DNA of 64,000 bases, from contig NZ_BAAAXG010000026.1 of assembly GCF_039535475.1 (NCBI RefSeq), positions 1,674,001-1,738,000 on the forward strand. The letters are read 5' to 3'. The notes beneath the pieces were generated by a model that saw nothing but the letters and a program-made list of their open reading frames with translations, was not told the origin of the DNA and did not search any database. Positions 1 to 64,000 of the stretch are shown here, piece after piece. Numbering within the stretch: the first letter of the stretch is position 1; each line of letters opens with the position of its first letter. The DNA is from Streptomyces showdoensis (lineage in GTDB: Bacteria > Actinomycetota > Actinomycetes > Streptomycetales > Streptomycetaceae). The translations under genes were made by a program, and so were the position numbers.

Positions 1-103
1 GACCTCCACGAAGCCGGCGCTGCTGAGCGGCAAGCCGGCGCTCGACGCGGAGGCGGACGAGGCCTACAAGTACCTGATCATGCCGGTACGCCTGAGCGGC
101 TGA
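1..103 (+). CDS. dnaN: DNA polymerase III sliding clamp (beta subunit), 3' end
   Basis: Only the last 33 codons are inside the window, in the frame that ends with TGA at 101-103. The C-terminal residues read YKYLIMPVRLSG, the typical closing motif of the beta clamp, where the MPVRL strand packs in the third clamp domain. The protein is the processivity ring of the replicative polymerase. Its position directly before gnd and recF is the usual Streptomyces origin-proximal order and places oriC just left of the window. Truncated by the window edge, so only the C-terminus is seen. Confidence 0.93.
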   Translation, partial: TSTKPALLSGKPALDAEADEAYKYLIMPVRLSG

Positions 104-182
104 CCCCACAGGTGTGCACCCGCGTCCGGGCGTAGGCTCGGACGCGGGTACGAACCGCACACGACGCTTAAGGAATCATCTG

Positions 183-1061
183 ATGGAGCTCGGTCTCGTC
201 GGTCTCGGCAAGATGGGCGGCAACATGCGTGAGCGCATCCGCCGCGCAGGCCACACCGTCGTCGGATACGACCGCAACCCTGACCTCGCCGATGTCCACA
301 GCCTCCAGGAGCTTGTGGACGGCCTCCAGGGTCCGCGGGTCGTGTGGGTGATGGTCCCGGCCGGTGCCGCGACCCAGTCCACCATCGACGAGCTGGCCGA
401 GCTGCTCTCCCCCGGCGACATCGTCGTGGACGGCGGCAACTCCCGCTGGACCGACGACGAGAAGCACGCCGAGGAGCTGGCGGCCAAGGGCATCGGCTTC
501 GTCGACTGCGGTGTCTCCGGCGGCGTCTGGGGCCTGGAGAACGGCTACGCGCTGATGTACGGCGGCGACGCCGAGCACGTGGCCCGCGTCCAGCCGATCT
601 TCGACGCGCTCAAGCCCGAGGGCGAGTTCGGCTCGGTGCACGCCGGCAAGGTCGGCGCCGGCCACTTCGCGAAGATGGTCCACAACGGCATCGAGTACGC
701 GATGATGCAGGCCTACGCCGAGGGCTGGGAGCTCCTGGAGAAGGTCGACTCCGTCACCGACGTGCGCGAGGTCTTCCGCTCCTGGCAGGAGGGCACGGTC
801 ATCCGTTCCTGGCTGCTGGACCTCGCGGTCAACGCCCTCGACGAGGACGAGCACCTGGACAAGCTGCGCGGCTACGCGTCGGACTCCGGCGAGGGCCGGT
901 GGACGGTCGAGGCCGCCATCGACAACGCCGTGCCGCTGCCGGCGATCACCGCCTCGCTGTTCGCGCGGTTCGCCTCCCGTCAGGACGACTCCCCGCAGAT
1001 GAAGATGATCGCCGCGCTGCGCAACCAGTTCGGTGGCCACGCGGTCGAGACGAAGAAGTAA
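183..1061 (+). CDS. gnd: 6-phosphogluconate dehydrogenase (decarboxylating), short NAD-type
   Basis: Oxidatively decarboxylates 6-phosphogluconate to ribulose 5-phosphate in the pentose phosphate pathway, in the cytosol. The 292-residue product starts [15 protein letters not shown], a Rossmann GxGxMG dinucleotide motif. It has the catalytic Lys/His segment (KMVHNGIEY near 171-180) and ends in the all-helical 6PGDH C-terminal domain. The length matches the short form (about 300 residues, often NAD-dependent) rather than the 470-residue form. The ATG at 183 was chosen over an upstream in-frame start because the Rossmann strand begins there and AAGGAAT lies just before it. It is the usual Streptomyces neighbour between dnaN and recF. 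Confidence 0.93.
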
Positions 1062-1120
1062 TCCACAGGCTGTGCACCCCGCGGTGCACAGCCGCCGGGG
1101 GAAGAAGGTCGGCGCCCACC

Positions 1121-2242
1121 ATGCACGTCACGCATCTGTCGCTGGCCGACTTCCGCTCGTACGCCCGGGTCGAGGTCCCGCTCGACCCGGGCGTCACCGC
1201 GTTCGTGGGGGCGAACGGGCAGGGCAAGACCAATCTCGTCGAGGCGGTCGGCTATCTCGCCACCCTCGGCAGCCACCGCGTCGCCTCCGACGCCCCGCTC
1301 GTGCGGATGGGCGCCGAGCGGGCGGTCATCCGGGCCGCCGTCACCCAGGGCGAGCGCTCCCAGCTGGTCGAGCTCGAACTCAACCCGGGCCGCGCGAACC
1401 GGGCCCGGATCAACCGGTCCTCGCAGGTCAGGCCCCGTGACGTCCTGGGGATCGTGCGGACGGTGCTGTTCGCGCCGGAGGACCTGGCGCTGATCAAGGG
1501 CGACCCGGGCGAGCGCCGGCGCTTCCTCGACGAGCTGATCACGGCGCGCGCGCCGCGCATGGCGGGCGTGCGCTCGGACTACGAGCGGGTGCTCAAGCAG
1601 CGCAACACGCTCCTGAAGTCCGCCGCCATGGCCCGCCGGCACGGCGGCCGGTTCATGGACCTGTCCACGCTCGACGTCTGGGACCAGCACCTGGCCCGCG
1701 CGGGCGCCGAGCTGCTCGCCCAGCGGCTCGACCTCATCGGGGTGCTGCGCCCGCTCGCCGACAAGGCGTACGAGCAGCTGGCCCCCGGCGGCGGCCCCGT
1801 ACACCTGGAGTACAAGCCGTCCGCGCCCGGCTCCGGGCACACCCGCGAGGAGCTGTACGAGCAGCTGACCGCCGCGCTCGCCGAGGTCCGCAAGCAGGAG
1901 ATCGAGCGGGGCGTCACGCTGGTCGGGCCGCACCGCGACGAGCTCCTGCTCAAGCTGGGCGACCTGCCGGCCAAGGGGTACGCGAGCCACGGCGAGTCCT
2001 GGTCGTACGCGCTGGCGCTGCGGCTCGCCTCGTACGACCTGCTGCGTGCCGAGGGCAACGAGCCGGTCCTCGTCCTCGACGACGTCTTCGCCGAACTCGA
2101 CGCGCGCCGGCGCGAACGGCTCGCGGAGCTGGTGGCGCCCGGCGAGCAGGTGCTGGTGACGGCCGCCGTGGACGACGACGTGCCGGGCGTGCTCGCGGGA
2201 ACGCGGTACGCGGTCTCCGGCGGGACAGTGGAACGGGTGTGA
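1121..2242 (+). CDS. recF: DNA replication/repair protein RecF
   Basis: SMC-like ATPase that loads RecA at single-strand gaps and helps restart stalled forks, with RecO and RecR. The 373-residue product begins [19 protein letters not shown]. It has Walker [11 protein letters not shown] (about residues 30-39), an SMC-type signature region before the C-terminal lobe, and Walker B/D-loop [12 protein letters not shown] near residue 315. The length is normal. The ATG at 1121 matches the conserved RecF N-terminus, although an open frame runs upstream. The stop overlaps the GTG of dciA by four bases (GTGA), so the two are translationally coupled. Confidence 0.95.
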
Positions 2243-2826
2243 CGGGCATGACGGGCGCGAACGGCGAATCCTCCCCGCGGACTTCTTCTCCCCAGCCTGT
2301 GGACAAGCCGGCGGCGCCCGAGCCCTCGGGTGTCGACCTCGCGCGGGTCGCGCTGCGCGCCGCCAAGGAGCAGGCGAAGGCGCGGGGCGCGGCGGCCCAG
2401 CAGAAGAAGCAGGCGCGGCGGGGCGGCGGGCTGCGCTCCGGCGCCCGCGCGGACGGGCGCGACCCGATGGCGCTCGGCGCCGCCATCAACCGGCTGATCA
2501 CCGAGCGGGGCTGGGAGACGCCGGCCGCGGTCGGCGGGGTCATGGGCCGCTGGCCGCAGATCGTCGGCGAGGACCTGGCCAAGCACTGCGTACCGCTGAA
2601 GTACGACGAGGACCCCGAGGTGCGGGTGCTCACCGTGCAGTGCGACTCCACGGCCTGGGCCACGCAGCTGCGGCTGCTGGCGCCGCGGCTGGTGGCGCGG
2701 CTCAACGAGGACCTGGGGCACGGCACCGTGCGGATGATCAAGGTCCTGGGGCCGGGCGGGCCGCGGCGGGGGTACGGACCGCTGCGGGCGCCGGGGTCGA
2801 CCGGGCCCGGCGACACCTACGGGTAG
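2239..2826 (+). CDS. dciA: DciA-type replicative helicase operator (DUF721)
   Basis: The 195-residue protein has a low-complexity, Lys/Ala-rich N-terminus (about 1-75) and a DUF721 core ([39 protein letters not shown]). DUF721 proteins are DciA, the ancestral helicase loader/operator used by bacteria without DnaC; in mycobacteria the gene also sits between recF and gyrB. The role here is by family and position. The GTG start overlaps the recF stop. A perfect DnaA box (TTGTCCACA, minus strand) lies at 2298-2306 inside the coding region. C-terminus [18 protein letters not shown] is typical of the Streptomyces orthologues as I recall them. Confidence 0.85.
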
Positions 2827-5100
<2,274 letters not shown>

Positions 5101-5141
5101 GTCGGTCTCAGCTGACCGTACGAAAGGACTGACGACCAGCA

Positions 5142-7730
<2,589 letters not shown>

Positions 7731-7733
7731 AGC

Positions 7734-8426
7734 GTGAGTGGAGCCACGGGCGCCGGTTCGGCCGACGGCCGGTCCGCAGGATCGAGCGGTGCCCGTGGCT
7801 CCGCCACGGACTCCCAGGGTGGGGGCACCCCCGCCGAAGGTAGGGGGAATACGGTGACGGACACCCGGGGGCAGGGGCCCTCGTACGAGACGTACAACGG
7901 GCCGCTGCCCGGCGAGCGGGCGGGGGGCCAGCCGCAGCAGGGCGGGCCGTACCACCCGCCGCAGGCCTACGGCGCCCCGGCGCAGGGCGGCACGGCCGGC
8001 GGCCAGAACACGGCCGCCGTGCGCAAGCCGCGCACGGGCGCGCGGACCACTCCGCGCACGCGCAAGGCGCGCCTGCGGGTGGCGAAGGCCGATCCGTGGT
8101 CGGTGATGAAGGTGAGCTTCCTGCTCTCCATCGCGCTGGGCATCTGCACGGTGGTGGCGGCCTCGGTGCTGTGGATGGTCATGGACGCCATGGGCGTCTT
8201 CTCGACCGTGGGCGGCACGATCAGCGAGGCCACCGGCTCCAACGAGTCCAACGGCTTCGACCTGCAGTCGTTCCTGTCGCTGCCGCGGGTGCTGATGTTC
8301 ACCTCGATCATCGCCGTGATCGACGTCGTCCTGATGACGGCGCTGGCCACGCTGGGGGCGTTCATCTACAACCTGTCGGCCGGTTTCGTGGGCGGTGTGG
8401 AGCTGACGCTCGCCGAGGACGAGTGA
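7734..8426 (+). CDS. DUF3566 domain membrane protein
   Basis: The 230-residue protein has a long Gly/Pro/Gln-rich N-terminal tail (about 1-115) followed by a DUF3566 domain with two membrane segments (VSFLLSIALGICTVVAASVLWMV and SIIAVIDVVLMTALATLGAF). DUF3566 proteins follow gyrA in most actinobacteria, but I know of no firm biochemical role. The GTG at 7734 lies three bases after gyrA; a second in-frame GTG at 7853 could serve instead. Between the two lies a REP-like GC palindrome (7812-7848) that is translated as part of the tail. Confidence 0.8.
   Translation: MSGATGAGSADGRSAGSSGARGSATDSQGGGTPAEGRGNTVTDTRGQGPSYETYNGPLPGERAGGQPQQGGPYHPPQAYGAPAQGGTAGGQNTAAVRKPRTGARTTPRTRKARLRVAKADPWSVMKVSFLLSIALGICTVVAASVLWMVMDAMGVFSTVGGTISEATGSNESNGFDLQSFLSLPRVLMFTSIIAVIDVVLMTALATLGAFIYNLSAGFVGGVELTLAEDE
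7812..7848 (+). repeat. REP-like palindromic element inside a coding region
   Basis: The stretch has the layout TCCCAGGGTGGGGGCACCCCC, a spacer GCCGAAGGTA, then GGGGGA. CCCCC at 7828-7832 can pair with GGGGG at 7843-7847, and GGGTG with CACCC at its left half. From memory, elements of this shape are dispersed in many Streptomyces genomes, usually between genes. Here it is read in frame in the DUF3566 N-terminal tail. No second copy was noticed in the window. Confidence 0.5.
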
Positions 8427-8433
8427 GCCCGGA

Positions 8434-8470
8434 GGGGGCCGGTCGGTAACCGATTTTGGGACTGGCCCCC
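8434..8470 (+). terminator. Hairpin after the gyrBA-DUF3566 operon
   Basis: GGGGGCCGGTC (8434-8444) pairs with GACTGGCCCCC (8460-8470) with one mismatch and a 15-nt loop. No U tract follows, as is common in Streptomyces. Its right arm overlaps the -35 box of the tRNA-Ile promoter. Confidence 0.5.
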
Positions 8471-8484
8471 ACGTGCGCTAATCT
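8456..8484 (+). promoter_or_regulatory. Promoter of tRNA-Ile
   Basis: TTGGGA (8456-8461), a 17-bp spacer and TAATCT (8479-8484) form a good vegetative promoter about 40 bp before the tRNA. The surrounding CTAATCTTCAG recurs in front of tRNA-Leu at 30364-30374. Confidence 0.65.
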
Positions 8485-8524
8485 TCAGGAGTCAGCGCGC
8501 GGGACACACACCGCAAAGCGCGGC

Positions 8525-8598
8525 GGGGCTATAGCTCAGTTGGTTAGAGCGCATCCCTGATAAGGATGAGGCCACAGGTTCAAATCCTGTTAGCCCCA
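8525..8598 (+). tRNA. tRNA-Ile (anticodon GAT)
   Basis: A 74-nt cloverleaf: acceptor GGGGCTA (8525-8531) pairs with TAGCCCC (8591-8597), discriminator A at 8598, D-arm AGCTCAGTTGGTTAGAGC, anticodon loop CTGATAA with GAT at 8559-8561, and T-loop GTTCAAATC. CCA is not encoded. tRNA-Ile downstream of gyrA is typical for actinobacteria. Confidence 0.96.
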
Positions 8599-8620
8599 CA
8601 GAAGGCCTTTCGAAGGCCAG

Positions 8621-8655
8621 AAGGCCCTGTAGAACCCTTGGTTCTACAGGGCCTT
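8621..8655 (+). terminator. Terminator of tRNA-Ile
   Basis: AAGGCCCTGTAGAACC (8621-8636) pairs perfectly with GGTTCTACAGGGCCTT (8640-8655) around a 3-nt loop, 22 bp after the tRNA. Confidence 0.8.
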
Positions 8656-8678
8656 CGTCGTACCCCTGGAAGGACGCA

Positions 8679-9281
8679 TTGAACGCGGACACCATCGCTC
8701 TGCTCTCCCTCGCCGTCGCGGTCCTCGCGTTGGGCGTGGCCGTCGTGGCGCTCGTCCCCGCGCGCCGGTCGGCGACCGCTTCGGAGCGGTCGGCCGCGGC
8801 CGCGGAACGGGCCGAGTTGGCGGCGGTGAAGGCCGCGGACCGGGCCACCTGGATCCAGCAGGAACAGGCGACCCGGGAGGCGTACCGCTCCGTCCTGATC
8901 GAGTTCAGGACCGCCGTCGTCGACGTCGAGCACGCCGCCGTGTCCGTCGAGATCGCGCGGGACACGCACCTGGCCGGTGACGACCTCCGTACCGTGGAGC
9001 GCCGAGTCGAGCAGGCCCTGGAGTCCCTGAGCGTCGTGCACGAGAAGTTCGGCCCCGAGGTCGGCGAGGACATGGAACACGCGCTCCTGGCCGTGGCCGA
9101 GGTCGCGCACGCCCGCGCCGACTCCGTCCACGACACGAGCGGGGAGCGCGACTGGCACGTGGGCGAGGGGCGTCCGCCCATGACGGCGGCCGAGGTCGGC
9201 CTGGAGTTCGGCCGGGCGCTGAACGCCTTCGACGAGGCCCATCGCCACTACCTCACGAAGGATCTGTCGCAGGGCCGGTGA
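8679..9281 (+). CDS. Hypothetical protein with one N-terminal membrane helix and a helical cytoplasmic domain
   Basis: I do not recognise a named family. The 200-residue product has one hydrophobic helix at about residues 5-27 (IALLSLAVAVLALGVAVVALVP). A long charged, Ala/Glu-rich helical region follows (ERSAAAAERAELAAVKAADRATWIQQEQ), probably coiled coil, and then a mixed domain. The start is TTG at 8679, supported by GGAAGGA four bases upstream; no ATG or GTG fits better. It stands alone between the tRNA-Ile terminator and the DLW-39 gene. Many actinobacterial proteins of this layout are annotated only as hypothetical. Confidence 0.7.
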   Translation: MNADTIALLSLAVAVLALGVAVVALVPARRSATASERSAAAAERAELAAVKAADRATWIQQEQATREAYRSVLIEFRTAVVDVEHAAVSVEIARDTHLAGDDLRTVERRVEQALESLSVVHEKFGPEVGEDMEHALLAVAEVAHARADSVHDTSGERDWHVGEGRPPMTAAEVGLEFGRALNAFDEAHRHYLTKDLSQGR

Positions 9282-9417
9282 GCGGCTCGTACGGTTCACC
9301 CGTCCGGCCCGATTGTTGTGTCGGACGCGTTGTCGGCCTAGGTCACTGATCGGTATCGGTCGGTGTGTAGAGTGGGCGTCAGAAGTCTCCTACGTCAACG
9401 AAAGACGAGGTCGCGCG

Positions 9418-9552
9418 GTGAAGAAGCTGCTCCTGGTTGCACTGGCCGCCATCGGCGGGCTCCTCGTGTACCGCCAGATCCAGGCGGATCGCGCCGAGCA
9501 GGACCTGTGGACGGAGGCGACCGACTCCGTGCCCGCAGGTTCGGGTGTGTGA
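9418..9552 (+). CDS. DLW-39 family small membrane protein
   Basis: A 44-residue protein beginning MKKLLLVALAAIGGLLVYRQIQADRAEQDLW, with one membrane helix (3-19) and the Asp-Leu-Trp motif that names this actinobacterial family. Function is unknown. The GTG start at 9418 has only a weak GAGG upstream. A -10-like TAGAGT at 9368-9373 may drive it. A perfect 16-bp hairpin follows its stop. Confidence 0.8.
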   Translation: MKKLLLVALAAIGGLLVYRQIQADRAEQDLWTEATDSVPAGSGV

Positions 9553-9572
9553 GACCCAACAGTCTGTGTGTG

Positions 9573-9607
9573 CGAGGCCCCGGCCGCTGTGAGCGGCCGG
9601 GGCCTCG
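9573..9607 (+). terminator. Terminator after the DLW-39 gene
   Basis: CGAGGCCCCGGCCGCT (9573-9588) and AGCGGCCGGGGCCTCG (9592-9607) form a perfect 16-bp stem with a GTG loop. It probably ends transcription from both sides, since the next gene converges. Confidence 0.8.
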
Positions 9608-9694
9608 TGCTGTTCGCTGGAGCGAATGAATTGGTTGCTCTTGCGAAGCGCCTGGGGGTGTGGCGGCCTGCCGGGCCGACGGAGGGTGCCGGGT

Positions 9695-11131
9695 CTAGGC
9701 CTGGATGAGCGCCCATATCCCCACGGCGAAGCAGACCATCGCCACGAGAAGCACGGGGACGGCCACCTTCGCGGGCGGCCCCGTGCGGTGGGCGGGGGGT
9801 GCGTCGGGGGCGACGCCGGGGGCCGCCTGGAGGACGGTGTAGGGCAGCGTGTGGGGCGGCTGCGGCTGCGGCGGCTGATGCGTTGGTGGCGTCTGATGTG
9901 TCTGTGGCGTCTGTGGCGTCTGTGGCGTCTGTGGCGTCTGTGGCGTCTGTGGCGTCTGTGGCGTCTGTGGCGTCGGTCTGGGGGCGAGCGCCGGAGCGTA
10001 CGCCGGGGCGGGTGGCGGCACGGAGACCGGCTGGGTCGGTGTCCGCGGCGGCGGGGGCGGTATCCGTGCCGACGGCAGCGACGGCAGCGACGGCGATTCC
10101 GGCAGCGACTCCTGCTGCTGCGGCGGCTGCGAGCCCGGCAGCCACCCCGGCTGCGACTCAGGCAGTGACGGCGGCAGTGACGGCGGCTGCGACCCGGGCA
10201 GTGACCCGGGCAGTGACGGCGGCAGCGACGGCGGCTGCGGCGACCGCGCGGGTTCGGGGCCGTTCGGGCCGAAGCCGGCGGGCAGCGGGCCTATCTGGTC
10301 GAAGATCTCGACCGGTTCGTCGGGCCCGGCGGGTTCGGGCAGCAGCTCCACCGCCGCGCTCAGCGCCTTGCGCACGCCCGTGGCCGTCCGGAAGCGGGCC
10401 TGCGGGTCGGGCTGGAGCAGCCCGGCCAGGACCTGCCACAGGGGCTCCGGGATGCCCTGGGGGGCGCCCGGGGTGCCGTGCGCCAGGAAGTACTCCACGA
10501 GGGCCTGGGCGTCCGGCTTGCGGCCCTGGAGCAGATAGAGCGCGACCAGGCCGACGGCGAACAGGTCGGCGGCGAAGTCCGGCTCGGCGCCCTTCAGTTG
10601 CTCCGGCGCGAAGTAACCGGGCGTCCCCATCACGTAGTCGGTCTCGGTGAGCCGGGGTTCGCCCTTGCGCATGGAGATGCCGAAGTCGGACAGCCGCAGG
10701 TGCGGCCGTCCGGTTCCGGTGACGTCCAGCAGGATGTTGGCGGGCTTGATGTCGCGGTGCACGACCCCCTCCGCGTGCACCGCGGCGAGCCCGGACAGCA
10801 GCTGGTCCAGCAGACCGCACACGAAGCGGGGCGGCAGGGCGCCGTAGTCCCCGATGACGTGGGCCAGCGAGCCGCCCGCCACGAGGTCCATCGTGAAGAG
10901 GACCTTGTCGTCGTCGGCCGCCCAGCTGGCCGGGGCGAGGACGTGCGGGTGGTCGATCCTGAGCGCCTGCTCGCGGACGAAGCGCAGGAGGGTGTGGGCG
11001 TCGCTCTGCCGGAGCACCTTGGCCGCCACGTAGCGGCGGCGCCGGTGGTCCCAGGCACGCCAGACCGCACCCACCCCGCCCCGTCCGATCGGGTCGATCA
11101 GCTCGTACCGACCGGCGAAGACCTCACCCAT
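9695..11131 (-). CDS. Membrane-anchored Ser/Thr protein kinase with Pro/Gln-rich tail
   Basis: Hanks-type kinase, 478 residues. The kinase domain (about 8-270) has the Gly loop GRGGVGAV, VAAK lysine K38, HRDIKPAN with D127, DFG D149 and APE. A long Pro/Ser/Gln linker (about 290-450) includes TPQ repeats encoded by eight perfect 9-bp units at 9900-9971. A single C-terminal membrane helix (VAVPVLLVAMVCFAVGIWALI) ends the protein, so the kinase faces the cytoplasm and no extracellular sensor is visible. The ATG at 11131 gives a normal kinase N-terminus. An XRE-type regulator lies just upstream on the same strand, so the two may form an operon. Confidence 0.88.
   Translation of the reverse strand: MGEVFAGRYELIDPIGRGGVGAVWRAWDHRRRRYVAAKVLRQSDAHTLLRFVREQALRIDHPHVLAPASWAADDDKVLFTMDLVAGGSLAHVIGDYGALPPRFVCGLLDQLLSGLAAVHAEGVVHRDIKPANILLDVTGTGRPHLRLSDFGISMRKGEPRLTETDYVMGTPGYFAPEQLKGAEPDFAADLFAVGLVALYLLQGRKPDAQALVEYFLAHGTPGAPQGIPEPLWQVLAGLLQPDPQARFRTATGVRKALSAAVELLPEPAGPDEPVEIFDQIGPLPAGFGPNGPEPARSPQPPSLPPSLPGSLPGSQPPSLPPSLPESQPGWLPGSQPPQQQESLPESPSLPSLPSARIPPPPPRTPTQPVSVPPPAPAYAPALAPRPTPQTPQTPQTPQTPQTPQTPQTPQTHQTPPTHQPPQPQPPHTLPYTVLQAAPGVAPDAPPAHRTGPPAKVAVPVLLVAMVCFAVGIWALIQA
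9900..9971 (+). repeat. 9-bp tandem repeat (8 perfect units)
   Basis: GTCTGTGGC is repeated eight times without error. On the minus strand it encodes Thr-Pro-Gln in the kinase linker, so changes in copy number keep the frame. Confidence 0.95.
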
Positions 11132-11179
11132 GGCGCCGCGCCCGCCCCCCCCTGCCGTGCGGCGCCCCGCCGTCCGGCG

Positions 11180-11728
11180 TCAGTTCTGGTGCGCCTCGTA
11201 GTGCGCGACCGCGTCCGCGGTGCGCCCGGCGCCGTACACCCGGAGGAACTCTGCCAGTTCGGGGTGGGCCGGGGCGAGGGAGTCCGCCGCGTCGATGATG
11301 TCGCCGGCCGCGGAGACCGAGCGCAGCAGTGACTGGATCTCGCGGACCACCCGGCGCACGGTCGGCGCCCCCGCACCGGTCGTGGCCGAGCCGCTGGCGG
11401 TCAGGACGGAGCCGCCCTGGGACTTCTTGATCTCGTCCATCCGGTCGGTGGCCTCGGCGGCGCTGACGCTGCCGTCGGCGACCTGGCCGGCGAGCTCCTG
11501 GAGGGCCTGGACGCGCTGGACGACCGCGGGGTTGCCGATCTTGGCCCGCTGGCCGCTCATCAGTTGGGAGAGCATGGGCGCCGACAGACCGAGCACGGCC
11601 GCGAGCCTGGCCTGATTCAGCCCGAGATCGTCGATCAGACGACGGAAGAGCGCCCCCAGCGGCTCCCCGTACCAACTGCGCTGAAGCTCCCTGGCTCTGG
11701 CCGTGGCTTCCTGCTGCGCTGTATCCAT
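11180..11728 (-). CDS. XRE-family helix-turn-helix regulator
   Basis: A 182-residue protein with an XRE-type HTH near residues 30-66 (DLGLNQARLAAVLGLSAPMLSQLMSGQRAKIGNP) and a helical C-terminal half that may mediate dimerisation. The ATG at 11728 was chosen because GGGGAGAA lies five bases before it; an in-frame start 16 codons upstream lacks a ribosome site. It precedes the Ser/Thr kinase by 48 bp on the same strand and may share its transcript. Targets cannot be told from sequence. Confidence 0.8.
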   Translation of the reverse strand: MDTAQQEATARARELQRSWYGEPLGALFRRLIDDLGLNQARLAAVLGLSAPMLSQLMSGQRAKIGNPAVVQRVQALQELAGQVADGSVSAAEATDRMDEIKKSQGGSVLTASGSATTGAGAPTVRRVVREIQSLLRSVSAAGDIIDAADSLAPAHPELAEFLRVYGAGRTADAVAHYEAHQN

Positions 11729-11815
11729 TACTTCTCCCCATCCCTGCGGTTCGCCACTGCGAACCTCGATCAGCATCTTACGGAGCGTGGTCGCCGACGG
11801 GGAGTCCCAATCCTT

Positions 11816-11846
11816 TTGCGGGATACGGGGGGTGACCCGGTACTCT
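11816..11846 (+). promoter_or_regulatory. Likely promoter of tRNA-Ala
   Basis: TTGCGG (11816-11821), a 19-bp spacer and TACTCT (11841-11846) lie 11 bp before the tRNA. The spacing is longer than ideal. Confidence 0.4.
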
Positions 11847-11857
11847 GTTGTCGTTCC

Positions 11858-11930
11858 GGGGCCTTAGCTCAGTTGGTAGAGCGCTGTCTTTGCATGGCAG
11901 ATGTCAGGGGTTCGACTCCCCTAGGCTCCA
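11858..11930 (+). tRNA. tRNA-Ala (anticodon TGC)
   Basis: A 73-nt cloverleaf: acceptor GGGGCCT (11858-11864) pairs with AGGCTCC (11923-11929), including the G3:U70 wobble pair that marks alanine tRNAs. Anticodon loop TTTGCAT has TGC at 11891-11893; discriminator A is at 11930 and CCA is not encoded. Confidence 0.96.
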
Positions 11931-12070
11931 CTCCGGAAGTTCATCGAGAGACCCCTTCCGACCTGCGCGTACGTGGGTCGGGAGGGGTTTTCTCGTAGGC
12001 CCTCGAGGGCGGGTGAGTGGCCCACTTCGAGAGCGGGCGAATGGACCGGGACCCCTGGGCCACCGGGCCC

Positions 12071-12083
12071 TAACGTCGTGTCC
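12071..12083 (+). promoter_or_regulatory. Leaderless-type promoter of the MFS gene
   Basis: TAACGT (12071-12076) lies seven bases before the ATG at 12084 and no ribosome-binding site is present, which fits transcription starting at the start codon. Confidence 0.5.
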
Positions 12084-13364
12084 ATGCCGAACACCGGGAC
12101 GAAGCCCACGCCCTCCGCCCGAACCCACCGGGCGCTGCTCCTCGCCCAGCTCGCCAACGCGGTCGGCGACGGCGCCTTCTACGTGACCTCGGCCCTCTAC
12201 TTCTCCCTGGTCGTCGGGCTCTCCGCCGCGCAGATCGGCGCCGGGCTCGCCCTCGCCTGGGGCATCGGCTCGGTCGCCGGGGTGCCCCTCGGCCACCTCG
12301 CCGACCGGCGCGGGCCGCGCGGCACCTCGGTGTGGCTCGCCCTGGCGACCTCGGGGGCCGTCGCCTCCTTCCTGCTCATCCGCTCCTTCCTGCCCTTCCT
12401 GCTCGCCGCCGCGGTGTACGCCACCGCCCAGAGCGGGCTCGCCGCCGCCCGCCAGGCCCTGCTCGCGGGGCTGGTCGAGCCGGCCGCCCGGGTGGGGATG
12501 CTGGCCAGGGTGCAGGCCACGCTGAACGCGGGGCTCGCGGTCGGCGCCGCGCTCGGCGGCCTCGCCCTGCACGCCGGCACGCGCGGCGCGTACCTCGCCG
12601 TCCTCGCGCTCGACGCGCTGGGCTTCCTCGTCTGCGCCCTGGTGCTGCGCGCGCTCCCGCCGGTGCCGGGCACGGGGGCCGCGGCCGGCGGCCCGGCCCG
12701 GCTGGTGGTGCTGCGGGACCGCCCGTACGCCCTGCTCACGCTCCTGAACGCGCTGCTGCTGCTCCGGCTGCCGCTGCTCAGCCTGGCGCTGCCGTTGTGG
12801 ATCGTGGAGCGCACCACGGCGCCCGGCTGGACGGTGTCGGCGCTCTTCGTCCTCAACACGGGCGCGGTCATGCTCTTCCAGGTGCGGGCCGCGCGCTCGG
12901 TGACGGGGCCGGCCGAGGCCACCCGGGCGGTGGGGCGCTCCGGCCTGGTGATGCTCGCCTCGTGCGCGGTGTTCGCGGTGACGGCGGTGGGCCTCGGGCC
13001 CGGCCCGACGGTCGCGGTGCTCGTGCTGGGCGCCGTTCTCCAGGTGGTCGCGGAGATGCGCCACTCGGCGGGGTCGTGGCAGATCGGGCTGGGACTCGCG
13101 CCGGCCGACCGGATCGGCCAGTACCAGGGCTTCTACGGCACCGGCGTGCCCGTCGCCAGGACCCTCGGGCCGCTGCTCGTCACCACGCTGCTGATCGGCT
13201 GGGGAGCGGCCGGCTGGCTGGTCCTGGGCGGGATCTTCCTGGTGGCGGGCCTGGCGACGGGGCCGGCGGTGCGCTGGGCGGAGCGCGTGCGGGCGGCGGA
13301 CGCGGTGCCGGGTGCGCTTGCGGGTGCGCTTCCGGGCGTGGGGGAGCCGGCCGGGGTCCGCTGA
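12084..13364 (+). CDS. Major facilitator superfamily transporter
   Basis: A 426-residue protein with about 12 predicted membrane segments and the MFS motif A loop GHLADRRGPRG between segments 2 and 3. The likely role is drug or metabolite efflux at the cytoplasmic membrane; substrate unknown. The ATG at 12084 was chosen because a -10-like TAACGT lies just upstream and no Shine-Dalgarno is seen; a GTG two codons earlier is possible. It stands alone after tRNA-Ala. Confidence 0.85.
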   Translation: MPNTGTKPTPSARTHRALLLAQLANAVGDGAFYVTSALYFSLVVGLSAAQIGAGLALAWGIGSVAGVPLGHLADRRGPRGTSVWLALATSGAVASFLLIRSFLPFLLAAAVYATAQSGLAAARQALLAGLVEPAARVGMLARVQATLNAGLAVGAALGGLALHAGTRGAYLAVLALDALGFLVCALVLRALPPVPGTGAAAGGPARLVVLRDRPYALLTLLNALLLLRLPLLSLALPLWIVERTTAPGWTVSALFVLNTGAVMLFQVRAARSVTGPAEATRAVGRSGLVMLASCAVFAVTAVGLGPGPTVAVLVLGAVLQVVAEMRHSAGSWQIGLGLAPADRIGQYQGFYGTGVPVARTLGPLLVTTLLIGWGAAGWLVLGGIFLVAGLATGPAVRWAERVRAADAVPGALAGALPGVGEPAGVR

Positions 13365-13527
13365 GCCGGACGGGTGGTGTTCATCGGAAGAACTGCGCGG
13401 ACGCGGCGTCGCTCCGGGGAATCGCGGCGCCCGTACACATCATGAGGAAGGTACGAAAAGCGCGCAATCCGAAATGAACCATCCGAGAAATCGGATACCG
13501 CCCACAACGTCACGAAAGTGAGGGGTC

Positions 13528-13938
13528 ATGGCAACCGCCAAGGTCAAGCAGTTCTGGACCGCCTTCATCTCCGTCCTCTTCGCCCTGCTCGCCTCCCTCG
13601 GCCTGGCGAGCCCCGCCACCGCCGCCCAGCAGCCCGCCCTCCAGCAGGGCGAGGAGCCGGCCGTCGCCGGTGGCGCCGGGACCGCCACCGCCGCGCGTCC
13701 CGCCGTCTCCGTACCGGCACAGCGGAGCCATCAGTGGCGCACGACGCAGGGCCGCGCCCTGCCGCCGACCATCAAGCAGCGGATCGGCGCCGAGGCGCAC
13801 GGTTCCTCCCCCGCCGTCCGCCACCTGCGCGCCGACTCCCCGCTCACCGGCACGGAGCCGGCCGGCTCCCGCGGCACCGACGGCCTGACCGGAGCGGCGC
13901 TCACGACGCAGGCCGACCGGACCGCGACGGCCGCGTAG
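13528..13938 (+). CDS. Small secreted hypothetical protein (possibly DUF6344)
   Basis: A 136-residue protein with a signal peptide (MATAKVKQFWTAFISVLFALLASLGLASPATA, cleavage likely after ATA near residue 32). The mature part is Ala/Thr/Gly-rich without a recognisable fold. Streptomyces proteins with this N-terminus are, as I recall, grouped as DUF6344; I am not certain. GTGAGGGG lies before the ATG. The 163 bp upstream are less GC-rich than the surroundings and may hold its promoter. Its stop is inside the left arm of a hairpin. Confidence 0.7.
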   Translation: MATAKVKQFWTAFISVLFALLASLGLASPATAAQQPALQQGEEPAVAGGAGTATAARPAVSVPAQRSHQWRTTQGRALPPTIKQRIGAEAHGSSPAVRHLRADSPLTGTEPAGSRGTDGLTGAALTTQADRTATAA

Positions 13939-13964
13939 GGCGCGCGGGATCATCCGCGCGCCCT
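13937..13964 (+). terminator. Terminator between convergent genes
   Basis: AGGGCGCGCGG (13937-13947) pairs with CCGCGCGCCCT (13954-13964) around a 6-nt loop. It overlaps the stop codon of the upstream gene and faces the DUF5324 gene. Confidence 0.65.
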
Positions 13965-14003
13965 CCGCGTCCGTCCGTACTCCGCACGGCGACCGGCCGG
14001 CGA

Positions 14004-14696
14004 TCAGCGACGCTCCTCGTCGCGGTCCGTGGCCTCCGCGTCGGCCTCCTTGGCCGCCACCTCGGGATCGAGTGACGAACCGCCGTCGTCGACGGACGAC
14101 AGCCCGGTCTCCTCGTCCACCTCGGTGGGAGCGGGCGGCTCGACCAGCCAGTCGGGGTTGGCCTGCTTGTCCCACCACCTCCAGGCGCAGAACGCGCCCA
14201 CCGCCAGCACGCCGAGGATCACGACACCCTTGGCGAGGCGTCCGGCCCTGGCCCGACGCTCCTGATGCTTCACGATCTTCTCGATGTCCCTCGGCGTCAC
14301 CTGCCCGCGCAGCGCGGCCCAGGCGGCGACGGAACGCGCCCCGGCCTCGTCGAGGACCGGACCGGTCGCGGCGACCGCGTGCTCGACGCGCGGCACGGTG
14401 TAGTCGGTCGCCTGACGGGCGGCCTTGCGGGTCACGGCCGCCGCACGATGCGCGGCCTCGTCGACCCGCGGCGGTACATGCGGTGCGACATGGCAGTCGT
14501 ACTGGTGACGCGCCTGAGCGCGAGCCTGCGACGCGGCCTTCGAGACCTTCGGGCCCAGCTTGTCGCGCGCATCCTGCGCATACTGCACGGCCTGGTCTCT
14601 GGCCGATTCCGCGTACGGCGCCACCACTTCCGCGGCGTGCAGGACGCTCTCCTTCGCCGAACCTGTCGCGGCGCGCACGCTGTCCATGCGGGTCAC
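14004..14696 (-). CDS. DUF5324 family protein
   Basis: A 230-residue protein. The N-terminal two thirds are helical and Ala-rich with repeats of the kind AxxARDxAxxYAQDARDKL, resembling apolipophorin-like or YtxH-type amphipathic helices. One membrane segment follows at about 155-172 (GVVILGVLAVGAFCAWRWW), then an acidic tail. DUF5324 is found in Streptomyces and has no known role. The GTG at 14696 has AGGAGG about 9 bases upstream; an ATG three codons later is the alternative. Confidence 0.75.
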   Translation of the reverse strand: MTRMDSVRAATGSAKESVLHAAEVVAPYAESARDQAVQYAQDARDKLGPKVSKAASQARAQARHQYDCHVAPHVPPRVDEAAHRAAAVTRKAARQATDYTVPRVEHAVAATGPVLDEAGARSVAAWAALRGQVTPRDIEKIVKHQERRARAGRLAKGVVILGVLAVGAFCAWRWWDKQANPDWLVEPPAPTEVDEETGLSSVDDGGSSLDPEVAAKEADAEATDRDEERR

Positions 14697-14863
14697 AGGA
14701 TTCCTCCTCCTCGGTGGCGATGTCGGTTTTTCACCTTTCCATCCTTTTCGGAATCATGCCTGTCCGACCGCTGTCCGGCATGCGGGGCTGGCATCCGGGG
14801 CATGCGAGGATCGGACCCGCGGGCGCAGACGCGCCGGTGCACAGGTGTGGAGGAAGGCGGATC

Positions 14864-15391
14864 GTGGCCGAGCAGCTGTACGCGACTCTGAAGACCAGCC
14901 AGGGTGACATCGAGATTCGGCTGCTGCCGTTCCACGCCCCGAAGACGGTCAGGAACTTCGTCGAGCTCGCCACGGGCGAGCGCGAGTGGACCGACCCGGC
15001 GACCGGCGCGCTCACCACGGCCCCGCTCTACGACGGCACGGTCTTCCACCGGGTGATCAAGGGCTTCATGATCCAGGGCGGCGACCCGCTGGGGAACGGC
15101 ACGGGCGGACCCGGCTACGAGTTCGCCGACGAGTTCCACCCGGAGCTCTTCTTCGACAAGCCCTATCTGCTCGCGATGGCCAACGCCGGACCGGGCACCA
15201 ACGGCTCGCAGTTCTTCATCACGGTCGGCGCGACGACCTGGCTCAACCGCAAGCACACGATCTTCGGCGAGGTCGTCGGCGAGGCGAGCAAGAAGGTCGT
15301 GGACGCGATCGCGACCGCCGAGACCAACCCGCGCACGGAGCGCCCGGTCGAGGACGTCGTCATCGAGTCCGTCGTCGTCGAGAAGCGCTGA
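14864..15391 (+). CDS. Peptidyl-prolyl cis-trans isomerase, cyclophilin type
   Basis: Cytoplasmic cyclophilin, 175 residues, which catalyses proline isomerisation during folding. Conserved motifs include the catalytic FHRVIKGFMIQGGD (Arg/Phe/Gln), the substrate pocket segment MANAGPGTNGSQFFIT, and HTIFGEVV. No signal peptide is present. The GTG at 14864 follows GGAGGAAGG. It is followed by a hairpin and the rhomboid gene. Confidence 0.92.
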   Translation: MAEQLYATLKTSQGDIEIRLLPFHAPKTVRNFVELATGEREWTDPATGALTTAPLYDGTVFHRVIKGFMIQGGDPLGNGTGGPGYEFADEFHPELFFDKPYLLAMANAGPGTNGSQFFITVGATTWLNRKHTIFGEVVGEASKKVVDAIATAETNPRTERPVEDVVIESVVVEKR

Positions 15392-15492
15392 AGCCGGCTG
15401 CCGGCGCGCTGACCGGCGGCCCGTACTCGTACACCTGCTCGTGGTCGTAGGTCCGTGCGTGCCCGTACCCCCCCCGTGTACGGGAACCTTGG

Positions 15493-15523
15493 CGCCCCGC
15501 CCGTCCGTCTGGAGGGCGGGGCG
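15493..15523 (+). terminator. Hairpin after the cyclophilin gene
   Basis: CGCCCCGCCC (15493-15502) pairs with GGGCGGGGCG (15514-15523), followed by GTCTGTTG. Confidence 0.6.
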
Positions 15524-15600
15524 GTCTGTTGGCCCCGCCACACCCGTGGCACCCGCCGCACCCGCCCGCGCCAGTCGCCTCGTCCTCGGGAGGACGCCTC

Positions 15601-16467
15601 ATGGACCCGCAGTCCGGTCTGCCGCGCTGCTACCGCCACCCGGACACCGAGACCGGGATCCGCTGCACCCGCTGCGAGAAGCCGATCTGCCCGCAGTGCA
15701 TGGTCTCCGCGTCCGTCGGCTTCCAGTGCCCCGACTGCGTGCGCAACGGCTCCGGCACCGGTCACGCGCCCGACGCCAACCGGCCCAGGACGCTCGCGGG
15801 CGGCCGGGTGGAGACGGACGGGCGGCTCGTCACCAAGATCCTGATCGGGATCAACCTGGCGCTGTTCATCGCGGTCCAGGTGCTCGGCGACCGGTTCACG
15901 GACCAGCTGGTGATGATCGGCTACGCCTACAACCCGCTGCTCGGCGAGGTCGTCGGGGTCGCTGACGGCGAGTGGTACCGGCTGCTGACCTCGGCCTTCC
16001 TGCACCAGGAGATCCCGCACTTCCTCTTCAACATGATCGGCCTGTGGGTCATCGGCGGGATCGTGGAGCCGGAGCTGGGCCGGATCCGCTACACCCTGCT
16101 CTGCCTGCTCTCGGGCCTCTCGGGCTCGGCGCTCGTCTATCTGGTCGACGCCCCGAACCAGGCCTCGCTGGGCGCCTCGGGCATCGTCTACGGCCTGATC
16201 GGCTCCTGGGTGGTGCTCGCCCGTCGGCGGCGCTACGACATGCGCCCGGTCTTCCTCTTCGTGGCGCTGTCGCTGCTGCTGACCTTCACCCGCCCGGGGA
16301 TCTCCTGGGAGGCCCACATCGGCGGTCTGGTCGGGGGAGCGCTGGTCACCTTCGCCATGGTCCACGCGCCGCGGGAACGGCGGGAGCTGGTGCAGTACGG
16401 GGTCTGCGGGCTGGTGCTGCTGATCGACCTGGGGATCGTGCTGGCCCGGACCGCCGCGCTCACCTGA
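15601..16467 (+). CDS. Rhomboid intramembrane protease with N-terminal zinc ribbon
   Basis: A 288-residue membrane protein. Residues about 8-45 hold a cysteine/histidine cluster (CYRHPDTETGIRCTRCEKPICPQCM..CPDC) that should bind zinc. The rhomboid domain follows with about six or seven helices, the catalytic serine in LGASGIVYGLIGS, and a histidine in a later helix (EAHIGGLVGG). The enzyme cuts membrane proteins within the bilayer; its substrate is unknown. ATG at 15601 follows GGGAGGAC. This architecture is common in actinobacteria near crgA. Confidence 0.9.
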   Translation: MDPQSGLPRCYRHPDTETGIRCTRCEKPICPQCMVSASVGFQCPDCVRNGSGTGHAPDANRPRTLAGGRVETDGRLVTKILIGINLALFIAVQVLGDRFTDQLVMIGYAYNPLLGEVVGVADGEWYRLLTSAFLHQEIPHFLFNMIGLWVIGGIVEPELGRIRYTLLCLLSGLSGSALVYLVDAPNQASLGASGIVYGLIGSWVVLARRRRYDMRPVFLFVALSLLLTFTRPGISWEAHIGGLVGGALVTFAMVHAPRERRELVQYGVCGLVLLIDLGIVLARTAALT

Positions 16468-16503
16468 GCCGGACGGCCTGTGGATGAGCTGTGGACGGGC
16501 CGC

Positions 16504-16519
16504 GGGGAAAGCTTTCCCC
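16504..16519. repeat. Perfect 16-bp palindrome
   Basis: GGGGAAAGCTTTCCCC is fully self-complementary. Twelve of its bases, GAAAGCTTTCCC (16507-16518), recur at 16617-16628 as a direct repeat. Confidence 0.85.
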
Positions 16520-16571
16520 AGAGTTATCCACAGTGCGTGGCCGCTTGGCCACTCTGGTCTGGACATGACTA

Positions 16572-16617
16572 CGCCCCCCACTTCTGAGCAGGTGTTTTCT
16601 CTCAGAAGTGGGGGGCG
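16572..16617. terminator. Perfect 17-bp inverted repeat, probable bidirectional terminator
   Basis: The left arm CGCCCCCCACTTCTGAG (16572-16588) matches the right arm CTCAGAAGTGGGGGGCG (16601-16617) exactly, with a 12-nt T-rich loop. It sits between the ends of the rhomboid gene (+) and crgA (-), amid the DnaA boxes. Confidence 0.65.
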
Positions 16618-16761
16618 AAAGCTTTCCCGGATGGCGTTCTCGCGGTCGTACCGGCGTCAACCCCGTGGGAGTTATCCACAGATCTTCGTAAGTTATCCAG
16701 TGCTGTGCACAACGCTGTGGATAACCTCAGGGCAGAGCTTGACGAGGGGCGGGGTGAGCCG

Positions 16762-17019
16762 CTACTTCCACTGCGTCGAGACGCCGAAGCCCGCGGCGAT
16801 GAAGCCGAAGCCGACCACGATGTTCCAGTTGTTGATGGACTTGACCGGCAGCGTGCCGTCGGTGACGTAGAAGACCACGATCCACACCAGCCCGATGGCG
16901 AAGAGCGCCAGCATCACGGGCGCCACCCAGCTGCGGTTGGTCAGCTTGATGGAGGCGGCCTGCTTGGTGGCGGGCGGCGGCGTGTAGTCGGCCTTCTTGC
17001 GGATCCGTGACTTCGGCAC
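16762..17019 (-). CDS. crgA: Cell division inhibitor CrgA
   Basis: An 85-residue membrane protein with a basic N-terminus ([16 protein letters not shown]) and two membrane helices ([22 protein letters not shown] and [17 protein letters not shown]). CrgA coordinates FtsZ-dependent sporulation septation in Streptomyces and links divisome proteins in mycobacteria. The sequence matches the family over its full length. Start is GTG at 17019 with AGGAGAG upstream. It is divergent from the DUF881 gene, as usual. Confidence 0.93.
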
Positions 17020-17159
17020 GAGGGACTCTCCTGTCGATGCGCTGCGTGACCGCGCAGGGAACTGTGGCTGGCGCCGGGATGTGACGCAGGAGGACCGCTG
17101 CGTCCCCCGGGCGTCCGTTAGCGTAGTGGTTCCGCGGCACCGAAGGGGATCAGGGTACG

Positions 17160-17927
17160 TTGAGCAATTCCGCCGACACTCCCGCAGGGCCGGGCCGAAC
17201 CACGAGGTGGCGCCCCGTCCGGGTGCTCACCGCTGCCGTTTTCGCCCTCGCCGGACTGATCTTCGTCACCAGCTTCAACACCGCCAAGGGCACCAACCTG
17301 CGCACCGACGCCTCCCTCCTGAGGCTCTCGGACCTGATCGAGGAGCGCAGCCACAAGAACGCCGGCCTCGACGAGACCACCGCCGCCCTGCGCCGCCAGG
17401 TGGACGCCCTCGCCGCCCGCGACGACGGCTCCACCGAGGCCCAGGACGAGCGGCTGCGCGCCCTTGAGGCCTCCGCGGGCACCGCCGAGACCGCGGGTCC
17501 CGGCCTCACCGTCACCCTCGACGACGCCCCGCCGAACGCCCAGGCCGCCCCCGGCTATCCGGAGCCGCAGGCCAACGACCTGGTCATCCACCAGCAGGAC
17601 CTGCAGGCCGTCGTCAACGCGCTCTGGCAGGGCGGCGCCAAGGGCATCAAGGTCATGGACCAGCGGCTCATCTCCACCAGCGCCGTCCGCTGCGTCGGCA
17701 ACACCCTGATCCTCCAGGGCCGCGTCTACTCGCCGCCCTACAAGATCACCGCCGTCGGTGACCGCGGCAAGCTGAACAAGGCCCTCGCCGACTCCCCCGC
17801 CATCCAGAACTACCGGCTGTACGTGAAGGCCTACGGCCTCGGCTGGAAAGTCGACGAGCACAAGGCGGTGACTCTGCCCGGCTACTCGGGCACAGTGGAC
17901 CTCCACTACGCGAAGCCGGTGAGCTGA
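17160..17927 (+). CDS. DUF881 family membrane protein
   Basis: A 255-residue protein with one N-terminal membrane helix (about 21-41), a short coiled coil (55-95, [27 protein letters not shown]) and an extracytoplasmic DUF881 domain (LTVTLDDAP.. to ..LHYAKPV). The family sits beside crgA and class E sortases across actinobacteria and is probably tied to division or envelope assembly, but its role is not settled. The start is TTG at 17160 with GGGGATCAGGG upstream. The first sortase gene follows after 32 bp. Confidence 0.85.
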
Positions 17928-17959
17928 CCGGTCCGCCGACCGGGGGGAGCCGGGGTGCC

Positions 17960-18703
17960 GTGACGGCGGGGACGAGGGCGCGGACCGCCGGGCGACCGGC
18001 CGCCGGGCCGGCCGGGGCGCGGGCGCTGCGCCTGGCCGTACGGAGCTTCAGCGAGCTGTGCATCACCGTCGGCGCCGTGATCGTCCTCTTCGTCGTCTAC
18101 GTCCTGTACTGGACCGGCGTGCAGGCCGGCACCGCCACCGCGGGCCAGCTCGACACCCTCCAGCGGGAGTGGGTCGACCGCCCGGTCGAGGCGCCCGCCG
18201 CCCCCCGCGCGGCGGCGCCCCCGAAGCCGTACACGGCCGGCAAGGGCTTCGCCGTGATGTACGTGCCCCGGCTCGGCAGGGACTGGGAGTGGCCCGTCCT
18301 GGAGGGCACCGCGGCCGGCACCCTGAAGAAGGGCCTCGGCCACTACGCCGGCACCGCCCGCCTCGGCGGCACCGGGAACTTCGCCGTCGCCGGCCACCGG
18401 CGCACCTACGGCGACCCCTTCAAGGACTTCCCCCGGCTGCGCCGCGGCGACGCCGTCGTCCTCACCGACGGCACCACCTGGTACACGTACCGGATCGACC
18501 GCGAGCCCTACCGGACGGTGCCCACCGACATCGGCGTCATCGACCCGGTGCCCGGGAAGTCGGGCTTCGACGGGCCCGGCCGCTACCTCACCCTCACCAC
18601 CTGCGACCCCGAGTGGGGCAGCAGCCACCGTCTGATCGCCTGGGCGCACCTGGACGCCACCCAGCCGGTGACCGACGGCCGTCCACAGGCTTTGGACAGC
18701 TGA
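17960..18703 (+). CDS. Class E sortase (first of three)
   Basis: A transpeptidase/sortase of 247 residues. A cytoplasmic tail and one membrane helix (31-51) precede the beta-barrel domain. Catalytic residues are His146 (VAGHRRTYG), Cys215 (TLTTC) and Arg224 (SSHRLI). Class E enzymes of high-GC Gram-positives recognise LAxTG-type signals. Its linker is short and Pro/Ala-rich and its sequence diverges from the two sortases downstream, so its role may differ. Start is GTG at 17960. Confidence 0.9.
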   Translation: MTAGTRARTAGRPAAGPAGARALRLAVRSFSELCITVGAVIVLFVVYVLYWTGVQAGTATAGQLDTLQREWVDRPVEAPAAPRAAAPPKPYTAGKGFAVMYVPRLGRDWEWPVLEGTAAGTLKKGLGHYAGTARLGGTGNFAVAGHRRTYGDPFKDFPRLRRGDAVVLTDGTTWYTYRIDREPYRTVPTDIGVIDPVPGKSGFDGPGRYLTLTTCDPEWGSSHRLIAWAHLDATQPVTDGRPQALDS

Positions 18704-18767
18704 CCCCCGGCCGCCCCCGCGCCCCGTACTCTGGTCCCCGTAACGAACGGAAGGGGCAGCGGACGTC

Positions 18768-18929
18768 ATGTACGGATGGATCTGGCGGCATCTGCCGGGC
18801 AACGCCTGGATAAGGGCACTGATCTCGGTCGTGCTGGTCCTCGGGGCCGTCTACGTCCTCTTCCAGTACGTGTTCCCCTGGGCGGAGCCGCTGCTTCCGT
18901 TCAACGATGTGACGGTGGACGGCCAGTGA
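18768..18929 (+). CDS. Small membrane protein (53 residues)
   Basis: Sequence begins MYGWIWRHLPGNAWIRALISV and contains one membrane helix (about 17-36, LISVVLVLGAVYVLFQYVF), ending FNDVTVDGQ. Not named in any family I recall. The ATG at 18768 has GGAAGGGGC upstream. A -10-like TACTCT lies at 18727-18732. Its TGA overlaps the GTG of the amidotransferase gene, so translation is coupled. The overlap and its sortase neighbours suggest an envelope role, but that is inference. Confidence 0.8.
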   Translation: MYGWIWRHLPGNAWIRALISVVLVLGAVYVLFQYVFPWAEPLLPFNDVTVDGQ

Positions 18930-19564
18930 GCGCACGGATTCTCGTCGTCGACAACTACGACAGCTTCGTCTTCAACCTCGTCCAGTACCTCTACCAGCTC
19001 GGTGCCGAGTGCGAGGTGCTGCGCAACGACGAGGTCGAACTGAGCCACGCCCAGGACGGCTTCGACGGCGTGCTCCTGTCGCCCGGGCCCGGCGCGCCCG
19101 AACAGGCCGGGGTCTGCATCGACATGGTCCGCCACTGCGCCGCCACCGGGGTGCCGGTCTTCGGCGTCTGCCTCGGCATGCAGTCGATGGCCGTCGCCTA
19201 CGGCGGGGTCGTCGACCGCGCGCCCGAGCTGCTGCACGGCAAGACCTCCCCGGTCAGCCACGAGGGCAAGGGCGTCTTCGCCGGGCTGCCCTCGCCGTTC
19301 ACCGCGACCCGCTACCACTCGCTGGCCGCCGAGCCCGCCGCGCTGCCGGCCGAGCTGGAGGTCACCGCGCGCACCGAGGACGGCATCATCATGGGGCTGC
19401 GGCACCGTGAACTGGCGGTCGAGGGCGTGCAGTTCCACCCCGAGTCGGTGCTCACCGAGCACGGTCACCTGATGCTCGCCAACTGGCTGGAGCAGTGCGG
19501 CGACAAGGGGGCCGTGGCGAGGTCGGCGGGACTCGCGCCGGTGGTGGGCAAGGCCGTCGCGTGA
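18926..19564 (+). CDS. pabA: Anthranilate/aminodeoxychorismate synthase component II (glutamine amidotransferase)
   Basis: A class I glutamine amidotransferase, 212 residues, that hydrolyses glutamine and passes ammonia to a chorismate-binding partner (TrpE or PabB). The triad is visible: Cys in GVCLGMQ and His/Glu in GVQFHPES; the N-terminus ILVVDNYDSFVFNLVQYL is diagnostic. No component I gene is nearby, so which chorismate enzyme it serves is unclear; PabA (folate) is the more likely label. Both ends overlap neighbours by four bases (GTGA), placing it in a sortase operon. Confidence 0.85.
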   Translation: MSARILVVDNYDSFVFNLVQYLYQLGAECEVLRNDEVELSHAQDGFDGVLLSPGPGAPEQAGVCIDMVRHCAATGVPVFGVCLGMQSMAVAYGGVVDRAPELLHGKTSPVSHEGKGVFAGLPSPFTATRYHSLAAEPAALPAELEVTARTEDGIIMGLRHRELAVEGVQFHPESVLTEHGHLMLANWLEQCGDKGAVARSAGLAPVVGKAVA

Positions 19565-20880
19565 CGAGCGGGTCGCCGTGGTTCCGGGCGACGGACGGAC
19601 CGGAGGGCGAGCCGTACCCCCAGGGGACGCCCGCCCCCGCACCCGTACCCCCGCACGGCTACGCCCCCGGACCCGTACCGCCCGCGTACGAGGCCGAGAC
19701 GGCCGTCTACGAGGCGATACCGGGCCCCGAGGCACATCTGGGCCCCCAGCCGCCCCAGACGCCCCAGGGGGCGTACGAGGGGGCTTACGCGGGGTCCTAC
19801 GAGCCGGTGCGCGAGGTGCCGACGTACGACACCCCGACGTACGACACCCCGACGTACGACACCCCGACGTACGACACTCCTGCCTACGACACCGCGGCCT
19901 ACGACCCGCCGGCCTATGACCGGCCGACCCATGGCCGGCAGGCCTACGACACCCCCGCCCACGACGCTCCGGCGTACGAGGCGCCGACGTACGAGGCACC
20001 GGACTACGACGACGCCCCGGCCCCGGACGGGCCGGCCGACCCCCGCCCCGCCGACGAGGGCGCCGCTCCGCTGCCCGGGCCCGGCCGCGCCGAACGGCGC
20101 CGCGCCGCCCGCCGCAAGGGACGCGCCCCCGAGCCCGACGCCGCGCCCCAGCAGACCGCGGCCCCGCTCTCCCGGGTCGAGGCCCGGCGGGCCGCCCGCG
20201 CCGCCAAGGACAGCATCGGCGTCGTCCTCAGCCGGGTCGTCGGCGAGCTCTTCATCACCTTCGGCGTCGTCATGCTGCTCTTCGTCACCTACCAGCTGTG
20301 GTGGACCAACGTCCGCGCCGGCCAGCAGACCGACCGGGCCAAGGCGCAGATCGAGAACTCCTGGCAGCAGGGCGAGAGCCGCCCCGACGCCTTCGAGCCC
20401 GGCCAGGGCTTCGCCATCATGTACATCCCCAAGCTGGACGTGGTCGCCCCCATCGCCGAGGGCATCAGCAAGACCAAGGTCCTCGACAAGGGCCTGGTCG
20501 GCCACTACGGCGAGGGCAAGCTGAAGACCGCCATGCCCGGCGACAAGCAGGGCAACTTCGCCGTCGCCGGCCACCGCAACACCCACGGCGAGCCGTTCCG
20601 GTACATCAACCAGCTCAAGCCCGGCGACCCGATCGTCGTCGAGACGCAGGACGCGTACTACACGTACGAGATGGCGAGCATCCTGCCGCAGACCTCGCCG
20701 TCGAACGTCTCGGTCATCGAACCCGTCCCGAAGGGTTCCGGTTTCACGAAGCCGGGCCGCTACATCACGTTGACCACCTGCACGCCCGAGTTCACGAGCA
20801 CGTACCGCATGATCGTGTGGGGAAAGCTGGTCGACGAACGCCCGCGCAGCAAGGGGAAGCCGGACGCGCTCGTAGGCTGA
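19561..20880 (+). CDS. Class E sortase with long repeat-rich cytoplasmic tail (SrtE1-like)
   Basis: A 439-residue sortase. Residues 1-150 are Pro/Tyr/Asp-rich and carry PTYDT repeats encoded by four 15-bp units (19819-19878). A basic stretch (RRRAARRKGR) follows, then a membrane helix (about 226-248) and the sortase domain with His338, Cys407 (TLTTC) and Arg416. It is probably the orthologue of the S. coelicolor SrtE1, which with SrtE2 anchors chaplins and supports aerial growth; that link rests on domain similarity and position. The GTG start overlaps the pabA stop. Confidence 0.87.
   Translation: MTSGSPWFRATDGPEGEPYPQGTPAPAPVPPHGYAPGPVPPAYEAETAVYEAIPGPEAHLGPQPPQTPQGAYEGAYAGSYEPVREVPTYDTPTYDTPTYDTPTYDTPAYDTAAYDPPAYDRPTHGRQAYDTPAHDAPAYEAPTYEAPDYDDAPAPDGPADPRPADEGAAPLPGPGRAERRRAARRKGRAPEPDAAPQQTAAPLSRVEARRAARAAKDSIGVVLSRVVGELFITFGVVMLLFVTYQLWWTNVRAGQQTDRAKAQIENSWQQGESRPDAFEPGQGFAIMYIPKLDVVAPIAEGISKTKVLDKGLVGHYGEGKLKTAMPGDKQGNFAVAGHRNTHGEPFRYINQLKPGDPIVVETQDAYYTYEMASILPQTSPSNVSVIEPVPKGSGFTKPGRYITLTTCTPEFTSTYRMIVWGKLVDERPRSKGKPDALVG
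19819..19878 (+). repeat. 15-bp tandem repeat (4 units) in the sortase gene
   Basis: CCGACGTACGACACC occurs three times perfectly and once with a final T. It encodes Pro-Thr-Tyr-Asp-Thr in the cytoplasmic tail. Confidence 0.95.
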
Positions 20881-20920
20881 GCCCCACCGAGACCACCCAC
20901 TTTTTCGACGGGACGACCCA

Positions 20921-21595
20921 GTGTCACGTGCGCGCAACCGGATCGCCGGGCTGATCAGCCTCTTCGGCGAACTCCTCATCACCGCCGGCCTGGTCCTCGG
21001 CCTCTTCGTCGTCTACTCGCTGTGGTGGACCAACGTCATCGCCGACCGCGCCGCCGACAAGGACGGCGACCAGGTCCGCGACCACTGGGCCAGTGGCCCC
21101 GGCGCGCTCGACACCAAGGACGGCATCGGCTTCCTGCACGTCCCGGCCATGGGCGACGGCGAGGTGCTCGTGAAGAAGGGCACCGACAGCGAGGTCCTCA
21201 ACAACGGCGTCGCCGGCTACTACACCGACCCGATCAAGTCGGCGCTGCCGCAGGACAAGCAGGGCAACTTCACGCTCGCCGCGCACCGGGACGGGCACGG
21301 CGCGAAGTTCCACAACATCCACAAGATGAAGAACGGCGACTCGATCGTCTTCGAGTCCAAGGACACCTGGTACGTCTACAAGGTCTACAAGACGCTCCCG
21401 GAGACCACGAAGTACAACGTGGACGTCCTCCAGCCCGTCCCCAAGGAGTCCGGCAAGACCCGCCCGGGCCGCTACATCACCCTGACGACCTGCACCCCCA
21501 TGTACACCTCGGACTACCGCTACATCGTCTGGGGCGAGCTGGAGCGCACCGAGAAGGTCGACGCGAACCGCACCCCGCCGGCGGAGCTGCGCTAG
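20921..21595 (+). CDS. Class E sortase (SrtE2-like)
   Basis: A 224-residue sortase with a short cytoplasmic tail, a membrane helix (about 12-36) and catalytic His122 (AAHRDGHG), Cys191 (TLTTC) and Arg200 (SDYRYIVWGEL). It is the most compact of the three. The order sortase-sortase-PASTA kinase matches S. coelicolor srtE1-srtE2-kinase. Start is GTG at 20921; the ribosome site is weak (GACGGGACGA). A strong hairpin follows. Confidence 0.88.
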   Translation: MSRARNRIAGLISLFGELLITAGLVLGLFVVYSLWWTNVIADRAADKDGDQVRDHWASGPGALDTKDGIGFLHVPAMGDGEVLVKKGTDSEVLNNGVAGYYTDPIKSALPQDKQGNFTLAAHRDGHGAKFHNIHKMKNGDSIVFESKDTWYVYKVYKTLPETTKYNVDVLQPVPKESGKTRPGRYITLTTCTPMYTSDYRYIVWGELERTEKVDANRTPPAELR

Positions 21596-21631
21596 CGCGC
21601 ACGGAACGCCCGCCCGGCACCCGCTGCCGAC

Positions 21632-21670
21632 GACGTAAGCCCCGGCATCCAGGATGCCGGGGCTTACGTC
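21632..21670. terminator. Bidirectional terminator between srtE2-like gene and PASTA kinase
   Basis: GACGTAAGCCCCGGCATCC (21632-21650) pairs perfectly with GGATGCCGGGGCTTACGTC (21652-21670). It lies between convergent genes. Confidence 0.85.
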
Positions 21671-21692
21671 ATGCGGTGGTGCGTGCGGGGTC

Positions 21693-23654
21693 CTAACCGA
21701 ACCAGCCGCCGCCGCCGTCCTTCTCCGTCTTCACGTTGATCGCCTGGTTCGGCTGGCCCTGCGCGCCGGGCTGCGGGTCCTGCTCCTTGACCCGGGCGTC
21801 GCCGCTGTTGGGGCCGTCCACGTTGCCGAGCTGGTAGCCGAAGGCCGCGAGCGTCGCCCGGGCCTGGTCCAGGGTCATGCCCGTGACCAGCGGGATCGGC
21901 TGGGTCTGCTGCTGCGGGCCCTTGGAGACCTTCAGCACGACCTGGACGTCCTTGGGCTGGTCCGTGTTCCCGTTCGGGCTCTGGCTGATGACCGTGCCCA
22001 TCGGCTGGTCCGAGTCCACGTCCTGGCGGGAGACGTTCGTGAAGCCGAGCACCTGGAGCTGCTGCACCGCCACGTCGTACGTGCGGCTGGTGACGTCCGG
22101 CAGCTGCGACTTCTGCTTCTTCGCCACCGTGATCGTGACCTTGGAGTTCTTCTCCGCCGGCGTACCGCCCTGGGGGTCCTGCTTCAGGACCTTGCCCGGG
22201 TCCTCGTCGGACTCCTCGGTCTGCACGACGACCTGGAAGCCCTTGCCGCGCAGTACCTCCTCGGCGTTCGCCTGCTGCTTCTCCGTGACGTCAGGGACCT
22301 CGATCTGCGGCGCGCCCTCGGAGACGACGACGGAGATGGTCTCGTCGACGTTCATCTTCGCCGTGCCGTCCGCCACCGGCGTCTGGCTGCAGATCGTGCC
22401 CTTCGGCTGGTCGCAGCGCTCGGTGCCGGACTGCGCGACCTTCACCTGCGCATTGGGCGCGAGGCGCTCCGCCTCCTTCAGCGTCTTGCCGACGAACTGC
22501 GGGATCACGACCTGCTGGGCCCCGTCCTTCTTGTCGAAGATCGAGACACCGATGAAGATCGCACCCACCAGCACCAGGAGCCCCGCCAGGATCAGCAGGA
22601 TCGTCGAGGTGTTGGACTTCTTCTGCCGGCGCCGGTCGCCCCGGCGGTCGTCGTACCCGCCGTAGCCGCCGTCGTCCCCGTTCACCGGGGGCAGCATCGT
22701 CGTCTGGCCGGCCGGGTCCGCCTGGCGCAGGGCCGTCGTCGGCTGGTCCTCCGGGTAGCCGCCGTAGCCGCCGCCGTAGCCGACCGCGCCCATGGCGGCG
22801 GTCGCCGCGACGGGCTGGCCGTCGAGGCAGGCCTCGATGTCGGCGCGCATCTCGTCGGCGGACTGGTAGCGGTAGTCGGGGTCCTTGACCAGCGCCTTCA
22901 GGACGATGGCGTCCATCTCGGGCGTGATCTCGGGGTCGAAGACGCTCGGCGGCTGCGGCTCCTCCCGCACGTGCTGGTACGCGACGGCGACCGGCGAGTC
23001 GCCGATGAACGGCGGCCGCACCGTCAGCAGCTCGTACAGCAGGCAACCGGTGGAGTACAGGTCGGAGCGGGCGTCGACCTGCTCGCCCTTGGCCTGCTCC
23101 GGGGAGAGGTACTGGGCCGTGCCGATCACCGCGGAGGTCTGCGTCATCGTCATGCCCGAGTCGCCCATGGCGCGGGCGATGCCGAAGTCCATGACCTTGA
23201 CCTGACCGGTGCGGGTCAGCATCACGTTCGCCGGCTTGATGTCCCGGTGCACGATCCCGGCGCGGTGCGAGTACTCCAGCGCCTGGAGGATGCCGACGGT
23301 CATCTCCAGCGTCCGCTCGGGCAGCAGCTTGCGCCCGGAGTGAAGCAGCTCACGCAGCGTCGAGCCGTCCACGTACTCCATCACGATGTACGGAATGGAG
23401 ACGCCGTCGACGTAGTCCTCGCCGGTGTCGTAGACCGCGACGATCGCCGGGTGGTTGAGCGAGGCGGCGGACTGGGCCTCCCGGCGGAACCGGGCCTGGA
23501 AGGACGGGTCACGGGCGAGGTCCGCCCGCAGCGTCTTCACGGCGACGGTGCGGCCGAGCCGGGTGTCGTGCGCGAGGTAGACCTCGGCCATGCCACCACG
23601 GCCGAGCACCGAGCCCAGCTCGTACCGGCCGCCGAGGCGACGCGGCTCTTCCAT
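21693..23654 (-). CDS. PASTA-domain Ser/Thr protein kinase (PknB-like)
   Basis: A 653-residue transmembrane kinase that senses peptidoglycan or lipid II and phosphorylates division and wall-synthesis proteins. The cytoplasmic kinase domain (about 10-275) has GRGGMAEV, K40 (VAVK), HRDIKPAN (D138) and DFG (156). A membrane helix follows at about 345-368, then four PASTA repeats each opening with a P-x-hydrophobic pattern (for example QVVIPQFVGKTLKEAE). Start at 23654 fits GGAGTAGCT before the ATG; an upstream in-frame start has no site. The gene closes the fha-PP2C-rodA-pbpA operon, 157 bp after pbpA. Confidence 0.92.
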   Translation of the reverse strand: MEEPRRLGGRYELGSVLGRGGMAEVYLAHDTRLGRTVAVKTLRADLARDPSFQARFRREAQSAASLNHPAIVAVYDTGEDYVDGVSIPYIVMEYVDGSTLRELLHSGRKLLPERTLEMTVGILQALEYSHRAGIVHRDIKPANVMLTRTGQVKVMDFGIARAMGDSGMTMTQTSAVIGTAQYLSPEQAKGEQVDARSDLYSTGCLLYELLTVRPPFIGDSPVAVAYQHVREEPQPPSVFDPEITPEMDAIVLKALVKDPDYRYQSADEMRADIEACLDGQPVAATAAMGAVGYGGGYGGYPEDQPTTALRQADPAGQTTMLPPVNGDDGGYGGYDDRRGDRRRQKKSNTSTILLILAGLLVLVGAIFIGVSIFDKKDGAQQVVIPQFVGKTLKEAERLAPNAQVKVAQSGTERCDQPKGTICSQTPVADGTAKMNVDETISVVVSEGAPQIEVPDVTEKQQANAEEVLRGKGFQVVVQTEESDEDPGKVLKQDPQGGTPAEKNSKVTITVAKKQKSQLPDVTSRTYDVAVQQLQVLGFTNVSRQDVDSDQPMGTVISQSPNGNTDQPKDVQVVLKVSKGPQQQTQPIPLVTGMTLDQARATLAAFGYQLGNVDGPNSGDARVKEQDPQPGAQGQPNQAINVKTEKDGGGGWFG

Positions 23655-23811
23655 AGCTACTCCAGCCCTCTCCGTCTGTCCCGACCGCACCCGTGTGTGG
23701 TCCGGCGGTGTGTGCTGTTCGCGCATACGCTACCGGCCGCGGGACGACGCTTCGTCCGTCGGCCGCCACCTGATACCCGACCGGTATCCGGCCCCGGACC
23801 GCGGGACCGGC

Positions 23812-25278
23812 TCAGCCCTTGCTCTTCAGGACCGCCTTCATCACGGCCTTCGCGATCGGGGCGGCCAGGCCGCCACCGGAGATGTCCTCACGGTCCGTAC
23901 CCGCCGAGTCCTCCACCACGACCGCCACGGCGACCGGCGAACCCTGGGCCGTCTTGGCGTACGAGATGAACCACGCGTAGGGACGCTTGGCGTTCTTCTC
24001 GCCGTGCTGCGCCGTACCCGTCTTGCCGCCGACCTTCACGCCGTCCATGTCCAGCGCCGCGTTGCCGCCGGTGCCGTTCTCGACGACGTTCTCCATCATC
24101 TCCTGCAGCTGCTGCGCGGTGCGCTGCGAGACCGGACGGCTCAGCTCCTCCGGCTCGTTCTTCTTGATGATGTCCAGGTTCGGCGCCCGCAGCTGGTCGA
24201 TCATGTACGGCTTCATCAGCTTGCCGTCGTTGGCGATCGCCGCCGTCACCATCGCCATCTGCAGCGGGGTCGTCGCCGTGTTGAACTGGCCGATCGACGA
24301 CAGCGCGTTGCCACCGCGGTCGGCCTTCTTGTCGTACACGGAGGCGGCGGAGCGGACCGGCGTGAACTGCTCGGCGTTGAAACCGAACTTCTCCGCCATC
24401 TCGACCATCTTGTCGCGGCCGACGTCGTCACCGAGCTTCGCGAACACCGAGTTGCAGGAGACCCTCAGCGCGTCGTTCAGCGTCGCGTTGGCACAGCCGC
24501 CGGCGTGGTTCTTCATCGGCAGCGTGGAGAGCGGGATCTTCCAGCCCTCGGGGGTGTCCGTCGGCGCGTTGATGTCCGTGACCTTGCCGCTCTCCAGCGC
24601 CGCCGCGGCCGTGACGACCTTGAAGACGGAGCCGGGCGGGTAGATCTCGCGCAGCGCGCGGTTCAGCTTGGGCTTGTTCTTGTCCTTCTCCAGCGCCTGC
24701 CACGCCTTGGCGTCCTTGTCGTGGTAGCCGGCGAAGGAGGCCGGGTCGTACGACGGGGTGGAGGCCAGCGCCAGGATCTTGCCCGTCGACGGCTCGATCG
24801 CGACGACCGCGCCCGTCTTGTTGCCGAGCCCCTTGAACGCGGCCCGCTGCGCGGCCCCGCTCAGGGTCGTGACGACGTCGCCGCCCTTCTTCTTCTCGCC
24901 CGTGAACATCGCCAGCGTGCGGTCGAAGAACAGCCGGTCGTCGTTGCCGGTGAGGATGCCGTCCTCGATCTTCTCGATCTGGTTGGCGTCGAAGGCCTGC
25001 GAGGCGTACCCCGTCACCGGCGCCCACATGGCGCCGTCCACGTACGTCCGCTTGTACGCGTAGAAGTTGTCACCGGAGTCGACGGAGCCGGTGATCGGCT
25101 TGCCGTCCACGATGATGTTGCCCCGCTTGTTGGAGTACCGCTCGATCGTGACCCGCTTGTTCTTCGGGTGCGCGTTGAGCTCGTCGGCACGGACGTACTG
25201 GAGCCAGTTGTCCCGCAGCAGCAGGGCGAGGACCAGCAGGCCGCAGAAGATCGCGACCCGGCGCAGCGGCTTGTTCAC
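23812..25278 (-). CDS. pbpA: Class B penicillin-binding protein (PbpA)
   Basis: A monofunctional transpeptidase of 488 residues, anchored by an N-terminal helix (8-22). Motifs: SVFK with Ser217, SCN at 274-276, and KTG at 419-421. It cross-links peptidoglycan with the adjacent SEDS glycosyltransferase RodA/FtsW. Start is GTG at 25278, overlapping the SEDS stop (GTGA). The length and position match PbpA of Streptomyces and mycobacteria. A beta-lactam target by family. Confidence 0.92.
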   Translation of the reverse strand: MNKPLRRVAIFCGLLVLALLLRDNWLQYVRADELNAHPKNKRVTIERYSNKRGNIIVDGKPITGSVDSGDNFYAYKRTYVDGAMWAPVTGYASQAFDANQIEKIEDGILTGNDDRLFFDRTLAMFTGEKKKGGDVVTTLSGAAQRAAFKGLGNKTGAVVAIEPSTGKILALASTPSYDPASFAGYHDKDAKAWQALEKDKNKPKLNRALREIYPPGSVFKVVTAAAALESGKVTDINAPTDTPEGWKIPLSTLPMKNHAGGCANATLNDALRVSCNSVFAKLGDDVGRDKMVEMAEKFGFNAEQFTPVRSAASVYDKKADRGGNALSSIGQFNTATTPLQMAMVTAAIANDGKLMKPYMIDQLRAPNLDIIKKNEPEELSRPVSQRTAQQLQEMMENVVENGTGGNAALDMDGVKVGGKTGTAQHGEKNAKRPYAWFISYAKTAQGSPVAVAVVVEDSAGTDREDISGGGLAAPIAKAVMKAVLKSKG

Positions 25279-26717
25279 GGACGGACCACCTGCGTCATCT
25301 CGGCGTCGGGGTTCGGGGCGGGGGAGGGCGCGGGACGCCGCGCGGTGTCGCTGATCCGGATCAGCACACCGATCAGCGCCCAGTTGGCGATCACGGACGA
25401 ACCACCGTAAGCGAGGAACGGCATCGTCATACCGGTCAGCGGGATGAGCCCCATCACACCGCCGGCGACGACGAAGACCTGCAGCGCGAACGCGCCGGAC
25501 AGACCCATCGCGAGGAGCTTGCCGAACGGGTCGCGGGCCGCGAGGGCCGTGCGCACACCGCGCTCGATGATCAGGCCGTACAGCAGCAGGAAGACCATGA
25601 CGCCAGCCAGACCCAGCTCCTCGCCGACCGTGGCGAAGATGAAGTCGGAGTTCGCGGCGAAGCCGATCAGGTCCGAGTTGCCCTGGCCGAGACCGGTGCC
25701 GAGGATGCCGCCGGAACCGAAGGACATCAGCACCTGCGTCATCTGGTCACAGGCGTTGGCCATGTTGCTGCCCTCGGGCGCCGTCTTCAGGCAGCCGAAC
25801 GGGTCCAGCCAGGCGGCCACACGCGACTGCACGTGGCTCGCGGTCGAACCCACGACCACCGCACCGCCCGCGGACATCAGCAGACCGATGACGATCCAGC
25901 TGGTCCGCTCCGTCGCCACGTACAGCATGATCACGAACATGCCGAAGAACAGCAGCGACGTACCCAGGTCGTTCTCGAAGACCAGGATGAGGAGGCTGAC
26001 CGCCCAGATCGTCACGATCGGACCGAGGTCACGGCCACGCGGCAGGTACAGCCCCATGAACCGGCGGCTCGCCAGCGCCAGCGCGTCCCGCTTCACCATC
26101 AGATAGCCGGAGAAGAACACGGCCAGGACCAGCTTCGCGAACTCACCGGGCTGGATGGAGAAACCGGCGACGTTGATCCAGATCTTGGCGCCGAAGACGT
26201 CAGAACCGAGACCCGGCACCAGCGGCAGCAGCAGCAGCACCAGGGCCGCCACCATCGAGATGTACGTGTAGCGCTGCAGCACCCGGTGGTCCTTCAGGAC
26301 CAGGAGCACGCCGACGAACATGGCGATGCCGATCGCCGAGTACAGCATCTGCTTCGGCGCGTCCGGGCTGAACGAGCCGTACGCGCTCGTCGCCCGCTGG
26401 ATCAGCCGCGGCGACTGGTCCAGCCGCCAGATCAGGACCAGGCCGAGCCCGTTGAGCAGCGTGCCCAGCGGCAGCAGCAGCGGGTCGGCGTACGGCGCGA
26501 ACTTGCGCACCACGAGGTGCGCGACGCCCGCGAGCAGGGTCAGGCCCGCCCCGTAACCGAGCATGCCGGGCGGCACCTTGCCGTCGATCGCCAGACCGAC
26601 GTTCAGGTACGCGAAGACCGGGATGGCGACGGCGAACGCCAGCAGCGCCAGCTCGGTGTTCCGGCGGCTCGGCGCCTCGATGGCGCCGATCGTGGTCGTG
26701 TTGGTGACAACGCTCAT
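25275..26717 (-). CDS. rodA: SEDS-family peptidoglycan glycosyltransferase (FtsW/RodA/SpoVE)
   Basis: A 480-residue polytopic membrane protein with about 10-12 helices. SEDS signatures include ENDLGTSLLFFGMF, IGFAANSDFIFATVGEELGL and PLTGMTMPFLAYGGSSV. It polymerises lipid II into glycan strands with its cognate class B PBP, here pbpA, whose start overlaps its stop. Its position beside pbpA, a PASTA kinase and a PP2C phosphatase matches the locus called rodA in mycobacteria. Start ATG at 26717 lies 28 bp after the phosphatase stop. Confidence 0.92.
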   Translation of the reverse strand: MSVVTNTTTIGAIEAPSRRNTELALLAFAVAIPVFAYLNVGLAIDGKVPPGMLGYGAGLTLLAGVAHLVVRKFAPYADPLLLPLGTLLNGLGLVLIWRLDQSPRLIQRATSAYGSFSPDAPKQMLYSAIGIAMFVGVLLVLKDHRVLQRYTYISMVAALVLLLLPLVPGLGSDVFGAKIWINVAGFSIQPGEFAKLVLAVFFSGYLMVKRDALALASRRFMGLYLPRGRDLGPIVTIWAVSLLILVFENDLGTSLLFFGMFVIMLYVATERTSWIVIGLLMSAGGAVVVGSTASHVQSRVAAWLDPFGCLKTAPEGSNMANACDQMTQVLMSFGSGGILGTGLGQGNSDLIGFAANSDFIFATVGEELGLAGVMVFLLLYGLIIERGVRTALAARDPFGKLLAMGLSGAFALQVFVVAGGVMGLIPLTGMTMPFLAYGGSSVIANWALIGVLIRISDTARRPAPSPAPNPDAEMTQVVRP

Positions 26718-26745
26718 GGTGGTGAAAGGCCCCCTACGGGTCTGC

Positions 26746-28236
26746 CTACTGCTTGCCGCAGTTCGAGGCCAGCTTCTGCTCCTCCGCGGACAGGGTCGGA
26801 CCCGGGGACGGTGCGGCTGTGGTGGGCTTGGAGTTCGGGGACGCGGCGCCGTCCGTGGTGGGCGGCGGCGTGCTCGCCTTGTCCGCGGCGGAGGCGGCGG
26901 CCTTGCGGCGCTCCTCCGTCTTCTTGCAGGCCGAGGCCTGCACCGCGAGCTCGGAGATCTTCGTCTGCGCCTTGCCGAGGCTGCCGCCGGCGATGGTGTC
27001 CTCGACCTGCTTGCGCTGGTACTCCGGCAGGTACTTGAGTTCGATCTCGGGATGGTCCTTCTCGACCTCCGAGAGCTTCACCCACGCCAGGTCCTGGCTG
27101 ATGCCCCGGTACAGCGCCACGTGCTCGTCCTTCGAGCCCACGAAGTACTGCGTCTGCGTCCAGCGCCACCCGCCGTACAGCGCACCGCCGACCACGGCGA
27201 GTGCCAGCACCAGCAGGAAGGACCGCTTGAGCCATCTACGGCCCGCGGACCGCGGCTTCACGAAGTCGTCGTCGACGTACGCACCGAAGGAACCCTGCGG
27301 CGGCATCCCGCCGTACCCGTGGTCGTCACCGCTGCCGGGCGGGCCGAAGCCGCCGGCCGGCGGCTGCTGGTGCGGCGCCGGCCGGCCGAGCCCGGAGGCA
27401 CGGCCCGCGGGCGTGTGCATCGCACCGCCGTCGTTCAGCTGCGCCTGGTTCTCGGCGACCGCGCCCACGATCACGGGGGTGTCGCTGAGGTGACCGGCGA
27501 GGGTGTCGCCGCCGTCGACGTCCAGGACGTCGGCGACGATCACCGTGATGTTGTCCGGGCCGCCGCCGCGCAGCGCGAGCTGGATCAGCTCCTGCACGGT
27601 CTCCTGCGGGCCCTGGTAGCTGGCGAGGGTCTCCTCGAGCGTCTGGTGCGAGACCACGCCCGACAGGCCGTCGGAGCAGACCAGGTAGCGGTCACCGGCC
27701 CGCACCTCACGGATGGAGAGGTCGGGCTCGACGTGATCGCCGCTGCCCAGCGCCCGCATCAGCAGCGAACGCTGCGGATGCGTCGTCGCCTCCTCCTCGG
27801 TGATCCGGCCCTCGTCGACGAGCCGCTGCACCCAGGTGTGGTCCTGCGTGATCTGCGTGAGCACGCCGTCGCGCAGCAGATAGGCGCGCGAGTCGCCGAC
27901 GTGCACCAGGCCGAGGCGCTGGCCCGTCCACAGCAGGGCGGTGAGCGTCGTGCCCATGCCCTCCAGCTGCGGGTCCTCCTCGACCATCATCCTCAGCTGG
28001 TCGTTGGCGCGCTGCACCGCCGTACCGAGCGAGGTGAGGATGTCGGAGCCGGGGACGTCGTCGTCGAGCGTCACCAGGGTGGAGATCACCTCGGACGAGG
28101 CGACCTCACCGGCGGCCTGGCCGCCCATGCCGTCGGCGATGGCGAGCAGCCGGGGACCGGCGTAACCGGAGTCCTCGTTGCCCTCGCGGATCATGCCCTT
28201 GTGCGAGCCCGCGGCGAAACGCAGTGACAGGCTCAT
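26746..28236 (-). CDS. PP2C-type Ser/Thr phosphatase (PstP-like)
   Basis: A 496-residue membrane phosphatase that reverses the action of the PASTA kinase. Metal-binding motifs are visible: EGNEDSGY, ADGMGGQAAGEVAS, SDGLSGVV and GGPDNITVIV. A Pro/Gly linker, one membrane helix (SFLLVLALAVVGGALYGGW) and an extracytoplasmic tail rich in Ser/Pro/Thr follow. The ATG at 28236 (MSLSLRFAAGSHKGMIREGNED) matches the family N-terminus; a longer in-frame start 20 codons upstream was not chosen. Confidence 0.9.
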   Translation of the reverse strand: MSLSLRFAAGSHKGMIREGNEDSGYAGPRLLAIADGMGGQAAGEVASSEVISTLVTLDDDVPGSDILTSLGTAVQRANDQLRMMVEEDPQLEGMGTTLTALLWTGQRLGLVHVGDSRAYLLRDGVLTQITQDHTWVQRLVDEGRITEEEATTHPQRSLLMRALGSGDHVEPDLSIREVRAGDRYLVCSDGLSGVVSHQTLEETLASYQGPQETVQELIQLALRGGGPDNITVIVADVLDVDGGDTLAGHLSDTPVIVGAVAENQAQLNDGGAMHTPAGRASGLGRPAPHQQPPAGGFGPPGSGDDHGYGGMPPQGSFGAYVDDDFVKPRSAGRRWLKRSFLLVLALAVVGGALYGGWRWTQTQYFVGSKDEHVALYRGISQDLAWVKLSEVEKDHPEIELKYLPEYQRKQVEDTIAGGSLGKAQTKISELAVQASACKKTEERRKAAASAADKASTPPPTTDGAASPNSKPTTAAPSPGPTLSAEEQKLASNCGKQ

Positions 28237-28421
28237 GCGCACCTGCCCTGTCGGCGCCGCCTCGGGGTGCCGCCGGTCTCGAGCCACACTGCCCACCCTC
28301 CGGTCGGGAGCCCGTACCCGCCCTGGCCCGCTGCCCGGGCCGCCAGACGCTGCCGGGGGCGGTCCGTCGTGGGGACCGTCCCGGCGCGCATGCTCCGTTC
28401 GCGCTCACTCATGATGTAGCA

Positions 28422-28949
28422 CTACTTCCGCAGCTCGATGACGGTCTTGCCGATGCGGATCGGCGCGCCCAGCGGAATCGGCGTCGCGGTGGTGAGACGG
28501 GTCCGGTCGAGGTACGTGCCGTTCGTGGACCCGAGATCCTCGACGATCCACTGGCCGTCCCGGTCCGGGTAGATCCTGGCGTGCCGGCTCGAGGCGTAGT
28601 CGTCGTCCAGCACGATCGTCGAGTCGTGGGCCCGGCCCAGCGTGATGGTCTGCCCCTGCAGGGCGACCGTCGTGCCGGTGAGGGTGCCCTCGGAGACGAC
28701 GAGCTTGGTCGGGGCGCCGCGGCGCTGCCGCCCGCCACCGCCGCTCGCGGCCTGCTGCTGGCCGCGCTGCTGCGGAGGCGCCGCCTGCCGCGCGTTCTGC
28801 TGCGGACGCGCCTCCTGGCGGCGCGAACCGCGCTGGGTGACCCGCGTGCCGAACAGGTCACTACGGATGACCTGGACGGCCACGATCACGAACAGCCACA
28901 GAACGGCCAGGAAACCCAACCGCATGACCGTCAGGGTCAGCTCTGACAT
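28422..28949 (-). CDS. FHA-domain membrane protein (FhaB/FipA-like)
   Basis: A 175-residue protein with one N-terminal helix (about 8-30), a Gln/Arg-rich linker and a C-terminal FHA domain (GRAHDSTIVLDDDYASSRHARI .. STNGTYL) that binds phosphothreonine. In mycobacteria the FhaB orthologue links kinase signalling to division. It lies 10 bp downstream of fhaA on the same strand; 185 bp separate it from the phosphatase gene. Confidence 0.88.
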   Translation of the reverse strand: MSELTLTVMRLGFLAVLWLFVIVAVQVIRSDLFGTRVTQRGSRRQEARPQQNARQAAPPQQRGQQQAASGGGGRQRRGAPTKLVVSEGTLTGTTVALQGQTITLGRAHDSTIVLDDDYASSRHARIYPDRDGQWIVEDLGSTNGTYLDRTRLTTATPIPLGAPIRIGKTVIELRK

Positions 28950-28959
28950 TGCCCCCGCT

Positions 28960-29862
28960 TCACCCTTCGGCTTGCCGGTAAACGATGGTGGTGCTGCCCA
29001 CGACGATCCGCGAGCCGTCGCGGAGCGTAGCGCGGGTGGTGTGCTGCCCGTCCACCACGATGCCGTTGGTGGACCCGAGATCCTGGATCGTCGAGGGCGT
29101 TCCGGTCCGGATCTCGCAGTGCCGGCGGGAGACGCCGGGATCGTCGATCCTCACGTCCGCGTCGGTGCTGCGGCCGAGGACCAGAGTCGGGCGGGAAATC
29201 TGATGACGGGTGCCGTTGATCTCGATCCAGCGGCGCACCTGGCCGCCCGCACCCGCCGCGCCGGACGCGGCGGCCGGGCCGCCGGGGCGGGCCGTGGCCG
29301 GAGCCGTCGGACGGTGCCCGGGCATGGCCGGGGCACCCGGCGGCGGAGCCGCGGGCATCGGCGGGGCACCGGCCGGCCCGCCGGCGGGCGGGTAGCCGTA
29401 GCCCCCGCGGGCCGGCTGCTGCTGGTGACCCTGCGGCGCCTGCGGGAAGCCCCCGCCGGCGTTCTGCGGCGGCTGCTGCTGTGACGAACTCGACGCGAGC
29501 GTACGGCTGCGCACCCGGTACAGACCGGTGTCGAGGTCCTCGGCCTTCTCCAGGTGGACCTTGATCGGCCCCATGAAGGTGTACCGCTGCTGCTTGGCGT
29601 AGTCCCGGACCAGACCGGCGAGCTCGTCGCCGAGCTGACCCGAGTAGGGGCTGAGGCGCTCGTAGTCCGGCGCGCTCAGCTCCACGATGAAGTCGTTGGG
29701 GACGACGGTCCGCTCGCGGTTCCAGATCGTCGCGTTGTTGTCGCACTCGCGCTGGAGCGCGCCGGCGATCTCGACGGGCTGGACCTCGGACTTGAAGACC
29801 TTGGCGAAGGTGCCGTTGACCAGACCTTCGAGTCGCTGCTCGAACCTCTTCAGGACTCCCAT
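28960..29862 (-). CDS. DUF3662/FHA-domain protein (FhaA-like)
   Basis: A 300-residue cytoplasmic protein with an N-terminal DUF3662 domain (MGVLKRFEQRLEGLVNGTFAKVFKSEVQPVEIAGAL), a Pro/Gly/Gln linker (about 125-200) and a C-terminal FHA domain (GRSTDADVRIDDPGVSRRHCEI .. STNGIVVDG). In mycobacteria FhaA binds the phosphorylated pseudokinase MviN and restrains peptidoglycan synthesis. GGAGGAGG lies before the ATG. It is the first gene of the minus-strand wall-signalling operon. Confidence 0.9.
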   Translation of the reverse strand: MGVLKRFEQRLEGLVNGTFAKVFKSEVQPVEIAGALQRECDNNATIWNRERTVVPNDFIVELSAPDYERLSPYSGQLGDELAGLVRDYAKQQRYTFMGPIKVHLEKAEDLDTGLYRVRSRTLASSSSQQQPPQNAGGGFPQAPQGHQQQPARGGYGYPPAGGPAGAPPMPAAPPPGAPAMPGHRPTAPATARPGGPAAASGAAGAGGQVRRWIEINGTRHQISRPTLVLGRSTDADVRIDDPGVSRRHCEIRTGTPSTIQDLGSTNGIVVDGQHTTRATLRDGSRIVVGSTTIVYRQAEG

Positions 29863-30170
29863 GGGGCACCTCCTCCGTCGTTGTCGTCCTGGTACTGCTT
29901 ACTGATCGTATCCACGCGTCGGGAAATCGGCTGGTTCCCCTTCTCTGCCCTGTGGACGAGTGTCACCTCTCACAGACCTTCCGCAGACCTTTCGCAGACT
30001 TTCGGCGGACCTTCCCCACGGATCGTAGAGGCGGCCTGTGGACAGTGTCCCGCACGCGGCCTCGGAGCAGGAGGGCCCCTTGCGTCACTCGTCCCCCTCG
30101 CGGCCCTCGCGGCCGTCCCCGCACTCCGCTTCCTCCCGTCCGCCTCACAGCTGCCCGCCTCTCCTCGCCT

Positions 30171-30215
30171 CTCCGCTGCCCGCCTCTCCGCTGCCCGCCT
30201 CTCCGCTGCCCGCCT
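30171..30215 (+). repeat. 15-bp tandem repeat (3 perfect units)
   Basis: CTCCGCTGCCCGCCT is repeated three times in the non-coding gap, inside a longer pyrimidine-rich strand (about 30075-30320). Confidence 0.9.
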
Positions 30216-30340
30216 CGCCCGTCCCGTCCGTGTCTCCTCGTCTCGCCCCGGCCTCCCCGGCTCTGCCGGCTCGCCCTTCCCTCTTCCTTCCCTCTCCCTC
30301 CCCTCTCCTCGTCATCCCAGGCGGGGGCGAAACAACGGAT

Positions 30341-30370
30341 GTGAATCCACCGCCGCCGACGTGCTAATCT
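30341..30370 (+). promoter_or_regulatory. Promoter of tRNA-Leu
   Basis: TAATCT (30365-30370), 56 bp before the tRNA, sits in the same CTAATCTTCAG block as the tRNA-Ile promoter. The -35 is poor (GTGAAT at 30341-30346, 18-bp spacer). Confidence 0.5.
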
Positions 30371-30426
30371 TCAGATGTCGCCAGGCGGACGGGCCAAAAA
30401 GCCAAGAAGCTCGGAGATCACCCAAT

Positions 30427-30513
30427 GCGCGGGTGGCGGAATAGGCAGACGCGCTGGATTCAGGTTCCAGTGCCCGAAAGGGCGTGGGGGTTCAACTCCC
30501 CCCTCGCGCACCA
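30427..30513 (+). tRNA. tRNA-Leu (anticodon CAG)
   Basis: A class II tRNA of 87 nt including an encoded CCA (30511-30513). Acceptor GCGCGGG (30427-30433) pairs with CTCGCGC, discriminator A at 30510. Anticodon loop TTCAGGT has CAG at 30461-30463. The long variable arm TGCCCGAAAGGGCGT and T-loop GTTCAACTC are clear. It reads the common CTG codon and is not the bldA tRNA. Confidence 0.96.
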
Positions 30514-30515
30514 GA

Positions 30516-30553
30516 CGGAAGCCCCGTAGATCGAAAGATCTACGGGGCTTCCG
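30516..30553 (+). terminator. Terminator of tRNA-Leu
   Basis: CGGAAGCCCCGTAGATC (30516-30532) and GATCTACGGGGCTTCCG (30537-30553) form a perfect 17-bp stem capped by a GAAA tetraloop, two bases after CCA. Confidence 0.88.
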
Positions 30554-30703
30554 CGTTGTGTACGGCGGTGAGGCCGGCGGCTGCCCCGGCCGGTCGCGAC
30601 CGCCGCTGCGACGTCCGTCGGTGCGGGACGTCACGAAACCGCTGCGACGTTCGTCGGTGCGAGGCGCGACGAAAGAGGACGGCGGACCGGCCGCGGCGCC
30701 GCC

Positions 30704-30715
30704 TATCGTGCGGGC
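30704..30715 (+). promoter_or_regulatory. Leaderless-type promoter of the histidine kinase gene
   Basis: TATCGT (30704-30709) is six bases before the GTG at 30716 and no ribosome-binding site is present. Confidence 0.5.
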
Positions 30716-32599
30716 GTGGAAGCTCCTACGAAGATCAGGTCATGGCCCGGCGCCGCCTGGCAGTGGTTCGTGGTGCCCGGCCAGTGGTCGCGCCGCAGGA
30801 CCGCGGGCGAGGTGGTCCTCGCCCTCGTCATGGCGCTGCTGGCCGCCGGCGCCGAGGACGTGTTCCGCGCCGGCGAGGGCTGGGCCCTCGCGGGCGTCGC
30901 CCTGGGCTCCGCGGTCCTGTCGCTGCTGCGCCGCAGGCTGCCCGCGACCGTGCTCGTCGTCACGTCGTTCCTCGCGCCCTTCATACCGGGCTTCCTGGCG
31001 CTCCTGATCCTCATCGGCTGGTCCGCGGGACGCTACATCGCGGGCGCCGGGCGGGCCCTCGCCGCGTTCACCGCCGCGTACGTGCTGAACCTCCTGGGCA
31101 CGGTGATCGAGGCCTGGGACCAGCGCATGATCCTCACCCTCGCCTTCATCACCACCCTGTACTTCCTGGCCACCACGCTCGCGCCCGGCCTCGCCCACCG
31201 CTACTGGACCCAGCGCCGGACCCTGCTGCACGCCCTTCAGCAGCGCAACGCCCAGCTGATCAGGGAGCGGGTGATGATCGCCGGGCAGGCGAGGCTGCGC
31301 GAGCGGCAGCGGATCGCGCAGGACATGCACGACAGCCTCGGCCACCAACTGGCGCTGATATCGGTGCACACGGGCGCCCTGGAGGTCGACCCGAACCTGA
31401 CCGACCGGCAGCGCGAGGCCGTCGGCGTGCTGCGGAACGCGTCGGTGGACGCCATGCACGAGCTGCGCGAGGTCGTCGGCATCCTGCGGGACGGGGTGGA
31501 GGCGCCCGACGAGACGGGGGGCGTACCGGTGGTGCGGCCCGGGGACGAGACGGGGAAGGCGGCCCGGGGGACCGCCGGCATCGAGGGGCTGGTGGCCGCC
31601 GCCCGGTCCACCGGGACCACGATCGAGCTCGCCCGTCACGGCGACGCGCGGCCGCTCGCGCCGGCGGTCGACCACGCCGCGTACCGGATCGTCCAGGAGG
31701 GCCTGACGAACGCCTACAAGTACGCGCCCGGTGCAGCCATCGCGGTCGAAGTGCGCTACGAGCCGGACGCGTTCGTCGTCGAGGTCTTCAACGAGCCGGC
31801 GGCGGCCGAGCCCACCGGCGTCGTCAGCGGCGGACAGGGCCTCACCGGACTGCACGAGCGGGCCCGGCTGGTCGGCGGCATCGTGCACGCGGGCCCGGCG
31901 GACGGCGGGGGCTTCCGGGTCGCGGGCGTCCTGCCGTACGGGGCGGTGGAGGCCGCTCCGTACGTCGAGCCGGACCTGGTGACGGCCGGCCTCGAACTGG
32001 GCGTCACGCCCGCGGGCTCCGCGCCCGGTTCCCCGCCCGGCACCCCGAACGGTCCGCACGGTGCCGCCCCCGGTTCTCCCGTCGATCCTTTCGTCGATGC
32101 GGCCGACGACTTCCGACAGCAGTCGCGGTGGCCCCGCTCGCGGGACGGTGGTCGGGCCGTGGTCGGAAGGCCCGACTGGACGGTGACCGAACGGGAGTGG
32201 GCGATGGCGATGCGCGCGGGCAGGGGCAGGAGCACGGGCGGCGGGATAGCGATCGGGTGCGGGATCGCCTTCGCGGCCCTCGTGCTGCTGCTGGTGGCGG
32301 GCGGCTTCGGCATCTACTTCCTGATGGGGTCGATGCAGGACGGGATGATCGGCCCGGGCGAGTACGACGCCGTGAAGGTCGGCCAGAGCGAGAAGGAGGT
32401 GCGCGAGCGGCTTCCTTCGGGTGACACCATCGCCACCACCGGCCTGCACGGAAAGGGCCCCAAGGAGCCCGAGGGTTCCAGCTGCCTGGTGCTGATGAGC
32501 TCGGAGACGGGCGAGAGCATGGAGAGCGAGCCCGTTTTCCGGTTCTGCTTCAAGGACGGCAAGCTGATCGAGAAGAAGTCGTACGAGGTCGTGCGCTAG
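30716..32599 (+). CDS. Sensor histidine kinase with unusual C-terminal membrane/lipoprotein-like domain
   Basis: A 627-residue NarL-type sensor kinase. Residues 30-160 hold four or five membrane helices. The HisKA_3 dimerisation domain (about 180-250) has phospho-acceptor His205 in QDMHDSLGHQ, and an HATPase domain spans about 310-410 with GQGLTGLHERARLVGG. After a Pro-rich linker there is an extra membrane helix (about 512-534, IAIGCGIAFAALVLLLVAGGFGIYFLMG) and an 80-residue tail (KVGQSEKEVRERLPSGDT.. ) that resembles BamE/SmpA-type domains. The response regulator gene follows after 82 bp. Signal unknown. Confidence 0.85.
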   Translation: MEAPTKIRSWPGAAWQWFVVPGQWSRRRTAGEVVLALVMALLAAGAEDVFRAGEGWALAGVALGSAVLSLLRRRLPATVLVVTSFLAPFIPGFLALLILIGWSAGRYIAGAGRALAAFTAAYVLNLLGTVIEAWDQRMILTLAFITTLYFLATTLAPGLAHRYWTQRRTLLHALQQRNAQLIRERVMIAGQARLRERQRIAQDMHDSLGHQLALISVHTGALEVDPNLTDRQREAVGVLRNASVDAMHELREVVGILRDGVEAPDETGGVPVVRPGDETGKAARGTAGIEGLVAAARSTGTTIELARHGDARPLAPAVDHAAYRIVQEGLTNAYKYAPGAAIAVEVRYEPDAFVVEVFNEPAAAEPTGVVSGGQGLTGLHERARLVGGIVHAGPADGGGFRVAGVLPYGAVEAAPYVEPDLVTAGLELGVTPAGSAPGSPPGTPNGPHGAAPGSPVDPFVDAADDFRQQSRWPRSRDGGRAVVGRPDWTVTEREWAMAMRAGRGRSTGGGIAIGCGIAFAALVLLLVAGGFGIYFLMGSMQDGMIGPGEYDAVKVGQSEKEVRERLPSGDTIATTGLHGKGPKEPEGSSCLVLMSSETGESMESEPVFRFCFKDGKLIEKKSYEVVR

Positions 32600-32681
32600 C
32601 GCGGGGCCACGTGCCGGCGCCGGTGCGGGCGTCGGCGGGGCGCGGGCGGGAGCCCGGGTCCGTATCGTTCGCCGTTGGGGA

Positions 32682-33356
32682 GTGGCTGTGGCTGTGGCAG
32701 GGCGCCGGCACATCAGGGTCGTGATCGCCGATGACGAACCCTTGATCAGGGCAGGGATCAGGATGATCCTCACCTCGGACCCGGAGATCGAGGTCGTCGC
32801 GGAGGCGGCGAACGGCCGGGAGGCGGTCGACCTGGCCCGCGCCCACGCCGCCGACGTCCTGCTGCTCGACATCCAGATGCCCGTGCTCGACGGGCTCTCC
32901 GCCCTGCCGGAGCTGCGCCGGGCGGCCCCGTCGACGCGGGTGATCGTGCTGACGACCTTCGGCGAGCGGGAGAACGTGCTGCGGGCGCTGGAGCACGGCG
33001 GTGCCGGGTTCCTGCTCAAGGACACCGCACCGGCCGAACTCATCCGCGCCGTACGGGCAGCGGCCGCGGGCGACGCGTATCTCTCCCCCGCCGCCACCCG
33101 GCACGTGGTCGAGCAGCTGGCCTCCGGCCGGGAGGCGGCCCGGGCGCAGGAGGCGCGGACCCGGCTGACGGCGCTCAGCGAGCGGGAGCGCGAGGTGCTG
33201 GCCCTGCTCGGCGAGGGGCTGTCCAACGCGGACGCCGGGCGGCGCCTGCACATGAGCGAGGCGACGGTGAAGACCTATGTGAGCCGCATCCTCGCCAAAC
33301 TGGGCTGCGAGAACCGGGTCCAGGCGGCCCTGCTGGCGCGGGACGCCCGCCTCTGA
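32682..33356 (+). CDS. NarL/FixJ-family response regulator
   Basis: A 224-residue regulator. The receiver domain has acidic pocket DDE (17-19), phospho-acceptor Asp63 (LLLDIQMP), Thr in VLTTF and Lys in LLKD. A LuxR-type HTH ends the protein (LTALSEREREVLALLGEGLSNADAGRRLHMSEATVKTYVSRILAKLG). It is the partner of the upstream kinase. Three GTG codons (32682, 32688, 32694) could start it; GGGGAG best fits 32688. TATCGT at 32663-32668 may be its own -10 box. Confidence 0.9.
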   Translation: MAVAVAGRRHIRVVIADDEPLIRAGIRMILTSDPEIEVVAEAANGREAVDLARAHAADVLLLDIQMPVLDGLSALPELRRAAPSTRVIVLTTFGERENVLRALEHGGAGFLLKDTAPAELIRAVRAAAAGDAYLSPAATRHVVEQLASGREAARAQEARTRLTALSEREREVLALLGEGLSNADAGRRLHMSEATVKTYVSRILAKLGCENRVQAALLARDARL

Positions 33357-33382
33357 CGCGTCCGCTCCGACGCGGCGCCCCC

Positions 33383-33462
33383 GGACACGGTCGGATCTGG
33401 ACGCGGTCGGATGTGGACGCGGTCGGGTCTGGACGCGGTCGGGTCTGGACGCGGTCGGGTCC
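33383..33462 (+). repeat. 16-bp tandem repeat (5 units)
   Basis: GGACGCGGTCGGGTCT and close variants repeat five times between two convergent genes (regulator and MarR). It is non-coding. Confidence 0.9.
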
Positions 33463-33501
33463 GACGTATCCGCTCCGACGCGTCCGCTCGACCCGGCCGG
33501 C

Positions 33502-33957
33502 TCAGCCCGTGGTGCCGGGGAGACCGGTGCCGCCCGCCGCGTTGTAGCGGAGCAGATAGGCGGCGAAGCGGGCGAGGTCGTCGGGCGACCAGTCCTTGAG
33601 GCGTTCCTCGTAGGCGGCTTGGCGGCTGGCCTGGGTGGAGGCGAGGAGCCGGGTGCCCCGCTCGGTGGGGTGCAGCACCTGGACCCGGTGGTCGTCCGGG
33701 TCGGGCCGCCGCTCGACCAGCCCGAGCTTCTCCAGGCCGCCGACCTGGCGGCTCACGGTCGACTTGTCCAGGAGGTAGTGCGCGGCCAGGTCCGTGGCCC
33801 GGCAGCCCTGCTGGTCGTCGATGTGGGCGAGGAGCGTGTAGGAGACCAGCGGCAGCTCCGGATGGAGCCGGGCCGCCGCGGCCCGCGCCCGGCGGGCGAA
33901 GGCGGTCAGCTCCCGCTCGATGGTGTCGAGGGATGTCTCCCGCGCGCCGTCGCTCAT
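33502..33957 (-). CDS. MarR-family transcriptional regulator
   Basis: A 151-residue protein with a winged helix (LVSYTLLAHIDDQQGCRATDLAAHYLLDKSTVSRQVGGLEKLGLVERRPDPDDHRV), the typical MarR DNA-reading and wing segments. The ATG at 33957 has AAGGAG eight bases upstream. It is divergent from the membrane protein gene at 34071, and a palindrome in the shared promoter is its likely operator. MarR proteins usually repress and are released by small ligands. Confidence 0.88.
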   Translation of the reverse strand: MSDGARETSLDTIERELTAFARRARAAAARLHPELPLVSYTLLAHIDDQQGCRATDLAAHYLLDKSTVSRQVGGLEKLGLVERRPDPDDHRVQVLHPTERGTRLLASTQASRQAAYEERLKDWSPDDLARFAAYLLRYNAAGGTGLPGTTG

Positions 33958-34018
33958 GGTGCGCTCCTTGTCACCAGGGATCCGGTGGCCGGGCGCGGTG
34001 GTCCGCTCCGAGCCTTCG

Positions 34019-34033
34019 GTTGTATAGTACAAC
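34019..34033. promoter_or_regulatory. Likely MarR operator over a divergent promoter
   Basis: GTTGTA-TAG-TACAAC is a perfect 6-3-6 inverted repeat; a further half site GTTGTA lies at 34043-34048. A -10-like TATAGT (34023-34028) is inside the palindrome, so binding would block polymerase. Confidence 0.65.
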
Positions 34034-34070
34034 GGTTATTTAGTTGTAAAAGCCAACCATGGAGGTTCCG

Positions 34071-35258
34071 GTGTCCGCAGGACCGACCACCAAGGGAGCG
34101 TTGCGCCACGTCCTCGGGCATCTGCTCACCCCCCTGCTGATGTGCGTCGGCATGGGCCTCGCCTACCTGGGCGCCTTCCACGCCCCCGCACCCCACGACC
34201 TGCGCGTCGACATCGTCGGCTCCGGTCCGCACGCCCAGGTCCTCGCTCAGACCCTCCAGGACAAGACCGCCGGCGCCCTCGACGTCCGCACCGTCCCCGA
34301 TCGCGCCACCGCCACCGCGCACCTGCGCGACCGGTCCAGCTTCGGCGCGTACCTGCCCGGCGGCGGACAGGCGGCCAGCGGGGCTACGGGCGCCCGTCAC
34401 GTGGCCGACGGGACGACGGGCGGCGGGCCGGCTGCCGACGCCTCCCCGGGGCCCGAACTCCTCGTGGCCTCCGCCTCCTCCGACACCAGCGCCATGGCCG
34501 CCGAGAAGGTCTTCACCAAGGTCGCCGCCACCCAGGGCGAACCCCTGAAGGTCACCGACGTCGCCCCCGTCTCCCCCGGCGACCCCACCGGACAGGGAGT
34601 CTTCTTCCTCCTCGTCGCCCTCAGCATCGGCTCGTACGCCTCCGTCGCCGTCATCGGCGGCGCCGGAGCCGTACTCCCCATGCGGATCAGGGCCCTGCTC
34701 GCCGCGGGGACGTCCCTCGTCGTCAGCCTCATCGGCGCCGTCTTCGCCGGACCGCTCTTCCACCTCGTCGACCGCGGACTCGGCGGAGTCTGGGCCCTCG
34801 CCTGGCTGTACTGTGCCGGCATCCTCCTGGTCGGCGTCGGACTGCACACCTACCTCAAGCGCTGGACCACCCTCGGCGTGATGGTCCTGTTCGTGATGCT
34901 CAACTTCACCAGCTCCGGCGGCATCTACCGCCCCGAGCTCCAGCCCGGCTTCTTCGGCTCGCTGCACGCGTTCTGGAACGGCGCGGGCTTCGTCGAGGGC
35001 GTCCGCGGCCACGTCTACTTCGACGGGCAGGGACTCGGCCGGAACGTCCTCGTGCTCGCCCTGTGGTTCCTCGCCGGGGCGGTGCTCACCGTCGCCGCGG
35101 GGAGGACCGAGGGGAGGCGCGCGGCGGCCGCGGCGCCGGTGGCGTCGAGGGCGTCGGCGGTGTCGGCGGCCGGTGCCCGGGGACGGTCCGAGCAGGGCGC
35201 CAAGGCGCAGATCGAGGAGGACATCGAGGAGGAGATCGAGGAGGCCGTCGGGGTCTGA
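34071..35258 (+). CDS. YhgE/ABC-2-like multispan membrane protein
   Basis: A 395-residue protein with one N-terminal helix (about 14-35), an extracytoplasmic domain of about 140 residues (LRVDIVGSGPHAQVLAQTLQDKTAGALDVRTVPDRATA..), then about five helices (FFLLVALSIGSYASVAVIG onwards) and an acidic tail (IEEDIEEEIEEAVGV). The layout is that of YhgE/Pip or ABC-2-type permeases; no ATPase partner is nearby. GTG at 34071 was chosen because GGAGG lies five bases upstream; the ATG at 34059 lacks one. It is probably controlled by the divergent MarR regulator. Confidence 0.78.
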   Translation: MSAGPTTKGALRHVLGHLLTPLLMCVGMGLAYLGAFHAPAPHDLRVDIVGSGPHAQVLAQTLQDKTAGALDVRTVPDRATATAHLRDRSSFGAYLPGGGQAASGATGARHVADGTTGGGPAADASPGPELLVASASSDTSAMAAEKVFTKVAATQGEPLKVTDVAPVSPGDPTGQGVFFLLVALSIGSYASVAVIGGAGAVLPMRIRALLAAGTSLVVSLIGAVFAGPLFHLVDRGLGGVWALAWLYCAGILLVGVGLHTYLKRWTTLGVMVLFVMLNFTSSGGIYRPELQPGFFGSLHAFWNGAGFVEGVRGHVYFDGQGLGRNVLVLALWFLAGAVLTVAAGRTEGRRAAAAAPVASRASAVSAAGARGRSEQGAKAQIEEDIEEEIEEAVGV

Positions 35259-35295
35259 CCGGCCCCGGAGCAGTCCGACCCCGGGTGGGGAAGAG

Positions 35296-35318
35296 TTGTC
35301 CACAGGTCGTTGTCCACA
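35296..35318 (+). promoter_or_regulatory. Two direct DnaA boxes upstream of the DUF2252 gene
   Basis: TTGTCCACA occurs at 35296-35304 and 35310-35318, same strand, 14 bp apart start to start. This is the high-affinity Streptomyces form. The intergenic region is 153 bp long. Confidence 0.7.
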
Positions 35319-35411
35319 GGGGAAGACGGCCTGACGGCCCCGGCGGTACCGTCATGCCCAGTCGACGAAGTTGATGTTGGCAGGCAGGCGAGAGTCGGGG
35401 GAGGCCGTCCC

Positions 35412-36899
35412 ATGGACGAGATCAGGACAGCGGTTCCGGGACAGCGTGAGCACACGACCCACGGAAGCGGGCGCATCCCGCACGTGGCCGGGTTCGCACG
35501 GCGCGCGGCGGGCGGGACCGAGCCGTCGGCCGAGGCCGCCGGCTCCGCCTCCGCCTCGGCGAAGGAGCGCGGCAAGGAGCTGCGGCGCAGCGTCCCCCGG
35601 TCCTCGCATGGCACGCTCGTCCTCGCCCCCGGGCGGCCCGACGCCGTGTCCGCCGTGGAGGAGTCCAGCCGGGGCCGGGTCGCCGCCCTCGCACCGATAC
35701 GGGTCGGCAGGATGGCGGCGAGCCCCTTCGCGTTCCTGCGCGGTTCCGCCGGGCTCATGGCCCACGACCTCGTCGGCTCACCCGTCACCGGCATCACCGC
35801 CCAGATATGCGGCGACGCGCACGCCGCCAACTTCGGCCTCTACGGGGACGCCCGAGGCCGGCTCGTCATCGACCTCAACGACTTCGACGAGACCGTCGTG
35901 GGCCCCTGGGAGTGGGACCTCAAGCGGCTCGCCACCTCCCTCGTGCTGGCCGGGCGCGAGGTGGGCGCCGACGAGGAGATGTGCCGGGCCGCCGCCTTCG
36001 ACACCGTCGGCGCCTACCGCCGCACCATGCGGCTGCTCGCCCGGCTCCCCGCACTCGACGCCTGGAACGCCATCGCGGACGAGGAGCTCGTCTCCCACAC
36101 CGACGCCCGCGACCTCATAGGCACCCTGGAACGGGTCTCGGCGAAGGCCCGCAACAACACCAGCGCGCGGTTCGCGGCCCGCTCCACCGAGGCCGTCACC
36201 GACGAGGAGGGCGGCGGCAGACGCTTCGTCGACGCGCCGCCCGTACTGCGCCGGGTGCCCGACGAGGAGGCGGCGGCCGTGGCCGCCGCGCTCGGCGAGT
36301 ACCTGGAGACCGTGTCCGAGGACCGGCTGCCGCTCCTCGCCCGGTACGCGGTGCACGACGTGGCCTTCCGCGTGGTCGGCACCGGCAGCGTCGGCACCCG
36401 CTCCTACGTGGTGCTGCTCCTCGACCACCGGGGCGAGCCGCTGGTCCTCCAGGTCAAGGAGGCCCGCCCCTCGGCGTTGCTGCCCTACCTTCCGGCGGCC
36501 GGCTTCGCGGTCCCGGACGCGGGGCACGAGGGACGGCGCGTGGTGCTCGGGCAGAAGCGGATGCAGGTCGTCAGCGACATCCTGCTCGGCTGGACGACCG
36601 TCGAGGGGCGGCCGTACCAGGTGCGCCAGTTCCGCAACCGCAAGGGCAGCGTGGACCCGGCCGCCCTGACCGCCGAGCAGGTCGACGACTACGGCCGCAT
36701 GACCGGCGCCCTGCTGGCCCGGGCCCACGCCCACAGCGCGGACCCGCGGCTGATCGCCAGCTACTGCGGCAAGAACGAGGAGCTCGACGAGGCCGTGGCG
36801 GCCTTCGCCGTCGCCTACGCGGACCGCACCACCGCGGACCACGAGGACCTGCTGTCGGCGATCCGAACGGGCCGCATAACGGCGGAGCTGGGCGTCTGA
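35412..36899 (+). CDS. DUF2252 family protein
   Basis: A 495-residue protein with DUF2252 motifs: CGDAHAANFGLYGD and LVIDLNDFDETVVGPWEWDLKRL, which resemble the HGDxHxxN and metal-binding Asp of aminoglycoside-phosphotransferase-like kinases, plus KEARPS and QKRMQVVSD. A phosphotransfer role is suggested by fold similarity only. The ATG at 35412 follows GGGGGAGG. The first 60 residues are low-complexity. It is alone, downstream of two DnaA boxes. Confidence 0.85.
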   Translation: MDEIRTAVPGQREHTTHGSGRIPHVAGFARRAAGGTEPSAEAAGSASASAKERGKELRRSVPRSSHGTLVLAPGRPDAVSAVEESSRGRVAALAPIRVGRMAASPFAFLRGSAGLMAHDLVGSPVTGITAQICGDAHAANFGLYGDARGRLVIDLNDFDETVVGPWEWDLKRLATSLVLAGREVGADEEMCRAAAFDTVGAYRRTMRLLARLPALDAWNAIADEELVSHTDARDLIGTLERVSAKARNNTSARFAARSTEAVTDEEGGGRRFVDAPPVLRRVPDEEAAAVAAALGEYLETVSEDRLPLLARYAVHDVAFRVVGTGSVGTRSYVVLLLDHRGEPLVLQVKEARPSALLPYLPAAGFAVPDAGHEGRRVVLGQKRMQVVSDILLGWTTVEGRPYQVRQFRNRKGSVDPAALTAEQVDDYGRMTGALLARAHAHSADPRLIASYCGKNEELDEAVAAFAVAYADRTTADHEDLLSAIRTGRITAELGV

Positions 36900-36916
36900 C
36901 GTCCGGACCGTCTTCA

Positions 36917-36990
36917 TAGGGGGCGGGGCGGGGGGGAGAGAGCGGGAGGGGAGGGGGAGGGGGAGGGAGGGGGGAGCCCCCCCGGAGGGA
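36917..36990 (+). repeat. G-rich tract with quadruplex potential
   Basis: About 75 bp that are almost only G with A (runs GGGGCGGGGCGGGGGGG, then GGGAGGGG and GGGGGAGGGGG units), ending with a small GGGGGG..CCCCCC fold. It lies between the DUF2252 and J-domain genes. Confidence 0.8.
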
Positions 36991-37001
36991 CCGTAGGCTG
37001 G

Positions 37002-37859
37002 ATGGGACGAGCCGGAACGAGGACGTGGACGGGCGTGGACGTGAGCGTGGACCAGGGCGTGGGTGGCGGGTCCGAGGGTGAGCGGCCCGAGGCGCGCCTG
37101 GAGCAGGCCGTGCGGGTGGCGGAGCAGGCGCTGATCGAGTTCGAGATCGCGGTGGAGACCTTCCGGGTCGAGGTGGAGAACTTCTCCCGGCTGCATCACC
37201 AGCGGCTCGGTCCGATGTACGCCCGTCTCGACGAGCTGGACGCGCAGATCGCGGAGGCGCGGGCGGCGCGGACCGGGGACCCGGAGGACCTGCGGCGTGC
37301 CCAGGAGGCGCGGGCCGCGGTCATGCCGATGCCCGGGGTGGACGAGCTGTTCCACGACTGGGTGGACTCCGACGGGCTGTCGGCCGAGGCGGCGGCGATG
37401 CTGACCGACCGGCCGGTGCAGCCGCCGAAGCGGGTGCGGCCGTCCGACGAGGTGCGCAAGCTGTACCGCGAGCTGGTGCGGCAGGCGCATCCGGATCTGG
37501 CCCGGGAAGAGGGCGAGCGGCAGCGGCGTGAGGAGTTCATCACGCGGGTGAACGCGGCCTACGCCCGTGGGGACGAGGCTCTGCTGCGGGAGCTGTCCGA
37601 GGAGTGGGCGGCCGGGCCGGTGGCGGAGGTGCGGCTGAGCGAGAGCGAGGAGCTGTACGCGCGGCTGGAGTGGCTGTCGGACCGCAAGGAGATGCTGTCG
37701 GGGGCGGCCCGGGAGCTGGAGGACAGCGCGATCGGCGCGATGCTGCGGATGGCTCCGGACGATCCGGACCGGCTGCTGGAGGAGATCGCCGAGCAGTTGC
37801 TCGCGCAGGTCTCCGAGCGTGAGGCGGAGCTCGCCGTGCTGGTGCGGCCGGTGCAGTAG
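37002..37859 (+). CDS. J-domain (DnaJ-like) protein with coiled coil
   Basis: A 285-residue protein. Residues 30-105 form a long helix or coiled coil (LEQAVRVAEQALIEFEIAVETFRVEVENF). A J domain follows at about 148-190 with the HPD motif at 163-165 (RQAHPDLAREEGERQRREEF). The C-terminal third is again helical. The HPD motif implies stimulation of a DnaK-type ATPase. The start is uncertain: ATG at 37002 is two bases after a TAGGCT box, and in-frame GTGs at 37035 and 37041 are alternatives. Confidence 0.75.
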   Translation: MGRAGTRTWTGVDVSVDQGVGGGSEGERPEARLEQAVRVAEQALIEFEIAVETFRVEVENFSRLHHQRLGPMYARLDELDAQIAEARAARTGDPEDLRRAQEARAAVMPMPGVDELFHDWVDSDGLSAEAAAMLTDRPVQPPKRVRPSDEVRKLYRELVRQAHPDLAREEGERQRREEFITRVNAAYARGDEALLRELSEEWAAGPVAEVRLSESEELYARLEWLSDRKEMLSGAARELEDSAIGAMLRMAPDDPDRLLEEIAEQLLAQVSEREAELAVLVRPVQ

Positions 37860-37924
37860 GTTTCGATGGTTCGGCGCCCGCGTTCGCGGAGTGCCACCGT
37901 CGTGCGAGAGAGAAGGCCTGACCC

Positions 37925-38269
37925 ATGAATTTCGCCCCGCTGCCGTCGGTGGACGCGGCCTCCGTGCCGGCCGATGCCCTGGTGCTGGACGTCCGGGAGG
38001 ACGACGAGTGGGCGGCCGGTCATGTCGAGGGTGCGCTGCACGTGCCGATGAGCGAGTTCGTCGCGCGGTTCGGTGAGGTCACGGAGGCCGTGGCCGAGGG
38101 CCGGCGTGCGTTCGTGATGTGCCGGGTGGGTGGCCGTTCGGCTCAGGTCACGCAGTATCTGGTGCAGCAGGGCATCGACGCCGTGAACGTGGACGGCGGG
38201 ATGCTGGCCTGGGACGGTGCGGGGCGCCCGATGGTGGCGGACGGCGGGAGCCCCGCGTACGTGCTGTAG
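37925..38269 (+). CDS. Single-domain rhodanese-like protein
   Basis: A 114-residue protein with a rhodanese fold: [23 protein letters not shown] and the active-site loop CRVGGRS with Cys66. It probably transfers or carries sulfane sulfur in the cytosol. GAGAGAAGG lies before the ATG. It converges on the acyl-CoA dehydrogenase gene with one base between stops. Confidence 0.88.
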
Positions 38270-38270
38270 T

Positions 38271-39404
38271 TCAGGCGAGGGGGTGGGCGGCGAGCAGGTC
38301 GCCCAGTTCCTCCTCGTGGGCCGCGGCGGGGCCGAGGGCGAGTTCGAGGTGCTTGGCCCAGGCGTGGTAGCGGTGCAGCGGGTAGTCGGTGTCGGCGCCG
38401 AAGCCGCCGTGGAGGTGCTGGGCGGTCTGGACGACGCGGCGTACGCCTTCGGAGGCCCAGATCTTGGCGACGGCGATGTCCCCGCCGGCGGGGAGCGGTC
38501 CGCCGGCGTCGGTGGTGAGGCGCCAGGCGGCCTGCCACAGGGTGGCCTCCATGGCGCGCAGGTCGATGTAGCGGTCGGCGGCCTGGACGGCGACGGCCTG
38601 GAAGGTCGCCACGGGGTGGCCGAACTGTTCCCTCTTGCCGGTGTACTGGCTGGTCATGGTGAGGACCTGTTCGCCGAGGCCGAGGGCGAGGGCGCAGGTT
38701 CCGGTGGCGAGGAGGTCGCGGAGCCGTTCCCAGGCGCCGTCGGTGTCGATGACGTCGGCGGGGTCGAGGCGGACGCCGTCGAGGTGGAGTTCGGCGAGGA
38801 GTTCGCCGTGGGTGCCGTACTGGTCGGCGAGGGTGAGTCCCTGGTGGGTGCGGGGCAGCAGGGCGAGGACGGTCCTGCCGTCGGGGGTGTGCGCGGGGAC
38901 GGCGATGAGGTCGGCCCGGTGGGCCCAGGGGACCGCTCCGGTGTGGCCGTCGAGGGTCCAGCCGGTGGCGTCCTGGTGTGCGGTGACGGCGAGGGGGGCC
39001 GGGTCGTGGCCGGTGCTGCCGTGGGTGGCGGCGGTGAGGACGAGTTCGCCGCGGGCGACACGGGGGAGGAGGGCCGCGGCGGTTTCGGCGGGGGCGTCCC
39101 GTTGGAGGGTGACGGCGACCGCGGTGGTTTCGAGCAGGGGGACGCGGGCGAGGACGCGGGCGGATTCGCGCAGGACGAGGCAGAGCGCGATGGCGTCGAG
39201 TCCGGCGCCGCCGTGGGCGGGGTCGAGGAGCAGGCCGAGGAGGTCGGCTGCGGCGAGGCGGGCCCATAGGGGGCGGTCGTAGTCGTCGGAGACCGCGCCG
39301 GGGGTGAGGGCGGGGCTGGGTACGGCGTCGGGTGCGACGTCGGAGAAGACGGCCTTGGCCGCCTCGACGGCGGCGTGCTGTTCTTCGGTGAAGGTGAAGT
39401 CCAC
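38271..39404 (-). CDS. Acyl-CoA dehydrogenase
   Basis: A 377-residue flavoprotein of the acyl-CoA dehydrogenase family, which oxidises acyl-CoA to enoyl-CoA. It starts [20 protein letters not shown]. It has the substrate/FAD-binding middle domain and the C-terminal helical domain ([66 protein letters not shown]). GTG at 39404 was chosen; the open frame runs on upstream without family similarity. It lies 86 bp after paaE, with a KstR-like palindrome in the gap, so it may have its own control. The catalytic base was not located with certainty. Confidence 0.85.
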
Positions 39405-39432
39405 TGCCCTGTCCCTTCCGGCCCTGTCGATC

Positions 39433-39462
39433 TGACGGATCGTCAAGATAGAACAGGTTCTA
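39433..39462. promoter_or_regulatory. Operator-like palindromes upstream of the acyl-CoA dehydrogenase gene
   Basis: TAGAACAGGTTCTA (39449-39462) is a perfect 6-2-6 inverted repeat and fits the KstR consensus TnnAACnnGTTnnA. A second perfect repeat, TGACG-GAT-CGTCA, lies at 39433-39445. Confidence 0.6.
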
Positions 39463-39490
39463 CCGGAAGGGAATGGGCGGGATCCGCCTG

Positions 39491-40579
39491 TCAGCGGTCG
39501 AAGTCGAGCTCCACCTCGGGGGTCGCCGGGTGGGACTGGCAGGCCAGGACGTATCCGGCGTCGGTCTCCTCGGGCTCCAGGGCGAAGTTGCGGTCCATCC
39601 GCACGTCGCCGGAGACGAGGAAGGCGCGGCAGGTGCCGCACACGCCGCCCTTGCAGGCGTACGGGGCGTCCGCCCGGGCGCGCAGCACGGTCTCCAGGAG
39701 CGTCTCGCCCTGCTGGACGGGCCAGTTGCCTGAGCGGCCGTGCAGGGTGGCGGTCAGGGTCGCGTGCGCGGGGGCGTCGGCCGAGGGGGCCGGGGCGGGG
39801 GCGGAGCCGTCGTCGACGTGGAAGATCTCCTGGTGGACGCGTGTCCGGTCGACGCCGAGCTCGCGCAGGGCCCGCTCGGCGCTCTGCACCAGGCCGAAGG
39901 GGCCGCACAGGAACCAGCCGTCGATGCCGTCGACGGGGAGCAGCGCGGGCAGCAGGGTGGTGAGCCGTTCGTGGTCGAGCCGGCCGGAGGGGAGTCCTGA
40001 CTGCTGTTCCTCGCGGGAGAGGACGGTGACCAGCTGGAAGCGGTCGGGGTGGCGGTCCTTGAGGTCGGCGACCTCGTCGAGGAACATCGTGGAGGCCGCG
40101 GTGCGGTCGCTGCGCACGAGGCAGAAGGTGGCGTCGGGCTGCCGGGCGAGCAGGGTGGCGGCCATCGACAGGACCGGGGTGATGCCGCTGCCGCCGACGA
40201 CGGCCGCGAAGTGTCCGGGCCGGGGGGCGAGGACGAAGCGGCCCATGGGTTCCATGACCTCGACGGTGTCGCCGACGGCGAGTTCCTTGAGGGCGTAGGT
40301 GGAGAACTCGCCGCCGTCGACGAGGCGGATGCCGACGCGGAGGACGGGCGTCTCGCCTTCGGGGGCTGCGGGGGCGCAGATGGAGTAGGTGCGGCGGATC
40401 TCTTCGCCGTGGGCTCCGGTGCGGCGCAGGGCGAGGTGCTGGCCGGGGGTGTGGCGGTAGGTCTCGCGCAGCTCGGGCGGGACGGCGAAGGTGACGGCCA
40501 CCGAGTCGTCCGTGAGCTGCTCGACCTCGCTGACCCGGAGCGGGTGGAATCCGGCCCGTCCGGTCTTTGAGGACTGCAT
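39491..40579 (-). CDS. paaE: Phenylacetyl-CoA epoxidase reductase subunit PaaE
   Basis: Delivers electrons from NADPH to the PaaABC epoxidase. The 362-residue protein has an FAD domain (RRTYSICAP), an NADP-binding domain (VVGGSGITPVLSMAATLL; CGPFGLVQSA) and a C-terminal plant-type 2Fe-2S ferredoxin (CKGGVCGTCRAFLVSG .. LACQSHP). Its ATG directly follows the paaD stop (TAGATG), the end of the paaABCDE operon. Confidence 0.93.
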   Translation of the reverse strand: MQSSKTGRAGFHPLRVSEVEQLTDDSVAVTFAVPPELRETYRHTPGQHLALRRTGAHGEEIRRTYSICAPAAPEGETPVLRVGIRLVDGGEFSTYALKELAVGDTVEVMEPMGRFVLAPRPGHFAAVVGGSGITPVLSMAATLLARQPDATFCLVRSDRTAASTMFLDEVADLKDRHPDRFQLVTVLSREEQQSGLPSGRLDHERLTTLLPALLPVDGIDGWFLCGPFGLVQSAERALRELGVDRTRVHQEIFHVDDGSAPAPAPSADAPAHATLTATLHGRSGNWPVQQGETLLETVLRARADAPYACKGGVCGTCRAFLVSGDVRMDRNFALEPEETDAGYVLACQSHPATPEVELDFDR

Positions 40580-41107
40580 CTACAACTCCTTGAAGTGGTC
40601 GAACGGTTCGAGGCAGGCCGTGCAGCGGCGGAGTGCCTTGCAGGCGGTGGAGGAGAAGCGGCTGAGGAGTTCGGTGTCGGTGGAGCCGCAGTGGGGACAG
40701 CGGATCGCGAGGGTGAGGGGGACCGGTCCGCCGGCGGGGCCCTGGGGGCGGGGCGGGGCGATGCCGAACTCGGTGAGTTTGCGGCGGCCTTCGGCGGTGA
40801 TGTCGTCGGTCGTCCAGGCGGGGCTGAGGACGGTGATGACGGTGACCTCGGGTACTCCGTGTGCGTGGAGGGCCTGTTCGATGTCGGAGGACATCGCCTC
40901 GATGGCGGGGCAGCCGGTGTAGGTGGGGGTGAGTTCGACCTCGACGCGGCCGGGCGCGAGGACGTGGACGCCTCGGACGACGCCGAGTTCGGCGAGGGTG
41001 AGGACGGGCAGCTCGGGGTCGGGGACGGCGCCGGCGATGCGGGCCAGGTCCTCTTCGAGCGCGGTCGGCGCGGTGGCCGGGTCGGTGGCCGGGGTGGTGG
41101 TCACCAT
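40580..41107 (-). CDS. paaD: PaaD, Fe-S assembly-type protein of the phenylacetyl-CoA epoxidase
   Basis: A 175-residue protein with a MIP18/SufT-like domain (VPDPELPVLTLAELGVVRGV .. YTGCPAIEAMSSDIEQAL) and a C-terminal four-cysteine zinc ribbon (RCPHCGST .. ALRRCTACL). PaaD is needed for PaaABCE activity, probably for cofactor maturation. The start at 41107 overlaps the paaC stop by seven bases. Confidence 0.92.
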   Translation of the reverse strand: MVTTTPATDPATAPTALEEDLARIAGAVPDPELPVLTLAELGVVRGVHVLAPGRVEVELTPTYTGCPAIEAMSSDIEQALHAHGVPEVTVITVLSPAWTTDDITAEGRRKLTEFGIAPPRPQGPAGGPVPLTLAIRCPHCGSTDTELLSRFSSTACKALRRCTACLEPFDHFKEL

Positions 41108-41826
41108 GACGCGCCCGGGTGGCTGCGGTGCAGGTGCTGCATTTCGGCGAGCATCCGTCCGAAGGACTCGGTGTGCAGGCCTTCGCGGCCGGCGCCGGCC
41201 TTCCAGGCGCCGGTGCGCGGGCCCGTGGGGACGGTGAGGGTGGCCTTTTCGAGGACGGCGGTGACGGAGTCGAGCCAGGTGCGCTCCATCGCGGCGGTGT
41301 CGAGGTCCAGGCCGTCGAGGGGCTGGAACAGTTCGCCGGTGTACCGCCAGAGGGCGTCGCAGGCCTGCTGCATGCGCCGGTGGCTCTCCTCGGTGCCGTC
41401 GCCGAGGCGCAGGGTCCAGTGCTCGGCGTGGTCCTGGTGGTAGGCGACTTCCTTGACGGCCTTGCCGGCGAGTCCGGCGAGGGGGCCGTCGCCGGCGGCG
41501 AGCGCGCCGTAGAGGAGCCGCTGGTAGGTGGAGAAGTACAGCTGGCGGGCGATGGTGTGGGCGAAGTCGCCGTTGGGCTGTTCGACGAGCTGGCAGTTGC
41601 GGAAGGCGCGCTCTTCGCGGAGGTAGGCCAGTTCGTCCTCGTCGCCGACGAGGGAGAGCAGGATGCGGGCCTGGCCGAGGAGGTCGAGCGCGATGTTGGC
41701 GAGGGCGACCTCCTCTTCCAGGACGGGGGCGCTGCCGGCCCACTCCCCCAGGCGCTGGGCGAGGACGAGGGCGTCGTCGCCGAGGGCGAGGGCGGCGGCC
41801 GGGGTGGTGGCTGGCTGTGCGGTCAC
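41101..41826 (-). CDS. paaC: Phenylacetyl-CoA epoxidase structural subunit PaaC
   Basis: A 241-residue ferritin-like protein without the catalytic di-iron site, which pairs with PaaA to form the epoxidase core. It begins [31 protein letters not shown] and has the conserved KAVKEVAYHQDHAEHWTLRLGDGTEESHRRMQ. GTG at 41826 overlaps the paaB stop (GTGA). Confidence 0.92.
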   Translation of the reverse strand: MTAQPATTPAAALALGDDALVLAQRLGEWAGSAPVLEEEVALANIALDLLGQARILLSLVGDEDELAYLREERAFRNCQLVEQPNGDFAHTIARQLYFSTYQRLLYGALAAGDGPLAGLAGKAVKEVAYHQDHAEHWTLRLGDGTEESHRRMQQACDALWRYTGELFQPLDGLDLDTAAMERTWLDSVTAVLEKATLTVPTGPRTGAWKAGAGREGLHTESFGRMLAEMQHLHRSHPGASW

Positions 41827-42110
41827 AGGTGCTTCACCCCGTCCGGGATCTCGTAGAAGGTGGGGTGGCGGTAGGGCTTGTCCGCCGAGGGCTCGAAGAA
41901 GGGGTCCTTCTCGTCGGGGGAGGAGGCGGTGATCTCGGTGGAGGGGACGACCCAGATCGACACGCCTTCGTTGCGGCGGGTGTAGAGGTCGCGGGCGTTG
42001 CGCAGGGCCATCTCGGCGTCCGGTGCGTGGAGGCTGCCGGCGTGGGTGTGGGACAGTCCGCGGCGCGAGCGCACGAACACCTCCCACAGCGGCCATCCGT
42101 CGGTGGTCAT
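41823..42110 (-). CDS. paaB: Phenylacetyl-CoA epoxidase subunit PaaB
   Basis: A 95-residue protein, [46 protein letters not shown], full length for the family. PaaB holds PaaAC dimers together. The ATG at 42110 overlaps the paaA stop (ATGA); the longer open frame upstream is the paaA region in another frame. Confidence 0.93.
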
Positions 42111-43114
42111 GCCCGTGCCTCCCCGTCCGTGTGCTGCTTCGCAGTGTGCTTCTCCGCGTAGGCCGCGGCGGCTTCCCTGACCCAGGCGCCGTCCTCGTGT
42201 GCCTGGCGGCGCTTGGTGAGGCGCTGCTCGTTGCAGGGGCCGTTGCCCTTGAGGACGTCCCAGAACTCGGCCCAGTCGATGGGGCCGAAGTCGTAGTGCC
42301 CGCGCTCCTCGTTCCACTTCAGGTCGGGGTCGGGGAGGGTGAGGCCGAGGGATTCGGCCTGCGGGGCGGCGATGTCGACGAAGCGCTGGCGCAGTTCGTC
42401 GTTGGAGTGGCGCTTGATCTTCCAGGCCATGGCCTGGGCGGAGTGGGTCGACTCGTCGTCCGGCGGGCCGAACATCATCAGGGAGGGCCACCACCAGCGG
42501 TCGACCGCGTCCTGGGCCATGGCGTGCTGGGCCTCGGTGCCGCGGGAGAGGGCGAGGAGGGCCTCGTACCCCTGGCGCTGGTGGAAGGACTCCTCCTTGC
42601 AGACCCGGACCATGGCGCGTGCGTACGGTCCGTAGGAGCAGCGGCAGAGGGGGACCTGGTTGGTGATGGCGGCGCCGTCCACGAGCCAGCCGATGGCGCC
42701 GACGTCGGCCCAGGTCAGCGTGGGGTAGTTGAAGATCGACGAGTACTTCTGGCGGCCGGAGTGGAGCTTGTCGAGGAGCTCGTCGCGGCTGGTGCCGAGC
42801 GTCTCGGCGGCGCTGTAGAGGTAGAGGCCGTGGCCGGCCTCGTCCTGGACCTTGGCCATGAGGATGGCCTTGCGCCGGAGGGAGGGGGCGCGGGTGATCC
42901 AGTTCGCCTCGGGCTGCATGCCGATGATCTCGGAGTGGGCGTGCTGGGCGATCTGGCGGACCAGGCCGGCGCGGTAGGCGTCGGGCATCCAGTCGCGGGG
43001 CTCGATGCGCTCGTCGGCGGCGACGGCGGCGTCGAACACCGCTTCGAGGGCGGCCTGTGTCGCCGTCTCTGCCGTCACCGGTGTCGCTGTCGTCTCTGCC
43101 GTGCCTGCGGTCAT
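42107..43114 (-). CDS. paaA: Phenylacetyl-CoA epoxidase catalytic subunit PaaA
   Basis: The di-iron oxygenase subunit that epoxidises the ring of phenylacetyl-CoA; 335 residues. Ferritin-like iron ligands are seen in [17 protein letters not shown] and [15 protein letters not shown]. The N-terminal 25 residues are Thr/Ala-rich and variable. It is the first gene of paaABCDE; the shared paa operator lies 11 bp upstream of its ATG. No paaK, paaG, paaJ or paaI is in the window, so other pathway steps are encoded elsewhere. Confidence 0.94.
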
Positions 43115-43124
43115 CGGACCCCCT

Positions 43125-43142
43125 ACCGACCGATCGTTCGGT
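43125..43142. promoter_or_regulatory. TetR-type operator upstream of paaA (site 1)
   Basis: Reads ACCGAACGATCGGTCGGT on the minus strand, an 18-bp palindrome with one mismatched pair. Sites 2 (47748) and 3 (50876) share it. Likely bound by the TetR protein encoded at 49385. Confidence 0.75.
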
Positions 43143-43226
43143 TGAATGACTTCAATGGTCGTTCGGCGGCCCGTATGGTGTCAACCTCTGTGGATAACTG
43201 CTTGGGCCGATCGGGAGCGGGGCGCG

Positions 43227-44069
43227 ATGGACTCGGACGACGACAGGGGCGTGCGCGAGGACGCCACCGAGACCGCAGCCCAGGACGAGCCCGCGCCCCC
43301 GGACGAGCCGGCGGGGCCGGACGAGCCGGCGGGGCCGGACGCCCCGGAGCGCCACGACGGGTCCGTGCCGCCGGCCCGGCGGTCCGGGGCCGGGATCGCC
43401 GGGCTGTCGCTGCCGTACCAGGTCGTCGCCGCCGTCGCGCTCGCCGTCCTGGGCGTCTTCGCCTGCGTCCACGTCGCGATGGTGTTCCTGCACGTCGCCC
43501 CGTCGAACACGCTGACCAAGCAGCACGGCGAGGCCGTCGACGACTGGATCTACCCCGAGTTCGAGCAGAACTGGAAGCTCTTCGCCCCCAACCCGCTCCA
43601 GCAGAACATCGCCGTCCAGGTGCGCGCCCAGGTGGCCGGTGACGGCGGGCGCAGGACCACCGGCTGGATCGACCTCTCCGCCCAGGACGCCGCGGACATC
43701 CGAGGCAGCCTGCTGCCGAGCCACACCGAGCAGAACGAGCTGCGCCGGGCCTGGGACTTCTACCTGAACTCCCACACCGACGACCACCGCCCCAACGGGC
43801 TGCGCGGAGAGCTCTCCGAGAGCTACATGCGGCGGATCGTGATGCTGCGCCTCGACGAGCGGGATCTCGGCGGCACGGTCGAGCGGATCCAGCTGCGCTC
43901 CGTGACCACGCCCGTCCCTCCGCCCCCGTGGAGCGGCGAGAAGACCGGCGCGCAGCCGGCCTTCCGCAGCTACCCGTGGTGGCGGATCACCGATGCCGAC
44001 CGGCCCGCCGGGGCCGCGGACGCCGAGGCCCGGGGCCTCGCGCCGAACCGTACGGAGGCCGGCCGATGA
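43227..44069 (+). CDS. DUF5819 family membrane protein
   Basis: A 280-residue protein with an acidic, Pro/Glu-rich N-terminus (EPAGPDEPAGPDAPE repeats), one membrane helix (about 62-88, VVAAVALAVLGVFACVHVAMVFLHV), and an extracytoplasmic domain with WIYPEFEQNWKLFAPNPLQQN, the DUF5819 hallmark. Function unknown; it is paired with HTTM genes in many actinobacteria. The ATG at 43227 was chosen; a DnaA box (TTATCCACA, minus, 43189-43197) lies 30 bp upstream. Its stop overlaps the HTTM start (ATGA). Confidence 0.82.
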   Translation: MDSDDDRGVREDATETAAQDEPAPPDEPAGPDEPAGPDAPERHDGSVPPARRSGAGIAGLSLPYQVVAAVALAVLGVFACVHVAMVFLHVAPSNTLTKQHGEAVDDWIYPEFEQNWKLFAPNPLQQNIAVQVRAQVAGDGGRRTTGWIDLSAQDAADIRGSLLPSHTEQNELRRAWDFYLNSHTDDHRPNGLRGELSESYMRRIVMLRLDERDLGGTVERIQLRSVTTPVPPPPWSGEKTGAQPAFRSYPWWRITDADRPAGAADAEARGLAPNRTEAGR

Positions 44070-45292
44070 GCCGCACCCCCGCTGCCCCCGCGCAGCCCCG
44101 CGTCCCCTTCGACCGGCGGCTCGCCCGGGCCGTCCAGAAGGTCACGGCCGAGGCCCTCGGCCCGTACCAGACGGCGATCGTCCGGATCGGCTTCTCGCTC
44201 ACCTGGCTGCTGTTCCTGCTGCGCGAGTGGCCGCACCGGCTGGAGCTGTACGGGCCCGACGGCCCCTGGTCCTGGGAGATGGGCCGCCGGCTGATCGCCG
44301 ACAACCACGCCTTCACCGCCCTGATGTGGTCCGACGGGCGGCTCTGGTTCGAGCTCGTCTACGGGCTCGCGGTGCTCTCCTCCGTGCTGCTGCTGCTCGG
44401 CTGGCACACCCGGGCCGTGTCCGTGGTCTTCATGGCCGGCGTGCTGTCCCTGCAGAACCGGTCCATCTTCATGGGCGACGGCGGCGACAACGTCGTCCAC
44501 ATCATGGCGCTCTACCTCGTCCTCACCCGCTGCGGCCAGGTCTGGTCGCTCGACGCCCGGCGGGCGGCCCGGCGCGGGCGCAGCGGTGGCGGCGCGGAGC
44601 GCGGCCCGGACCGCGACCTGGTGGGACCGCTGCTGTGGACGGTCCTCGGCGGCCTCCTCCTCGCCGCCACCTGGTTCTCCGAGCTCACCGGCGAGTGGTG
44701 GCTCGTGGTGCTCATGTGGGTGCTGTGGCTGGGGCAGGGGCTGTGGTGGCTGGTGTGCCGGTACGCCGACGACGAGCCGCGCACCCTGCTCGACGTCATC
44801 GCCAACCTCACCCACAACGCCGCCCTCGTCGTGATCATGGTGGAGGTCTGTCTGATCTACGCCACGGCCGGCTGGTACAAGATCCAGGGTTCGCGCTGGC
44901 AGGACGGCACCGCGCTGTACTACCCGCTCAAGCTGGACTACTTCTCCCCCTGGCCGGCCCTCTCCGACCTGCTGGGGGCGAGCGGGGTGATGGTGCTGCT
45001 GCTGACCTACGGCACCGTGATCGTCCAGGTCGCCTTCCCCTTCACGCTCTTCAACCGCAAGGTCAAGAACGTCCTGCTCGCCGTGATGATGCTGGAGCAT
45101 GCGGGCATCGCCGTGCTGCTGGGGCTCCCCTTCTTCTCGCTCGCGATGATCTCCGCGGACGCGGTCTTCCTGCCGACGGCGTTCCTGCTGTGGCTGGGCG
45201 CGCGGGCGGCGCGGGGCCGGGACCGGCTGCTGCGGCGGAAGCCGCCGGTGGAAGCGGTGCCCGCGCCGCCTCCCCGTACCCTCGTCGGGTGA
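44066..45292 (+). CDS. HTTM-domain membrane protein (vitamin K carboxylase-like)
   Basis: A 408-residue polytopic protein with the HTTM domain: RIGFSLTWLLFLLREWPHRLELYGPDGPWSW, SLQNRSIFMGDGGDNVVHIMALYL and AGWYKIQGSRWQDGTALYYPL. The domain is shared with gamma-glutamyl carboxylases, but the bacterial role is open. It is translationally coupled to DUF5819 upstream (ATGA) and its stop overlaps the SpoU start (GTGA). This suggests that DUF5819 and HTTM form a membrane complex. Confidence 0.85.
   Translation: MSRTPAAPAQPRVPFDRRLARAVQKVTAEALGPYQTAIVRIGFSLTWLLFLLREWPHRLELYGPDGPWSWEMGRRLIADNHAFTALMWSDGRLWFELVYGLAVLSSVLLLLGWHTRAVSVVFMAGVLSLQNRSIFMGDGGDNVVHIMALYLVLTRCGQVWSLDARRAARRGRSGGGAERGPDRDLVGPLLWTVLGGLLLAATWFSELTGEWWLVVLMWVLWLGQGLWWLVCRYADDEPRTLLDVIANLTHNAALVVIMVEVCLIYATAGWYKIQGSRWQDGTALYYPLKLDYFSPWPALSDLLGASGVMVLLLTYGTVIVQVAFPFTLFNRKVKNVLLAVMMLEHAGIAVLLGLPFFSLAMISADAVFLPTAFLLWLGARAARGRDRLLRRKPPVEAVPAPPPRTLVG
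45277..45288 (+). promoter_or_regulatory. Leaderless-type internal promoter of the SpoU gene
   Basis: TACCCT (45277-45282) lies six bases before the GTG at 45289, inside the 3' end of the HTTM gene. Confidence 0.4.
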
Positions 45293-45948
45293 GCACCACC
45301 GAGGAACAGCAGAGCGAGCCGGTCCAGTACGACGAGGGCTTCGCCCCCGAGGTCGGCGTCGGGCCGCACCCGGAGCCCTGGCCGCGGGGCGAGCGCTACG
45401 ACCCCGAGCTGCTGGCCGGCGGCGACCGGCGCAACGTCGTCGACCGCTACCGCTACTGGACGCGGGAGGCGATCGTCGAGGACCTGGACACCCGCCGCCA
45501 CGACTTCCACGTGGCGGTGGAGAACTGGGGCCACGACTTCAACATCGGCTCGGTGGTGCGCACCGCGAACGCCTTCCTCGCCAAGGAGATCCACATCGTG
45601 GGGCGGCGGCGCTGGAACCGGCGCGGGGCCATGGTCACCGACCGCTACCAGCACGTGCGGCACCACCCGGACACCCGGTCGCTGACCGCCTGGGCGGCGG
45701 CCGAGAACCTGCCGATCATCGGCATCGACAACCTGCCGGGCTCGGTGCCGCTGGAGCGCACCGTGCTGCCGCGCCGCTGTGTGCTGCTCTTCGGGCAGGA
45801 GGGACCGGGGCTCACCGAGGAGGCCCGGGAGCACGCGGCGATGGTCTGCTCGATCGCCCAGTTCGGATCGACCCGGTCGATCAACGCGGGCGCGGCGGCC
45901 GCGGTCGCCATGCACGCCTGGGTGCAGCGGTACGCGGAGATCGACTGA
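45289..45948 (+). CDS. SpoU-family (TrmH) RNA 2'-O-methyltransferase
   Basis: A 219-residue SPOUT enzyme that methylates a ribose in tRNA or rRNA. The three motifs are clear: NIGSVVRTANAF (motif 1), LLFGQEGPGLTEE (motif 2) and SINAGAAAAVAMHAW (motif 3). The first 60 residues are a charged extension. The exact target is unknown. GTG at 45289 overlaps the HTTM stop. A terminator follows. Confidence 0.88.
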   Translation: MSTTEEQQSEPVQYDEGFAPEVGVGPHPEPWPRGERYDPELLAGGDRRNVVDRYRYWTREAIVEDLDTRRHDFHVAVENWGHDFNIGSVVRTANAFLAKEIHIVGRRRWNRRGAMVTDRYQHVRHHPDTRSLTAWAAAENLPIIGIDNLPGSVPLERTVLPRRCVLLFGQEGPGLTEEAREHAAMVCSIAQFGSTRSINAGAAAAVAMHAWVQRYAEID

Positions 45949-45954
45949 CGGGGC

Positions 45955-45981
45955 GGGGCGGGGGATCCGGTCCCCCGCCCC
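45955..45981. terminator. Bidirectional terminator between SpoU gene and paaN
   Basis: GGGGCGGGGGA (45955-45965) pairs with TCCCCCGCCCC (45971-45981), loop of five. Confidence 0.75.
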
Positions 45982-45997
45982 GGCCCGGCGGGCGGGG

Positions 45998-47695
45998 TCA
46001 GGCCTGGCGGCGGACCTCCACCACGCGGAAGCGGTTGGAGACGAAGGCGCCGTCGCACAGCGCCGCGTTCGCCGCCGGGTTGCCGCCCGAGCCGTGGAAG
46101 TCGGAGAACGCGGCCGTCTGGTTCACGTAGACCCCGCCCGTCAGGTTCAGCGAGAGCTGCGCCGACTCCTCCAGGCAGACCTCCTCCACGGCCCGCTCGG
46201 TCTCGGCCGAGGTCGTGTACGCGCCGACCGTCATCGCACCCTTCTCGCGGACCGTGCGCCGCAGCAGCTCCAGGGCGTCGGCGGTCGAGTCGACCGAGAC
46301 GGCGAAGGAGACCGGGCCGAAGCACTCGGAGAGGTACGCCGCCTCCGCGTCCGGCTTGGAGCCGTCCAGCTTCACGATGACCGGTGTGCGGACGACGGCC
46401 TGCGGGAAGTCCGGGTTCGCCACCTCGCGGGAGGCCAGTGCCACCTCGCCCAGGCCGGCGGCGGCCTCCAGGCGCGCCTTCACGTCGGGGTTCACCAGGG
46501 CGCCCAGCAGCGCGTTCGCCCGGGCGTCGTCGCCGAGCAGGCCGCCGACCGCGCCCGCGAGGTCGGCGACGACCTCGTCGTACGACTTCGGGCCCTGGTC
46601 GGTGGTGATGCCCTCGCGGGGGATCAGCAGGTTCTGCGGGGTGGTGCACATCTGGCCGCTGTACAGGGACAGGGAGAAGGCCAGGTTGGAGAGCATGCCC
46701 TTGTAGTCGTCGGTGGAGTCGACGACGACCGTGTTGACGCCGGCCTTCTCCGTGTAGACCTGCGCCTGGCGGGCGTTGGCCTCCAGCCAGTCGCCGAAGG
46801 CGGTCGAGCCGGTGTAGTCGATGATCCGGATCTCGGGGCGGACGGCCAGCGTCTTGGCGATGCCCTCGCCGGGACGCTCGGCGGCGAGCGCCACCAGGTT
46901 CGGGTCGAAGCCGGCCTCGGCGAGGACCTCGCGGGCGACGCGGACCGTGAGGGCCAGCGGGAGGACCGCGCGGGGGTGCGGCTTGACCAGGACGGGGTTG
47001 CCGGTGGCCAGGGAGGCGAACAGGCCCGGGTAGCCGTTCCACGTCGGGAAGGTGTTGCAGCCGATCATCAGCGCGATGCCGCGGGCGACCGGGGTGAACT
47101 CCTTGGAGAGCTCCAGCGGCTCGCGCTTGCCCTGCGGCTTCGACCAGTCGGCGCGGCCGGCGGGGGTGCGGGTCTGCTCCGCGTACGCGTACGCCACCGC
47201 CTCCAGACCGCGGTCCTGGGCGTGCGGGCCGCCGGCCTGGAAGGCCATCATGAAGGCCTGGCCGCTCGTGTGCATGACGGCGTGCGCGAACTCGTGGGTG
47301 CGGGCGGAGATCCGGGCGAGGATCTCCAGGCAGACCAGGGCGCGGGTCTCGGGCCCGGCGTCGCGCCAGGCGCCCATGCCGGCGCGCATCGCGGGCAGCA
47401 GGACGTCGATGTCGGCGTGCGGGTACGTGACGCCGAGGGCCGGGCCGTACGGCGAGACCTCCGCGCCGGTCCAGTCGTCGGTGCCGGGCTGGTCGAGCTC
47501 GAAGCGGGTGTCCAGCAGGGCCTTGTAGGCGTCCAGACCGGCGGCCGCGTCCAGCGAGCCGCCCTCCCCGTACGCCTTGGGGTGCTCCGGGTACGGGGAC
47601 CAGTACGCGCGCGTGCGGATGGTGTCGAGGGCCTGATCGAGGGTGGACCGGTGCTTGTCGGCCAGACGGTCGGTGGTCAGCTGAGCGGCGGCCAT
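45998..47695 (-). CDS. paaN: Phenylacetic acid degradation protein PaaN
   Basis: An aldehyde-dehydrogenase-superfamily protein of 565 residues, assigned to the PaaN form used in actinobacterial phenylacetate degradation, where it likely oxidises the ring-opened semialdehyde. ALDH features: NTFPTWNGYPGLFASLATGNPVLVKPHP, IIDYTGSTAFGDWLE and the catalytic Cys in SLYSGQMCTTPQN. Unlike E. coli PaaZ it has no hydratase domain. GAGGAG lies before the ATG at 47695. It is divergent from paaH across operator site 2. Confidence 0.88.
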   Translation of the reverse strand: MAAAQLTTDRLADKHRSTLDQALDTIRTRAYWSPYPEHPKAYGEGGSLDAAAGLDAYKALLDTRFELDQPGTDDWTGAEVSPYGPALGVTYPHADIDVLLPAMRAGMGAWRDAGPETRALVCLEILARISARTHEFAHAVMHTSGQAFMMAFQAGGPHAQDRGLEAVAYAYAEQTRTPAGRADWSKPQGKREPLELSKEFTPVARGIALMIGCNTFPTWNGYPGLFASLATGNPVLVKPHPRAVLPLALTVRVAREVLAEAGFDPNLVALAAERPGEGIAKTLAVRPEIRIIDYTGSTAFGDWLEANARQAQVYTEKAGVNTVVVDSTDDYKGMLSNLAFSLSLYSGQMCTTPQNLLIPREGITTDQGPKSYDEVVADLAGAVGGLLGDDARANALLGALVNPDVKARLEAAAGLGEVALASREVANPDFPQAVVRTPVIVKLDGSKPDAEAAYLSECFGPVSFAVSVDSTADALELLRRTVREKGAMTVGAYTTSAETERAVEEVCLEESAQLSLNLTGGVYVNQTAAFSDFHGSGGNPAANAALCDGAFVSNRFRVVEVRRQA

Positions 47696-47747
47696 GGGCG
47701 CAACTCCTCAATGAGCTGGGCAGGGGCAGGCGTACGGAGTTAGAGTA

Positions 47748-47765
47748 ACCGAACGATCGGTCGGG
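47748..47765. promoter_or_regulatory. TetR-type operator between paaN and paaH (site 2)
   Basis: ACCGAACGATCGGTCGGG matches site 1 at 17 of 18 positions. It lies 52 bp from the paaN start and 51 bp from the paaH start, able to control both. Confidence 0.75.
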
Positions 47766-47816
47766 ACAAGGGGGTCCGTCGATCCTGTGGAAAACCCATC
47801 GGGGAGGATCACTCCT

Positions 47817-49388
47817 ATGACCGCCAACACGACCGTCCAGGGGAGCGACGCGGTGTCGGCCGACGGAGCCGGACCCATCGATCCGAGCCGTGCCGTCGCC
47901 GTCGTCGGTACGGGGACCATGGGCCAGGGCATCGCCCAGGTCGCCCTGCTCGCGGGCCATCCCGTCCGCCTCCACGACAGCGTCCCGGGCCGCGCCGAGG
48001 AGGCCGTGACCGCCGTCGCGGCCCGCCTTGACCGGCTCGTCGAGAAGGGCCGGCTCGACGCGGCGGAGCGGGACGCGGCCGTCGCCCGGCTGCACGCGGC
48101 GCCCGAGCTCTCCGCGCTGGCCGACGCCGCCCTGGTCGTCGAGGCGATCGTCGAGCGGCTGGAGGTCAAGCAGGGCCTCTTCGCCGAGCTGGAGGAGATC
48201 GTCGGCGCGGACACCCTGCTCGCCACCAACACCTCCTCGCTCTCCGTCACCGCCATCGCGGGCGGCCTGCGGCTGCCCGGGCGCTTCGTCGGCATGCACT
48301 TCTTCAACCCGGCCCCGCTGCTGCCGCTCGTCGAGATCGTCAGCGGCTTCGCCACCGAGCCGGCCGCCGCCACGCGCGCGTACGAGACCGCCAGGCACTG
48401 GGGCAAGACGCCGGTGCGCTGCGCCGACACCCCCGGCTTCATCGTCAACCGCATCGCCCGCCCCTTCTACGCGGAGGCGCTGCGCGTCTACGAGGAGGGC
48501 GCGGCCGACCCCGCCACGATCGACGCGGCGCTGCGCGAGTCCGGCGGCTTCCGGATGGGCCCCTTCGAGCTGACCGACCTCATCGGCCAGGACGTCAACG
48601 AGGCCGTGACCCGCTCCGTATGGGAGTCCTTCTTCCAGGACCCCAAGTTCACGCCGTCGCTCGCGCAGCGGCGCCTGGTCGAGTCGGGCCGGTTCGGCCG
48701 CAAGTCGGGGCAGGGCTGGTTCCCGTACGCGGAGGGCGCCGCGCGTCCCGAGCCGCACACGGCGGCCCCGGCGAAGGCGCCGGAGGCCGTCACGATCCAC
48801 GGCGACCTGGGGCCCGCGAAGGTGCTGGCGGAGCTCTTCGAGCAGGCCGGCGTGAAGGTCCGGCGCAAGCGCGGTGACGGGTACATCGCCCTGAGCGGCG
48901 GCGGCCGGCTCGGTCTCGCCGACGGGGAGACCTCGTTCGAGTACACGGACGAGGAGATCGTCTACTTCGACCTCGCCCTCGACTACGCCGCGGCGGGCAG
49001 GATCGTCCTGTCCACCGCCGCGCGCACCTCCCCGGAGACCCTGGAGGAGGCCGTCGGGCTCTTCCAGGCGCTCGGCAAGCAGGTCTCCGTGATCGGCGAC
49101 GTGCCGGGCATGATCGTCGCCCGTACGGTCGCCATGCTGGCCGACCTCGCCGCCGACGCGGTCGACCGGGGGGTCGCCTCCGCCGAGGACGTCGACACCG
49201 CGATGCGGCTCGGCGTCAACTACCCGGCCGGCCCCCTGGAGTGGGCGGCGAAGGTGGGCCACAGGCGCCTGGTGGAGCTGCTGGGCGAACTGCACGAGCG
49301 CTACCCCACCGGCCGCTACGCGCCCTCGCTCGGCCTCGTGCGGCGTGGATACGACGACGACGTCGCAGACGCGGAGGAGAGCCGATGA
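47817..49388 (+). CDS. paaH: 3-hydroxyacyl-CoA dehydrogenase, two-domain (PaaH-like)
   Basis: A 523-residue enzyme that oxidises 3-hydroxyadipyl-CoA or related 3-hydroxyacyl-CoA with NAD. N-terminal Rossmann domain with VAVVGTGTMGQGIAQVALLAGH, catalytic His in GMHFFNPAPLLPLVEIV, and HCDH C-terminal domain (DTPGFIVNRIARPFY). A second HCDH C-terminal domain follows (about 420-515, VIGDVPGMIVARTVAMLADLAADAVDRGVASAEDVD). GGGGAGG is upstream of ATG 47817. Its stop overlaps the TetR start. Confidence 0.88.
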   Translation: MTANTTVQGSDAVSADGAGPIDPSRAVAVVGTGTMGQGIAQVALLAGHPVRLHDSVPGRAEEAVTAVAARLDRLVEKGRLDAAERDAAVARLHAAPELSALADAALVVEAIVERLEVKQGLFAELEEIVGADTLLATNTSSLSVTAIAGGLRLPGRFVGMHFFNPAPLLPLVEIVSGFATEPAAATRAYETARHWGKTPVRCADTPGFIVNRIARPFYAEALRVYEEGAADPATIDAALRESGGFRMGPFELTDLIGQDVNEAVTRSVWESFFQDPKFTPSLAQRRLVESGRFGRKSGQGWFPYAEGAARPEPHTAAPAKAPEAVTIHGDLGPAKVLAELFEQAGVKVRRKRGDGYIALSGGGRLGLADGETSFEYTDEEIVYFDLALDYAAAGRIVLSTAARTSPETLEEAVGLFQALGKQVSVIGDVPGMIVARTVAMLADLAADAVDRGVASAEDVDTAMRLGVNYPAGPLEWAAKVGHRRLVELLGELHERYPTGRYAPSLGLVRRGYDDDVADAEESR

Positions 49389-49978
49389 CCACCGCCAGAC
49401 GGGACACGTACACCCCCGACACGCTGCTCTCGGTCGCCGTGCGGGTCTTCAACGAGCGCGGCTACGACGGCACCTCCATGGAGCACCTCTCCAAGGCGGC
49501 CGGGATCTCCAAGTCCTCGATCTACCACCACGTGGCGGGTAAGGAGGAGCTGCTGCGGCGTGCGGTCAGCCGGGCGCTCGACGGGCTCTTCGCGGTGCTC
49601 GACGAGCCGGGCGCGGGCCGTGGCCGGGCCGTGGAGCGGGTCGAGTACGTGACCCGGCGCACGGTGGAGGTGCTGATCGAGGAGCTCCCGTACGTGACGC
49701 TGCTGCTGCGGGTGCGGGGCAACACGAAGACCGAGCGGTGGGCGATGGAACGCCGCCGCGAGTTCGACCACCGGGTGGCCGAGCTGCTGAAGGCGGCGGC
49801 AGCCGACGGCGACCTGCGGGCCGACCTGGACATCCGGCTGGCGACCAGGCTGCTCTTCGGCATGATCAACTCGCTGGTCGAGTGGTACAAGCCGCACCCG
49901 GACTCCCCGTCGGAGCGGGAGCAGCTGGCGGAGACCGTCGTGCGCATGGCCTTCGGAGGGCTGCGCACCGCCCGCTGA
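49385..49978 (+). CDS. paaR: TetR-family regulator, probable PaaR
   Basis: A 197-residue regulator with a TetR HTH (TLLSVAVRVFNERGYDGTSMEHLSKAAGISKSSIYHHVAGKEELL) and a helical ligand domain. Encoded downstream of paaH with ATGA overlap, it is the best candidate to bind the 18-bp sites at paaA, paaN/paaH and perhaps bkdA; phenylacetyl-CoA would be the expected inducer by analogy with other PaaR proteins. That assignment is inferred from position. Confidence 0.8.
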   Translation: MTTARRDTYTPDTLLSVAVRVFNERGYDGTSMEHLSKAAGISKSSIYHHVAGKEELLRRAVSRALDGLFAVLDEPGAGRGRAVERVEYVTRRTVEVLIEELPYVTLLLRVRGNTKTERWAMERRREFDHRVAELLKAAAADGDLRADLDIRLATRLLFGMINSLVEWYKPHPDSPSEREQLAETVVRMAFGGLRTAR

Positions 49979-50041
49979 GGCGGTGCGCCCTCCACGGGAG
50001 GGCCGGGAGCAGGGCTTCAGGAGGCCGGGAAAGGCTTCAGG

Positions 50042-50090
50042 AGGGCCGGGAGGGGGTTCGGGGGTTCACCTCGGCCTCCCTCCCGGCCCT
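50042..50090. terminator. Terminator between convergent paaR and bkdR-like genes
   Basis: AGGGCCGGGAGGG (50042-50054) pairs perfectly with CCCTCCCGGCCCT (50078-50090) with a 23-nt loop. Confidence 0.6.
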
Positions 50091-50168
50091 TCGCGGTGTC
50101 CGGGCCGGCGGGGCGGGTGTCCGGGCCGCCGGCCCGGGGGACGGGCGGGGCGGGCGGGGCCGGGGGCC

Positions 50169-50774
50169 TCAGTCCCGCCGGTCCGGGTCCGGGTCGAGGT
50201 CCGTCTCCTCGAAGACCAGCAGGGTGCGCGTGGAGAGCACCTCCGGGATCGACTGGAGGCGGGTGAGCACCAGCTCCCGCAGGGTCCGGTTGTCCGGGGT
50301 GTGGACCAGCAGCAGGACGTCGAAGTCGCCGCTGACCAGCGCGATGTGCGCGGCCCCCGGGAGGGCCTGGAGCTGCTCGCGGACGGTGCGCCACGAGTTC
50401 TGGACGATCTTGAGCGTGATGTAGGCGGAGGCACCGTGCCCCGCCCGCTCGTGGTTGACGCGGGCGCTGAAGCCGCGGATCACCCCGTCGTCGATGAGCC
50501 GGTTGATCCGCGCGTACGCGTTGGCGCGGGAGACGTGGACCCGCTCGGCCACCGAACGCACCGAGGCGCGGCCGTCCGCCTGGAGCAGCCGCAGGATGTC
50601 CCGGTCGATCGCGTCCAGCGGGCGGGCCGGCGGCATCGGGGAGACGATGACAGGGCCCGGCGGGGATCCGGACGGGCCCGCCGGAGCGCCCGTCGAGGGG
50701 GCGGCGCCGGGGGGCGCGTTCAGGAGCTCGTCGATGGTGCGCTCCTCGACGTCGGCCATTTGTTCATCCGCCAT
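50169..50774 (-). CDS. bkdR: Lrp/AsnC-family regulator (BkdR-like)
   Basis: A 201-residue regulator. A Pro/Gly/Ser-rich N-terminal segment (about 15-50) is followed by the AsnC HTH (LDAIDRDILRLLQADGRASVRSVAERVHVSRANAYARINRLIDDGVIRGF) and the RAM ligand domain. It is divergent from bkdABC, as BkdR is in other bacteria, and probably responds to branched-chain amino acids. ATG at 50774 begins MADEQMADVE; another ATG five codons later is possible. The Pro/Gly insert looks variable. Confidence 0.85.
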   Translation of the reverse strand: MADEQMADVEERTIDELLNAPPGAAPSTGAPAGPSGSPPGPVIVSPMPPARPLDAIDRDILRLLQADGRASVRSVAERVHVSRANAYARINRLIDDGVIRGFSARVNHERAGHGASAYITLKIVQNSWRTVREQLQALPGAAHIALVSGDFDVLLLVHTPDNRTLRELVLTRLQSIPEVLSTRTLLVFEETDLDPDPDRRD

Positions 50775-50832
50775 GTCCCCCCGCCTCTCTCCAGTGGACG
50801 ACCTGCACCCATCCCAAGCTGTGGAGAACCGT

Positions 50833-50893
50833 TTGTCCACAGGCTGAAGGTGCCTGTAGCCAAAATGCCTCCACGACCGAACAATCGGTAGGT
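50833..50893. promoter_or_regulatory. bkdR-bkdA divergent control region: DnaA box and PaaR-like site 3
   Basis: A perfect TTGTCCACA box lies at 50833-50841. ACCGAACAATCGGTAGGT (50876-50893) matches the paa operator at 16 of 18 positions, differing at positions 8 and 15. It lies 69 bp before the bkdA start. Confidence 0.6.
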
Positions 50894-50961
50894 GAGGCGC
50901 GCCACATTTCGCGCCACCCGCCTTCGGGTCTTATGCCCGCTCCCACGAGGAGGTGGACTCG

Positions 50962-52116
50962 TTGCAACAGCGCAGTTCGACAGTCCAAGAGCCCCCCGGT
51001 GCCGCTCTCGCCTACCGGCCCACCCCGCCGCCGGCCTGGCAGCCGCGCACCGACCCCGCCCCGCTGCTGCCGGACGCCGAGCCGCTGCGCGTGCTCGGCA
51101 CCGACGCCGTGGCCGACGCCGACCCGGAGCTGCTGCGCCGCCTCTACGCGGAGCTCGTCCGCGGCCGCCGGTACAACGCGCAGGCGACCGCCCTCACCAA
51201 GCAGGGCCGCCTCGCCGTGTACCCCTCCACGACGGGCCAGGAGGCCTGCGAGGTGGCCGCGGCGCTGGCGCTGGAGGAGCGGGACTGGCTCTTCCCCTCG
51301 TACCGCGACACCCTCGCCGCCGTCGCCCGCGGGCTCGACCCCGTGCAGGCGCTGACCCTGCTGCGCGGCGACTGGCACACCGGCTACGACCCGCACGAGC
51401 ACCGCATAGCCCCGCTGTGCACCCCGCTCGCCACCCAGCTCCCCCACGCGGTGGGCCTCGCCCACGCCGCCCGGCTGAAGGGCGACGACGTGGTCGCGCT
51501 CGCCATGGTCGGCGACGGCGGCACCAGCGAGGGCGACTTCCACGAGGCGCTGAACTTCGCGGCCGTGTGGCAGGCCCCCGTGGTCTTCTTCGTGCAGAAC
51601 AACGGCTTCGCGATCTCCGTGCCGCTCGCCAAGCAGACCGCGGCCCCGTCCCTGGCCCACAAGGCCGTCGGCTACGGCATGCCGGGCCGGCTCGTCGACG
51701 GCAACGACGCCGTCGCCGTCCACCAGGTGCTGACCGAGGCCGTGACCCGCGCCCGGCGCGGCGGCGGGCCCACCCTCGTCGAGGCCGTCACCTACCGGAT
51801 CGACGCCCACACCAACGCCGACGACGCCACCCGCTACCGCGGCGACGGCGAGGTCGAGACCTGGCGCGCCCACGACCCGATCCTCCTGCTGGAGCGGGAG
51901 CTGACCGAGCGCGGACTCCTCGACGAGGACGGCCGGCGCGAGGCCGCCGAGGCCGCCGAGACGATGGCCGCGGCACTGCGCGAGCGGATGAACGCCGACC
52001 CCGTGCTCGACCCGATGGACCTGTTCGCCCACGTGTACGCCGAGCGGACCGCGCAGCTGCGCGAGCAGGCGGAGCAGCTGCGCGCGGAGCTCGACGCCGA
52101 GAGCGAGGCGGGATGA
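50962..52116 (+). CDS. bkdA: Branched-chain alpha-keto acid dehydrogenase E1 alpha subunit
   Basis: The thiamine-diphosphate-binding E1 alpha chain, 384 residues, which decarboxylates keto acids from Val, Leu and Ile and supplies branched acyl-CoA starters for fatty acids. TPP motif GDGGTSEGDFHEALNFAAVWQAPVVFFVQNN is clear, as is the phosphorylation-loop-like YRGDGEVE. TTG at 50962 was chosen because AGGAGG lies eight bases upstream; the GTG at 50953 overlaps that site. The stop overlaps bkdB (ATGA). Confidence 0.9.
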   Translation: MQQRSSTVQEPPGAALAYRPTPPPAWQPRTDPAPLLPDAEPLRVLGTDAVADADPELLRRLYAELVRGRRYNAQATALTKQGRLAVYPSTTGQEACEVAAALALEERDWLFPSYRDTLAAVARGLDPVQALTLLRGDWHTGYDPHEHRIAPLCTPLATQLPHAVGLAHAARLKGDDVVALAMVGDGGTSEGDFHEALNFAAVWQAPVVFFVQNNGFAISVPLAKQTAAPSLAHKAVGYGMPGRLVDGNDAVAVHQVLTEAVTRARRGGGPTLVEAVTYRIDAHTNADDATRYRGDGEVETWRAHDPILLLERELTERGLLDEDGRREAAEAAETMAAALRERMNADPVLDPMDLFAHVYAERTAQLREQAEQLRAELDAESEAG

Positions 52117-53144
52117 CCACCCACGCGACCGCGCGGCCGGCCGCCAAGGCGGCGGCCAAGCCCGCCACCATGGCGCAGGCCCTCCAGCGGGCCATGCGCG
52201 ACGCGATGGCCGAGGACCCCACCGTCCACGTGCTCGGCGAGGACGTCGGCACCCTCGGCGGCGTCTTCCGGGTCACCGACGGGCTCGCCAAGGAGTTCGG
52301 CGAGGACCGCTGCACCGACACGCCGCTGGCCGAGGCGGGCATCCTCGGCACCGCCGTCGGCATGGCCATGTACGGGCTGCGGCCGGTCGTGGAGATGCAG
52401 TTCGACGCGTTCGCCTACCCGGCGTTCGAGCAGCTCATCAGCCATGTCTCCCGGATGCGCAACCGCACCCGGGGCGCCATGCCGATGCCGATCGTCGTCC
52501 GCGTGCCGTACGGCGGCGGGATCGGCGGGGTCGAGCACCACAGCGACTCCTCCGAGGCCTACTACATGGCGACCCCCGGCCTCCACGTCGTCACCCCGGC
52601 GACCGTCGAGGACGCCTACGGGCTGCTGCGCGCCGCCATCGCCTCCGACGACCCGGTGGTCTTCCTGGAGCCCAAGCGGCTCTACTGGTCGAAGTCCGAC
52701 TGGTCCCCCGAGGCGCCCGCCGCCGTGGAGCCGATCGGCAAGGCCGTGGTGCGCCGCCGCGGCACCAGCGCCACCCTCATCACCTACGGCCCCTCCCTGC
52801 CGGTCTGCATGGAGGCCGCCGAGGCCGCCCAGGCCGAGGGCTGGGACCTGGAGGTCGTCGACCTGCGCTCGCTCGTCCCGTTCGACGACGAGACCGTCGC
52901 CGCCTCCGTGAAGCGCACCGGCCGCGCGGTCGTGGTCCACGAGTCCGCCGGCTTCGGCGGGCCGGGCGGCGAGATCGCCGCGCGGGTCACCGAGCGCTGC
53001 TTCCACCACCTGGAGGCGCCGGTGCTGCGCGTCGCGGGCTTCGACATCCCGTACCCGCCGCCGATGCTGGAGCGCCACCACCTGCCCGGCGTGGACCGGG
53101 TCCTGGACGCGGTCGCCCGGCTCCAGTGGGAGGCGGGGAGCTGA
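52113..53144 (+). CDS. bkdB: Branched-chain alpha-keto acid dehydrogenase E1 beta subunit
   Basis: A 343-residue transketolase-like chain that completes the E1 heterotetramer. Family segments: VLGEDVGTLGGVFRVTDGL, DTPLAEAGILGTAVGMAMYGLRPVVEMQF and LITYGPSLPVCMEAAE. The N-terminus is an Ala/Lys-rich extension. It is coupled to bkdA by ATGA and to bkdC by TGATG. Confidence 0.92.
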   Translation: MTTHATARPAAKAAAKPATMAQALQRAMRDAMAEDPTVHVLGEDVGTLGGVFRVTDGLAKEFGEDRCTDTPLAEAGILGTAVGMAMYGLRPVVEMQFDAFAYPAFEQLISHVSRMRNRTRGAMPMPIVVRVPYGGGIGGVEHHSDSSEAYYMATPGLHVVTPATVEDAYGLLRAAIASDDPVVFLEPKRLYWSKSDWSPEAPAAVEPIGKAVVRRRGTSATLITYGPSLPVCMEAAEAAQAEGWDLEVVDLRSLVPFDDETVAASVKRTGRAVVVHESAGFGGPGGEIAARVTERCFHHLEAPVLRVAGFDIPYPPPMLERHHLPGVDRVLDAVARLQWEAGS

Positions 53145-54556
53145 TGGCCCAGGTGCTCGAATTCAAGCTGCCCGACCTCGGCGAGGGACTCACCGAGGCC
53201 GAGATCGTCCGCTGGCTGGTGAACGTCGGCGACGTCGTCGCCATCGACCAGCCGGTCGTCGAGGTGGAGACGGCCAAGGCGATGGTGGAGGTGCCCTGCC
53301 CGTACGGGGGCGTGGTCACCGCCCGCTTCGGCGAGGAGGGCACGGAACTGCCGGTCGGCGCACCCCTCCTGACGGTCGCGGTCGGCGGAGCCGAGGGAGC
53401 CGTGGCCGAGCCGGCGGGAACGGCGGGCTCCACCTCAGCCTCCACCCCCACCTCTTCCTCAGTCTCCGCCTCCGCCTCCGCAGAGTCGGCTGTCTCGTCG
53501 GAGTACTCCGGCAACGTGCTCGTCGGCTACGGCACCGCCGGGCCCGCGGCACGGCGTCGCCGGGTCCGCCGGGAGACGCCCGTCGCCGTCTCCGCGGCGG
53601 CGCCCGCCGTCACGCCCGTCGCCGTGCCCGTCTCGGCACCCGTCGTCCCGCAGGGGCCCGTTCCCGTCATCTCGCCGCTGGTGCGCAAGCTGGCCCGCGA
53701 CGAGGGCCTCGACCTCCGCGAGATCCGCGGCTCCGGCCCCGACGGGCTCATCCTGCGCGCCGACGTCGAGACCGCCCTCGCCGTACGGGCCCGGCCCGCC
53801 CCGGCCCCCGTCCCCGCCTACGCGGCCGCCGCGGCCCCCGCGCCCGGCACCCCGGTCGCGGCCGGGGCGGGCGAGCGGATCCCGCTGCGCGGGGTGCGCG
53901 GCGCGGTGGCCGACAAGCTGTCCCGCAGCCGGACCGAGATCCCCGACGCGACCTGCTGGGTCGACGCCGACGCCACCGAGCTGATGGCCGCGCGCGCGGC
54001 CATGAACGCGGCGGGCGGGCCGAAGATATCCGTGCTCGCGCTGCTCGCCCGGATCTGCACCCACGCCCTGGCCCGCTTCCCGGAGCTCAACTCCACGGTG
54101 GACACGGCCGCACGCGAGATCGTCCGGCTGCCCTCCGTGCACCTGGGCTTCGCGGCCCAGACCGAACGCGGCCTGGTCGTCCCCGTGGTCAAGGAGGCCG
54201 GCGGGCGCACCGCCGAGTCGCTGACCGCCGAGTTCGCCCGGCTGACCGAGTCGGCCCGGCAGGGGACGCTCACCCCGGCGGACCTGACCGGCGGCACGTT
54301 CACCCTGAACAACTACGGGGTGTTCGGCGTCGACGGCTCCACGCCGATCATCAACCACCCCGAGGCGGCCATGCTCGGTGTGGGGCGGATCGTCCCCAAG
54401 CCGTGGGTGCACCAGGGCGAACTGGCGGTGCGTCAGGTGGTCCAGCTCTCGCTGACCTTCGACCACCGGGTCTGCGACGGCGGGACGGCCGGCGGCTTCC
54501 TCCGCTACGTCGCCGACTGCGTCGAGAATCCGGCGGTGCTGCTGCGCACGCTGTGA
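53144..54556 (+). CDS. bkdC: Dihydrolipoamide acyltransferase (E2) of the branched-chain keto acid dehydrogenase
   Basis: A 470-residue E2. Lipoyl domain (1-80) with lipoylated Lys45 (VETAKAMVEV), a Ser/Ala linker, an E1/E3-binding domain (about 172-208, ISPLVRKLARDEGLDLREIRGSGPDG), and the catalytic acyltransferase domain with His441 in FDHRVCDGG. Its ATG overlaps the bkdB stop by one base. No E3 gene is adjacent, as usual. A hairpin follows. Confidence 0.92.
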   Translation: MAQVLEFKLPDLGEGLTEAEIVRWLVNVGDVVAIDQPVVEVETAKAMVEVPCPYGGVVTARFGEEGTELPVGAPLLTVAVGGAEGAVAEPAGTAGSTSASTPTSSSVSASASAESAVSSEYSGNVLVGYGTAGPAARRRRVRRETPVAVSAAAPAVTPVAVPVSAPVVPQGPVPVISPLVRKLARDEGLDLREIRGSGPDGLILRADVETALAVRARPAPAPVPAYAAAAAPAPGTPVAAGAGERIPLRGVRGAVADKLSRSRTEIPDATCWVDADATELMAARAAMNAAGGPKISVLALLARICTHALARFPELNSTVDTAAREIVRLPSVHLGFAAQTERGLVVPVVKEAGGRTAESLTAEFARLTESARQGTLTPADLTGGTFTLNNYGVFGVDGSTPIINHPEAAMLGVGRIVPKPWVHQGELAVRQVVQLSLTFDHRVCDGGTAGGFLRYVADCVENPAVLLRTL

Positions 54557-54618
54557 CAGGACTCCGCCGGGGCGGACGCCGGCCGGGGCACGGGGCCCCG
54601 GCGGTTCCCGGCGGCCCC

Positions 54619-54651
54619 GTCCGGGACCCAACCCCACGCCGGGTCCCGGAC
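54619..54651 (+). terminator. Terminator of bkdABC
   Basis: GTCCGGGACCC (54619-54629) pairs with GGGTCCCGGAC (54641-54651), 63 bp after the bkdC stop. The rest of the 287-bp gap shows only the mobA promoter. Confidence 0.65.
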
Positions 54652-54831
54652 ACGTCCTCGCGGACCGGTCCGCACCGCCTCCCCCGAGGCGCGGGCCGGC
54701 CGCACCTCCCGTGCCTACCGGGCCTCCCGCACGTTTCGCTCCCGCCTCTTGCCTGATGTCCCTCCCGCCGCCGCTGTCCGCGCCACCCGTGCCGACCGGC
54801 CCCGGTAGGGCGGTCCCGCGCGGGTGCGGAC

Positions 54832-54843
54832 GATACTGCTGGC
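54832..54843 (+). promoter_or_regulatory. Leaderless-type promoter of mobA
   Basis: GATACT (54832-54837) lies six bases before the ATG at 54844 without a ribosome site. Confidence 0.45.
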
Positions 54844-55890
54844 ATGACGACCCCGTACGACGCCATCGTGCTCGCCGGCGGTGCCGCCCGGCGCCTCGGC
54901 GGAGCCGACAAGCCGGGGGTCCGGGTCGGCGGCCGGAGCCTGCTCGACCGGGTCCTTGCGGGCTGCCGCGAGGCCGGGACGACCGTGGTCGTCGCCGCCC
55001 CCCGGGCCACCGCGCGCCCGGTGGCGTGGGCCAGGGAGGACCCGCCCGGCGGCGGCCCCCTCGCCGCCCTCGACGCGGGCCTGCGCCGGCTGGCCCCGAG
55101 CGGCCCGTCCCGGGACACCGCCGACCCGTCCGGGGGCGTCGCCCCCTCCGCTCCCTCCGTCGGCCCTTCCGGGGCCCTCGCCGCCCCCAGCACCCCTACC
55201 GCCCCTACCGCCCCTACCGCCCCTGCCGACTCCACCACCCCTACCGGCCCCACCAGCTCCACCGACCCCGTCGACCCCGTCGACCCCGTCGACCCCGTCG
55301 TCCTCGTCCTCTCCGCTGACCTGCCCTTCTTCGAGGCCGGGACCGCGCGGCGGCTCGTGGCGGCGCTCGGCGCCGGGGGCGGGGCCGACGGGGCCGTGCT
55401 CGTCGACGGGGAGGGCCGGGAGCAGCCGCTGGTGGCCGCCTACCGGGTGCGGGCGCTGCGGCGGGTGATCGGGGATCTCGTGGCCGAGCGGGGCGGTCTC
55501 GCGGGACTTCCGCTGCGGCTGGTCACCGGGAGTCTGGACCTGGTCCGGGTCGCCGAGGAGGGCCCGGCCTCCTTCGACTGCGACACCTGGGGGGACATCG
55601 TCACGGCCCGCGCGCGGATCAGGGAGCATGGGAGCGTGCTGGACGAATGGATCACCGCAGTCAAGGACGAACTGGGCATCGACCTGGACGTCGACACCGG
55701 CCTGTTGCTCGACCTCGCCCGTGACGCCGCCCACGGCGTCGCCCGGCCGGCCGCGCCGCTGACCACCTTCCTGGTCGGGTACGCGGCGGCCCGGGCCGCC
55801 GACGGCGGGCCCGAGGCCGTGGCCGAGGCCACCCAGAAGGCCGCCGCGCTCGCCCGGCGCTGGGCCGCCGAGCAGGACGACGCCGGATGA
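54844..55890 (+). CDS. mobA: MobA-like nucleotidyltransferase fused to a DUF6457-like domain
   Basis: Transfers GMP to molybdopterin to make the guanine dinucleotide cofactor. The 348-residue protein has the NTP-transferase signature LAGGAARRLGGADKP near its start, GGGPLAALDAGL, and LSADLPFFEAG (metal-binding Asp). A Pro/Thr/Ala insert of about 60 residues (105-155) carries APT and DPV repeats; the latter come from four 9-bp units at 55264-55299. The C-terminal 95 residues (LDEWITAVKDELGID..) look like DUF6457. Its stop overlaps an ATG at 55887 that is probably the true moeA start. Confidence 0.85.
   Translation: MTTPYDAIVLAGGAARRLGGADKPGVRVGGRSLLDRVLAGCREAGTTVVVAAPRATARPVAWAREDPPGGGPLAALDAGLRRLAPSGPSRDTADPSGGVAPSAPSVGPSGALAAPSTPTAPTAPTAPADSTTPTGPTSSTDPVDPVDPVDPVVLVLSADLPFFEAGTARRLVAALGAGGGADGAVLVDGEGREQPLVAAYRVRALRRVIGDLVAERGGLAGLPLRLVTGSLDLVRVAEEGPASFDCDTWGDIVTARARIREHGSVLDEWITAVKDELGIDLDVDTGLLLDLARDAAHGVARPAAPLTTFLVGYAAARAADGGPEAVAEATQKAAALARRWAAEQDDAG
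55264..55299 (+). repeat. 9-bp tandem repeat (4 units) in mobA
   Basis: GACCCCGTC four times, encoding Asp-Pro-Val, preceded by APT-coding repeats at about 55191-55230. Confidence 0.93.
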
Positions 55891-56004
55891 CGATGAAGGA
55901 GCGACTGCCCGACGACGGGGTGGACGACGCCCTCGCCCTCCTCGGCCGGGCCCGTACGGACTCGGGCGCCCCCCCGTGCCGACGCCGGTCGGGCAGGGTC
56001 CGCC

Positions 56005-57249
56005 GTGCCGGAGGCCCACCGCGCCACCCCCTGGCCCGAGGCCCGCGCCGTCGCGGCCCGGGCCGGGAAGGACGCGGCGGAGGCGCGGGAGCCGGTCCGG
56101 GTGCCGCTCGGCCAGGGACTCGGGCAGGTGCTGGCCGAGCCGCTGCGCGCGCTCACCGACCTGCCCTCCTTCGACACCTCCGCCATGGACGGCTGGGCGG
56201 TCGCCGGCCCCGGGCCCTGGCGGATCGACCCCGAGGGCGCCGTCCTCGCCGGGCACGGTTCCGCCGGCGAGCTCGCCGACGGGGACGCCGTGCGGATCGC
56301 GACGGGCGCCCGGGTGCCGTCCGGGGCGACCGCCGTCGTCCGCAGCGAGCACTCCCGCACCGATGCCGCCGGGCATCTGCACGCCCTGCGCGCGGTCGTC
56401 CACGGCCAGGACATCCGGCCCCGGGGCCAGGAGTGCCGCACCGGCGACCGGCTGCTGACCGCCGGGAACGCGGTGACCCCCGCCGTCCTCGGCCTCGCCG
56501 CGGCGGCCGGCTACGACGAGCTGACCGTGCGCCCGCGCCCCCGCGTGGAGGTGCTGGTCCTCGGCGACGAGCTGCTCACCGAGGGCCTCCCCCACGAGGG
56601 CCTGATCCGCGACGCCCTCGGCCCGATGCTCGGCCCCTGGCTGGCGGCGCTCGGCGCGGAGGTGCTGGGCACCCGCCGGATCGGCGACGACGCCGAGGCG
56701 CTGTTCGCGGCGGTCACCGGTTCCGCCGCCGACGTGGTGATCACCACCGGTGGCACGGCGGCCGGGCCGGTCGACCACGTCCACAGCGTGCTCGACAAGG
56801 CCGGCGCCACGCTGCTCGTCGACGGGGTGAAGGTGCGCCCCGGCCATCCCATGCTGCTGGCCCGGCTGGAGGGCGCCCGGCACCTCGTCGGCCTGCCCGG
56901 CAACCCGCTAGCCGCCGTCTCCGGGCTCCTCACGCTCGCCGAGCCGCTGCTGCGCGCCCTGGCCGGTTCACCCGCCCCCGGGCCGTACCGGCTGCCCGTG
57001 GGCGCGGAGGTTCCCGGCCATCCGTACGACACCCGGCTCGTCCCCGCGGTCCACCGCGGCGACGGGGTCGAAGTACTGCACTACAACGGCCCCGCGATGC
57101 TCCGCGGCATCGCCGCAGCCCACGGCATGGCCGTGATCCCGCCGGGGGGTGCCCGCCCCGGGCAGCCGCTGGAGATCCTGGACCTGCCCTGGCAGGTCAT
57201 GTCGGCCGAAGGTCCGGGCGGCGGAGCCCAAGGAGTGTGTTTCACGTGA
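56005..57249 (+). CDS. moeA: Molybdopterin molybdotransferase MoeA (5' end probably frameshifted)
   Basis: Inserts molybdate into adenylylated molybdopterin. In this frame the protein has 414 residues with MoeA motifs: DLPSFDTSAMDGWAV, ATGARVPSGATAVVRSE, VLVLGDELL, TTGGTAAGPVDHV and LVGLPGNPLAAV. The only start here is GTG 56005. However, an ATG at 55887, overlapping the mobA stop, opens MTMKERLPDDGVDDALALLGRARTDSG in another frame, up to a run of seven C at 55969-55975. Removing one C would join the two into one protein of about 453 residues. I infer a real or sequencing frameshift. Confidence 0.85.
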   Translation: MPEAHRATPWPEARAVAARAGKDAAEAREPVRVPLGQGLGQVLAEPLRALTDLPSFDTSAMDGWAVAGPGPWRIDPEGAVLAGHGSAGELADGDAVRIATGARVPSGATAVVRSEHSRTDAAGHLHALRAVVHGQDIRPRGQECRTGDRLLTAGNAVTPAVLGLAAAAGYDELTVRPRPRVEVLVLGDELLTEGLPHEGLIRDALGPMLGPWLAALGAEVLGTRRIGDDAEALFAAVTGSAADVVITTGGTAAGPVDHVHSVLDKAGATLLVDGVKVRPGHPMLLARLEGARHLVGLPGNPLAAVSGLLTLAEPLLRALAGSPAPGPYRLPVGAEVPGHPYDTRLVPAVHRGDGVEVLHYNGPAMLRGIAAAHGMAVIPPGGARPGQPLEILDLPWQVMSAEGPGGGAQGVCFT

Positions 57250-57253
57250 AACT
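57238..57253. other. parS site (ParB binding)
   Basis: TGTTTCACGTGAAACT matches the bacterial parS consensus TGTTTCACGTGAAACA at 15 of 16 positions; the 14-bp core is a perfect palindrome. It spans the moeA stop and the GTG start of the next gene. ParB binds many parS copies around oriC in Streptomyces. Confidence 0.9.
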
Positions 57254-58331
57254 GCCCAGCCGGGACGTGATGGCCCGCGAGGCCGGTGAGAAGGTCTCGG
57301 GTTCCAAGATCAAACTGCCTCGCCGCGTGGTGGAGAAGCCGCTGCGGCAGGTCGGGAAGCGCCTGCTCATGGCGCTGGGCGTGCTGATCGTGACCGTCTT
57401 CATCGTCTATGTCGACCGGGCCGGCTACCACGACAACGCCAACGAGACGGTCGACTTCCTCGACGCCGTCTACTACGCGACGGTGACCCTCTCCACCACG
57501 GGTTACGGCGACATCGTCCCGTACAGCGACTCGGCGCGGCTGGCGAACATCCTGCTGGTCACGCCGCTGCGCGTGCTGTTCCTGATCATCCTGGTCGGTA
57601 CCACCCTCGAGGTCCTCACGGAGCGGACCCGCGAGGAGTTCCGGCTGAACCGCTGGAGGTCCGCCTTGCGCGATCACACCGTCATCGTCGGCTTCGGCAC
57701 CAAGGGGCGTTCCGCGATCCAGACGCTCTGCGCGACCGGACTGCGCAAGGAGCAGATCGTCATCGTCGATCCCTCCACCAAGGTGATCGAGGCGGCCAAC
57801 GCCGACGGCTTCGTCGGCGTCATCGGCGACGCCACCCGCAGCGACGTGCTCCTCCGCGCCGAGGTGCAGAGGGCCCGTCAGATCGTCATCGCCACCCAGC
57901 GCGACGACACGGCCGTCCTGGTCACCCTGACGGCCCGCCAGCTCAACCGCGGGGCGAAGATCGTCGCCGCGGTCCGCGAGGAGGAGAACGCCCCGTTGCT
58001 GCGCCAGTCCGGCGCCGACGCGGTGATCACCAGCGCCAGCGCCGCCGGCCGGCTGCTCGGTCTGTCGGTGCTCAGCCCGAGCGCGGGCACCGTGATGGAG
58101 GACCTCATCCAGCAGGGCTCCGGGCTCGACCTCGTGGAACGGCCGGTCACCAAGGCCGAGGCGGGCCGGAGCGTCCGGGAGACCGACGACCTGGTGGTGA
58201 GCGTGCTGCGCGGCCACCGGCTGCTCGGGTACGACGATCCCGCCGCCAGTCCGCTCCAGCTGACGGACCGTGTGATCACCATCGTGCGGGCCGCGCCGGT
58301 CACCCCGCTCACCACCCCGAGCGACGACTAG
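57246..58331 (+). CDS. Potassium channel protein with RCK (TrkA-N) domain
   Basis: A 361-residue two-helix K+ channel. First helix about 40-56, selectivity filter TTGYGD (85-89), second helix about 97-120, then a cytoplasmic RCK/TrkA-N domain (VIVGFGTKGRSAIQTL .. VIGDATRSDVLLRAEVQRARQIVIAT) that binds nucleotide or ion to gate the pore. GTG at 57246 lies inside a parS site and overlaps the moeA stop; AAGGAG is ten bases upstream. Confidence 0.9.
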   Translation: MKLPSRDVMAREAGEKVSGSKIKLPRRVVEKPLRQVGKRLLMALGVLIVTVFIVYVDRAGYHDNANETVDFLDAVYYATVTLSTTGYGDIVPYSDSARLANILLVTPLRVLFLIILVGTTLEVLTERTREEFRLNRWRSALRDHTVIVGFGTKGRSAIQTLCATGLRKEQIVIVDPSTKVIEAANADGFVGVIGDATRSDVLLRAEVQRARQIVIATQRDDTAVLVTLTARQLNRGAKIVAAVREEENAPLLRQSGADAVITSASAAGRLLGLSVLSPSAGTVMEDLIQQGSGLDLVERPVTKAEAGRSVRETDDLVVSVLRGHRLLGYDDPAASPLQLTDRVITIVRAAPVTPLTTPSDD

Positions 58332-58380
58332 GGACGGCCGGGTCCCGGTCCGGCCCCGGTCCGGCCCCGGTCCGGCGCTG

Positions 58381-58480
58381 GCTCGGCCCGGCCCGGCCCG
58401 GCTCGGCCCGGCTCGGCCCGGCTCGGCCCGGCTCGGCCCGGCTCGGCCCGGCTCGGCCCGGCTCGGCTCGGCCCGGCTCG
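58381..58480 (+). repeat. 10-bp tandem repeat GCTCGGCCCG
   Basis: About ten units of GCTCGGCCCG and variants, seven nearly perfect in a row from 58401, degenerating to CCCGT units by 58510. The 250-bp gap (58332-58581) otherwise shows only the qor promoter. Confidence 0.93.
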
Positions 58481-58568
58481 GCTCGGCTCGGCCCGTCCCG
58501 TCCCGTCCCGGCCCGATCAGGCTCGGCCCGATCCGCTCCTGATCCGGCCCTGGCCCCGTCCTCCGGAG

Positions 58569-58581
58569 TAGCCTCGCGGCC
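58569..58581 (+). promoter_or_regulatory. Leaderless-type promoter of the quinone oxidoreductase gene
   Basis: TAGCCT (58569-58574) lies seven bases before the ATG at 58582; no ribosome-binding site is visible. Confidence 0.5.
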
Positions 58582-59568
58582 ATGCATGCGATCACGATTC
58601 CGGAACCCGGCGGTCCCGAGGCGCTGGTCTGGGCCGAGGTGCCCGACCCCGTCCCCGCCGAGGGCGAGGTCCTCGTCGAGGTGGTGGCGAGCGCCGTCAA
58701 CCGTGCCGATCTGCTCCAGCGCCAGGGGTACTACGACCCGCCGCCGGGCAGCTCCCCGTACCCCGGCCTGGAGTGCTCCGGCCGGATCGTCGCGCTCGGC
58801 CCCGGGGTCTCCGGCTGGTCGGTCGGCGACCAGGTGTGCGCGCTGCTCGTCGGCGGCGGGTACGCGGAGAAGGTCGCCGTCCCGGCGGGGCAGTTGCTCC
58901 CGAAGCCGGAGGGCGTGGACCTGGTGACGGCCGCCGCGCTGCCCGAAGTGGCCTGCACGGTCTGGTCGAACGTCTTCATGCTGGCCCATCTGCGCCCCGG
59001 CGAGACCCTGCTGGTGCACGGCGGGGCGAGCGGCATCGGCACGATGGCGATCCAGCTGGCCAAGGCGGTCGGCGCCCGGGTCGCGGTCACGGCCGGCGGT
59101 CCCGGGAAGCTGGCGCGCTGCGCCGAACTGGGTGCCGACATCCTCATCGACTACCGCGAGCAGGACTTCGTCGAGGAGCTGCACAAGGCGACCGACGGGA
59201 CCGGCGCGGACGTCATCCTGGACATCGTCGGCGCGAAGTACCTGGAGCGGAACGTCAAGGCGCTCGCCGTGAACGGGCGGCTGGTCGTCATCGGTCTCCA
59301 GGGCGGCGTCAAGGGCGAGTTGAACCTCGGCGCGCTCATGGCCAAGCGCGGGGCGGTCCTGGCGACGACGCTGCGGTCCCGCCCGCTGAGCGAGAAGGCG
59401 GCCGTCGTGGCGGCGGTCCGCGAGCACGTCTGGCCGCTGATCGGCGCGGGTACGGTCACGCCGGTCGTCGACCGCACGGTGGCGCTGCCGGACGCCTCCG
59501 ACGCCCACCGGGCGATCGAGTCGGGCGCCCACGTCGGCAAGGTCCTGCTGGTCGCGCCGGGGAAGTGA
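58582..59568 (+). CDS. qor: NAD(P)H:quinone oxidoreductase, zeta-crystallin type
   Basis: A 328-residue medium-chain reductase without zinc ligands, of the PIG3/quinone oxidoreductase group. It has the family segments VNRADLLQRQGYYDPPPG, LECSGRIVALG, the NADP fold LVHGGASGIGTMAIQLAKAVGARVAVTAG and the C-terminal AHRAIESGAHVGKVLL. It probably reduces quinones or aldehydes in the cytosol. The start ATG at 58582 follows a -10 box directly. Confidence 0.88.
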   Translation: MHAITIPEPGGPEALVWAEVPDPVPAEGEVLVEVVASAVNRADLLQRQGYYDPPPGSSPYPGLECSGRIVALGPGVSGWSVGDQVCALLVGGGYAEKVAVPAGQLLPKPEGVDLVTAAALPEVACTVWSNVFMLAHLRPGETLLVHGGASGIGTMAIQLAKAVGARVAVTAGGPGKLARCAELGADILIDYREQDFVEELHKATDGTGADVILDIVGAKYLERNVKALAVNGRLVVIGLQGGVKGELNLGALMAKRGAVLATTLRSRPLSEKAAVVAAVREHVWPLIGAGTVTPVVDRTVALPDASDAHRAIESGAHVGKVLLVAPGK

Positions 59569-59602
59569 GCCGTCGGGACGGAGGCCTTCCCCGCGAACCG
59601 CC

Positions 59603-59760
59603 CCGCCCCGCACGCGACGGAAGGCCCGGCGCCACCCGCATGAGGGGACTCCGCCCCGCACGCGACGGAAGGCCCGGCGCCACCCGCACGAGGGGACTCC
59701 GCCCCCAACGTGACGGGAGGCCCGGCGGCCCGCGCGTGACGGGAGGCCCGGCGCCCCGCA
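59603..59760 (+). repeat. 48-bp direct repeat and degenerate copies
   Basis: Two near-identical 48-bp units (59603-59650 and 59651-59698) are followed by shorter units sharing ACGTGACGGGAGGCCCGGCG. They fill the gap after qor; no gene is present. Confidence 0.85.
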
Positions 59761-59790
59761 CGTGACGCGGACCCCCGCCCCGCACATGAC

Positions 59791-59824
59791 GGAGGCCCGG
59801 CGCCGTTCCCGGCGCCGGGCCTCC
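59791..59824. terminator. Bidirectional terminator between qor and bpa
   Basis: GGAGGCCCGGCGCCG (59791-59805) pairs perfectly with CGGCGCCGGGCCTCC (59810-59824), four-base loop. Confidence 0.82.
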
Positions 59825-59854
59825 CGTCGGAGCGAAACCGCCCGGTCGACGGGC

Positions 59855-60406
59855 CTACAGGTACGGGCCCGAGCCGACCGCCCGGCCGTGGCCGGGGCCG
59901 TGGTCGTCGTCATCGTCGTGGGAAGCGCCCGGCGGCAGCGCCCGGCGCATCTGCTCCAACTGGGCGCGGGCCGCCATCTGCTGGGCGAACAGCGCCGTCT
60001 GGATGCCGTGGAAGAGGCCTTCGAGCCAGCCCACCAGCTGGGCCTGCGCGATCCGCAGCTCCGAGTCGGAGGGGATCGCCTCGTCGGTGAACGGCAGGGA
60101 GAGCCGCTCCAGTTCCTCCACCAGTTCCGGTGCGAGACCGTCCTCCAGCTCCTTCACCGAGCTGGCGTGGATCTCCTTGAGGCGGACGCGGCTGGCCTCG
60201 TCGAGAGGCGCCGCCCTGACTTCCTCCAGAAGCTGCTTGATCATGCTGCCGATCCGCATGACCTTCGCCGGCTGTTCGACCATTTCCGTCACCGGGACCT
60301 CGCGGGATTCGTCGTCACCCTGAGTGCCGCCGAGCGCCGTCCCGTCCTGGCCCACGATGAGGACCTGGGGGTGCTCCTGCGACCTGTCATTCCTCGGCAT
60401 CTCCAT
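59855..60406 (-). CDS. bpa: Bacterial proteasome activator (Bpa/PafE family)
   Basis: A 183-residue protein. Its helical core (VMRIGSMIKQLLEEVRAAPLDEASRVRLKEIHASSVKELEDGLAPELVEELERLSLPF) is the conserved part of the Mycobacterium Bpa/PafE ring that opens the 20S proteasome without ATP. The last residues are GPYL, close to the GQYL tail that docks in mycobacterial proteasome pockets. A disordered His/Asp-rich stretch precedes the tail. ATG at 60406 fits; the open frame continues upstream only by chance. Proteasome genes are not in the window. Confidence 0.87.
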   Translation of the reverse strand: MEMPRNDRSQEHPQVLIVGQDGTALGGTQGDDESREVPVTEMVEQPAKVMRIGSMIKQLLEEVRAAPLDEASRVRLKEIHASSVKELEDGLAPELVEELERLSLPFTDEAIPSDSELRIAQAQLVGWLEGLFHGIQTALFAQQMAARAQLEQMRRALPPGASHDDDDDHGPGHGRAVGSGPYL

Positions 60407-60443
60407 GCCGCCATTCTCTCGCACACATGCCTCACCACACGGT

Positions 60444-60484
60444 GTGCCCCTGTACGAGGGTGATCCACCCTCGTACAGGGGCAC
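60444..60484. terminator. Terminator of the ABC exporter operon
   Basis: GTGCCCCTGTACGAGGGTG (60444-60462) pairs perfectly with CACCCTCGTACAGGGGCAC (60466-60484), three-base loop, between the permease stop and bpa. Confidence 0.85.
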
Positions 60485-60525
60485 GGCATGGCAACGAACG
60501 CGCGTGCGGGCGACCGGGCGGCGCC

Positions 60526-63386
60526 CTAGTGCGCGGCGCGGCGGGCCAGGGCTCCGCGGGAGCGGGTCACCACCGCGGCCAGCAGGGCGGCGCCGAGCGG
60601 CACGGCCACCAGGAGCGCGGCGAGCGTCTCCCAGGGGACGACGATCGGCACGTACGGCGGGGTGTCCGAGCTCGCCCAGCCGTTGTCCAGGTTCTCCTGG
60701 TAGAAGCGGAGCTGCTCGCGCTCCTCGGTGAGCCGCAGTCCGATCGCGGGCAGGACGCCCGCGGCGGAGCCGAGGACCACGCCCATCGCGGCGACGACTC
60801 CGCACTGGAAGCCGCTGAGCGTACGGCGGACCCGGGGCGGGGCGCCGACCGCGGCGAGCGTCTTGAGGTCGGCCTCCGCGTCGGCCTGGGCGAGACCGGT
60901 GGCGATGCCGGCCGCGCCGATGGTGACCAGGCCGGCGAAGACGGTCAGCGCGAGGAGCACGAGGCTGGTCTTGCTGACGTAGCCCTCCTCCAGGGTGAGC
61001 TCGACGTTGCTGCCCAGCTTGGCGATCTCGCCGTCCAGCTTCTGCCGCTGCTCGCCGTCGGGCAGCCGGTCGGTGCTGAAGTACGCGCCCATGGGGACCG
61101 TGGTCAGTCCGGCGGCCTTGGCGGCGGCCGGGCTGAGCACGCTCTGCACGCCGTACGAGAGCGGGGAACCCGGCACCTGGTAGGCGGGGAAGGTCTTGAC
61201 CTCGCCCGGGACCGGCTGGTTCTTCTGGGCGGCGGCGTCGGCGGCCTCGGTGTCGGTGATCAGCTTGATGCCGACGGTGCCGGTCTTCCGGTCGACCTGC
61301 GTCTTCAGGAAGTTGACGATCTTGCCCTCGGCGAGGGCCTTGGCGGCGCCGGGGTCGTCGATGCCGAGGATCTTGAGGACCGGGGCGTCGGCGATGAGCA
61401 GACCGCCCTCGACGTAGACGCCGTTGCCGGTGCTCGCCGTGCAGCGCCAGTCCTTGGTGCTGAGCTCGCGGCGCTGCTCCTTGGTGAACTTCTCCGAGGG
61501 GTCGGAGCCGTCGGGCGAGGAGGCCCACAGGGGGCACTCGTTGGCCCGCGGGACGATCACCTCGAAGCGGCCGCAGCCCTTGCCGCCGCCCCAGGGCTCG
61601 CAGCCCGGCTTGCCGACCGCGATCCGGGAGACGTCGGCGCGGACGTCGACCGGGAAGGTGCGCTCGACGGCCTCGCGGACCGCGGCCGCGTCCCGGCCGC
61701 CCTCCTCGGTGACCAGGGCGGCGACGACCCCGTACGGCAGGCGCGCCTCGTACTCGGCCCTGCCCTGGGCGTCCTTGCTGGCGGTGTAGGTGGCGACGGC
61801 GACGGTGCCCGCGACGGCGGCGAGGACGGCGGCGACGGCGGGTGCCGTACGGCCCCGGTTGCGCACGGCGTCCCGCAGCGCGAGGCGCGGCGAGAGCGGC
61901 AGCCAGCGGCCGGTGCGGCCGAACAGGCCGACCAGGGCCGGGGTCATGGCGACCACGCCCAGCTCGGCGATGGCCGAGCCGCCGGCGACGATGACGAACT
62001 GGTCGCTGACGACCGAGCCGTACAGGGCGATCGCCGCGCCGAGCAGGACGGCGCCGAGGCCGACCAGGGGCAGCACCCGGCTGCCGCGGCGCACGCCGCG
62101 ACGGCCCGTCAGCGAGGCGAGGACGGTCTGCCGGGAGGCGGTGACGGCCGGGACGATCGCGGCGAGCAGTCCGGTGAGGACGGCGAGCCCGGCGATGCCG
62201 AGCAGTTCCAGCGGCCGGATGGTGAAGCCGCCGAACCGCTGGCCCATCGCGTCCTCCAGGACCGGGCGGAGCGCGAAGGTCAGGATGAGGGCGAGGACCG
62301 TGCCGACGACGGCCGCGGCGACGCCGATGACGAGACCGCCGCTGAGCACGATGGCCCGGATGTGGCTGCGGGCACCGCCGTTGGCGCCGACGAGCCCGAG
62401 CTGGCGGCGCGAGCGGCGGGCGCCGACCGCGAAGGCGGGACCGGCGAGCAGGCAGATCTCCAGCATCGCGAGACCGACCACGGTGCCGACGGCGGCGAGC
62501 GCTGCGGCGTTCGCGGCCATGCTGGTGTCGTAGTTGCCCCAGCCGTCCTTCTGGAAGAGCGGCACCTCGGCGTCGGCGGGCGGGTCGAGGGCCACGGCGC
62601 GCGAGACGACCACGACGCCCTTGGCGTTGATCTCCTGGACGGCGTTCCACGTGAAACCACCCGGCTTCTGCACCAGGTACGAGGTGGAGACTCCCGGCGC
62701 CTGGATGCCGGCCTTCTCGACGGCCTTGCCGTACGGCGCGAGGAAGGCCCCGGGCAGCGCGTTGACCTGGTCCATCTTGAGCTCGTTGGGGAGCTCGTAG
62801 GAGCCGGTGATCAGGTACGGGCGGTCGAAGCCGCGCGCGGTGACGGCGGAGCCGACGCGCAGGCCGCTCGACTCCAGGAAGTGCGTGGTCGCGGCGATCT
62901 CGTCGCTCTTCTCCGGGAACCTGCCCTCCTGGATCCGCATGATGCCCCGGGCGACCGGGTCGGCGGCTTTGAGCTCACGCACCTCGGTCAGGAGCAGACC
63001 GTGGGCGGTGGTCAGCTTGGCGTTGCCGGAGCTGTCGGTGAGGACGGTGGAACCGGCCGGGATGCTCTTGCGGACGTCGGTCGGGCCGTCGGGCCAGGGC
63101 TCGTTGTCGTAGTCCTTGACCGGGGTGGTCTGCTCGCCCGCGGGGTCCTGGTAGACCGGCACCCCGCTGACGTGGGCGTCTCTGAAGCGGGCGTCGGCGG
63201 CGCCGATGGCGCGTTCCGTCCGCTGCTCGGCGGACAGCTCGGAGCTGCGCAGGGTGAGGTCGAAGGCGCTCACGCCGAGGATGGGCAGCGCGATCATCGC
63301 GAGGACGAGGAAGCTGCGGCCCTTGGAGCGCCAGGCGTCACGTCGGGCGATGCGGATCGCGGCCCGCCAGGAGTGGAGCCACTGGT

Positions 63387-63390
<4 letters not shown>
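60526..63390 (-). CDS. FtsX-like ABC transporter permease
   Basis: A 954-residue membrane protein with an N-terminal helix (about 25-45), a large extracytoplasmic domain (50-290), a first block of four helices (290-430) with a central helix pair, a second extracytoplasmic domain (530-780) and a last FtsX block of three helices (800-950). The duplicated FtsX layout is that of MacB/LolCDE-like exporters common in Streptomyces. Start is GTG at 63390, overlapping the ATPase stop (GTGA). Substrate unknown. A variant parS site lies inside the gene at 62644-62657. Confidence 0.85.
62644..62657. other. Variant parS site inside the permease gene
   Basis: GTTCCACGTGAAAC matches the 14-bp parS core at 13 positions. 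Single-mismatch parS variants of this kind are known in Streptomyces. Confidence 0.6.

Positions 63391-64000
<610 letters not shown>

Follow-up and report, generated by a model that had tools for sequence, protein, structure and literature searches.

The window analysed here, a 64,000-nt stretch of the 8.5-Mb genome of Streptomyces showdoensis (GCF_039535475.1) whose numbering is used below, carries paa genes, a TetR-family regulator gene and a bkdABC operon, together with three copies of a predicted 18-bp operator:

39491..40579, minus strand: paaE (TIGR02160, 406 bits, just under the cut-off of 420.8)
42107..43114, minus strand: paaA, 1,2-phenylacetyl-CoA epoxidase subunit (TIGR02156, 523 bits, cut-off 280)
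43125..43142, minus strand: site 1, predicted PaaR operator ACCGAACGATCGGTCGGT, 0 mismatches, upstream of paaABCDE
45998..47695, minus strand: paaN, aldehyde dehydrogenase family (TIGR02288, 952 bits, cut-off 579)
47748..47765, no strand assigned: site 2, predicted PaaR operator, 17/18, between the diverging paaN and paaH-paaR units
47817..49388, plus strand: paaH-like 3-hydroxyacyl-CoA dehydrogenase (TIGR02279, 630 bits, under the cut-off of 669; subfamily PRK08268 above cut-off)
49385..49978, plus strand, ATG start: TetR-family regulator, orthologue of SCO3833, probable PaaR (TetR_N, TetR_C_24)
50169..50774, minus strand: Lrp/AsnC regulator in the bkdR position (SCO3832 in S. coelicolor), with AsnC HTH and ligand domains
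50833..50862, plus strand: predicted bkdA promoter, TTGTCC (50833-50838), 18 bp, TAGCCA (50857-50862)
50876..50893, plus strand: site 3, predicted PaaR-type operator ACCGAACAATCGGTAGGT, 16/18, upstream of bkdABC
50953..52116, plus strand: bkdA, 2-oxo acid dehydrogenase E1 alpha (PF00676; TIGR03181, 431 bits, cut-off 411)
52113..53144, plus strand: bkdB, E1 beta (best NCBIfam models below cut-offs)
53144..54556, plus strand: bkdC, E2 acyltransferase (best NCBIfam models below cut-offs)

The genes paaB, paaC and paaD are assumed to lie between paaE and paaA, paaC having served as a query and paaB and paaD being placed by position only. The paaH-like gene precedes the TetR gene in the same direction, and the E1 alpha, E1 beta and E2 genes lie together in one unit, as expected of a dehydrogenase complex. 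An earlier note on this DNA had reported the three sites, with 17/18 and 16/18 for the second and third, and a TetR gene between these two, all of which we recovered at the same positions. Its gene labels fit the HMM matches for paaA, paaN and bkdA (E1 alpha), while those for paaH and paaE fell just short of the equivalog cut-offs.

The TetR protein contains the TetR_N helix-turn-helix (PF00440) and a C-terminal domain (PF17932), both above cut-offs. Its PDB match 2iai is SCO3833 itself (E 2.3e-89), listed there as a putative regulator, and the same match list holds 3vpr, which we take to be PfmR; its NCBIfam matches include no PaaR model and none at cut-off. An orthologue is present in 147 of 150 Streptomyces genomes, with paaN beside the gene in 133/151 stretches and paaA in 93/120, and among relatives outside the order paaA lies in the same stretch at 26 of 40 class-level loci. 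Palindromic ACCG...CGGT sites stand at the paa units, as in PaaR regulons, and at paaN in loci L203-L205 they take the form ACTAACCG...CGGTAGGA. The PaaR proteins of Corynebacterium glutamicum, Burkholderia cenocepacia and Thermus thermophilus are TetR repressors of paa with phenylacetyl-CoA as effector (PMC9493321), and share with the present locus a TetR gene near paa, an ACCG...CGGT operator (ACCGACCGGTCGGTT in B. cenocepacia) and one operator per paa unit. The protein is probably the Streptomyces PaaR, similar to actinobacterial PaaR.

The three sites are not a product of chance, which is ruled out by shuffles, by a genome-wide search and by a weight-matrix scan. In the window, five strand matches at three places were found at up to three mismatches, where shuffles lead one to expect 0.17, and none of 100 shuffles reached five. 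Across the whole 8.5-Mb genome, sites 1, 2 and 3 were the only places matching at up to two mismatches, and a reversed-pattern control gave none. When 2,144,808 positions from 120 Streptomyces loci were scanned with a weight matrix built without site 3, the scores at or above that of the window's site 3 belonged to site 3 itself (100 copies) and to strings of the site 1/2 type (216), with nothing more; six of these strings vary in their letters and were assigned to the type by those letters and not by their place. At three mismatches, the genome matches L005, L006, L007, L200 and L201 showed by eye no adjoining paa or bkd gene, in a survey that left aside four further rows without a locus, other than the opposite strand of site 2; the same holds for L199, two mismatches from the site 3 form.

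The sites at the paa units are strongly conserved. Upstream of paaA, the centre-free motif occurs with at most one mismatch in all 93 Streptomyces loci that have paaA in the stretch (of 120 examined, the other 27 gave no paaA match of at least 75%), and site 2 is kept in 133/133 loci with paaN in the stretch (151 examined), where it appears to occupy the 16-bp spacer of a conserved, predicted TTGTCC / TACTCT promoter of paaN. In addition, as would suit regulation in trans, 18 of the 19 paaA copies remote from the TetR gene retain the site, 15 of these 18 having no PaaR-like gene in the stretch, and the unlinked paaK carries a site within four mismatches in 26 of 28 loci (31 genomes searched). 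The gene paaK is a further member of the predicted PaaR target set.

Site 3 is equally constant in Streptomyces, being found in all 144 readable lrp-bkdA regions (140 unique sequences; 151 loci examined, representing 144 distinct tetR genes). The region was unreadable in four genomes, namely that of L059 and L108 (contig end), L110 (bkdA beyond the stretch, site 3 still in view), L131 (G010, stretch masked) and L152 (G089), in which bkd lies elsewhere, about 15 kb off, with the site present when read in L262. Three other genera of the order have a palindrome before bkdA at 5/5 loci, with at most two mismatches to the centre-free motif; four of the five have other letters, and L203 has no mismatch. 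In G483, a distant actinobacterium, a PaaR-type site with three mismatches lies between paaZ and lrp-bkdABC, and its paaA has no site within three mismatches (best five). Among 26 further bkdA loci, from 25 of the 44 PaaR-bearing genomes searched, 24 lack an upstream site within three mismatches; six of these 24 are in genomes of a single genus of the order, where 7-15 kb separate bkd from PaaR. The bkd site is thus not universal, and is rare outside Streptomyces and the three other genera. Hitch-hiking with synteny was rejected as the cause of conservation: remote paaA and paaK have sites, the displaced bkd of G089 keeps its own, and one genus keeps the gene neighbourhood without a good site. 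The three Streptomyces genomes that yielded no TetR orthologue are a weak test of loss: G037 has no site, its bkd being a diverged copy inside a paa operon; G121 lacks both paaA and a close bkdA; and G001, 79% complete, retains the paaK site.

The predicted bkdA promoter would place site 3 at about +7 to +24. The blocks TTGTCCACAG and TGTAGCCAAAATG are nearly invariant in the 140 unique sequences, and past a stretch of variable sequence site 3 is again invariant. As conservation extends to these surrounding promoter blocks, site 3 might be read as a part of the bkdA promoter or leader without a regulator of its own, its palindrome being fortuitous. This is very improbable, given that in the 2.14 million positions scanned only site 3 and site 1/2-type strings score as high, and that other genera have sites with other letters, the one in G483 preceding lrp-bkdABC.

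The palindrome of site 3 is broken in both halves, and its letters are nearly fixed across the 144 Streptomyces regions in a form of their own, unlike sites 1 and 2. This could suggest that site 3 is bound not by PaaR but by BkdR or by a second TetR regulator, and that the likeness to the paa sites reflects a shared family taste, the more so as each genome has many TetR regulators (a first look gave 45 to 200 candidate places each). We consider this improbable: PaaR is encoded by the adjoining TetR gene, the bkdA sites of other genera change their letters and keep the PaaR-type palindrome, down to the zero mismatches of L203, and BkdR has another candidate in the separate conserved block TTGTCCACAG, which might, as a guess, be its site. 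AccR and PccD were also considered as binders of site 3 and rejected, their sites as tabulated in a review being different (PMC10933834).

PfmR (TTHB023), a relative from Thermus thermophilus, is a TetR regulator of phenylacetate and fatty acid metabolism (PMC7022988). Sites 1 and 2 agree with its selected consensus at 16/16 positions and site 3 at 15/16, and PfmR sites likewise lie over the transcription start; the consensus test says little for site 3, since at one mismatch the consensus also matches three unrelated places in the window (1.31 expected by chance). In the PfmR operator, changing G to c at the position matching one of the site 3 departures, there G to A, raised the KD from 2.1 to 205 nM, about 100-fold weaker binding (PMC7022988), which makes occupancy of site 3 in vivo uncertain. 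By this analogy, site 3 is perhaps a conserved weak site.

The sites themselves, their degree of conservation and the genes around them are what was observed; from these we infer binding and the direction of control in a single PaaR regulon spanning paaABCDE, paaN/paaH-paaR, paaK and bkdABC, with phenylpyruvate feed-forward as its reason, and because of the site conservation we put the probability of this reading at roughly 0.77. The phenylacetate repressor would thus probably control a keto-acid dehydrogenase operon too. PaaR would be released by phenylacetyl-CoA, an effector taken from the PaaR proteins of other bacteria, and would bind the palindrome at paaABCDE, at unlinked paaK and at the divergent paaN / paaH-paaR promoter, thereby controlling its own gene. 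At site 3, beside the Lrp-type BkdR, it would bind more weakly and hinder RNA polymerase leaving the bkdABC promoter just upstream, so that a rise in phenylacetyl-CoA would open all units together. The operon would likely belong to the set because BkdABC would make phenylacetyl-CoA from phenylpyruvate, itself derived from phenylalanine, and so close a feed-forward loop.

The earlier proposal of one regulator for paa and bkd is strongly supported by conservation. Its second half, that the pathway so joined is branched-chain keto-acid oxidation, is doubtful, because the substrate is not settled by sequence, the site stands at one of two bkd-type clusters and relatives of the E1 alpha lie beside paa-type genes. 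The genome yielded two bkd-type clusters, and only the lrp-linked bkdABC has the site upstream. The solved E1 alpha chains nearest BkdA are pyruvate and 2-oxo acid dehydrogenases, with branched-chain ones coming after, and TIGR03181, matched above cut-off, bears the name pyruvate dehydrogenase. In G037, a Streptomyces where no PaaR was found, a single apparent operon holds bkdABC-like genes, a crotonase gene and paaABCDE; the E1 alpha encoded there shares 61% identity with BkdA vs 40% with the second-cluster E1 alpha. The arrangement points to phenylpyruvate, and branched-chain oxidation as such is probably not the reason for the link. In G149, an E1-alpha gene of the BkdA lineage lies alongside a paaK-like gene and a second PaaR-like gene. 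The conversion of phenylpyruvate to phenylacetyl-CoA by BkdABC falls somewhat short of an even chance. The fuller proposal, in which the BkdR-linked bkdABC is largely a phenylpyruvate dehydrogenase in a PaaR feed-forward loop acting through a genus-conserved low-affinity operator, is more tentative still. Branched-chain activity has reportedly been found for the E1 of a Streptomyces bkdABC, and BCDH II, the main valine complex of S. albus, could be matched to neither cluster of S. showdoensis.

PaaR might instead control bkdABC as general cross-talk with the catabolism of branched-chain amino acids, either via common pools of acyl-CoA or by also sensing branched acyl-CoA, BkdABC being a true branched-chain enzyme. 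The operon adjoins BkdR, regulator of a branched-chain dehydrogenase complex (PMC8176718), the degradation of leucine, isoleucine and valine is mentioned as possibly affected for PfmR (PMC7022988), and partial control would be in keeping with a site 3 that is weaker and fixed in form. Both the restriction of the site to one of the two clusters and the E1-alpha relatives of G037 and G149 speak against it, and we hold this explanation to be unlikely, if a serious contender, and prefer the PaaR regulon with phenylpyruvate feed-forward.

Regulators of this kind are known, and a Streptomyces PaaR is already described: SSDG_03033 of Streptomyces pristinaespiralis, a paa repressor tied to phenylacetyl-CoA supply (PMC10933834) and likened here to the window's TetR protein by genus and role. 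By eye, site 1 agrees fully with its putative site AACGA-N4-TCGGT, while site 2 departs from it by one base and site 3 by two; bkd is not mentioned in the review's passages on it (PMC10933834). Compared with the three PaaR systems named above, the Streptomyces set adds bkdABC with a conserved asymmetric site. PfmR belongs to another phylum, and no bkd operon is named as a target in the passages describing its regulon (PMC7022988). BkdR (SCO3832), which controls bkd in Streptomyces, shares the promoter region by position, yet it is Lrp-type and not TetR, and PaaR is absent from the relevant part of that account (PMC8176718). In pristinamycin biosynthesis, the pyruvate-dehydrogenase-like PglB/PglC are said to convert phenylpyruvate to phenylacetyl-CoA (PMC7089894), the step proposed for BkdABC, but in a biosynthetic gene cluster, the comparison being one of reaction.

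The link to bkd is the new part as far as the literature searched goes: the earlier note knew of no description, and we likewise found none, although published PaaR regulon reconstructions or RegPrecise could list it. Chen, in 2012, reportedly rebuilt PaaR regulons in many species. Phenylglycine antibiotics have phenylacetyl-CoA among their precursors, and bkd complexes supply starter units for polyketides as well as for branched fatty acids. Should PaaR govern both, antibiotic producers would have two precursor pools adjustable through one repressor, and the real substrate of BkdABC becomes a testable question. An operator that stays asymmetric throughout the genus is, besides, a good example of a site that is conserved and perhaps weak. 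In one Streptomyces on feather medium, which is protein-rich so that both pathways could rise anyway, paaK/paaABCDE/paaI/paaJ and bkdABC were both raised (PMC7181669).

The earlier note had proposed that one operator, and with it one regulator, is common to the paa (phenylacetate degradation) units and to bkdABC, which encodes E1 alpha, E1 beta and E2 of a 2-oxo acid dehydrogenase. The window search recovered the three sites, with zero, one and two mismatches, respectively, among these features:

43125-43142, site 1, upstream of paaABCDE
47748-47765, site 2, at paaN/paaH-paaR
49385-49978 (+), TetR gene, probable PaaR
50169-50774 (-), lrp, in the position of bkdR (Lrp-type regulator)
50876-50893, site 3, upstream of bkdABC
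50953-52116 (+), bkdA

With up to three mismatches, five strand matches at three places were found in the window (0.17 expected from window shuffles), and across all 8.5 Mb of the genome no places other than sites 1-3 match with up to two mismatches. Sites 1 and 2 are almost perfectly palindromic (motif ACCGAMCGATCGKTCGGT), and each half of site 3 deviates from this motif once. With site 3 left out of its training, a weight matrix scored sites 1-3 at 30.8, 27.7 and 23.4 bits, respectively, and among 2,144,808 positions in 120 Streptomyces loci, scores equal to or above that of site 3 were reached only by 100 copies of site 3 and 216 strings of the site 1/2 type, six of the latter being letter variants whose places were not individually assigned.

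The TetR protein, with TetR_N and TetR_C_24 domains, is orthologous to SCO3833 (PDB 2iai, E 2.3e-89). Orthologues are present in 147/150 Streptomyces genomes (E 1e-20 or better), and at the class level matches were obtained in 81 of 296 genomes, 28 of these Streptomyces (E 1e-48 or better). It is probably the actinobacterial PaaR, because paaA shares the stretch (the DNA around a locus) with the TetR relative at 26 of the 40 loci read, all outside the order, and because of the operator form. PaaR repressors with operators of such form are already known, Streptomyces included (excerpts of PMC9493321 and PMC10933834).

Conservation was followed in 151 Streptomyces loci (144 distinct tetR genes; some genomes represented twice), many closely related to the window, the best 80 matches having been kept; 40 loci of less similar species, deliberately added, gave the same result for site 3 as the close relatives. 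Site 3 was found in all 144 readable lrp-bkdA regions (140 unique sequences), as ACCGAACAATCGGTAGGT in 118 and ending in TAGGG in 17 and TTGGT in 9. The region was unreadable in four genomes, owing to a contig end (L059, identical to L108), a masked stretch (L131), a bkdA outside the stretch, yet with site 3 in view (L110), and a bkd located elsewhere, where the site was also found (L152, L262). Across the 140 unique sequences, site 3 forms an invariant island; variable bases divide it off from two other blocks, TTGTCCACAG and TGTAGCCAAAATG, that resemble a promoter. Site 2 is kept in 133/133 loci having paaN in the stretch, and site 1 in 93/93 with paaA (120 examined). A paaH match above 55% identity was absent from the stretch in 34/120 Streptomyces loci, and in L022-L024 tetR directly follows site 2.

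Outside Streptomyces, a PaaR-type palindrome precedes bkdA at 5/5 loci from three other genera of the order, with the Streptomyces letters except the last in L202 (ACCGAACAATCGGTAGGC) and with other letters in L203 (ACCGACCGTCCGGTCGGT), L204 and L205 (ACCGACCGAAGGTTCGGT) and L206 (ACCGAACCTTCGGTCGGG); the paaN sites of L203-L205 have a longer form, ACTAACCG...CGGTAGGA. In the distant genome G483 (L254), the gene order is paaK, PaaR, ..., paaZ, site, lrp-bkdABC; the site has three mismatches and ends 8 bp upstream of the first lrp ATG, and the paaA of this cluster has no site with up to three mismatches. Among 44 PaaR-bearing genomes, bkdA was matched in 25 (E 1e-85; 26 loci), and only G483 and the Streptomyces G089 presented an upstream site with up to three mismatches, the other 24 loci having none in the 1.5 kb scanned. 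G483 was read farther upstream (to the lrp start) than the divergent lrp/bkdA loci; the 1.5-kb scan covered all. One genus of the same order supplies six of the 24 site-less loci, and a decayed palindrome (e.g., GCCGAACAAAGAATCGGC) is found in four of these and broken in one (five legible). Since the site is present in Streptomyces and near genera and absent at 24 of these 26 loci, the predicted PaaR-bkd link is not general to actinobacteria, but a trait of long standing in Streptomyces and certain neighbours. The tie was not found in searches of open-licence papers; the PaaR type and its operators are known, and the tie to bkd may be new.

The paa regulon also appears to operate in trans. Among the 150 genomes, 29, including G037, have as their best paaA copy a relative at 71-75%; of 20 further stretches read, 19 contain a paaA of this kind (the best copy in 18, a second copy in one). 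A site was found at 18 of these 19 copies (ACCGAACGAATGGTCGGT in 16, ACCGAACGAACGGTCGGT in two), and 15 of the 18 stretches are without a PaaR-like gene. In the window's genome, a predicted PaaR site lies ~40 bp upstream of the open frame of paaK (TIGR02155 score 714 bits; cut-off 646), and sites with up to four mismatches occur at 26/28 paaK loci (31 genomes searched), including that of G001, in whose 79% complete assembly no PaaR was found. Adjoining paaK across the PaaR site (L004, contig C11, 1813-2934) is a gene resembling by eye a type III polyketide synthase, with no NCBIfam match at E 1e-40. Elsewhere in this genome (L199, C26:2236276-2236293), ACCGACCAAGCGGTAGGT, two mismatches from the site-3 form, is flanked by genes that by eye are aldehyde dehydrogenase-like and amino acid permease-like.

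Regarding the substrate of BkdABC, sequence comparison leaves it undecided. In G037, where no PaaR orthologue was found, genes for E1 alpha, E1 beta, E2, crotonase and paaA, B, C, D and E are consecutive in one apparent operon (L171, ~5320-13527, - strand), whose E1 alpha shares 61% identity with BkdA and 40% with the E1 alpha encoded in the second cluster of the window's genome; a MerR-type gene lies nearby. In G149, one region (L197, L318) combines a paaK-like gene scoring just below the cut-off, a second PaaR-like TetR, E1 alpha (69% identical to BkdA), E1 beta, E2, an exporter and an oxygenase-like gene, and our guess is a biosynthetic cluster using phenylacetyl-CoA. For pristinamycin, a pyruvate-dehydrogenase-like enzyme has been proposed to convert phenylpyruvate to phenylacetyl-CoA (excerpt of PMC7089894). 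These associations and this enzyme make phenylpyruvate the likeliest common substrate, which does not amount to proof. In one feather-grown Streptomyces, paa and bkdABC were both up (part of PMC7181669).

Site 2 exactly occupies the spacer of a conserved putative paaN promoter (TTGTCC / TACTCT), and sites 1 and 3 are predicted at roughly +7 to +24 relative to the inferred promoters. Thermus PfmR, a TetR protein whose name refers to phenylacetate and fatty acid metabolism, is likewise positioned over start sites (PMC7022988, in part). Its selected consensus, from the same excerpts, matches both sites 1 and 2 at all 16 positions and site 3 at 15 of 16, a weak support for site 3 because three unrelated window places also match with one mismatch allowed (1.31 expected by chance). 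The base missing from site 3 is that changed in a PfmR mutant probe, there G to c, with ~100-fold lower affinity (2.1 to 205 nM; PMC7022988, in part), and here G to A. A fixed weak site 3 would fit an operon needing looser shut-off than paa.

The 10-mer TTNTCCACAG has 10 copies in the window (0.10 expected):

43188-43197, 47785-47794, 50819-50828 and 50833-50842, beside operators
2297, 16524, 16672, 16715, 35296 and 35310, other copies

This 10-mer, which we take to resemble a DnaA box, may be a BkdR, DnaA or other site; at least one copy, conserved partly to fully, adjoins each of the PaaR operators (sites 1-3).
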